The notes beneath the pieces were generated by a model that was not told the origin of the DNA, made no database searches, and saw only the letters and a list, made by a program, of their open reading frames with translations. 26,093 bases of DNA from a virus. The DNA lies in IMG/VR virus record IMGVR_UViG_3300044998_000627, positions 1 through 26,093 of that record, one strand, 5' to 3'. Below, piece after piece: positions 1-26,093 of the stretch. The stretch's first letter is position 1. Each line of letters opens with the position of its first letter. The translations under genes were made by a program, and so were the position numbers.

Positions 1-3000
1 CTGCCTCCCCGCCGAACCGGTCCGCGAGGCGTGTCACGATCGCTTGCACGCGGTCGAAGTCCTCGACGAACCCGGGGCCGGACGCGAAAAACCCGCGCGA
101 CGCGCGCAGCAGCGACTGCGCCACCTCAGGGAGCGCGGCGCCGGCCGCCGCATCGCCACCGGCGGCGCGGGCCGCCAGCGCGTCAAAGCGGCGCCGCTGC
201 TCGAGGAGCTGCGCTTCGGGCGACAGCGGCGAGAACTCGCCGACGGTGAGATCATCGCGCAACCTGCTCAGCGCGTCGGCTGCCTTCTGCAGCTCGCCGA
301 GTTGGCGCTGGGCGACCTGCAGCTGCTCGCGCTGCGCCTGCATGGCGTCGCGGGCCATCCGAACCTGTTCGTCGATCGCGTCGGTCTGCGCCTTTGCCGC
401 GCTGCGGATGGTCTCGATCTGCGACCGGATGCTCGCCTGCTGATCGGCGTTCGCCTGGCGCACGGTCTCGATCTGCGTCCGGAGCGCGCCGATCTGAAGC
501 GCCGCCATCTGGCGCAGGACCGCGATCTGCTCGTCGATCGCAGCGATCTGCGCGTCTGCGGCCTCGCGGATCGCGGCGGTCTGCTCGGCGATCGCCTGCT
601 GGAGGAGGAATTGCTCACGCTCGGCGAACTGCACGAACCGGAGCAGCGCCATGTTGCTCTCGCTCATGCCAGACGCAACCGCATCGGCGAGTTCCTGCCT
701 CTGCCGGGCATCGAGAGCAAAGACATCTGCGCGACCGTTCTGGCCCGTTGCGCGGAGCCCTCGGGTGAAGAGGTCTTCGAACGTCCGCAGCCCCTCCTCG
801 ATCTTCGCGATCTCGAAAGCCGCCGCCTCAAGCGCCTGCGCGAAGCGGAGCGCGTCAATGGCCGCGTCGTCGAGCCCGCTCTCGATCGCATCAAAGAGCT
901 CACGCGCCTGGTCGGCGTAGAAGCGGCCCGACGCCGCCGCCGCCGGGTCGAGCACCTCCAGAGCGCGCAGGCTGAAGTCCTCGGTGGTGCGGCGCGCCAC
1001 CTCCGCGGCTCGCCGCGCCTCGGCGGCGGCGGCCTCTTCGATCCGCGCGATCGTCTGTTCGAGGATGGCGGAGGACTGGGCCAGGGCGCTGTTGTACTGG
1101 TCCTGCGTGATGGCGTTCGCCTTCAGCAGGTCGCCGAGCGAGACAAGCCGCTCGTCGTACTGTCGCTGGGCGTCGGCGATCCGGTTGAGGGCATCGTTCC
1201 CACTCAGCACGTTCAACCCGCGCTCGATCTCCGCGATGAAATCTGCACCGAGACGCGCCATCCGCTCTTGGGCGACTCGGTTGAGGTCGAGCTGCTCTGG
1301 GGAGTTTGCGCGACGGCCACTTCGAAAGAGATCGTCGGACGCCTGCTGATACTCGCGTTGGATCTGCAGGAGCTGCTCGTAGACGCGCGACATATTGCCG
1401 GACGCGGCCCGGCGGAAACGCTCCATGGCCTCCTCGAAGCGATCCGACGCCTCGCGCATCGCCTGCGCGTTCTGCCGCGCCGACTGCACGAACCCGTAGA
1501 CGAGGCTGACCACGGCCCCGATCGACCCGAGGACGCCCGAGATCGCCTGCGCCGCGACCTGCGCGCCCCCCGCGCCAGTGAGTGCCCCGCCGACGCCGAT
1601 CGCGTTCCCGCTGGCATCCTTCGTCGCGCCGGCCTGCTGCATCCGGGCGACGTTTGTCGCAAGCTGCGCCGCCTGCCCAATCGCGGCCGCGAGCTCGCGG
1701 TTCACGCCGCCGAACACCGCGACGAGGCCCTGCGCGGCTGACAGCGCCTGCGCGAGTCCCTCCGCGAACTCGCCTGCCGGCTGGTCGGGAATCAGGAACG
1801 GATTGCTGCGTGCCTGCTCACTCAGGCCGAGGTACGCCGCCAGCACTCGATTCAGCCGTTCGGCACGCTCCACGTTCTCTTCGATGGCCGCGACCTGCTC
1901 GCGCGTCAGCACGATCCCCGCCTGCTTCGCCCGCTGCTCCGCCTCCGAAACAGCCTGCGCCTGCTTCTGCGCGACCACGAGGCGCTCGTACGCGGCGGTC
2001 GACTGCTGCACGGCCTGCAACTGCGCCGCCAAAGCACGCGTGGTCTCCTGTCCACGCGTGATATCCGTCGCGATGTCCTCGCGGGCGCGATTCCGCTCGC
2101 GGAGAGCGTTGCTCTCGATCAGCGCATCCCGCAGCTGCCGCTCGAGACGGATCCCGCGCTCGACGATCGCAAGGTTCTCCCCGGACAGCCGGCGCTCGGC
2201 CGCCTTAAGGTCGTTGATCGCCTGCTGCTCCGACTGCTTGAGGGCGAGCGCCTCGTTCTCGAGGCCGACCAACTCGAGCGCCTGCCGCGCGATTCGGATG
2301 CGGTCCTGTGTCTCCTCGACGGCCGCGCGCACTTGGCGCGTGCGCTCCGCGGCGACGGCGAACCGGCGCTCTGCCTCGATCGCCGCAAGGGTGAGTGCGA
2401 GGTCGCGGCCCTTGAGTTCGGACTGGGCCTTCAGCGTGTCGTTCACGGCCTTCTGCTGAATCGCCGTGATGGCGGCCTGATCGGACACCTGCCGCGCCAG
2501 GATGAGTTCCTGCGAAGCCTGCCGGATCCGCTCCGCCGCGGCCTGCTGGACCCCGCTGTCGGCGGCCAGCACGTTCGGCGGCGGAGGCAGGTTGCGCGTG
2601 GTGTCGGCGAGCCTGTTGGTGGCATCCTCGGCTTCTTTCGCGCGATTCCTCCACAGCAGCAACGCGCCCGTGATCGCCGTGACGACCGTGATGCCGATCC
2701 CAACCGGTCCGAGGAGCGCCTTCCAGAGCCCAGACGCCGCGAGCTGAGCGAGCGCGAGCGCGTCCGCGAGCGACCGGACGCCACGGGTCAGCGACAGAAA
2801 GCCGGCGATCGTGCTGGCCGCACTGGTGGCCGCCAGCGCCTGGGCCGCCGCCAGCGCCGCTTTCGCAAGTCCCGTCGTGCCGATGGCAATCGTCAGGGCC
2901 TCGACGAGCTGGCGGTTCTGGTCGAGCCAACGCGCCAGCGCGCCGAGCCCGGCGGCCAACGTGGCGGTTGCGCTGGTCGCGTCGTCGGTGCCGCTGACGA

Positions 3001-3715
3001 TCCGACCGAAAACGTTGTCGAGTTGTGTCAGCGCCTGCCCGATGGTCGTGGGGATCTTGCTTGCCTCGGCCTGCAGCTGCGGCAGCTGGTCGATGAGCGC
3101 CCCGATGACGCGGTCACTCGTGAGCTGCCCCTCAGCGCCGAGCTTTCGGAGCTGCCCGATCGGCACGTCGAGTCCGGCCGCGAGGGCTTGCGCGAGCCGA
3201 GGCGTCTGCTCGAACACCGAGTTGAGCTCTTCCCCGCGCAGCACGCCGGCGCCGATGCCCTGCGAGAGCTGCACCAACGCGGCGCCCGCCTCGCTGGCGC
3301 TGGCGCCGGACACGAGGATGGCGGAACTGACGGCTTCGGTGACGCGCAGCAGATCAGCCGACGACGTGCCTGCGGCCTGCGTCGCCGTCGCGAGTCGGGT
3401 GTACAGCCCGGCGGTCGCCTCCAGGCTCTGCCGCGTCTGCTGCGCCAGAGCAAACAGCTGTGTTTGGACGTCCGCAAACTCGGCGGCGCTGCCGGTCGCG
3501 AGGCGGAGACGGGCGTTGAGGAGGGTGTACCGATCGGCGGTGTCCAGCAGCTCGCGTGCACCGAACGCGACGCCGAGGGCGGCGCCAAGGCGCTTGACGG
3601 ACTGCTCGATGCTCGCGGACGTGCCCCCCAGCTTCCGGAGCGACCCATCCAGCCGTTCGGTCGACTGGATCGCTCCGGTAGCATCCACCCGCAGGCCGAG
3701 CGTCGCGATGTCCAT
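1..3715 (-). CDS. Tape measure protein (C-terminus cut by window edge)
   Basis: Sets tail length and is held inside the tail tube until DNA ejection. The frame is open from an ATG at 3715 to base 1, giving 1238 complete codons with no stop, so the end lies outside the window. The N-terminal part (about residues 60-250, rich in Leu, Ala and Gln) resembles the tape-measure N-terminal domain. Hydrophobic segments lie near residues 335-357 (PVGIGITVVTAITGALLLW) and about 715-735 (ISGVLGSIGAVVSLVYG). The rest is Ala/Gln/Arg/Glu-rich helix, with an 18-residue repeat near residues 1038-1145. It follows the tail chaperone genes, the usual place, and its ATG lies one base after the chaperone stop (TAGCATG), so translation is probably coupled. 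Assignment rests on size, composition and position and is firm; the exact family is not. Confidence 0.93.
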   Translation of the reverse strand, partial: MDIATLGLRVDATGAIQSTERLDGSLRKLGGTSASIEQSVKRLGAALGVAFGARELLDTADRYTLLNARLRLATGSAAEFADVQTQLFALAQQTRQSLEATAGLYTRLATATQAAGTSSADLLRVTEAVSSAILVSGASASEAGAALVQLSQGIGAGVLRGEELNSVFEQTPRLAQALAAGLDVPIGQLRKLGAEGQLTSDRVIGALIDQLPQLQAEASKIPTTIGQALTQLDNVFGRIVSGTDDATSATATLAAGLGALARWLDQNRQLVEALTIAIGTTGLAKAALAAAQALAATSAASTIAGFLSLTRGVRSLADALALAQLAASGLWKALLGPVGIGITVVTAITGALLLWRNRAKEAEDATNRLADTTRNLPPPPNVLAADSGVQQAAAERIRQASQELILARQVSDQAAITAIQQKAVNDTLKAQSELKGRDLALTLAAIEAERRFAVAAERTRQVRAAVEETQDRIRIARQALELVGLENEALALKQSEQQAINDLKAAERRLSGENLAIVERGIRLERQLRDALIESNALRERNRAREDIATDITRGQETTRALAAQLQAVQQSTAAYERLVVAQKQAQAVSEAEQRAKQAGIVLTREQVAAIEENVERAERLNRVLAAYLGLSEQARSNPFLIPDQPAGEFAEGLAQALSAAQGLVAVFGGVNRELAAAIGQAAQLATNVARMQQAGATKDASGNAIGVGGALTGAGGAQVAAQAISGVLGSIGAVVSLVYGFVQSARQNAQAMREASDRFEEAMERFRRAASGNMSRVYEQLLQIQREYQQASDDLFRSGRRANSPEQLDLNRVAQERMARLGADFIAEIERGLNVLSGNDALNRIADAQRQYDERLVSLGDLLKANAITQDQYNSALAQSSAILEQTIARIEEAAAAEARRAAEVARRTTEDFSLRALEVLDPAAAASGRFYADQARELFDAIESGLDDAAIDALRFAQALEAAAFEIAKIEEGLRTFEDLFTRGLRATGQNGRADVFALDARQRQELADAVASGMSESNMALLRFVQFAEREQFLLQQAIAEQTAAIREAADAQIAAIDEQIAVLRQMAALQIGALRTQIETVRQANADQQASIRSQIETIRSAAKAQTDAIDEQVRMARDAMQAQREQLQVAQRQLGELQKAADALSRLRDDLTVGEFSPLSPEAQLLEQRRRFDALAARAAGGDAAAGAALPEVAQSLLRASRGFFASGPGFVEDFDRVQAIVTRLADRFGGEA
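281..604 (-). repeat. 18-residue (54-base) coiled-coil repeats in the tape measure gene
   Basis: Six consecutive 54-base units, 604-551, 550-497, 496-443, 442-389, 388-335 and 334-281, encode units of the pattern Q-x-x-A-I-x-x-Q-I-x-x-x-R-x-x-A-x-A. Two units read QIAAIDEQIAVLRQMAAL and QIGALRTQIETVRQANAD. The first and last units are more diverged. The 18-residue period equals five helical turns, so this should form a regular long helix. Confidence 0.75.
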
Positions 3716-3716
3716 G

Positions 3717-4109
3717 CTAGACCTCCTCCTCGTCGTCGTGGTCCGGCACCATCTCGTGTTCGCCCGGCGGCTGCCGCAGCACGCGGTCGAGCGCGAGCAG
3801 CGCCGCCACGTCGCGCGGCGTCACGCAGCGCCCCGTGAGGCGTGCCCACGCCTCGATTTCGCTGTAGCGGAGCGGCGCGAGCCCGCCCATGCCGACACCA
3901 CTGCGCCCGACCAGCTCGTACGCCCACGACCGCAGGTGCGCGACCGGCTCGGGACACACCGGACCGTCCGCCAGCTGCGCGCGCGCCCAGAGGTCCCCTT
4001 GGGCCGCGGCGCGCTCGAGGTGCACGCGGTGCGGCACCCCATGCTCATCGGGTTGCTCGAGGCGCGAGGTGTGCGCGACATGCGCCAGCAGCTCGCTCAG
4101 GCAGCGGTG
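3717..4109 (-). CDS. Tail assembly chaperone, frameshifted extension (T part)
   Basis: Downstream half of the tail chaperone pair. Read in the -1 frame from the slip site (base 4109), it adds 130 residues to residues 1-136 of the upstream gene, giving a fusion of about 266 residues. The frame has no stop between the slip site and the TAG at 3719-3717. A GTG at 4037 could in principle start a 106-residue protein, but no ribosome-binding site is visible before it. The part around LRYSEIEAWARLTGRCVTPR, followed by a Leu/Asp-rich helix and an acidic tail, resembles phage tail-chaperone C-terminal parts. In lambda (G/G-T) and many other siphoviruses the long form bridges the tape measure and tail tube subunits. 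It sits directly before the tape measure gene, as expected. Confidence 0.82.
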   Translation of the reverse strand, partial: HRCLSELLAHVAHTSRLEQPDEHGVPHRVHLERAAAQGDLWARAQLADGPVCPEPVAHLRSWAYELVGRSGVGMGGLAPLRYSEIEAWARLTGRCVTPRDVAALLALDRVLRQPPGEHEMVPDHDDEEEV

Positions 4110-4516
4110 AAAAAACGGCTATGGTCCTGCATCGCCTCGAGGACCTGCTGGTAGATCCACGGGGCCGCCGTGAACACGGCCAGGACGTTGGACTCCGTGC
4201 ACGGCAGCGGTTCGCCGTGCGCGAAGATGCCGTGCCACTCGATGACGCAGGCAGCGGCAAGCGTCATCATCCGATGCTCCTGTTCTTCCGGCGTGAGCGT
4301 CTTCTTCTTCCGCTTGATCATGGCGTCCGCCGCCACGCGCTCTGCGGCCTTGTACCGACGCGAATACGTCCCCGCGACGCGAACCGTGACCGGCGTCGCC
4401 GTCTCGCCCGTGCCCACCTGCATCGGCTCGCCATCGGCGCCGAGCAGCTCGACCAGCGTGCCCTGGCCCTCGAGGTCAACGATCGGGGCGGCCTGCGTAA
4501 GCTCGAATCCCTGCAT
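4097..4516 (-). CDS. Tail assembly chaperone, short form (G part)
   Basis: A 139-residue protein that precedes the tape measure and follows the tail tube, the conserved position of the lambda gpG-type chaperone. The start is set by a good ribosome-binding site (AGGAG, 6 bases before the ATG at 4516). The middle holds a basic patch, MIKRKKKTLTPEEQ, and the C-terminal half is helical. The frame ends 11 bases after a T TTT TTC heptamer, so most ribosomes should make this short form and a minority the G-T fusion. It is non-enzymatic and would coat the tape measure during tail assembly. I infer the role from position and the frameshift signature rather than from clear sequence motifs. Confidence 0.82.
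   Translation of the reverse strand: MQGFELTQAAPIVDLEGQGTLVELLGADGEPMQVGTGETATPVTVRVAGTYSRRYKAAERVAADAMIKRKKKTLTPEEQEHRMMTLAAACVIEWHGIFAHGEPLPCTESNVLAVFTAAPWIYQQVLEAMQDHSRFFTAA
4109..4130 (-). promoter_or_regulatory. Programmed -1 frameshift site (T TTT TTC) with upstream SD-like element
   Basis: On the minus strand the heptamer TTTTTTC occupies 4115-4109. The zero-frame codons are CGT TTT TTC, so the heptamer is in the register X XXY YYZ needed for tandem -1 slippage. The zero frame meets TGA four codons later (4099-4097); the -1 frame stays open to 3717. A GCAGGA sequence at 4130-4125 lies 9 bases upstream of the heptamer, near the spacing of the Shine-Dalgarno-like stimulator known from dnaX. 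A downstream stimulatory structure is possible but I did not establish one. Confidence 0.85.
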
Positions 4517-4535
4517 CTGGTGCTCCTGAGTGAAG

Positions 4536-4556
4536 GTGCCACGTCCGCCGTGGCAC
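4536..4556 (-). promoter_or_regulatory. Hairpin in the tail tube-chaperone intergenic leader
   Basis: A perfect inverted repeat, GTGCCACG and CGTGGCAC, has 8-bp arms and a 5-base loop. It lies in the 163-base gap between the tail tube stop and the chaperone start, about 20 bases before the chaperone ATG. No U-tract follows, so it is not a classic terminator. It may be an attenuator, an RNA-processing site or a mRNA stabiliser. Confidence 0.5.
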
Positions 4557-4679
4557 GCCCGGTGCGAGCCTCCCTCTCCCCACTGCGCTCACGACCGGCA
4601 CGACGGACGGGCAGAATCCTTCGGGTCCTTTGCCCCAGCGGCGCGTGCCACCACCGGAGTCCTGCAATCGCTGGGTGGA

Positions 4680-5912
4680 TCAGGGCACGAACGCCGACGA
4701 CGTGCACATGGTGAGCAGCGTCGTGTCGTAGCCGGACACGCCGCGGATCTGGCCGCTGTTCCACGGCGCCGACTCGATCATTGGTCCGTCGGCGCCAAGC
4801 GGGGCATCGTTGTCGTTGAACTTGATCCGCGGCACGAAGAGGGAGAGACAGTCCTGCGGTTCGGCCCCGGGGCGGCGCAGCAGCACGTGCAGCTCGAACT
4901 CGGTCTCGTTCACGAACGCGTTGACGTTCGCCAGGCTCTGCCGCGCCAGCGAGAAGCTGCCGGAGAGCACGGCGTCATTGTCGTAGACGTCCGGGCTGAC
5001 CTGCGACCCGACCACGGGCAGCGTGGCCGCGGTGATCTGGTACGTCAGTTCAAACGCGGTCGCGACCGCGATGTCCACGCCGCCGACCGAGATGCGGGCG
5101 TCGGAGAAGACGAGCCCGTCGCCGATGGGGACGGCCGGCGACGTGAAGTAGGGCGCGTTCGCCCCTTCCAGCGTCTCCATCTTCGCGCCGAGCATCTGGA
5201 ACTCGATCGTGGCCATGCCATCCGGCGAGCCGGTGATCGTGAACCCGACGACGCGGCAGCCGTCGAACACCTGCGACGCGTCGATCCCCTGGTAGTGCTG
5301 CTCGAAGCGGAACATGCGGCGCACGGGCGCGTCCGCGTTGTTGGTCAGCTTCTTGAGGCGCGTGATCGTGACGTCCGTGTCAGGCGTCGCGTTGGCGGTC
5401 AGAGGATTCACCTCGACGCCGTTCTCGACGGGGCGGTGCAGCGTGATCGTGGTCGCGGTCAGCGCCTTGATGCGGAGGTTGCGCCCGTTGTTCGCGGCGG
5501 TCGAGTGGTCGGTGAGCCGGATCACGTCGCCGACGCGCAGGCCGAGCGTGATCCACGAGCCGGACGCCGCGACGATCGTGTCGCTCGTCGTGGTGATCGA
5601 CGTGAAGTCGGCCTCGTCGAGCTCGAGCGGCGCCTGCCAGCTGTCGCGCATCGCCGCCTCGAGCAGGTCGTCCAGGCCGCCCACGACGATGTCCGCCGGA
5701 TATGAGCCGGCCACAGAGACCGAACCGTGCCGCGCCATCAGGCCGAGGCCGTCGGCGCGGACGGCGTTTGGCAGGATAGGCGTCTTGCTGAGCTTGAGGC
5801 CGGGGCCGGGGTTGATGACGAGCACCTTCGCGTCCGACGCCCCCGGGGGCGTTGCGATGTCGACCATTTCCTTGTAGGCGACGCGGACCAGTTTGCCAGG
5901 CTGAGAGGCCAT
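4680..5912 (-). CDS. Major tail tube protein (Phage_tube_2-like)
   Basis: A 410-residue protein starting MASQPGKLVRVAYKE. The region ARHGSVSVAGSYPADIVVG followed by LDDLLEAAM resembles the start of tail tube proteins of the Phage_tube_2 type, where beta strands are followed by a short 'lllea' helix. The central part (about residues 110-170) is rich in Thr/Val strands, and the C-terminus is again beta-rich. It lies between the tail terminator and the chaperones, which is the canonical tube position. It polymerises around the tape measure to form the tail shaft. At 410 residues it is longer than many tube proteins and could carry an extra domain. A 163-base gap with a hairpin follows it. Confidence 0.85.
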   Translation of the reverse strand: MASQPGKLVRVAYKEMVDIATPPGASDAKVLVINPGPGLKLSKTPILPNAVRADGLGLMARHGSVSVAGSYPADIVVGGLDDLLEAAMRDSWQAPLELDEADFTSITTTSDTIVAASGSWITLGLRVGDVIRLTDHSTAANNGRNLRIKALTATTITLHRPVENGVEVNPLTANATPDTDVTITRLKKLTNNADAPVRRMFRFEQHYQGIDASQVFDGCRVVGFTITGSPDGMATIEFQMLGAKMETLEGANAPYFTSPAVPIGDGLVFSDARISVGGVDIAVATAFELTYQITAATLPVVGSQVSPDVYDNDAVLSGSFSLARQSLANVNAFVNETEFELHVLLRRPGAEPQDCLSLFVPRIKFNDNDAPLGADGPMIESAPWNSGQIRGVSGYDTTLLTMCTSSAFVP

Positions 5913-5951
5913 CGGTAGTTCCTCGGGAGCGAGCGGTGAGCGGAGTCAGGG

Positions 5952-6614
5952 TCAGGCAGCGATCGCGTTGCGCGCGTACGCGCGCCACGGAACGGTGAGG
6001 GTGCAGACGGCCCAGCCCCCGTCGAGGCGGCGGATCGCGCTGCTGGTGGGCGCCACGTCGCCCCGCACATAGGCAGCGCCGGCGGCGACGAGGAGGGCGA
6101 GGCCCGGCGCGTAACGAGCCTGCATGGCCGCGACCATGGCGCGGATCGCAAGCGAGCCGGTGCCTTGGAGACCGACGCAGCGGAGCACGTACAGGCCCGT
6201 GTCCTCGAGCAGGCCCCCATTGGCGCTTGCGGACCGGAGCTCGGACGTGCCGGGCACGAAGTCTTCTTCGAGGTACGGCCATCCCGGCTCCGGTCGGAAC
6301 TCCATGTTCTCCCACGCGCGACGTGACGGCAGCACCGCGTCGACGCGCCGGCCACTCGCGGCGCCCTGCGGCACGCGGGTGCCGGTCACGGTGAGCATCG
6401 TCGCGGTCACGGCGCTCACCACCGCCGGCTCCGCGGTCGTGAAGCCGAACGGCTGTATTTCCATCCCGACGCGAAACCCGTCGGTGAGAAAGGAGCCGCT
6501 TGTGCGCGAGAAGCCGGACGGCGTGGCCGCGATCGTTGCGGATCCGGTGGTGCAGACCACCACATCCAGCAGCCGCGTGCGCAGGGCGAGGTGCAGGTCC
6601 ACGTGGTTGATCAT
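5952..6614 (-). CDS. Tail terminator (gpU-like) protein
   Basis: A 220-residue protein between an HK97 gp10-like protein and the tail tube, the usual site of the tail terminator, which caps the tube and joins it to the head. It begins MINHVDLHLALRTRLL. Terminators typically open with such a short helix that addresses subunit number. The central motif WENMEFRPEPGWPYLEEDF matches the W...F.P..g.P...ED pattern of this group. C-terminal strands (GWAVCTLTVPWRAY) complete the fold. Its ATG overlaps the previous stop (ATGA at 6614-6611). Terminator function is inferred from order and the motif. Confidence 0.75.
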   Translation of the reverse strand: MINHVDLHLALRTRLLDVVVCTTGSATIAATPSGFSRTSGSFLTDGFRVGMEIQPFGFTTAEPAVVSAVTATMLTVTGTRVPQGAASGRRVDAVLPSRRAWENMEFRPEPGWPYLEEDFVPGTSELRSASANGGLLEDTGLYVLRCVGLQGTGSLAIRAMVAAMQARYAPGLALLVAAGAAYVRGDVAPTSSAIRRLDGGWAVCTLTVPWRAYARNAIAA

Positions 6615-6991
6615 GCGCCACCGCCCGACGCGAGGGCCGCGGCCTTTACGATCTGGGGCCAGCCGGCGCGCGTGAGCTTGGCGCTGTGAAAGCCGCCGAC
6701 GACCGATCGCAGGGAGAGCGTCACGCCGTCCGGTCGCACGCCGTCCTCGATGTACGGGGCGTAGACGAGCGGCGTCGTGATCTGCCAGTCGGTGAGACTG
6801 TTGAAGCGCGGGATGAAGGAGGCCCTAAGCGTCCCGGTGTCCACCGGCTGCCCAGGGGCCCCGGTGAGCGGCGATCCCTCGACGAGTGAACGCTGCACCT
6901 CGGTCGTGCACCGGACGAACGTCGCGCGCGTGACGCGTTCCGCCTTCACGCTGAACGACCGCAACTCGCGCCCGAAGCCGGCGGCGCTCAT
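6611..6991 (-). CDS. HK97 gp10-like head-tail/neck protein
   Basis: A 126-residue protein with the start chosen at the ATG at 6991, which overlaps the preceding stop as ATGA. The signature VDTGTLRASF near residue 50 and TPLVYAPYIEDGVRP near residue 75 match the DTGrLr.S and YA.yvE.G elements of the HK97 gp10 family, which acts at the head-tail joint. The gene also overlaps the next one by ATGA, placing it inside a tight block of connector genes. The open frame extends further upstream, but that part is a shadow of the next gene. Confidence 0.85.
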   Translation of the reverse strand: MSAAGFGRELRSFSVKAERVTRATFVRCTTEVQRSLVEGSPLTGAPGQPVDTGTLRASFIPRFNSLTDWQITTPLVYAPYIEDGVRPDGVTLSLRSVVGGFHSAKLTRAGWPQIVKAAALASGGGA

Positions 6992-7353
6992 CGCTGCGCC
7001 ACCACGCGCGCGAGGATCGCCACCCCGTCCGGGGCGAGCGGCTCGATGTCGCGCGCCGTGTAGGTGTGCCCGCCGAATCGCATCGTGCCACCCAGCGCGG
7101 GCAGCGCCCCGAACGTGGCTGCGACGAACAGGAAGGTCGGCGCCTCGGTCTCCACGAGTCCCAGCTCGCGGTACCGGGCGGGATTCCCCCTGGTGCGCAG
7201 CGCGTAGCCGGCGATCTCGGTGACCGTGGGCGCGCCCACGAGCCCGGTCGCCGCGTCGTACGCACTGGGCGCGGCCATCGTCCAGACGACGGGCGCGCCA
7301 GCGGAACGCACATCCGCGGCCGCCCCCGCGTGCTCCGCGGTGTAGACGCTCAT
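6988..7353 (-). CDS. Probable head-closure/head-tail joining protein
   Basis: A 121-residue protein flanked by ATGA overlaps on both sides. The sequence is beta-rich, and the C-terminal part (MRFGGHTYTARDIEPLAPDG, then VAILARVVAQR) resembles small head-closure proteins in which a strand pair ends in a Val-rich strand. Order alone, between a connector/adaptor and a gp10-like protein, predicts a stopper or head-closure role comparable to lambda gpFII or SPP1 gp16. I do not recognise a named family, so the role is inference. Confidence 0.65.
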   Translation of the reverse strand: MSVYTAEHAGAAADVRSAGAPVVWTMAAPSAYDAATGLVGAPTVTEIAGYALRTRGNPARYRELGLVETEAPTFLFVAATFGALPALGGTMRFGGHTYTARDIEPLAPDGVAILARVVAQR

Positions 7354-7868
7354 GTGCGCGCGAGCTCCACGCCCGCGGCACCGCCACCCGCGAGGAGCGG
7401 CTGAACCATGGCGAGCACCCGCGGGAAGCGAGCGATCCCGCGCGCCCGCACGGCGGGCGCCGCGTACTCGGTCTCAAGTACGTCGACCTTCTTCCGGACC
7501 ACGTTCGCGAGGGGATCCGGGCGCGCCGGATCGCCGCCGAGCGCGAGGTACTGCAGCGCCAGCTCGCACGTCGCGTCGACCACGCGCCGCGGGATCTCCG
7601 TCGCGCCGTAGAAGCGCCCTGTGGGATGGTCTGGGTCGCTGACCCACGCGCGGGGCCAGGCGAGTGCCTGCGTCGCGCTGGCGCGCAGGCCGCGCCAAGA
7701 GAGCGTCGACAAGTCGCGCGACGCTTCGACCAGCGCTGCGAACTGCGACGGGTCGGCGGTCCACACGGCGCCGCCGAGGCGACCGTCACAGTAGGCCGTC
7801 ATCGTGTCCTCGTCCGCGAACGTGTTCGCGGCCGGACTGGCCGCCTGCGCGACGAGGTCGACGGCCAC
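7350..7868 (-). CDS. Head-tail connector/adaptor, DnaT-like family
   Basis: A 172-residue protein. After a short N-terminus it reads WTADPSQFAALVEASRDLS, then GLRASATQALAWPRAWV, then IPRRVVDATCELALQYL. This order matches proteins annotated as 'DnaT-like ssDNA binding' in phage head operons (w....q..aL..as..ld....GlR....q.L.wPR....iP..v..A..ELAl). Despite that name, in this position the family is expected to be the adaptor that sits under the portal, like HK97 gp6. It is coupled to the next gene by ATGA. No motif suggests enzymatic activity. Confidence 0.75.
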   Translation of the reverse strand: MAVDLVAQAASPAANTFADEDTMTAYCDGRLGGAVWTADPSQFAALVEASRDLSTLSWRGLRASATQALAWPRAWVSDPDHPTGRFYGATEIPRRVVDATCELALQYLALGGDPARPDPLANVVRKKVDVLETEYAAPAVRARGIARFPRVLAMVQPLLAGGGAAGVELART

Positions 7869-7871
7869 GGA

Positions 7872-8318
7872 TCAGGTCTCGGCTCCGGGCGAACCCGGCG
7901 TGTCCGCATCGCTCGGCGCGATCGCGACGGTCTGGCCGCTTGCCGCGACTTGCGCGGCATGGGCCTCTCGGACCGACTGGAGCAACTGCTCCTTGTTCAC
8001 GCTGCCGGCGTCGAGCACCAGACCAAGCTCGACGGACCCGTAGAGCGCGATCTCGGCCTTGGTGCGCTGTGCCAGATCGTCAGGGAGCGGCGGCACGACG
8101 AGGCCGACGTTCACGATGCTCGCGCCGGGCGCCGTGCCGACCGACGGATCGGACGACACGGACGCCAGCAGCGCGACAGGGGCATCGGCCGTGCGCCAGG
8201 CGCCGGTGGCCAGCATCTCGCGCGCATCGACGGGCCAGCGCGTGCACACCTCGCCAGTCTCCACGTGCGTGAGCGTGACCCTGCCGGACGCGTCCGGTAC
8301 GACCGCATGCCCCGCCAT
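7872..8318 (-). CDS. Small head-region protein with HeH/LEM-like C-terminus
   Basis: A 148-residue protein, start at the ATG at 8318 that overlaps the preceding stop (TGATG). The N-terminal third contains ETGEVCTRWPVDAREMLATG, resembling the 'VDarEmL..G' segment common in small phage proteins next to the capsid gene. Near residues 100-125 RTKAEIALYG...VNKEQLLQSV resembles a helix-extended-loop-helix (HeH/LEM) element. The C-terminal tail is Ala/Ser/Asp-rich. Its place between the cement protein and the connector suggests a structural or assembly role; the function is unknown. Confidence 0.7.
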   Translation of the reverse strand: MAGHAVVPDASGRVTLTHVETGEVCTRWPVDAREMLATGAWRTADAPVALLASVSSDPSVGTAPGASIVNVGLVVPPLPDDLAQRTKAEIALYGSVELGLVLDAGSVNKEQLLQSVREAHAAQVAASGQTVAIAPSDADTPGSPGAET

Positions 8319-8755
8319 CACGCCGACTTGACGACGTACGCCGAGTAGTTGATGCCGGTCGCGATCGAGCCCCCGATGCGCGTGAAGACGCGCAGGTAGC
8401 GATACCGCGTGCCGTTGACCTCGTTGCTGAAGCCGATCTCGCGCCGCCCGGCGGTCGAGTCGGCGGACTCGTTCGACTGCGTGGAATCCCCGAGCTTCAC
8501 CATGCCGGCGATGAAGATGCCGCTGGCGAACGTGGGCGAGTTCGACACCTGCACTTCGATCTCGTACTTCTCGTCGCCGGTGGCGACCTCGATCGCGGTC
8601 ACGTCGACGATCACGCGCGCATCGACGCGGGAGTCGCCGAGATCGACGACCTTCGCGCTGCCGCCCACCGTGGCGGCGGCCGACGAGGCGACGAGCCCCG
8701 CGTCCTTGAGCAGGTGCTCGTGATCGTACGTGGCGTCCTTCTGGTTGCGAGCCAT
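8318..8755 (-). CDS. Capsid cement/decoration protein, Bbp16-like
   Basis: A 145-residue protein starting MARNQKDATYDHEHLLKDAG. The ATG at 8755 is preceded by GAGAGGAGACCTGACC, a strong ribosome-binding site; the longer open frame before it overlaps the capsid gene and is a shadow. The features SAAATVGGSAKVVDLGD near the start, a Val/Glu-rich strand region, and a C-terminal TRIGGSIATGINYSAYVV resemble Bbp16-type capsid cement proteins (T...s.n.iDlG ... ttGi...A). Its position directly after the major capsid gene fits an outer-surface stabiliser. Family call moderate, position strong. Confidence 0.72.
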   Translation of the reverse strand: MARNQKDATYDHEHLLKDAGLVASSAAATVGGSAKVVDLGDSRVDARVIVDVTAIEVATGDEKYEIEVQVSNSPTFASGIFIAGMVKLGDSTQSNESADSTAGRREIGFSNEVNGTRYRYLRVFTRIGGSIATGINYSAYVVKSA

Positions 8756-8769
8756 GGTCAGGTCTCCTC

Positions 8770-9708
8770 TCAGGCCGCGACGGGCGCGTTGGAAATGCCG
8801 CGCAGGCGGGTTGCCGCGCGGCCGTGCTCGATGCAGAGCCCGGCGTACCACTCGACGCGCGTGCGGCTGGCCGGCGTCGACTCCATCTCGCCCAGGTCGC
8901 GCACCTGCATGGGACCGGACTGAATGCCCGAAACGAGCCCGTCGCCCATGCCGACCACGTAGATCGAGGTGGCCGTCGCCGTGCCGCCGCCGGCGCCGAC
9001 CTCGTCGAACGCGATCGGCTCGGTGCCGCTGTTGTCCGAGTACGGCACGAGCAGGGGCAGGCCGGCGTAGAACGCGATCTGCCGACCGAAGGCATCGACC
9101 TCATAAGTGATGAACCCGCCGATGCCGGTGTTGCGGGCGGCGGCCGTGAGGCGGCGCCGCATGGCCTTTGACAGGATGATATGCGTCGGGTTCGTCGTCG
9201 CGTCGATGGCCTCGTCGAGCTTCGTGAGGCTCAGCGGGTCGCCACCGTTCGTCGAGCCGTTCTCGATGAGCTGCGCGCCGGTGATGCGCTTCTGCAGCCC
9301 ATCGAACTCGCGCGGGTTCGTCTCGCTGTCGCCCTTGATGATCGTGGTCGTCAGCGCGGCCGCGAGCGCCTTGACCTTCAGCTCCTCGTGCGCGGCGCGT
9401 ACGCCCTCACCCTGTGTCGCGATGAGGAACTGGTCGACGTCGAGATCGCCGCCACAGATGCGCAGGGACTCGGTCAGCGGGTTGATGATGCCCGCGCTCG
9501 AGGCGTACGCCTCGTTGACGCCGCGGAACGCGACGCCGGGCAGCTGCCCTTCGCGGTTGTAGGAGTAGGCGTTGCCCTGGATGGTCTTGAACGGCAGCAT
9601 CTGCAGGATGTCCGACGCCTGGGCGAACATCGCGATGACAGCGGCCCGCAGCGTCTCGCCGCGGTTCGCGGCCAGCTTCGCAGCTTCGACGAGCGTGAGT
9701 GCGCTCAT
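8770..9708 (-). CDS. Major capsid protein (HK97 fold)
   Basis: A 312-residue protein; the ATG at 9708 is preceded by GAGGA at a spacing of 6 bases. The N-terminus is helical (LTLVEAAKLAANRGETLRAA), then FAQASDILQMLPF and YSYNREGQLPGVAFRG give the strand pattern expected of the E-loop side of HK97-type coat proteins. The P-domain helix HEELKVKALAAALTT follows, then the A-domain with TTNPTHIILSKAMRRRL and FGRQIAFYAGLPLLVPYSD. The C-terminus GMESTPASRTRVEWYAGLC-like segment is typical of coat proteins. Scaffold upstream and cement downstream agree. No delta-domain of HK97 type is visible, so a separate scaffold is expected, and one is present. Confidence 0.92.
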   Translation of the reverse strand: MSALTLVEAAKLAANRGETLRAAVIAMFAQASDILQMLPFKTIQGNAYSYNREGQLPGVAFRGVNEAYASSAGIINPLTESLRICGGDLDVDQFLIATQGEGVRAAHEELKVKALAAALTTTIIKGDSETNPREFDGLQKRITGAQLIENGSTNGGDPLSLTKLDEAIDATTNPTHIILSKAMRRRLTAAARNTGIGGFITYEVDAFGRQIAFYAGLPLLVPYSDNSGTEPIAFDEVGAGGGTATATSIYVVGMGDGLVSGIQSGPMQVRDLGEMESTPASRTRVEWYAGLCIEHGRAATRLRGISNAPVAA

Positions 9709-9775
9709 AGGGGTCCTCGTCGGTGAGAGCGGTACCCGTCGGGACCCACTGGCGCGTCTGCGCGGCGGCCGACCG

Positions 9776-9878
9776 GGGATTCGGGGAACACGGTCCTGAC
9801 TCGCCGAATCCCTCGGCGCCTACCTGCCGGAGTCACTCCGGCCCCACAAGGCGCGCGCACCGAGACCGCGTGCGCGCG
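9776..9878 (-). promoter_or_regulatory. Three tandem hairpins between scaffold and capsid genes
   Basis: The 179-base gap 9709-9887 holds three perfect inverted repeats: 9852-9860 with 9870-9878 (CGCGCGCAC/GTGCGCGCG, 9 bp), 9826-9833 with 9835-9842 (GCCGGAGT/ACTCCGGC, 8 bp arms one base apart, so effectively 7 bp around a 3-base loop), and 9776-9784 with 9804-9812 (GGGATTCGG/CCGAATCCC, 9 bp, 19-base loop). The first begins ten bases after the scaffold stop. None is followed by a U-tract. They could protect capsid mRNA, partly terminate upstream transcripts, or mark an RNA-processing site that sets the scaffold-to-capsid ratio. Confidence 0.6.
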
Positions 9879-9887
9879 GTCCGTCGA

Positions 9888-10565
9888 TTACGCGGCCTTC
9901 CCCTGCGCCCGCACGGCCGACAGGGCGGCCGCGGGGTTCTTGATGACGTCGTCGGCGCTGAAGACACCCAACGGCTGCCCGCTTCCGGTGCGCGCGTCGG
10001 AGCCGGCGGCCTTGGTCCCTTCGTAGAACTCGGGCGTCTCCTTCTTCAGCGTCTCGCCGACGAACGTCTCGAGCTTGCTGCCGGGCTGCCCCTTCACGAT
10101 GGGCGCCTCGCCGTCATCGGTCAGGTCGAACCGGTCCCGGTTGAGCTTCCACCAGGACTCGACGCGATCGGCGCGGACGCCCTGCTTGAGGGCAATCGCC
10201 TTGACGCGCTGGTCGAGCTTGAGCGCGCGGTTCTCCTCGAGGGCCGTCTTGCCCTTGACGAGGTCCGGCTCAAGCTCCTTGAGCACGTCGGCGCGCACCT
10301 CCTCCCGGATCTTCGCGAGTTGCTCCGCCGACAGGCCGGCGTCCGCGGCCTTCTTCTCGGTCTGCAGTCGCTTGAGATCATCGGCGGCCTTCTTCGCGAG
10401 GCGCTCGGCGGCTTCGCGCTTCTCGCGTTCGCTCTGCAGCGCGGTGCTCAGGCCGGACGTGTCCGGGTCCTCGAGCAGCGCGAACTCGCCGTTCTTCAGC
10501 TCGAGCGCGTCACCCCGGTGTGCCTCCGGGATCTCGTCAATGGTCGCGTACTTCTTGATCGGCAT
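9888..10565 (-). CDS. Scaffold protein
   Basis: A 225-residue protein starting MPIKKYATIDEIPEAHRGD at the ATG at 10565. It is strongly charged and helical: a coiled coil from about residue 43 to 95 (LQSEREKREAAERLAKKAAD, then DLKRLQTEKKAADAG), further Lys/Glu-rich helix, and a basic C-terminus. This layout and its place immediately before the major capsid gene match GP20/scaffold-type proteins, which direct procapsid assembly and are later lost. No protease motif is visible, so it is not a fused protease-scaffold. A 179-base hairpin-rich gap separates it from the capsid gene, and a hairpin precedes it. The longer open frame upstream of 10565 is spurious. Confidence 0.85.
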   Translation of the reverse strand: MPIKKYATIDEIPEAHRGDALELKNGEFALLEDPDTSGLSTALQSEREKREAAERLAKKAADDLKRLQTEKKAADAGLSAEQLAKIREEVRADVLKELEPDLVKGKTALEENRALKLDQRVKAIALKQGVRADRVESWWKLNRDRFDLTDDGEAPIVKGQPGSKLETFVGETLKKETPEFYEGTKAAGSDARTGSGQPLGVFSADDVIKNPAAALSAVRAQGKAA

Positions 10566-10573
10566 AGGGGTCG

Positions 10574-10595
10574 GGGCAGGAGGGATGTCCTGCCC
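10574..10595 (-). promoter_or_regulatory. Hairpin in the scaffold gene leader
   Basis: A perfect 8-bp inverted repeat, GGGCAGGA/TCCTGCCC, with a 6-base loop, ends 8 bases before the scaffold ATG. No free ribosome-binding site is visible between the hairpin and the ATG. The only AGGA-like sequence is inside the stem, so the structure may hold scaffold translation down. Confidence 0.5.
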
Positions 10596-10653
10596 GTAGG
10601 GTAGGCATCGCATCGCACGCGCGAGTGCGCACCTGTGGCCGATCCGGCAACAC

Positions 10654-10854
10654 CTACCACACGTCGGTGGGCTCGTCTGATGGTGCGAAGCCGTTCGCCT
10701 GGATGTAGGCGATGGTGAGCGCGGTGGCCGTGCGCTCGTCGTGCCGGGCGCGGGTGAGGCCGTACCAGAAGGCCGAGTACACCGCCGCCGCGCGCATGGC
10801 CGCCGCGACGGTCGCGGCGACGTCCTCGCCGTGCGGGTCAATCGCCGGCGTCAT
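10654..10854 (-). CDS. Small virion-region protein, unknown
   Basis: A 66-residue protein, start taken at the ATG at 10854 (MTPAIDPHGEDVAATVAAAM). It is predicted to be mostly helical, with a central aromatic stretch, AVYSAFWYGLTRARHDERTA, and it ends EPTDVW. It overlaps the end of the preceding small gene by 17 bases in another frame. Small uncharacterised helical proteins are common between MuF-like and scaffold genes. The upstream continuation of the frame (to 11079) is a shadow of the neighbour. No function can be assigned. Confidence 0.6.
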   Translation of the reverse strand: MTPAIDPHGEDVAATVAAAMRAAAVYSAFWYGLTRARHDERTATALTIAYIQANGFAPSDEPTDVW

Positions 10855-11029
10855 GGGGCGGATCGCTGGGCGACGGATTGGGACCGTCGACGCGCCGGCG
10901 CCACGCGGCGCGGGCCTGCGCGTTGCGGGCGCGCAGGCGCTCGCGGAGTTCGAGGAAGTCGTCCTTGGGTGGCGGCGAGGGGGAATCGGGCACGGACTGG
11001 GCGCAGCACAGCATCTCTCTCGGCTCCAT
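10838..11029 (-). CDS. Small Arg-rich protein, unknown
   Basis: A 63-residue protein starting MEPREMLCCAQSVPD. Pro/Ser-rich in the first third, then a charged helix LELRERLRARNAQARAAWRR and a short acidic tail. It lies between the MuF-like gene and the 66-residue protein, overlapping the latter by 17 bases. A start at the internal ATG (MLCCAQS) is possible and would leave 58 residues. The helix looks like real coding sequence, but there is no strong ribosome-binding site. A 17-base hairpin-like sequence, also found before the small terminase gene, abuts its start codon. Confidence 0.5.
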   Translation of the reverse strand: MEPREMLCCAQSVPDSPSPPPKDDFLELRERLRARNAQARAAWRRRVDGPNPSPSDPPHDAGD

Positions 11030-11046
11030 GTTGGCGATGCTGCAAC
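11030..11046 (-). repeat. 17-base repeat, copy 2
   Basis: The plus strand reads GTTGGCGATGCTGCAAC, one base different from 15844-15860. The arms GTTG/CAAC can pair, but the inner pair is lost to a G-G mismatch. It abuts the ATG at 11029. Confidence 0.45.
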
Positions 11047-11098
11047 GTACGCACCGGTGGCGACGGACGGCACGTGCAAATTGCCGGGACGTGCGGAC

Positions 11099-12070
11099 TC
11101 AGCCGTTGCGCGACTCGAACACGACGGCGAGGCATCGGCAGTTGTACTCGCTCTCGCCCGGCGTCATCTGCGGCCCGATGCCGGGCACGTTGAACGGCTC
11201 GTCGAACCGCACCACAACACCGTTCATCGCCTGATGCGCCGGCCGCTCGCGCCCGTCAAGCGTGGTCACCCACCGCCGCCGCAGACGATCGCGGTCCACC
11301 ACGCCGAGTCGCACCGCGTCCTCCCACGCGAGCCGCTGCCCGGCCTTCAGGCTGTCGAGCGCAGTGGTGCGCGCGGCCGTCTCCGCGTTGAGCGCGATCC
11401 GTCGCTGCGTGTATCGCTCGACCATCTGGTCGATCTGCGCCGGGGTCAGGTCCCCGCGGCGGATTCGCGCGTCAAAACGCCGGTCGCGCCGCGCGTAGGT
11501 CAGCGCTTTGGAGGCATCGCCCGTCTCAAGGGCGGTGCGGAAGTTCTGCACCTCGCGGCGCTGTGAGGGCCCAAGCCCGACGACTCCGCGGACGCGCCTG
11601 GCGACGGTGCGCGGGTTGACGCCGTCGCGGAGGCCGTCCTCGACGAACGCGCGCACCACCTCGCGCACGTCGTTGACCTGGCTCGCGACGTGCTTGATCT
11701 GCAGCGCACGAACGGCCTCGGTGACTCGGGGGTCGAGGACATTGAAGCCGACTGTGGCCGTCCCAGTGGACAAAACCCGCCGCGCGGCCGGTGGCAGCTG
11801 CCGCGTCGCAAGCGCCGCGCCTTCCGCCGCCGCCCGCTGCAGCTCCGCCTCGACCGCTCGGAACGCCCGTTCCAGTACGTCGGGCGTCAGGATCCGTCGC
11901 ACCATCGCGTCGGCGTTGCCGGTCGTGGCGAGCAGCCGCTCCACTTCGCTGGGCGCCAGCGCGGCGCGAACGAGTTCCCAAGCACGCAAGTACGCGCGCT
12001 GCAGGTCCGGGCGGACGCTCGCGGCCACGCGCCGGAAGGCCGCGTAGAGCCGACGCTCGCTCGGGGTCAC
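11099..12070 (-). CDS. MuF-like minor head protein (SPP1 gp7 family)
   Basis: A 323-residue protein. The C-terminal part carries the Phage_Mu_F signature: RRRWVTTLDGRERPAHQAMNG near residue 265, then VVRFDEPF, and a closing EYNCRCLAVVFESRNG (P..YNCRC). The N-terminal 220 residues are helical and Arg/Ala-rich. Proteins of this family sit in a few copies inside the head near the portal and may be ejected with DNA. The gene follows the portal gene, as in SPP1 and Mu. The start is a GTG at 12070, 27 bases after the portal stop. No toxin or ADP-ribosyltransferase extension is present, since it ends right after the CRC motif. Confidence 0.9.
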   Translation of the reverse strand: MTPSERRLYAAFRRVAASVRPDLQRAYLRAWELVRAALAPSEVERLLATTGNADAMVRRILTPDVLERAFRAVEAELQRAAAEGAALATRQLPPAARRVLSTGTATVGFNVLDPRVTEAVRALQIKHVASQVNDVREVVRAFVEDGLRDGVNPRTVARRVRGVVGLGPSQRREVQNFRTALETGDASKALTYARRDRRFDARIRRGDLTPAQIDQMVERYTQRRIALNAETAARTTALDSLKAGQRLAWEDAVRLGVVDRDRLRRRWVTTLDGRERPAHQAMNGVVVRFDEPFNVPGIGPQMTPGESEYNCRCLAVVFESRNG

Positions 12071-12097
12071 GAGGCGCCGCCGCTCATGCGGCCTGCC

Positions 12098-13639
12098 TCA
12101 TGCGTCGTCGTCGTCACGCGCGCCGTCGAGCGCGCGCCGCTCCGCCGCCGCATCGGCGATCGCCGCTTGGTTCGCCATGATCTCGGCTTCGAGGTCCTCG
12201 AGATCTTGGTCGGGCGCAATGAGCCCGCCCTGCTGCATCTGCGCCAGCAGCAGTCGCACCGGGAGCCCCGCGTCGACGATGGCCCGCACCCACGCCTGCA
12301 GGAGCGCCGGCGGCATGCCGGTCCGCTCGTAGTCCCGGGAGATCTCGAGGACCGGTGCCTCGGCTTGCGGGATGCCGCGGTACCACGCATCGAGCTCGGC
12401 CGCGAGGTTGAGGGCGTCCTCGATGCCCTGCGCGGCGGAGGCGAGCGTGGCGTTCTCCGCCGTCGCGTCGAGGCGCTTCGCCTCGGCGGTCTCCGCGGCG
12501 CGGGTGTCCGTCTGCAAGAAGCTGAGCCCCAGCTGCGCCATCTCCTCGAGCTTCTCGCGCTTGCCGCGCTCCAGTTGCGCCAGCCCGCCGCCCTTCGGGG
12601 ACTCCCACGTCACGGAGCTGCCCTGCGTGACGTGCACGCCGACGAGCGGCCCGATCTTGAGGCGCGGCGCCTGTCCGAGGTCGGTCTGTACGAGATCACC
12701 GGCAATGACGAGCTGCTCGAACCCGCACACCTGCCGATTGAAGGTCAGGTCCGACGCCAGCCGCCAGTGCCCGAGGTTCGCCTGGGCGACGCCGAGCAGC
12801 GGCACCGAGGCGGTGCACGGCGCGTCCGTGCGGCCGGCGTAGGCGATGGCCACGGGCAGCCGCGACGCGATCTCGCCGGCGCGGTTCCGGAAGACGCCGG
12901 CGCCGACCGCGCGATAGGACGCCGCGTCGGACACATCGTCGTCGGGTCGCCGCTCGAAGAGCTCCCATGTCGCGGCCCATCCGCCCTGCTCAACCGGCAG
13001 GAGCCGCAGCACGCGGTACCGATCGACGTGCGCGACGCCGAAGGGGCCGTCATCGATGGTCGCCGATTCGGCCAGCACCAGCAGGGTCAGGCGCTGCTCG
13101 TTCTCGACCGAGGCCACGCGCCAGTTGATCAGCGCGTCGCGGCCGAACATTGCCCAGCGCGGCCGCAACGCGAAACGCTGCTCAATCTCGGCAGTGACGC
13201 GCACCGGCTGCCCATTCGTGTCCACCGGCGGTCCGGGGTGGTCGACCAGCAGGAGCGCCAGCCCATCGCGCAAGGCGACGTCGGCGAAGCGCTTCGCGAA
13301 GACCGTCCACTTCGTGCCAGCGGCGTCGATGCTGTTCCAGTCGGCTTGCATCGCGGCCTGCGCGCCGTTCCACGTGATCGCGGGAGGCTTCGCGAACAGC
13401 ATGCCCACCCCAGCGCTGAGGGTGCGCTCGAGGCCCCCGAAGACGGGTTCGCAGGTGCGGCGCAGCGCGTAGGTCTCCGGGTGCTCGTCGCGCCACTTCC
13501 GGATGTACTCGGTCGCATGCGCGTGCATCACGCGCGTCCCGCCGAGCAGGCGGTGCACCAGCAGCAGGTCCTCGGCCACCTCGCGCGCCTCGCGGCGCAC
13601 GTAGCTGGGCAGGGTCGGGTTGGTCGTCAGAGCAGGCAT
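12098..13639 (-). CDS. Portal protein, DUF4055 family
   Basis: A 513-residue protein at the canonical portal position between terminase and MuF. It matches the DUF4055 portal type: N-terminal helix with YIRKWRDEHPETYALRR, GGLERTLSAGVGMLFAKPP (a typical 'tl.r.vG.vF..pp' segment), AMFGRDALINWRV, SRLPVAIAYAGRTDA with PLLGVAQANLGHWRLASD ('PPLldLA..N..hy...sd'), and a C-terminal LEEMAQLGLSFLQ helix, with AETAEAKRLDATAENATLAS ahead of the last domain. It forms the dodecameric ring for DNA entry and exit. The C-terminus is acidic (DGARDDDDA). Confidence 0.92.
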   Translation of the reverse strand: MPALTTNPTLPSYVRREAREVAEDLLLVHRLLGGTRVMHAHATEYIRKWRDEHPETYALRRTCEPVFGGLERTLSAGVGMLFAKPPAITWNGAQAAMQADWNSIDAAGTKWTVFAKRFADVALRDGLALLLVDHPGPPVDTNGQPVRVTAEIEQRFALRPRWAMFGRDALINWRVASVENEQRLTLLVLAESATIDDGPFGVAHVDRYRVLRLLPVEQGGWAATWELFERRPDDDVSDAASYRAVGAGVFRNRAGEIASRLPVAIAYAGRTDAPCTASVPLLGVAQANLGHWRLASDLTFNRQVCGFEQLVIAGDLVQTDLGQAPRLKIGPLVGVHVTQGSSVTWESPKGGGLAQLERGKREKLEEMAQLGLSFLQTDTRAAETAEAKRLDATAENATLASAAQGIEDALNLAAELDAWYRGIPQAEAPVLEISRDYERTGMPPALLQAWVRAIVDAGLPVRLLLAQMQQGGLIAPDQDLEDLEAEIMANQAAIADAAAERRALDGARDDDDA

Positions 13640-13685
13640 CGGCAGGGCGACGGTGGTGGCGGATCGGCGACGTGGAGCGGCAGGG

Positions 13686-15206
13686 CTACGCGCTGAGCGA
13701 TGTCATGCTCACACCAGTGCGCGCCGCGAGCAAGCGGTATCGAGTCTCGTCGGCCGCGTGATCCTCGGCGCGCGTCTCGACGTCATCGGGCTTCTTCGGG
13801 TCGCGCGGCAGCACGGGCACAGTGCGAATCCAGTCGAGGCAGCTGTCGAACACGTACAGCCCCGGCTCCTCAAGCGGCGCCCTGCGCGCGGCGGTCAGCC
13901 GCTCGCGCAGCTTCTCCCAGCCGGCGCGACGGCTGCCGGGGCTCTTGTCGGCAGGCAGCCAGCGGACGCCACGGCGCGCCATGTCGGCCGCGATCGACAT
14001 CCCGTTCTCGACGTCGAAGATCGACGAGTCGGCCGCGCCAGGGCGCACACGCCACCCGTACGCCTGCAGCCACTGCGCTTCGCGGGTCCGGATACCGTCG
14101 GCAATGTCGACCGCGAGGAGCTTGAGTCCGACGTTCGGCTCGCCCGACTTCATGCCGTACCACTCGGCGATACGGAACAGCGAGCCGCGGGCGAAGTGCC
14201 GGCGCGTCCCATCAGCGAGGATTGCTGGCGAGCCGTCGCTCTCTGCCCACCAGCCGACGGAGAACGGCTTCGAGCTGCCCCAGTCGAAGGTCCGGTCGAT
14301 CGTCCAGGTCAGCGGGATGCGGAAGGGCGCGACGACGTGCACGGCGCGATCCCACACGTCGTCGAGCATGCCGCCCGAGACGATATCCCAGTCGCCGCTG
14401 CGCATCGCGCGCACCAGCGCCGGGTCGCCGAGGCCCTCGAGCCGATCCGCGTAGTCGGGATCGTTCGCCAGCATCGTCGGGTTATCCTCGAGCAACGACC
14501 GGATGAACTGGCGCCGCATGCCGCCGTCTTTTCGCGGCGCTTGGCGTATCTCTCCCTCTGGCGCGAAGTCCACGAAATCGGCCTTCACCCAGTTGTGTCC
14601 CACGCCCCCCGGGTTCGCGCTGCACAGGATCCGCGGGAACAGGCCGTGCCGCCACGACGGGACGGCGAGTCCACCGAGGCGCACGCGCCCGCGGAGGTAG
14701 CGATACATGCCGGCCGTCCACTGGGTGAGTTCGTCGATGAGCAGCACGTGGATCTCCGACCCTTGGTACCCGAGCACGTCCTTCTCGTGCTGCGCGTGGC
14801 ACAGGTGGATCACCGAGCCGTTCGCGAACCGGATCTGGTTCTTGTGCCAGACAATGCGGGCACGCCCGGCGTCCAAGTCGCGTGCCAGAAGCACCGGGAA
14901 CGCCGACGGGCCCTCCATGTGGTTCTTGAAGAGGTCCGGGAATTCGCGACGGAACAGGTAGACCTGCAGGCCTGGCACCCATCGGCACCACTGGATGGCC
15001 GCGAGGCGCATGAGGTGGCTCTTCCCGCCACCGGCGGCGCCGCCGTACAGCAGCTCGGTGGCCTCCGACTCGAACGCCTCCCGCTGCTTGGGGTGCAGGT
15101 CCGACGGCGTCTGGCGCTCGTGCAGCACGCGCACGATCTGCTCGAGCGCGGCCCGGCCACGCGCCGGATCTCGGGCTAGGTCGGCGAGCGCCTCAGCCGC
15201 GATCAT
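13686..15206 (-). CDS. terL: Terminase large subunit (TerL)
   Basis: A 506-residue packaging motor with ATPase and nuclease domains. The ATPase half has a Walker A-type loop GGAAGGGKS at residues 55-63, Walker B VLLIDE at 154-159, and a coupling motif SANPGG at 196-201. In the nuclease half, FDWGSSKPFS (Asp308) and GAADSSIFD (about 405-412) supply acidic residues expected of the RNase H-like active site. It powers DNA translocation through the portal and cuts concatemers. Its ATG overlaps the small subunit stop by ATGA (15206-15203). The ORF is intact and of usual length. The packaging type (cos or pac) cannot be told from the sequence. Confidence 0.95.
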   Translation of the reverse strand: MIAAEALADLARDPARGRAALEQIVRVLHERQTPSDLHPKQREAFESEATELLYGGAAGGGKSHLMRLAAIQWCRWVPGLQVYLFRREFPDLFKNHMEGPSAFPVLLARDLDAGRARIVWHKNQIRFANGSVIHLCHAQHEKDVLGYQGSEIHVLLIDELTQWTAGMYRYLRGRVRLGGLAVPSWRHGLFPRILCSANPGGVGHNWVKADFVDFAPEGEIRQAPRKDGGMRRQFIRSLLEDNPTMLANDPDYADRLEGLGDPALVRAMRSGDWDIVSGGMLDDVWDRAVHVVAPFRIPLTWTIDRTFDWGSSKPFSVGWWAESDGSPAILADGTRRHFARGSLFRIAEWYGMKSGEPNVGLKLLAVDIADGIRTREAQWLQAYGWRVRPGAADSSIFDVENGMSIAADMARRGVRWLPADKSPGSRRAGWEKLRERLTAARRAPLEEPGLYVFDSCLDWIRTVPVLPRDPKKPDDVETRAEDHAADETRYRLLAARTGVSMTSLSA

Positions 15207-15820
15207 CGCGTCGGGAGAAGAGCGGCGGCCAGCGCGGACGCCGCGGCGGCCAGCTCCTCAGGGGACGCATGCGCGACGTCCACGCCCGCGACCTCGAGGG
15301 GGCCGCCGTCCTTGCCGGTCAGCTCCACGCGCTCGGGTGGGTAGTATCGGAGCCGCTTCGCGGCCTTCTCGAGCGCCGCGTTCTTGTCCCAGAGCCGGTA
15401 CTCGATCGACCGCTCGGTGGTCGTGTTTCCCGCCTTGTCGGTGAAGCTGCGGATCTTGTGCTTGACGCTGGATACCGCGCGCCACGCGTCGTCCGGCGCG
15501 CCCGGTGCCAGAGTCAGCGTGCCGGAGTCGTCTACACAGAAGTGGCGCACATCGGATCGGGAGAGCACACGGATCTCCGCGGCGACTTCTTCCTCGCGCA
15601 TCTCCGTGGTCGTTCGCTGCGCCGCGAGCGCAATGGCCAGCGCCTCCGCAACCCTACTTTGCCCTACCAAGCGAGGCCCGAGTTTGTCGGCGTTGCGCGC
15701 CGAGTACCCCGCCCGAATCGCCGCCTGTGTGGCGTTCAGGTCGACGAGGTACTCCTCGACAAACCGCTGCTGCTTCGGGGTGAGAGGTCGGGTGCTCACC
15801 CGTGCATCATGCCTCGGCAT
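15203..15820 (-). CDS. terS: Terminase small subunit (TerS, Terminase_2-like)
   Basis: About 205 residues. The core LTPKQQRFVEEYLVDLNATQ then AAIRAGYS, with SRVAEALAIALA, is the typical start of Terminase_2 proteins, a helix-turn-helix that binds the packaging site. The middle part (EEVAAEIRVLSRSDVRHF) and the Pro/Glu part before the Ala-rich C-terminus also fit. The start is uncertain: ATGs at 15838 and 15820 and a GTG at 15799 are in frame, and none has a good ribosome-binding site. I used 15820. With this start the gene overlaps the upstream regulator by 14 bases and the large subunit by ATGA. Confidence 0.9.
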   Translation of the reverse strand: MPRHDARVSTRPLTPKQQRFVEEYLVDLNATQAAIRAGYSARNADKLGPRLVGQSRVAEALAIALAAQRTTTEMREEEVAAEIRVLSRSDVRHFCVDDSGTLTLAPGAPDDAWRAVSSVKHKIRSFTDKAGNTTTERSIEYRLWDKNAALEKAAKRLRYYPPERVELTGKDGGPLEVAGVDVAHASPEELAAAASALAAALLPTR

Positions 15821-16340
15821 GATGGGCACCGGTGGCATGGGGTGTTGCCGATGCTGCAACACGCGCAAGCCGCCAGCGGGCGGGGCCGCTGCTGTTCGCT
15901 GGCGTCGCGCACTCGACCAGTCCGTTGAGAGCCAGCTCTCGCAGGACGCGCGCGGTCCGCGGGACGGCGAAGGCCAAGGCGGCGGCGAGGGCCACGGTGT
16001 CGTCTTCCTCGCGTTCCTGCAGCAGGTCGAGCAGGCGCGCCGCTGGCGAGAGCGCCAACCGTCGACGCACAGCCTTCGGCGCGCGCGCCCATGCGAGCGT
16101 GAAGCACCGGAACCGGTCCGGCGTCGGCGGATGCTCGAGCAGGTATCCGCGCTGCACCAGCAGGGTTAGTGATCGGGAGATCGCCGAGCGGCTGAGGCCG
16201 GTCGCTAGCTCGACGACAAGCAGCCGGGCCGGCCGAACCTCAGCGAAGTCGAGGTGCTTTCGGCACCACCGGTACACCTTCAGGAGCCGAGGCGTGACGC
16301 TCATGTCGGACTCGAAATCGTCGTAGGCGGGAAAGTTCAT
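15807..16340 (-). CDS. Winged-helix DNA-binding regulator
   Basis: A 177-residue protein starting MNFPAYDDFESDMSVTPRLL at the ATG at 16340 (ATGA overlap with the VRR-NUC gene). Residues about 30-75 (RPARLLVVELATGLSRSAIS, then RSLTLLVQRGYLLEH) look like a winged helix: recognition helix SRSAISRSLTLL followed by a wing. A second helix-turn-helix-like part lies near residues 120-160 (AALAFAVPRTARVLRELALN). It sits at the switch between the early and packaging genes, directly after the iteron-like region, so a regulator of late genes or of that region is an attractive reading. Its 3' end contains a 21-base hairpin overlapping the start region of the small terminase. Confidence 0.72.
   Translation of the reverse strand: MNFPAYDDFESDMSVTPRLLKVYRWCRKHLDFAEVRPARLLVVELATGLSRSAISRSLTLLVQRGYLLEHPPTPDRFRCFTLAWARAPKAVRRRLALSPAARLLDLLQEREEDDTVALAAALAFAVPRTARVLRELALNGLVECATPANSSGPARWRLARVAASATPHATGAHHAEA
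15842..15862 (-). promoter_or_regulatory. 17-base repeat, copy 1, within a perfect hairpin
   Basis: The plus strand has GTGTTGC, a 7-base loop, then GCAACAC: a perfect 7-bp stem. It is inside the end of the regulator gene and ends just before the first possible small terminase ATG (15838). The core 15844-15860 recurs with one difference at 11030-11046, again right before a start codon. Confidence 0.5.
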
Positions 16341-16762
16341 GCGCACGCTCCGGTTGCAGGTGCCGACGTGGCCCCCTCTCTCGGCCCGCGCTGCCAGCAG
16401 AGATCCACCCAGCTGCGGCAAAGGTCGAGCGCGGCGCCGTGGAGCAGGGATGACCCGCGCTGCAGGAGGCGGAGCAGGGCGGCCCATTGGTGGACGTCCT
16501 CGATGACGGTGGCAAGGGCGCCAGCCTCGAGCTCGTCGAGGAGCCACCGATGCTGTGCGATGGTGAGCTTGCCGCCAGGGCGCTTCACCTCGACCCAGAC
16601 GCGCAGGCCGCGTCCGCGGTGGACGTAGCGCCGGTCCGGCAGCCCTTCGGTGATCATCGTCGCGCGGCGCTGCTCGTAGCGTTCCACGACCCAGCCCAGC
16701 TGGGCGGCGAGTTGGTCGAGCTGCGTGGCGACGGCGGACTCCGTGAGGCGAGGCCTCTTCAT
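16337..16762 (-). CDS. VRR-NUC domain nuclease
   Basis: A 141-residue stand-alone VRR-NUC protein of the PD-(D/E)XK fold. Start at the ATG at 16762, with GAGGAG 7 bases upstream; the longer open frame to 16885 runs through the repeat region and is spurious. Key residues are PDR at 42-44 (GLPDRRYVHRG), VEVKRPGGKLT with Glu58 and Lys60, and Gln70 in TIAQHRWL, all in the order of the family. Phage VRR-NUC proteins are often found next to D5-type helicases and may process replication or recombination intermediates as structure-specific nucleases. Here the D5 gene is just upstream across the iteron-like gap. Coupled by ATGA to the next gene. Confidence 0.88.
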   Translation of the reverse strand: MKRPRLTESAVATQLDQLAAQLGWVVERYEQRRATMITEGLPDRRYVHRGRGLRVWVEVKRPGGKLTIAQHRWLLDELEAGALATVIEDVHQWAALLRLLQRGSSLLHGAALDLCRSWVDLCWQRGPREGATSAPATGACA

Positions 16763-16845
16763 CGGTCGCTCCTCGTGCTGCCAGCAGTGCGCCAGCGACG
16801 GTGACCGATAGGACCGATATATCGGTACTTTCCGAAACTCTCTCT

Positions 16846-16867
16846 TGTGCGCGCGCGCATGCGCACA
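16846..16867. repeat. GC-rich inverted repeat between iteron clusters
   Basis: TGTGCGC and GCGCACA form 7-bp arms around an 8-base GC-rich centre. It lies between iteron clusters 1 and 2 of the 16763-16985 gap. Confidence 0.5.
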
Positions 16868-16924
16868 CGGAACACTTCTGTGCAATTATCGGCACTATCG
16901 GTCATATCGGTCACCTCACATAGG

Positions 16925-16952
16925 AGAATATCACAAACATGTCCTGCTACAA
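16925..16952 (-). promoter_or_regulatory. Possible promoter for VRR-NUC and the late genes
   Basis: On the minus strand TTGTAG (16952-16947) lies 16 bases before TATTCT (16930-16925), which is preceded by TG at the extended -10 spacing (TGATATTCT). It is flanked by iteron clusters on both sides, so a protein binding there would control it. The -35 match is weak (3 of 6). Confidence 0.3.
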
Positions 16953-16985
16953 TCGGTCACCTATCGGTACTATCGGGCCTTACCA

Positions 16986-18386
16986 CTAGGAGTGAAACCA
17001 AGCGTCGTCCCGGTCGGCGTTGGCTTCAGGGGAGAGCAGTAACCGCAACCCAGTACGCATCTTACGGCTATTCGTGGCTCGGACATTGAACCCGCGCTCG
17101 CCCATCCGGCGCCCGAACATCTGCGCCGTGATCACGTGCTCGCCGTTCTCCTTGGCCCACTTCTCGTAGGCCCTGTAGAGCTCTCCGGCGAGGACTTCGA
17201 ATGCCCCGACCTCGCACCGATCGGCCAAGAATGCGCCGATGGTGTCGCTTTCCTCGCGGTACGCGTTGGTGGCGGCGAGGACGCGCTCGGGGGCGCTGAG
17301 GCCCCGCTCGAGCCACTGGGTGCAGCCCGCCACGGCCCAGGCGAGGATGCCGGGCAGCTCCTGCTTCAGCTTTGCCGGGAGCTGGTCGTCTCGCTGGTCG
17401 GGCTTGATGGTCACCTCAAACGGGATGAGCCGGACGCGCCGCCAGATGGCGTAGTCGGTGCCGCGGATGACGGGCTTGTGGTTGGCAGCGAGCCAGAGCT
17501 TGAACTGGGGCCTGAACTCAAAATCTTCAGAGTACAGGTACCGCGCGGTCATGATGTCGCCGCCGGTGAGGGACTTGATGAGCCCCTCGTTGAGCCGCTT
17601 GTTCTCACCGACCTCGGAGCTCCGCACGAGCCGTGAGCCGGCCAGGCGGGCGACGTCGTTGCGTGGGCCGGCGTCGGTGCGCCGCTCGAGGAACGTGGTG
17701 AAGTCGGACTGCTGTCCGTACTCGCCGGCAAGCATGCCGAAGACGTCGAGCAGCGTGGACTTGCCGTTCGCGCCGGTGCCGTGGCACAGGTGGAGGACTT
17801 GCTCGCGGGTGTCGCCGGTCAGCGAATAGCCCACGGCGCGCTGGACGTACTCGATGAGGGTGGCGTCGCCGGCAAAAATGGTGTCGAGCGTCCGGAGCCA
17901 CGTTGGGCACTCGGCGGCCGGATCGAAGTCCACATCGACGAGCTTCGTGGACAAGTCGCCCCGCGCGTGCGGCCCCAGCGTGCCGGTCTGCAGGTTGAGC
18001 GTCCCGTTGCGCACCGTCAGGAGCATCGGCCGCTGGTCGAGCGCATCGTGCGGGATGGCGATGCCGTGCTCGGAGCGGGCGAGCCGGATCATGGCGTCGA
18101 TCCGGCCGACGGCTTCGGAGCGCACGGCGTGCTGGGCGAGTGCCTTGCGGTCATCGCCGGTGAGGGTGTCGGCCTCCTCGAACATGCGGCGCACGACGCC
18201 TTTCGCGCGCCGCTCGACCTCCCCGGTCTCGTCACGCGCCCAGCGCCGGCCGTCCCAGACCAGCCACACTTTCCACCGGGGGATCCATCGGAGATCGCGC
18301 CCATGCAGGGCCACCAGGCGCTCCCCGTTGCCGACGTCGGTGAACGGGTACGCGGCCATGGGCAGCGCGGGGATCAGGCTACTCAT
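16986..18386 (-). CDS. D5-type SF3 replicative helicase (no primase domain)
   Basis: A 466-residue protein of the phage/plasmid D5/P4-type helicase group. Residues about 20-170 match the D5_N region, with FDPAAECPTWLRTLDTIF just before the ATPase. The SF3 core follows: Walker A GTGANGKST at 203-211, acidic motif B around RLVRSSEVGEN at 252-262, sensor 1 WLAANHKP at 298-305, and an arginine finger IWRRVRLIPF at 314-323. A C-terminal winged-helix part includes EKWAKENGEHVITAQMFGRR. It would unwind DNA at the phage origin. P4 alpha-type proteins carry an N-terminal primase; here only about 20 residues precede D5_N, so priming must come from another protein or the host. Overlaps the upstream gene by ATGA. 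Confidence 0.92.
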   Translation of the reverse strand: MSSLIPALPMAAYPFTDVGNGERLVALHGRDLRWIPRWKVWLVWDGRRWARDETGEVERRAKGVVRRMFEEADTLTGDDRKALAQHAVRSEAVGRIDAMIRLARSEHGIAIPHDALDQRPMLLTVRNGTLNLQTGTLGPHARGDLSTKLVDVDFDPAAECPTWLRTLDTIFAGDATLIEYVQRAVGYSLTGDTREQVLHLCHGTGANGKSTLLDVFGMLAGEYGQQSDFTTFLERRTDAGPRNDVARLAGSRLVRSSEVGENKRLNEGLIKSLTGGDIMTARYLYSEDFEFRPQFKLWLAANHKPVIRGTDYAIWRRVRLIPFEVTIKPDQRDDQLPAKLKQELPGILAWAVAGCTQWLERGLSAPERVLAATNAYREESDTIGAFLADRCEVGAFEVLAGELYRAYEKWAKENGEHVITAQMFGRRMGERGFNVRATNSRKMRTGLRLLLSPEANADRDDAWFHS

Positions 18387-18832
18387 GCGGCGGCATCTTG
18401 CGGAGAGAGCGATTCGGTCCGCGCGCGCAGGGCGCGCTCCGCGGCAGTGAGCCGGCGGGGCGCGTCCTGGTGCAGCGGCGGGTAGGATTCGGTCGGGCCG
18501 GCCGCGGGGAGCCCGCGGGCCTGCTGGGCAAAGCCGTGCGCGAGCCGGATCGCTTCGGCGTGCTGGGCGAGGAGCAGCTCCACGCGGGCGGTCCGGCGCT
18601 CGGCCCGGGCCTCGAGCGCGCGCCGCTCCTGCGGTTCGGCGGCGCGATGCTCGAACGCCTCGGCGCGGAGCTGCCGCGTGGCTTCTTCGAGATACCAGGT
18701 GACACCGTCGCGCAGTCGGCCGGGGGCGTCTGGCGTCGCGAGCAGCGCGAGGATGTGGTCACGCGTGAGCACCGGCTCGTGGTCGAGCGCATGCTGGGCG
18801 TGGTCGATCCATTGGGCGAGCGGCGCCGTCAT
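18383..18832 (-). CDS. Helical early protein, unknown
   Basis: A 149-residue protein starting MTAPLAQWIDHAQHALDHEP at the ATG at 18832, inside ATGA overlaps on both sides. Helical and Ala/Arg/Glu-rich; residues 60-110 (EAFEHRAAEPQERRALEARA and onward) could form a coiled coil. The C-terminus has DAPRRLTAAERALRARTESL. No family recognised. Coupling to the helicase suggests it acts early, possibly in replication. The longer upstream frame shadows the next gene. Confidence 0.72.
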   Translation of the reverse strand: MTAPLAQWIDHAQHALDHEPVLTRDHILALLATPDAPGRLRDGVTWYLEEATRQLRAEAFEHRAAEPQERRALEARAERRTARVELLLAQHAEAIRLAHGFAQQARGLPAAGPTESYPPLHQDAPRRLTAAERALRARTESLSPQDAAA

Positions 18833-19380
18833 GCGGCCCGCCGCATCGGGACGTCCGGAACCGCCACGGGTCGTCGGCCCTGCCGCTCGCACCACAGGCA
18901 GCTGCGGGTGCCACTGGCCCAGGGCGCATCGTCGCACCACCGGCACCACGTGGCACGCGTGAGCGGTCCGAGCCGCCCGCGCAACCGCTTCGCGTCGAGG
19001 CGAAGGGCGATCGGCCACGCGGCGAGCCGGCCGAGGTCGGCCCAGCGCAGGCCGGGCTCCTCACGCCTGAGCGCATCGACGAGCGCGAGCACCTGCCACC
19101 CGACGCAGTCGGTCCGCTCGGTCGCGTACTCGCCGACCAGCCAGCGCACGGCACGGATGGTCGAGGCGCGCACGAGTCCCAGCGAGCGCGTCTCCCACCC
19201 GCCGGGCACGCGCATGGGGTGCATGTTGGGGACGTAGGGGGGCAGGTAGACGCGCTCGAGGCGCGCGGCGAGCCGTTCGGTGTCCCGGAGCCGCTGCTCG
19301 ACGGTGACGCGCCAGTATCCGTCCCGGTCGTCGAGTGCGAGCGGCGTCTCCTGCCTGCTGATGCGGAGGACCGGGCTCAC
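18829..19380 (-). CDS. Zinc-ribbon early protein, unknown
   Basis: A 183-residue protein with a GTG start at 19380 that overlaps the HNH stop (GTGA). The C-terminal part has two CxxC pairs, C146-C149 (TWCRWCDD) and C161-C164 (SCLWCERQ), spaced to bind one zinc. The centre (RAVRWLVGEYATERTDCVGW) is helical. It lies between an HNH nuclease gene and the helicase partner gene. DNA binding is plausible, but I recognise no family. The open frame upstream of 19380 is the HNH gene read in another frame. Confidence 0.72.
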   Translation of the reverse strand: MSPVLRISRQETPLALDDRDGYWRVTVEQRLRDTERLAARLERVYLPPYVPNMHPMRVPGGWETRSLGLVRASTIRAVRWLVGEYATERTDCVGWQVLALVDALRREEPGLRWADLGRLAAWPIALRLDAKRLRGRLGPLTRATWCRWCDDAPWASGTRSCLWCERQGRRPVAVPDVPMRRAA

Positions 19381-19796
19381 GCGGCCGCTCCTTTCCGGAG
19401 GTTGCAGCCGGCGCAGAGCACCCGGAGGTTGTCGGCCGCGTTGCTGCCGCCGCGCGCGACGGGCACGACGTGGTCGATGTGCACGGCGCGGCGGTCGGTT
19501 TCCTGCTGACCGCACTGAGCGCACACGTACGCGTCGGCCTCGAGGTCGTACGCGTCGTCGAGGACCAGCTGCTGCACCGCGCGCGGGATCGCCTGGCGCG
19601 TCGGAATGGTGCCGTGGAGGGCGCGCAGTTCGCGCGCGGCGTACTCGGCGGCGTGGGCGTGCTCATGGACGACCTCGCGCGGCACGGTGGCGTTCCGGCC
19701 CGTGCCCGCGGCGATCGCGCGCAGCCCCTTCGCCAGCCGCTCAAGGCGCCCGAGCACGCGGGGCACGATGTCGTGAATGGGCTCCGGATCGGTCAC
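19377..19796 (-). CDS. HNH endonuclease
   Basis: A 139-residue protein with a GTG start at 19796 (GTGA overlap with the previous small gene). The C-terminal HNH core is complete: C92-x2-C95 (CAQCG), the VHIDHVVPVARGG strand-loop with His106 and catalytic His109, Asn123 (SNAADNLRVL), and C128-x2-C131 with Asn132 (LCAGCNLRKG). The N-terminal 85 residues are helical and hold REVVHEHAHAAEYAARELRA. Many phages place an HNH gene beside terminase, where it aids packaging; this one is in the early cluster, so a role in replication or DNA processing is also possible. No sign that it is a homing nuclease in an intron. Confidence 0.92.
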   Translation of the reverse strand: MTDPEPIHDIVPRVLGRLERLAKGLRAIAAGTGRNATVPREVVHEHAHAAEYAARELRALHGTIPTRQAIPRAVQQLVLDDAYDLEADAYVCAQCGQQETDRRAVHIDHVVPVARGGSNAADNLRVLCAGCNLRKGAAA

Positions 19797-19888
19797 CGCG
19801 GCGCGCCTCCTGGTCGGACCGCGTCTCGCCGGGCATCGCTCGTCGGCAGCATGTGCTGTGTCGCCCCGAACGCCTCGGACGCGCTCAT
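19793..19888 (-). CDS. 31-residue peptide, unknown
   Basis: MSASEAFGATQHMLPTSDAR plus 11 residues. Although tiny, it begins with an ATG overlapping the previous stop (ATGA, 19888-19885) and its TGA overlaps the HNH start (GTGA). Such coupling at both ends is unlikely by chance. It could be a real peptide or simply a coupling leader that keeps ribosomes on the message. Confidence 0.55.
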   Translation of the reverse strand: MSASEAFGATQHMLPTSDARRDAVRPGGAPR

Positions 19889-20121
19889 GCCGCACCTCGC
19901 GCCGCGCGCCGCCACCACTTGCCGCGGTGGTCGGCGTACTGCACCGACTCGGCCACGCCGTCGCGCTTGAGGGCGCGCAGCGCGAACGCGATGTCGCCGC
20001 TTGAGACGGGCGAGAGTTCGTGCTGCCGAACGTGCGCGGCGATCACGCCCTCGGGCTGCCACTCATGCGTCAACGCTTCCATCGCGAGCATGGTAATCCT
20101 AGTCTGGCGCGGGTGCGTCAT
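19885..20121 (-). CDS. Small winged-helix protein (paralogue A)
   Basis: A 78-residue protein. After a short N-terminus, MEALTHEWQPEGVIAAHVRQ, then VSSGDIAFALRALKRDGVAE reads as helix, helix-turn-helix and start of a wing; it ends GKWWRRAARGAA. It is similar throughout to the 74-residue protein at 25270-25494: about 20 identical residues over some 65 positions without gaps, including EWQ, VS..I..AL..L and WRR. Both are likely DNA-binding and came from one duplication. ATGA overlaps at both ends. Confidence 0.7.
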   Translation of the reverse strand: MTHPRQTRITMLAMEALTHEWQPEGVIAAHVRQHELSPVSSGDIAFALRALKRDGVAESVQYADHRGKWWRRAARGAA

Positions 20122-20558
20122 GCGGCGCCCTCCGCAATGCCCAACGCCGCGAGGAGGTCGCGACGGAGCGGGTGCGCGGGATCGTCGGCCGCGTTCATAA
20201 CGTTTGACACCGCGCGTGTTTCATTCTTCTCCATGCTGCGGTCAATCATTGCTTCAACTGCATGCATCGCAGCGGCTGACCATTCGGTGGTACCCCACAC
20301 CTCATTCGCCACAGCGCAAAGCGGGCACTCGTCATACTCGGAGCGGATTCGTCCCAACGTGGTGACGCGCCACGTGCGCTGCGGGATCGCGCACAGCATG
20401 AGGAGTGATTCGGTCGTGATGGTGTCGTCAGGCGCCTCGGCGATGCTGTCCAGCATCAACCGCGTCCACGTCCCCGCAGGGCACCGCCCGGAGGTGTGCG
20501 TGAGTGGCACGAGTTGCATGCTGCGTGCGGCGCCGTCTCGGGTGAGTTGGCGGGTCAT
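20118..20558 (-). CDS. Early protein of lower GC content, unknown
   Basis: A 146-residue protein starting MTRQLTRDGAARSMQLVPLT. Contains MLCAIPQRTWRVTTLGRIRS and CPLCAVANEVW (one CxxC), then a helical C-terminus. No family recognised. Its base composition differs from its surroundings: in 20221-20280 I count 31 G+C of 60, while nearby genes are clearly richer. It keeps ATGA coupling at both ends, so if acquired from elsewhere it was fitted precisely. Confidence 0.72.
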   Translation of the reverse strand: MTRQLTRDGAARSMQLVPLTHTSGRCPAGTWTRLMLDSIAEAPDDTITTESLLMLCAIPQRTWRVTTLGRIRSEYDECPLCAVANEVWGTTEWSAAAMHAVEAMIDRSMEKNETRAVSNVMNAADDPAHPLRRDLLAALGIAEGAA

Positions 20559-21199
20559 GGTGTTCTCTCCGTGGTGATGTCGTTCAGGCGATCCCGCAGC
20601 CGCGCCACCTCGGCGCGGCTGCGGTCATGTGTCGCCTGTGCGTCCATGGCAAGATCCAAGACATCTCGGTCGCGCTGCGCATCGGCGACCATCTTGGCAA
20701 TGGCCTTGCCGAGGCGCGAGGTGCCGGGACGACGTGCGCCCCAGTCCGCGACCAGATCGGCGCAGTCGTCGCAGCACTGGCGCACGATCTGCGCCAGTTC
20801 TCTACGTTCGTCACGCCCACGGCACGCGGGACGTCCGATTTTCTCCTGCACCACGTCAGCCGGATCGCAACCGGCGTTCGTGATAACATGGAGCAAGTAG
20901 CTCCGCCCGACGGGGTCGGCGGAGAGGAAAACGTTGATGGCCGCGTCACCGTCGGCCTCTCCGAGGTGAATCGCGCGATCCACCTTGAACGACTCAGCGC
21001 GGCGCGCACGCGCCTCGGCTGCGATGGACCTGTGGGCAACATTCTCGCGAGCGGCCTGCAGGGCAGCGGTGAGCGCGTCGCGTTCGGCGGTGAGCGCGTC
21101 GAGGTGCGCCAGCAGCTCCCGGCGCATGGGCGCGTCTGGCGCGTCGGGGAACCGCTCCGTGAACTTGCGGAACACCGCGACCGCTTCTGGGTCACGCAT
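20555..21199 (-). CDS. Coiled-coil early protein, unknown
   Basis: A 214-residue protein starting MRDPEAVAVFRKFTERFPDA. Residues about 28-60 (LAHLDALTAERDALTAALQA) form a likely coiled coil; the centre holds SADPVGRSYLLHVITNAGCD and RQCCDDCADLVADW, and the last 50 residues are again charged helix. No enzyme motif is visible. It overlaps its upstream neighbour by 8 bases and its downstream one by ATGA. Function unknown. Confidence 0.72.
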   Translation of the reverse strand: MRDPEAVAVFRKFTERFPDAPDAPMRRELLAHLDALTAERDALTAALQAARENVAHRSIAAEARARRAESFKVDRAIHLGEADGDAAINVFLSADPVGRSYLLHVITNAGCDPADVVQEKIGRPACRGRDERRELAQIVRQCCDDCADLVADWGARRPGTSRLGKAIAKMVADAQRDRDVLDLAMDAQATHDRSRAEVARLRDRLNDITTERTP

Positions 21200-21308
21200 C
21201 GTCCACCTCCGTCACCGGCTGCTCGAGGCCCGCGTAGAGCGGGGTGATGGTGGTGGAGTTCCACACAGCGCCACTCCGGTCCTGCCATACGTTTGCGCAA
21301 TCATCCAT
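21192..21308 (-). CDS. 38-residue peptide, unknown
   Basis: MDDCANVWQDRSGAVWNSTT and 18 more residues, start at the ATG at 21308, overlapping the stop of the upstream gene. Rich in Trp and polar residues, not an obvious shadow product. The same stretch in the frame starting at 21304 gives a low-complexity Pro/Ser peptide, which is less likely. The longer open frame to 21527 is a shadow of the 118-residue gene. Confidence 0.5.
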   Translation of the reverse strand: MDDCANVWQDRSGAVWNSTTITPLYAGLEQPVTEVDDA

Positions 21309-21657
21309 CCACCGCACCGGCCCGACACTCGCCAACGGCACGGTCGTCGCGCCCTGCGATGTCCACGCTCTGCGCCTCGGGCTGCGCCGCGAGCTGCGCT
21401 TCCAGTTCTGCGATCCTGGCGCGCAGGCGATCGTTCGCCTGCTGCACCTGCCGCGTATGGGCTTCACCCACCAGCGGCCTTGTTTCTTCGCGTGCCGCCG
21501 CCACACCGGCTTCGTAGCCGAGGACAAACGCGGCCGCGAACTCCGCGTCGTGCGCGAGTTCGTGCCGCCGGACGGCGGCGACGGTCTCCCGCGCGATGTC
21601 GATGAGCGCGCGGTCCTTGACGACAGGAGCCGACTTCGCTGTCTGATGCTCAGCCAC
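21301..21657 (-). CDS. Coiled-coil protein, unknown
   Basis: A 118-residue protein with a GTG start at 21657, chosen because GAGGAGGTG lies just upstream. Residues 15-60 are helical (ALIDIARETVAAVRRHELAH, EFAAAFVLGYEAGVAAAREE), followed by a coiled coil around QVQQANDRLRARIAELEAQL. The GYEAGVAAARE element recalls small phage proteins of unknown function. No enzymatic motif. Confidence 0.68.
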   Translation of the reverse strand: MAEHQTAKSAPVVKDRALIDIARETVAAVRRHELAHDAEFAAAFVLGYEAGVAAAREETRPLVGEAHTRQVQQANDRLRARIAELEAQLAAQPEAQSVDIAGRDDRAVGECRAGAVDG

Positions 21658-21802
21658 GCTGCACCTCCTCAAGCGCTCGCTGGGCTCGCTTGGCCGCGCG
21701 CTGGCGGCGGCGCGTCGGCGTGTCGTGGCGTGCCCACGCGATGCGGGCGACGATGATGGCAAGGGCGGCGAGGAACACCGCGCCCGGCGTGCTCAAACTC
21801 AT
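21650..21802 (-). CDS. Small single-span membrane protein
   Basis: A 50-residue protein, MSLSTPGAVFLAALAIIVAR then a basic tail with TRRRQRAAKRAQ. One membrane span (residues 6-24) with a strongly basic C-terminal side, which predicts an inside C-terminus. The ATG at 21802 has GAGG upstream; an ATG at 21826 would add eight residues. It overlaps the next gene by 8 bases. It lies close to another membrane protein; a holin-spanin role is not supported because no lysin is nearby. Confidence 0.62.
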   Translation of the reverse strand: MSLSTPGAVFLAALAIIVARIAWARHDTPTRRRQRAAKRAQRALEEVQRG

Positions 21803-21855
21803 GGCTGCGCCTCGAAACGGGTTCATGGTGAGTCGCGCGTCGGCGTCATGTCCGT

Positions 21856-22056
21856 TCATGGGGCCCTCAACGGGTTGTCGGACAGCGCGGCGGCCGGCAG
21901 CTCTCGAACCGGCACGCAGGATGGCAGGCCGCTCCAAACCGCGCGGTGATGCGCGCGGAGAGCGACCACGACCAGGCCGAACGTGAGCACGAGGGCGCCC
22001 AGCTCGACGGCGTAGTTCAGGAGGGGCGCACGCGCGACGCGGTGGGCGAGGCTCAT
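21856..22056 (-). CDS. Small single-span membrane protein
   Basis: A 66-residue protein, start at the ATG at 22056 (ATGA overlap). The span is about residues 9-32 (APLLNYAVELGALVLTFGLV), followed by a polar C-terminus with HHRAVWSGLPSCVPVRELPA. Topology by the positive-inside rule is unclear. Unknown function; it may work with the membrane protein encoded next. Confidence 0.65.
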   Translation of the reverse strand: MSLAHRVARAPLLNYAVELGALVLTFGLVVVALRAHHRAVWSGLPSCVPVRELPAAALSDNPLRAP

Positions 22057-22706
22057 GCGGTCCCCACCGCGCTGAGCGCGACGCGAGCCTTCACGCGACG
22101 CCGTCGTACGCTCTCGGGGACGCAGGCATCGCAGCGGACGGGAGGACGGCCCGGCGGCTCCCACGCGATCGCGGCACCGCACCCGCGGCACGAGGGCGAC
22201 GGGCGCACGGGCCGCAGCTCGTAGTACCGTGCAAGCGCCTGGGCGCGCTTCTTCGCGGCCTGCTCCGGGTCGCGATTGCGTCGCGTGTAGCCCTCGACGT
22301 ACGCGGGCGTGCGCTTGAGGTGATAACGTCGCCGGGCGCGCTTGATTTTCTCCGGGTTCGCCTCGCGATACGCTTTCGCCTTCGCTCTTTCTGCCTCGAG
22401 CCGCGCCGGGTCAGCCTTCACGCGCGCCCATCGCGCGCGATCGTTGCGTCGCTTACTGGCCTTCCGCTGTGGATCGTCCCGGTAGCGCCCCGAGTGCTGG
22501 CGCTGCCGCTCGCGGCGACACGTCGGACACCAGAGCGCCCGCCCGTGCACGCGCGCGGGGCAGTCCCGGCAGAACCCAGCGTCCCGCCGCGCGCACGTCG
22601 CGCAGAACTCGGAGACGCGGCCGATCGCGTCGCTGAGGAGCACGACTCGCTCCCCGCACTCCCGACGGGCGCCGTACAACCGGCGGGTGCAGCGCGGGGC
22701 CGTCAC
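22053..22706 (-). CDS. Basic multi-CxxC zinc protein
   Basis: A 217-residue protein with a GTG start at 22706 overlapping the upstream stop (GTGA). Three CxxC pairs lie near the N-terminus: C35-C38, C46-C49 and C60-C63. Two lie near the C-terminus: C173-C176 and C192-C195. Between them is a long basic helical stretch with repeated YREANPEKIKRARRRYHLKR and RRNRDPEQAAKKRAQALARY patterns, as in several phage HNH-type proteins, but I see no HNH His/Asn core. Likely a nucleic-acid-binding protein. The upstream part of the open frame (to 22892) is a shadow. Confidence 0.75.
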   Translation of the reverse strand: MTAPRCTRRLYGARRECGERVVLLSDAIGRVSEFCATCARRDAGFCRDCPARVHGRALWCPTCRRERQRQHSGRYRDDPQRKASKRRNDRARWARVKADPARLEAERAKAKAYREANPEKIKRARRRYHLKRTPAYVEGYTRRNRDPEQAAKKRAQALARYYELRPVRPSPSCRGCGAAIAWEPPGRPPVRCDACVPESVRRRRVKARVALSAVGTA

Positions 22707-22978
22707 GGCTGCCCCCCACGCGCCGAGGGCCACCGATACATCACGCGGGGGCGGCCGGCCACCGTCTGCACCTCGCGGACCATGAGGCCACGCGCGGCGG
22801 CGGACTCCAGTCGCTGCCGCCACCTCATGACGGTGCGGCCGTCGCGCGGTCCCGTCGCGTCGTGCGCCATCGCGACCTCGGCCGCGCTCCACGGCCGGGC
22901 GGTCTCAGCAAGCAGGGCGACGATCGCCGCATCGGCCTCGGCCTGGCGCCGCAGCGCGTTCGGCGTCGTGCGGCTCAT
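22703..22978 (-). CDS. Winged-helix protein
   Basis: A 91-residue protein, ATGA overlap with the upstream gene at 22978. Residues 15-85 read as winged helix: ADAAIVALLAETARPWSAAE, VMRWRQRLESAAARGLMVRE, then a wing, AGRPRVMYRW. Probably binds DNA. It is not clearly related to the two shorter winged-helix proteins of this window. Confidence 0.72.
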   Translation of the reverse strand: MSRTTPNALRRQAEADAAIVALLAETARPWSAAEVAMAHDATGPRDGRTVMRWRQRLESAAARGLMVREVQTVAGRPRVMYRWPSARGGQP

Positions 22979-23619
22979 GCTCCCCCCCCGATCCGCAGCT
23001 CGCGCGCGGCCGCTTCGACGAGGTGCCAGTGGCGATCGTGCCCGACCACGTCTGGGTGCGTGCGCGCGCGAGCCCTACGATATGCCTCGCGTAGCAGGTC
23101 GAGCTCCGCGTCCTGCGCGATGTTTATCTGGCTGTGGGCGGCGAGAATCTCGATCGCTGCCGAGCGCCCCATCGTCAGCGTCGTCGTCGACGCCGGCAAC
23201 GCCTTGAACCCGCGGAACTGCTGGGCATCCTGCACGGCGCCGTACCGCTCGACCGAGCGCAGCGCCTCGAGCGTGAGCAGGATCGCGCGCACGTTGTGAT
23301 GCCAGACCTGGTGCGAGTCCGCGGCGAACCGCAGCGCGCCCTGCGTCGGGTGCGTAAAGTACAGCACGACCCCTGGCGAACCCGGCCGGGCGGAGGAGCG
23401 GAGCGAACCGTCCTGACGAACGTCGCGCTCCGTCACGTCAACCTCGAGGAAGGCGTCGCGGCCACTGTGCCGCGCGATCTCCGCCTCCAGCTCCTGCAGC
23501 GTCGCAGCAGCACTGACCGTGAAGGTCCTGCTCGACCGCCGTCGCGAGGCTGGAGTCGCGGCGCCGGGCCACGCCGACAGCGGGCGCACGATAACGGGGA
23601 TGGAGGAGAGGCGGGTCAC
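22975..23619 (-). CDS. J-domain (DnaJ-like) protein
   Basis: A 214-residue protein with a GTG start at 23619 (GTGA overlap). The C-terminus has the centre of a J domain: DLLREAYRRARARTHPDVVG with His-Pro-Asp at 188-190, then HWHLVEAAAREL, matching helices II and III of DnaJ and the HPD loop that activates Hsp70. The upstream module, GALRFAADSHQVWHHNVRAI then LTLEALRSVERYGAVQD and FRGFKALP, looks like a separate conserved fold of phage and plasmid J proteins. The N-terminal 30 residues are Arg/Ser-rich. It may recruit host DnaK for replication or assembly. Confidence 0.75.
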   Translation of the reverse strand: MTRLSSIPVIVRPLSAWPGAATPASRRRSSRTFTVSAAATLQELEAEIARHSGRDAFLEVDVTERDVRQDGSLRSSARPGSPGVVLYFTHPTQGALRFAADSHQVWHHNVRAILLTLEALRSVERYGAVQDAQQFRGFKALPASTTTLTMGRSAAIEILAAHSQINIAQDAELDLLREAYRRARARTHPDVVGHDRHWHLVEAAARELRIGGGA

Positions 23620-23705
23620 CGCACCACCTCGGTGAGCTGCACCTCGACGGCGCGAGCGGGCCCCATGCGCTCGTGGGCGACGTCGGCTGTGACGAGGACG
23701 CTCAT
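23616..23705 (-). CDS. 29-residue peptide, unknown
   Basis: MSVLVTADVAHERMGPARAV then 9 residues. Start and stop overlap the neighbouring genes by ATGA and GTGA, respectively. The sequence has an amphipathic strand-like pattern (VEVQLTEVV). It may be a real peptide or a coupling leader for the J-domain gene. Confidence 0.5.
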   Translation of the reverse strand: MSVLVTADVAHERMGPARAVEVQLTEVVR

Positions 23706-23830
23706 CGCCACGTCCTCGCCGGCCGCGCGAGCGCTGCAAGCGCGAACGTCACCAGGATCGCCAAGGGCAGCCGGGGACGTCGCGGGCACTCGGCGATGGA
23801 ATGCGGTCCGAGGCACCAGCCGCACACCAC
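23702..23830 (-). CDS. Small Cys-rich membrane peptide (uncertain start)
   Basis: About 42 residues from a GTG at 23830 (a second GTG follows at once). CGWCLGPHSIAECP could bind zinc with Cys and His, and LPLAILVTFALAALARPA is a membrane span. The C-terminal TGA overlaps the next ATG, which supports a real gene. No ribosome-binding site is evident. The part of the open frame above 23830, including the stretch opposite the tRNA sequence (GGTRTHDLRIKRT), is not coding. Confidence 0.4.
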   Translation of the reverse strand: MVCGWCLGPHSIAECPRRPRLPLAILVTFALAALARPARTWR

Positions 23831-23963
23831 CGCACGCGGACACCGCGCGGATAGACCCGCGCGCGCGTTCGGGTGCGCTTCGGGGGCGCGCGACGTACCA
23901 CGGGGGCGGCTCAGGTCCGACCGTTCCCTCTGCGAACGCGGCGCGTCGTCGTCGCCCGTGGTC

Positions 23964-24005
23964 CTTTTAATCCGTAGGTCGTGGGTTCGAGTCCCACCCG
24001 GGTCA
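23964..24005 (+). other. attP: attP core: 3' half of a tRNA-Lys(UUU) gene
   Basis: These 42 bases read as the 3' part of a tRNA: anticodon loop CTTTTAA (anticodon TTT, 23964-23970), 3' anticodon stem TCCGT, variable loop AGGTC, T-arm GTGGG-TTCGAGT-CCCAC, acceptor strand CCGGGTC and discriminator A. Upstream bases do not complete the anticodon stem (GGTC instead of the needed CGGA) and no D-arm or 5' acceptor strand exists, so it is not a tRNA gene. It lies 21 bases from the integrase stop. Integration would restore a host tRNA-Lys with the integrase convergent to it. Confidence 0.85.
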
Positions 24006-24026
24006 TGGACATGGAATGGATACACC

Positions 24027-25085
24027 TTATCCCTCACTGGTCAGGGTCTTGGCGAGCCCGTCGGCCACCGCCGACTTGCCCACCTGCTTCGTGTAGCGGC
24101 GCGTCGTCGCCGCATTCGTGTGCCGCAGGCTGACCTGCACCAGCGCCTCGGGCACGCCGGCCTCGACGGCCCATTGCCCGTGGCAGTGCCGCAGGTCGTG
24201 CAGCCGGATCAGCGGCGAAAGCGCCGCGGCCTTGCACGCCGCCTTGAAGTGCAGCCGCAGCCACTTGTACTGCACCGGCGCGGGCACGCCGGCCTCCACC
24301 CAGTGCCACATGCTCGGGGCGACGCGGACCTGCGCCCGGCTCCCGCGCGTCTTGGTGCCCGGCACCTTCACGGCATGCAGCGAGGGCACGAGGTGTGTCA
24401 CATCGCACGCCAGGTACTCGCCAACCCGCATCCCCGTGAGCAGCAGGGTCCACAGCGCCGGCCGGATGTCCTGGCGCGCATGCTCAACGAGCCGCCGGAA
24501 CTCCGCCGGCGTCAGCTCCGGCACGCGCTCTTCTTCCGCCTCGGTGGGGATCGCCGCCATCACCTCGTGCCGGAACGCGTGCTGTTTGCTCCCCAAGTGC
24601 AGCGTCAGGAACCGTGAGAGCATGCGCCGCAGGTGCATCCAGTCGGAGGCCGACCCGTGCCAGTCCCGCCGCAACGCTGCCCAGTCGATCCGCGCGAGAT
24701 CCCGCACCCGCGCTGCCGCGGCCTTCGGGTAGACCCGCTCCAGCTTCTCGAGCGTGACCTCGTACCGCCGCCGCGTGGCCTCGACCCGGCCCATGCGAGG
24801 CAGCGTGTCACGCACCGCCTGAAGCAGCGGTGCGGAGGTCGCCACCTGGGCCGCCAGCCCCGCGCCGGCGAGGCCGTGCTCGCGCGCGTGAGCGTCGAGC
24901 AGCTCGATCGACAGCCGCCCGGCCGCGAGCAACCGCAGCGTCTCGACCTGCGCATCGGCCACCAGCGCGTCCACGATCCCTTCCCGTCGCGCGAACACGC
25001 GGCGGTTCAGAGTGTGCGCATTGATCTGGACGAGGCCGAGGCCGAGCCGGTGCAGCTGGCGACGGATGCGGAGATTGCGCGGCAT
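24027..25085 (-). CDS. int: Tyrosine integrase
   Basis: A 352-residue site-specific recombinase, start at the ATG at 25085 (TAATG with the excisionase-like gene). The N-terminal half (core-binding part, residues about 85-180) is helical, including DWMHLRRMLSRFLTLHL. The catalytic set is complete: Arg220 (LTGMRVGEY), Lys245 (PGTKTRGS), His296/Arg299 (LHDLRH), His322 (LRHTNAATT) and nucleophile Tyr331 (RRYTK). It integrates and, with an excisionase, excises the phage at attP, which lies directly after its stop. It is codirectional with all the other genes, so its expression may be tied to the same operon. Confidence 0.95.
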   Translation of the reverse strand: MPRNLRIRRQLHRLGLGLVQINAHTLNRRVFARREGIVDALVADAQVETLRLLAAGRLSIELLDAHAREHGLAGAGLAAQVATSAPLLQAVRDTLPRMGRVEATRRRYEVTLEKLERVYPKAAAARVRDLARIDWAALRRDWHGSASDWMHLRRMLSRFLTLHLGSKQHAFRHEVMAAIPTEAEEERVPELTPAEFRRLVEHARQDIRPALWTLLLTGMRVGEYLACDVTHLVPSLHAVKVPGTKTRGSRAQVRVAPSMWHWVEAGVPAPVQYKWLRLHFKAACKAAALSPLIRLHDLRHCHGQWAVEAGVPEALVQVSLRHTNAATTRRYTKQVGKSAVADGLAKTLTSEG

Positions 25086-25270
25086 TACGCGGCCTTCCCC
25101 CGCCGGGACTCGATCCACTGCTCCACATCCCGCGCGTAGTAGCGCACCACGCCGCGGGCAAGGTCCACCCGGGGCCGCACGTGCTTGAGCACCCAGCGCA
25201 CCGAGACCGCCCCGTCGAAGTAGTCGCGCACCACGTCTTCCGGCTTGATCAGCTTCCCGCGCTCCTGCAT
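25085..25270 (-). CDS. Excisionase-like small DNA-binding protein
   Basis: A 61-residue protein beginning MQERGKLIKPEDVVRDYFDG at the ATG at 25270 (TGATG overlap). VSVRWVLKHVRPRVDLARGV then VRYYARDVEQWIESRRGKAA resembles the MerR/excisionase helix-turn-helix (HTH_17): recognition helix followed by a wing and the closing 'd...wi..r'. Its TAA overlaps the integrase ATG, the usual xis-int layout. An AlpA-type regulator would look the same. The open frame to 25525 is a shadow. Confidence 0.75.
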   Translation of the reverse strand: MQERGKLIKPEDVVRDYFDGAVSVRWVLKHVRPRVDLARGVVRYYARDVEQWIESRRGKAA

Positions 25271-25494
25271 CACGCGACCCTCCGGGCGTTGATTCGTCGC
25301 CAGTGACTGCGGCTGTAGCCTGGAAAGCGCTTGGCCTCGGCCCGGCGGGTCACGCCGAGCCTGTCCAGAGCGTGCCGGATCTCCTGCTCCGAGACCGACC
25401 GCCGCGCGTGCGTGTGCACGTAGCGCACGAGGACGTCCTCTTCCTGCCACTCGGTCGACAGCGCATCGACGAGCAGCTGTTCCGCCTCGCTCAT
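25270..25494 (-). CDS. Small winged-helix protein (paralogue B)
   Basis: A 74-residue protein, MSEAEQLLVDALSTEWQEED then HARRSVSEQEIRHALDRLGV and a wing ending SHWRRINARRVA. It is related to the 78-residue protein at 19885-20121 over its whole length. It overlaps the ATPase gene by ATGA and the excisionase-like gene by TGATG, so it is co-translated with the integration genes. It could control them or the early operon. Confidence 0.7.
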   Translation of the reverse strand: MSEAEQLLVDALSTEWQEEDVLVRYVHTHARRSVSEQEIRHALDRLGVTRRAEAKRFPGYSRSHWRRINARRVA

Positions 25495-26093
25495 GCCGCC
25501 ACCGCCAGCGGTGGGAGGTCGGCATCCATCGCGCCCGCGCGCACGTCGCGCACCACCCGACTCACGCCGGCGTGCACGTTGAGCTCGACGCGGATGAGGT
25601 GATCGAGCGCGTCGCGCACGGAGGCGTCGTGCGTGATGATCATGATCTGCACGAACCGGTCACTGAGGCGGCGCAGCATCGCGAGCACGTTCGCGCGGCG
25701 CTGCTCGTCGAGCGCGGCGGTCACCTCGTCGAGGATGAGCAGCGCGAAGGGGGCGCCCGACCGCTCCGCAATCATCTGCGAGATGGCGAGCCGCAGGACG
25801 AGGTTACAGAGATCCTCCTCGCCGCCGGAGATGACGGGCTTCGGGAGCCCGTCCTCCACGAGCGTGAGCTGGTAGTCCTCGCCGAACTCGGCGTGCGTGT
25901 AGCGGCCATCGGTGAGCACCTCGAGCAGCCCGCTCGCCAGGTCGGCGAGTTCGGGACGGAGCGCGGCGTTCAGGTCCGCCCGGAGCTCTCCTATGGCGCG
26001 ATCCAGCTCCTCAAGCACGAGGCGCTCGCGATCGACGGCCACCAGCCGCTCCCGCGCTTGGGCGGTCTCGTCGATGCGGCGGCGCGCGGCGGC
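25491..26093 (-). CDS. SMC/Rad50/SbcC-like ATPase, C-terminal part (cut by window edge)
   Basis: The frame is open through the right edge; 200 residues are visible. Coiled-coil sequence at the edge (RRRIDETAQARERL) leads into a globular C-terminal ABC half: the signature PVISGGEEDLCNLVLRLAIS, Walker B PFALLILDEVTAALDEQRRA and the switch histidine in MIITHDASVRDAL. This order is that of Rad50/SbcC-type ATPases, whose N-terminal Walker A half would lie beyond the window. Such proteins act in DNA end processing or repair, often with an Mre11/SbcD nuclease. A GTG at 26042 is not the likely start, because the frame and coiled coil continue upstream. Confidence 0.88.
   Translation of the reverse strand, partial: AAARRRIDETAQARERLVAVDRERLVLEELDRAIGELRADLNAALRPELADLASGLLEVLTDGRYTHAEFGEDYQLTLVEDGLPKPVISGGEEDLCNLVLRLAISQMIAERSGAPFALLILDEVTAALDEQRRANVLAMLRRLSDRFVQIMIITHDASVRDALDHLIRVELNVHAGVSRVVRDVRAGAMDADLPPLAVAA

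What the first reader, a model, noticed from the sequence alone, without database searches (positions are those of the whole stretch)
16763..16985. Iteron-like array between helicase and VRR-NUC: candidate phage origin or master operator
About nine TATCGGTNN 9-mers occur in three clusters, three at an exact 9-base step, plus a 14-bp palindrome and an AT-rich centre with a promoter-like element. The region is next to the replicative helicase gene. I see no other place in the window with such repeats. The binding protein is unknown; the winged-helix protein at 15807-16340 or the helicase C-terminal domain are candidates.
Basis: partly seen in the sequence, partly recalled or inferred. Interest (0 to 1): 0.68.

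Follow-up and report, generated by a model that had tools for sequence, protein, structure and literature searches.

The report
Phage replication origin beside its helicase
The short repeats between two genes of this GC-rich phage are very probably the place where the phage starts copying its DNA, read by the tail domain of the helicase encoded right next to it; this is a known kind of origin (phage P4, phage A2, staphylococcal islands), and the comparison made here suggests it is a common layout in phages that carry this helicase.

Summary
The array is real: six exact TATCGGT copies lie within 165 bp (the whole 26-kb window holds seven; 0.63 expected), plus near-copies, mostly at a 9-bp step. 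It fills the gap just downstream of a D5_N/P4-family helicase gene. In 79 non-redundant loci with related helicases, short repeats peak in this same gap (59% have at least four copies of one 7-mer; 0-4% away from it). In 42 of 79 they form two convergent arms of iterons around a 55-95 bp centre; in 0 of 79 shuffles and 0 of 79 control regions. Words differ between phages but share a core, (G/A)TG(A/G)(C/A), pointing to the centre; the window's is (G/A)TGACC. Annotated origins lie at this position in phages A2 and Sfi21, and P4's crr likewise. The helicase's C-terminal winged helix resembles the P4 origin-binding domain. Best reading: the phage's replication origin, bound by its own helicase. 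The nearby winged-helix protein was found only in the closest relative, so it is not the general partner. A master operator is not supported, though local regulation is possible. No binding or replication data exist. New member of a known kind; the alternating purine-pyrimidine centre is the least familiar part.

The parts
16986..18386 (-). D5_N / P4-family helicase gene (466 aa), proposed initiator; gene ends where the array begins
   Evidence: Pfam D5_N 7e-32, DUF5906, Pox_D5; TIGR01613 'phage/plasmid primase, P4 family' 283 bits against cut-off 108.7; fold match to SaPI5 primase-helicase Z 30.7 over residues 5-452
17040..17243 (-). C-terminal winged-helix domain (residues about 382-449), proposed iteron-binding domain
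   Evidence: AlphaFold2 model, helix-strand-helix-helix-hairpin; match to P4 origin-binding domain 1ka8, Z 8.1 over 77 residues, and RFX1 DNA-binding domain 1dp7, Z 9.2
16763..16985 (.). non-coding gap, proposed replication origin
   Evidence: 94.6% identical to relative L125 while the helicase gene is 89% and the VRR-NUC gene 78%
16951..16977 (+). outer iteron cluster: AATCGGT 16951, TATCGGT 16962, TATCGGG 16971
   Evidence: the outermost copy (16971) is degenerate in L125
16887..16911 (+). inner arm 1: TATCGGC 16887, TATCGGT 16896, TATCGGT 16905, exact 9-bp step
   Evidence: unchanged in L125
16804..16819 (-). inner arm 2: two TATCGGT copies on the opposite strand, 9-bp step
   Evidence: 16800-16819 is complementary to 16896-16915 over 20 nt, 95%
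16813..16826 (.). 14-bp palindrome ACCGATATATCGGT formed by iterons 16813(-) and 16820(+)
16846..16869 (.). 24-nt alternating purine-pyrimidine tract TGTGCGCGCGCGCATGCGCACACG in the centre between the arms
   Evidence: 0 of 500 composition shuffles and no same-length segment elsewhere reach it; coordinates
16914..16951 (.). most AT-rich stretch of the gap (58% AT in a genome of 30% AT), between inner arm 1 and outer cluster
16337..16762 (-). VRR-NUC-like gene downstream of the array (neighbour, not needed for the proposal)
   Evidence: PHROG 93 endonuclease 1e-10; weak Pfam VRR_NUC below cut-off; a VRR_NUC match in only 10 of 31 relatives' records

Best explanation
The gap is the replication origin of the phage. 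The helicase encoded immediately upstream recognises the iterons (unit TGACCGATA read toward the centre, 9-bp step) with its C-terminal winged-helix domain. It assembles on two convergent arms (16887-16911 and 16804-16819), probably as two opposed hexamers, opens the central 60 bp with its low-GC stretches and alternating purine-pyrimidine tract, and starts replication. Shown: the array, its position, its conservation in relatives, the general layout across this helicase family, and the fold of the C-terminal domain (a model). Inferred: binding by the helicase, hexamer assembly, opening of the centre, and origin activity.
For: Repeat density peaks exactly at the helicase stop codon across 79 non-redundant loci: mean 3.8 copies of the best 7-mer against about 2.1; 59% with at least 4 copies against 0-4% away from the gap. 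Convergent arms in 42 of 79 gaps, 0 of 79 Markov shuffles, 0 of 79 regions 900 bp further on. Step mode 9 bp (35 of 74 arm steps; 8-10 bp in 66 of 74), arms 55-95 bp apart. Shared core oriented to the centre: GTGA in 12 of 37 units forward and 0 reversed; information 4.81 bits against 4.13 with random orientation and 2.04 with shuffled columns. Annotated origins at the same place: A2 rep_origin, Sfi21 'origin of replication, 302 bp non-coding region', P4 crr with type 1 repeats GGTGAACAGTGTGAACA at a 9-bp step just after the alpha gene. C-terminal domain fold like the P4 origin-binding domain. Iteron similarity follows C-terminal-domain identity (rho 0.167, p 0.003; 0.115, p 0.022, after removing ATPase identity). 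[quoted passage not shown]
Against: No binding, footprint, replicon or coverage data. GC skew is weak and gives no clear switch. 37 of 79 gaps fail the strict arm test, and AbbeyMikolon (L130) shows no array. The covariation with the C-terminal domain is weak. The loci share ancestry, so counts are not independent. The outer cluster has no inverted partner. The window helicase lacks the N-terminal primase domain of its relatives and no primase gene was recognised.
Confidence: 0.85

Rival explanations
1. Operator: a phage regulator (for example the winged-helix protein 15807-16340) binds the repeats to control transcription of the VRR-NUC, terminase and structural genes.
For: The array lies in the 5' region of a co-directional gene block, with one promoter-like match on the minus strand overlapping arm 1; one near-copy overlaps the VRR-NUC start codon.
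Against: A homologue of the winged-helix protein was found near the helicase only in L125, whereas the arrays persist with the helicase across distant phages; the start-codon copy is changed in L125. Annotated origins occupy the same site in A2 and Sfi21.
Confidence: 0.06
2. Dual element: origin that also autoregulates, with the bound helicase repressing or timing the promoter inside arm 1.
For: Promoter-like match overlaps arm 1.
Against: Only one consensus match, in a phage whose host sigma factors are unknown; no expression data. Compatible with the best explanation rather than excluding it.
Confidence: 0.2
3. Packaging or partition site: terminase or a partition protein recognises the repeats.
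For: The small terminase gene is about 1 kb away.
Against: The array follows the helicase in many phages; the immediate neighbour downstream varies. No partition gene was recognised among the proteins scanned.
Confidence: 0.03

Closest known systems
Phage P4 crr and ori (type 1 repeats bound by the alpha protein)
   Same: P4-family helicase; iterons with the core GTGAAC, in crr at a 9-bp step directly downstream of alpha; C-terminal winged-helix domain of the same fold
   Different: P4 has two separate regions (ori and crr); its word is GGTGAACAG and its alpha carries a primase domain; only one cluster was found in the window
Lactobacillus phage A2 origin (annotated rep_origin)
   Same: Array directly downstream of a D5_N primase-helicase 39% identical to the window's; repeats on both strands around an AT-rich centre
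   Different: Word ACGGGAGGA with mostly 8- and 12-bp steps; low-GC host; centre is TATATA
Streptococcus phage Sfi21 origin (302-bp non-coding region)
   Same: Annotated origin immediately after the putative primase gene; GTTACT repeats at an 8-bp step
   Different: Different word and step; low-GC host
SaPI Rep and SCCmec Cch2 self-loading helicases and their origins
   Same: Origin of short iterons directly downstream of the helicase gene, recognised by its C-terminal domain (PMC7581432); fold match to SaPI5 primase-helicase Z 30.7
   Different: Satellite or cassette elements rather than a tailed phage; different iterons (AAGTG for Cch2)

Membership tests
Origins of P4/D5_N-type self-loading helicases | Cognate helicase of the P4/D5_N family | tested here: met
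   TIGR01613 283 bits over a cut-off of 108.7; D5_N 7e-32
Origins of P4/D5_N-type self-loading helicases | Iteron array directly downstream of the helicase gene | tested here: met
   Array begins 8 bp after the stop codon; same position in relatives
Origins of P4/D5_N-type self-loading helicases | C-terminal winged-helix origin-binding domain on the helicase | tested here: met
   Model matches 1ka8, Z 8.1, rmsd 2.8, 77 residues; fold only, function not shown
Origins of P4/D5_N-type self-loading helicases | Easily opened region next to or between iterons | tested here: inconclusive
   Centre 45% AT, outer stretch 58% AT, genome 30% AT; alternating tract of 24 nt is GC-rich
Origins of P4/D5_N-type self-loading helicases | Specific binding of the helicase and replication from the site | not testable with these tools
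   needs gel shift, footprint and replicon assay
Classical iteron plasmid origins (RepA/RepE type) | Iterons of about 17-22 bp at helical-turn spacing, with a RepA-type initiator | tested here: not met
   Units of 9 bp; neighbouring initiator candidate is a P4-family helicase. Definition of the family from general knowledge
Phage master operator / immunity region | Repressor gene beside divergent promoters overlapping the sites | tested here: not met
   Helicase and VRR-NUC genes are co-directional and neither is a repressor; only one promoter-like match

The most novel reading that the evidence does not exclude
In GC-rich phages of this helicase family the origin's opening element is not an AT-rich stretch but an alternating purine-pyrimidine, Z-DNA-prone tract (such as CGCGCGCG) placed between the convergent iteron arms. 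The window (24 nt), AcaML1 (20 nt), L156 (28 nt), L144 (17 nt) and L199 (15 nt) all have one. Low-GC relatives carry TATATA runs, so alternation rather than base composition would be the shared feature.
Probability: 0.2. Interest if true: 0.6.

Novelty: new member of a known kind. Interest (0 to 1): 0.38.

Why it matters
It places the replication origin of an uncultivated GC-rich phage, names the protein that most likely reads it, and gives a simple rule (look directly downstream of a P4/D5_N-family helicase gene for convergent 9-bp-step repeats with a GTGA-like core) that could locate origins in many phage genomes from sequence alone. The rule rests here on 79 loci and can be tested in laboratory phages such as phi105.

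Tried and rejected
Pattern scan of viral contigs for TATCGGTNNTATCGGT: 120 or more matches, judged mostly chance given the collection's size; those with many copies at multiples of 9 in phase (L021, L042, L067) look like coding or tandem repeats (inspection of spacing only). DNA similarity of the gap to known phages: no match. GC skew: no clear switch. RFX-type half-site GTNRC as the reason for the shared core: seen 13 times forward and 12 times reversed, so not oriented and not adopted, although the domain's best fold matches include RFX DNA-binding domains. A conserved GGAAA element in the centre: enriched (12 of 37 against 4.5 expected) but without fixed position; not pursued. Searching genome contigs with the helicase alignment failed for lack of a conserved stretch.

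Full report
What is there. The window is a 26,093-bp virus record of 70% GC. A helicase gene (16986-18386), a VRR-NUC-like gene (16337-16762), a winged-helix gene (15807-16340) and the small terminase gene all lie on the minus strand. The 223-bp gap between helicase and VRR-NUC holds the reported repeats: TATCGGT on the plus strand at 16820, 16896, 16905 and 16962, on the minus strand at 16804 and 16813, with near-copies at 16887, 16951 and 16971. Chance gives 0.63 copies in the whole window. The 14-bp palindrome is the meeting of two opposed copies at 16813-16826. The larger order is a 20-nt inverted repeat, 16800-16819 and 16896-16915, 76 nt apart.

A close relative. L125 has a helicase 94% identical in protein. 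Its gap is 94.6% identical in DNA, more than the helicase gene (89%) or the VRR-NUC gene (78%) on either side. The inner arms are unchanged apart from one base at 16826; the outermost copy at 16971 and the near-copy at the VRR-NUC start codon are altered.

A family-wide pattern. Protein searches found the helicase's relatives in more than a thousand phages and brought in 80 viral loci; with seven others and the window, 79 non-redundant gaps were compared. Copies of the commonest 7-mer peak at the helicase stop codon and nowhere else within 3 kb: 59% of gaps have four or more copies, against 0-4% away from it. In 42 of 79 the repeats form two convergent arms; no Markov shuffle and no region 900 bp downstream does. 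The step is most often 9 bp and the arms lie 55-95 bp apart. The words differ, yet aligned in the direction of the centre they share (G/A)TG(A/G)(C/A). The window's unit, TGACCGATA with GGTGACC at the start of each arm, fits. The motif was derived from these same units, so it describes rather than independently tests them; the orientation control (GTGA 12 forward, 0 reversed) is the stronger evidence. The loci are related, so counts are not independent.

Link to known origins. Phage A2 has an annotated rep_origin starting at the end of its primase gene. Sfi21 has an annotated 302-bp origin right after its putative primase. P4 has its cis-required region crr, with annotated type 1 repeats, right after alpha, and the repeats GGTGAACAGTGTGAACA run at a 9-bp step. 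These are annotations in the records; the experiments behind them were not read here. The literature read here says that SaPI Rep recognises, with its C-terminal domain, an origin of iterons directly downstream of its gene, apparently as two hexamers. It also says that the C-terminal domain of Cch2 binds such repeats (PMC7581432).

Who binds. The helicase passes the P4-family model. Its AlphaFold2 model (mean pLDDT 90) matches the SaPI5 primase-helicase over almost its whole length, Z 30.7. The C-terminal domain modelled alone (pLDDT 77) is a winged helix matching the P4 origin-binding domain, Z 8.1, and RFX DNA-binding domains, Z 9.2-9.4; such Z values for a small domain show a fold, not a function. 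Iteron similarity correlates slightly better with identity of this domain than with that of the ATPase domain (0.167 against 0.146), and a small partial correlation remains (0.115, p 0.022). The winged-helix protein at 15807-16340 has a homologue near the helicase only in L125, and VRR_NUC is detected in 10 of 31 relatives' records. The helicase is the constant partner because relatives were chosen by it; the point of evidence is that arrays stay when the other neighbours change.

The centre. Centres between arms are on average 19 percentage points lower in GC than their loci, and longer than expected in alternating purine-pyrimidine runs (combined p 1.6e-11 against composition shuffles; relatedness not removed). 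In low-GC phages these are TATATA runs, in several GC-rich ones CGCGCG runs. The window's 24-nt run is one of the longest. Whether this matters for opening is unknown.

Verdict. The best explanation is a replication origin of the P4/D5_N self-loading-helicase kind, a new member of a known kind. Regulation of the downstream genes by the same sites remains possible. No binding or replication result exists for this phage.

Noticed in passing
16986-18386: The helicase (466 aa) lacks the N-terminal primase domain of AcaML1, phi105 and AbbeyMikolon relatives; tblastn of those full proteins hits only 17016-18404, and no primase was recognised among the upstream frames scanned.
   Followed up: partly
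25491-26042: Frame with a Rad50/SbcC/SMC-type ATPase C-terminus (SMC_N 7.5e-15; Rad50 1e-18) beyond the integrase at 24027-25118; it may be host flank of a prophage or a phage gene.
   Followed up: no
321-640: Five copies of CAGATCG; likely a repeat inside a coding region.
   Followed up: partly
centres of 37 origin-like gaps, e.g. L144, L156, L202: GGAAA or TTTCC occurs in 12 of 37 centres against 4.5 expected, and GAAAA/TTTTC in 23 against about 9; no fixed position found.
   Followed up: partly
L129 (AcaML1) 3287-3428; L128 (phi105) 3446-3715; L131 3350-3639: Clear convergent or inverted iteron arrays, with no origin annotated in the records, directly downstream of the primase genes.
   Followed up: yes
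15807-16340: The winged-helix protein has only weak MarR/ArsR-type matches and no PHROG.
   Followed up: no

Follow-up and report, generated by a model that had tools for sequence, protein, structure and literature searches.

The sequence under analysis is a 26,093-base IMG/VR virus record, referred to throughout as the window, which is classed as linear and in which no end repeats were found. Judged from a sibling phage (IMGVR_UViG_3300045922_000600, here G397; 49.9 kb) and from a prophage in genome G270, it represents about half of a genome of roughly 50 kb. Near its right end, a tyrosine recombinase gene (int) is followed, 21 nt beyond its 3' end, by 42 nt that reproduce the 3' half of a tRNA-Lys(UUU) gene (Table 1). 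To the left of this core lie a phrog_9210 gene, small genes and an HNH endonuclease gene, and then the primase, terminase, portal, head, tail and tape measure genes, the last cut by the window start. PHROG and Pfam annotation found phage genes to the left and to the right, and recognised no host gene in the window, in line with the first-pass annotation, to which the genes flanking the site looked viral.

Table 1. Features of the window, with positions, strand and the evidence for each assignment.
Feature	Position	Strand	Evidence
Structural operon (portal, head morphogenesis, scaffold, major head protein, adaptors, tail, tape measure)	2..13639	-	PHROGs matches
Terminase large subunit	13686..15206	-	phrog_979; 84% to sibling G397
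Primase/helicase	16986..18386	-	phrog_6088 1e-132; 94% to sibling G397
Left-arm paralogue of 25270-25494	19885..20121	-	Smith-Waterman against shuffles
phrog_9210 phage protein, other side of attP	22975..23739	-	2.9e-35; 76% to sibling G397
attP core, tRNA-Lys(UUU) 3' half	23964..24005	+	all 42 bases shared with intact tRNA-Lys(TTT) genes in two Gemmatimonas MAGs
CTTTTAA of the anticodon loop, where strand exchange is proposed (overlap region)	23964..23970	+	shared-segment border here or at most 3 nt off in 7 tRNA/fragment pairs
int, tyrosine recombinase	24027..25118	-	PF00589 2e-12; phrog_1 9.7e-20
Small xis-like gene overlapping int	25085..25270	-	neighbour of int also in G396 (54%) and G270 (58%)
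Small protein, winged-helix-like by eye	25270..25494	-	paralogue of 19885-20121
SbcC/SMC-like ATPase, C-terminal part, cut by window end	25491..26093	-	PF02463 8.9e-15; phrog_77; 86% to sibling G397

The int product carries a tyrosine recombinase catalytic domain (PF00589, 47.7 bits against a cutoff of 27.1), and residues R231, K256, H307, R310, H333 and Y342, which we take to be the catalytic R, K, H-x-x-R, H and Y, are invariant across six aligned sequences. The small gene that overlaps int gave no match in Pfam and PHROG profile searches; from its position, it is probably an excisionase or recombination directionality factor. The next gene and its left-arm counterpart, both on the minus strand, reached a Smith-Waterman score of 86, against 26 +/- 5 for shuffled sequences, with none of 500 shuffles as high. 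BLASTP reported no match for this pair, nor for the pair 22703/25270, which also scored at shuffle level in the Smith-Waterman comparison. Concerning the winged-helix paralogue pair that had been said to bridge the site, the paralogy therefore stands, while the winged-helix part is a judgement by eye: family models matched the small paralogues only in a weak hit to phrog_1366, of unknown function.

The core itself has the first anticodon-loop base as its left end and the discriminator base as its right end. ARAGORN found no tRNA gene in the whole window, k-mers drawn from the core (12 to 20 bases long) occurred at no second place in it, and the 5' half of the tRNA is absent at the core. These results agree with the first-pass description of a 42-base 3' half that starts in the anticodon loop and lacks its 5' half; a full tRNA at this point, which the same annotation had named as refuting its reading, was not found by ARAGORN in the window. 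Of the span that had been given for the site (23964-24085), the core accounts for the part up to 24005, and the remainder (24006-24085) takes in the intervening gap and the 3'-terminal part of int. An attL reading was ruled out because the 5' half is missing from the window.

The exact 42-mer was found in 2 of 84,980 genomes, both of them Gemmatimonas sp. MAGs, and in both it sits within a complete tRNA-Lys(TTT) gene; assuming uniform composition, the chance expectation in 257 Gb is about 3e-14. Identity with the two genomic tRNA genes extends over 42 and 43 bases, with no extra base leftward of the anticodon loop. This match is observed directly, and identity to the 3' part of a host tRNA from the anticodon loop onward is what defines the anticodon-loop class of tDNA sites. 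Among 395 Gemmatimonadota genomes, the 42-mer occurs exactly in 2, with one mismatch in 7 and within three mismatches in 122, and it was found exactly in no viral contig besides the window. No int relative was matched in the two genomes with the exact 42-mer, as expected for empty sites, and no lysogen of the window phage itself was found. The occurrence of the exact 42-mer in Gemmatimonas MAGs only, together with the related prophages of that phylum described below, points to a Gemmatimonas-like member of the Gemmatimonadota as the probable host, at a resolution above that of species. The genome search that had been proposed thus gave a clean host prediction, and tRNA-Lys(UUU) as the target gene is supported both by the exact match inside intact tRNA-Lys(TTT) genes and by the related prophages.

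Hosts of metagenomic phages have been assigned before from exact attP-tRNA matches of 39-46 bp, and the report in question describes such matches alone as giving a broad taxonomic assignment, at the level of phylum or class (PMC3861242). The logic and the length are similar here, with the difference that the host group is the Gemmatimonadota and that integrated prophages in the phylum back the assignment. The same backing answers the warning, given in another report, that very short exact matches near the length of integration sites carry little signal (PMC5831537). A literature search for Gemmatimonas and prophage returned no paper titled for a phage of that group, and one for Gemmatimonadota, phage and tRNA-Lys returned no paper. 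The tRNA match gives a testable host to a phage that is known only from a metagenome. Genetic tools for Gemmatimonas-like bacteria are few, and int with attP, directed at tRNA-Lys as attB, is a candidate tool for integration there. As a separate observation, the tRNA-Lys core occurs in several copies per contig, spaced 1.5-97 kb, in G381:C168, G198:C102, G018:C27, G012:C16 and G167:C1 (in the last at 1740931, 1749897 and 1847244), which makes tRNA-Lys(UUU) look like a hotspot for integration in Gemmatimonadota.

The int protein and its alignment were also used to search viral records, which yielded four other records with relatives; in all four, a tRNA-Lys 3' half beginning CTTTTAATCC lies just after int, and ARAGORN found no complete tRNA-Lys at these loci. 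Among 50,697 phage records no close relative was found: none covers 80% of the query, and the best 20 matches cover at most 45% of it, all at less than 60% identity. Matches at E 1e-3 or better were obtained in 65 of the 395 Gemmatimonadota genomes, most of them weak. Across 20 loci (L005-L024; the weak matches L025-L034 are excluded from this count), the 3' end of a tRNA faces the 3' end of the integrase gene in 16 (Lys 4, Met 8, Leu 3, Phe 1), the assignments at L010, L020 and L024 being weaker because the tRNA lies 479-1042 nt off. Three of the remaining loci have no tRNA, and in one, the distant relative L007 (G168:C23 231560-231775), two tRNA-Lys(TTT) genes in a row have their 5' ends toward the integrase, an orientation opposite to that in the rest of the family. 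In an integrase tree of 23 rows, the window groups with L004 and L005 (100/92) and then with L006 (98/97), all of them beside tRNA-Lys. The Lys target requires four label changes on this tree, and its deeper branches lack resolution; a single origin of Lys targeting is therefore not supported.

The border of the shared segment varies little in this integrase family. In seven tRNA/fragment pairs, involving tRNA-Lys, -Met and -Leu, it begins at or at most 3 nt from the anticodon loop. Four pairs start exactly at the first loop base, namely Lys in G270, Lys in G157, Leu-UAA in G216 and Leu-CAA in G010; the start precedes the loop by one base for Lys in G021 and for Met in G227, and by three bases for Met in G106. 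The G227 copies are on separate contigs, as are those of G010, so that they are unproven as ends of one element, and a 24-nt tRNA-Met piece in G200, which the script did not confirm, was left out of the count.

Three related prophages carry a full tRNA-Lys beside int and a copy of its 3' half at a distance, namely 50.5 kb in G270, 49.3 kb in G021 and 7.3 kb in G157; the regenerated tRNA and the displaced half are thus directly seen in relatives. The G270 prophage (about 50 kb, in a Gemmatimonadota genome) resembles the window phage in its related integrase (57%), tRNA-Lys target and crossover border, but its head genes, although related, are distant (portal 29%). The G021 prophage (about 49 kb, also in Gemmatimonadota) has the same target and border and a related integrase (47%), whereas its phage has unrelated head genes (phrog_15, 21, 53, 29). 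The element in G157 (G157:C6 376321-383670), which bears an integrase of the family on only 7.3 kb, is possibly a satellite or remnant. Moreover, the host flanks of the G270 and G021 prophages bracket a single tRNA-Lys in G182 and G332, as empty sites. At L116 the long flank matched on the downstream side only, the tRNA itself aside. At L115 (G081:C2 354000-363000) the tRNA-Lys is inverted relative to the flanks, with the flanking genes otherwise in the usual order, and because of this inversion the locus does not fit the simple empty-site picture.

A further relative, the 44-kb free contig G396, contains a single half copy and matches the G270 prophage collinearly over its whole length, with a permutation at attP: positions 96.8-99.3 kb of G270 correspond to 1-1578 of G396, and 145.7-147.2 kb to 1571-3123. 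This circular permutation is a direct observation; the junction at the half copy is the expected look of an attP, and the layout of the window is the same. In addition, the order of the structural genes in the window is kept in both G396 and G270.

Based on these results, we consider it highly likely that a temperate siphovirus-like phage has its attP here, in DNA that is not integrated (circular, concatemeric or packaged), and that the adjacent int recombines this site with tRNA-Lys(UUU) in a Gemmatimonas-like bacterium. Points that count against this reading are the failure to find a lysogen of the window phage, the reversed tRNA-Lys orientation at L007, the coverage of about half a genome by the window, and the MAG origin of both exact tRNA matches. 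The first-pass proposal of an attP beside its integrase is supported by the identical layout in relatives, the G270, G021 and G157 prophages, the permutation of G396 and the neighbours in G397, and the unintegrated state is the most likely one given the G396 permutation and the G397 flanks. As judged from its sequence, int would recombine attP with the host tRNA-Lys(UUU) gene, and strand exchange would take place inside the anticodon loop, where attP and attB are the same. The predicted cuts would lie about 7 bp apart in the loop, what is seen here being the border of the identity block alone. At the int end (attL), the 3' half brought by the phage would make the tRNA complete again, and the 3' half of the host would be displaced to the far end (attR). 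As the phage supplies the 3' half, the tRNA gene would stay whole in the lysogen, following the rule for tDNA integration given in the Islander report (PMC4383910), which counts 2083 islands whose sites are centred on the anticodon. The small gene overlapping int would probably direct excision. The 3' tRNA fragment, the anticodon-loop crossover, and the regenerated target and displaced fragment at the ends are shared with the class A tyrosine integrases described there (PMC4383910); the window integrase differs in having no close relative among the phage records searched. The mechanism is established textbook knowledge, but it points to a likely host of a virus that has been seen only in metagenomic data.

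The window could instead be the internal junction of a tandem array, in which the same or very similar prophages lie head to tail in one tRNA-Lys gene and the DNA is integrated. The sequence of this junction would be that of attP itself, so that a virion or excised circle looks no different by sequence alone, and repeated core copies in one contig do exist (three in G167, two each in G381 and G198). However, only two core copies, one per end, are present near the elements in G270, G021 and G157, and the free contig G396 has one attP together with both arms; we regard an array as very improbable. For a metagenomic contig, one may also think of a chimeric assembly, or of a tRNA fragment that plays no part in integration, but the fragment stands at the same place in the window and in all four other viral records with this type of integrase, and the G+C content is even across the site, which makes this explanation extremely improbable. 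Finally, we rejected as extremely improbable that the window shows the attR end of a prophage, where the 3' half alone would likewise be present, beside an unrelated element or host island carrying its own integrase, since G397 holds SbcC and phrog_9210 in one contig around a different integrase, and int and the structural genes lie in one collinear genome in G270 and G396; the paralogue pair, moreover, spans the site. The same three lines of evidence place both arms of the attP in one phage genome.

Returning to an attP in unintegrated phage DNA, the comparison with the sibling G397 also bears on how such sites change. The two phages share one genome plan (major head protein 82%; other values in Table 1), but between the same flanking genes, there 3 kb apart, G397 carries a different tyrosine integrase and a 35-nt tRNA-Thr(CGT) 3' core, so both arms of the window belong to one phage genome. 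Nucleotide similarity ends at 25561 of the window and resumes at 23628, near where the homology of the phrog_9210 ORF with its relatives starts, with the exception of a 44-base piece at 23702-23745. The exchanged block covers 25560-23629 in the window and 6922-10015 in the sibling (L081), and int and attP were therefore exchanged as a unit. The 35 nt after the G397 integrase are identical to the 3' part of tRNA-Thr(CGT) in the Gemmatimonadota genomes G023 and G025; as this segment begins in the anticodon stem and not in the loop, the crossover in G397 is probably in the T arm.

It is reasonably likely that int and attP move as a cassette among gemmatimonad phages, that the integrase family holds its crossover at the first anticodon-loop bases while switching between tRNA-Lys, -Met, -Leu(UAA) and -Leu(CAA), and that near-identical phages swap whole cassettes, which changes the targeted tRNA gene as well as the position used inside it. 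If so, the family would offer a natural series for studying integrase recognition of the anticodon stem and loop. The 3' part of tRNA-Thr(CGT) is itself repeated in G067:C19 (72825, 103993 and 112850), and also in G339:C3 and G352:C21, which suggests a second integration hotspot. Lastly, ORFs antisense to the tRNA halves (window 23702-24037, minus strand; L004 11070-11546; L081 8635-8904) encode stock peptides such as GGTRTHDLRIKRT, GIEPTTYGLK and IGIEPMTARL; these seem to be artefacts of translating attP/tRNA sequences, and could serve as a quick text marker with which to spot hidden att sites.
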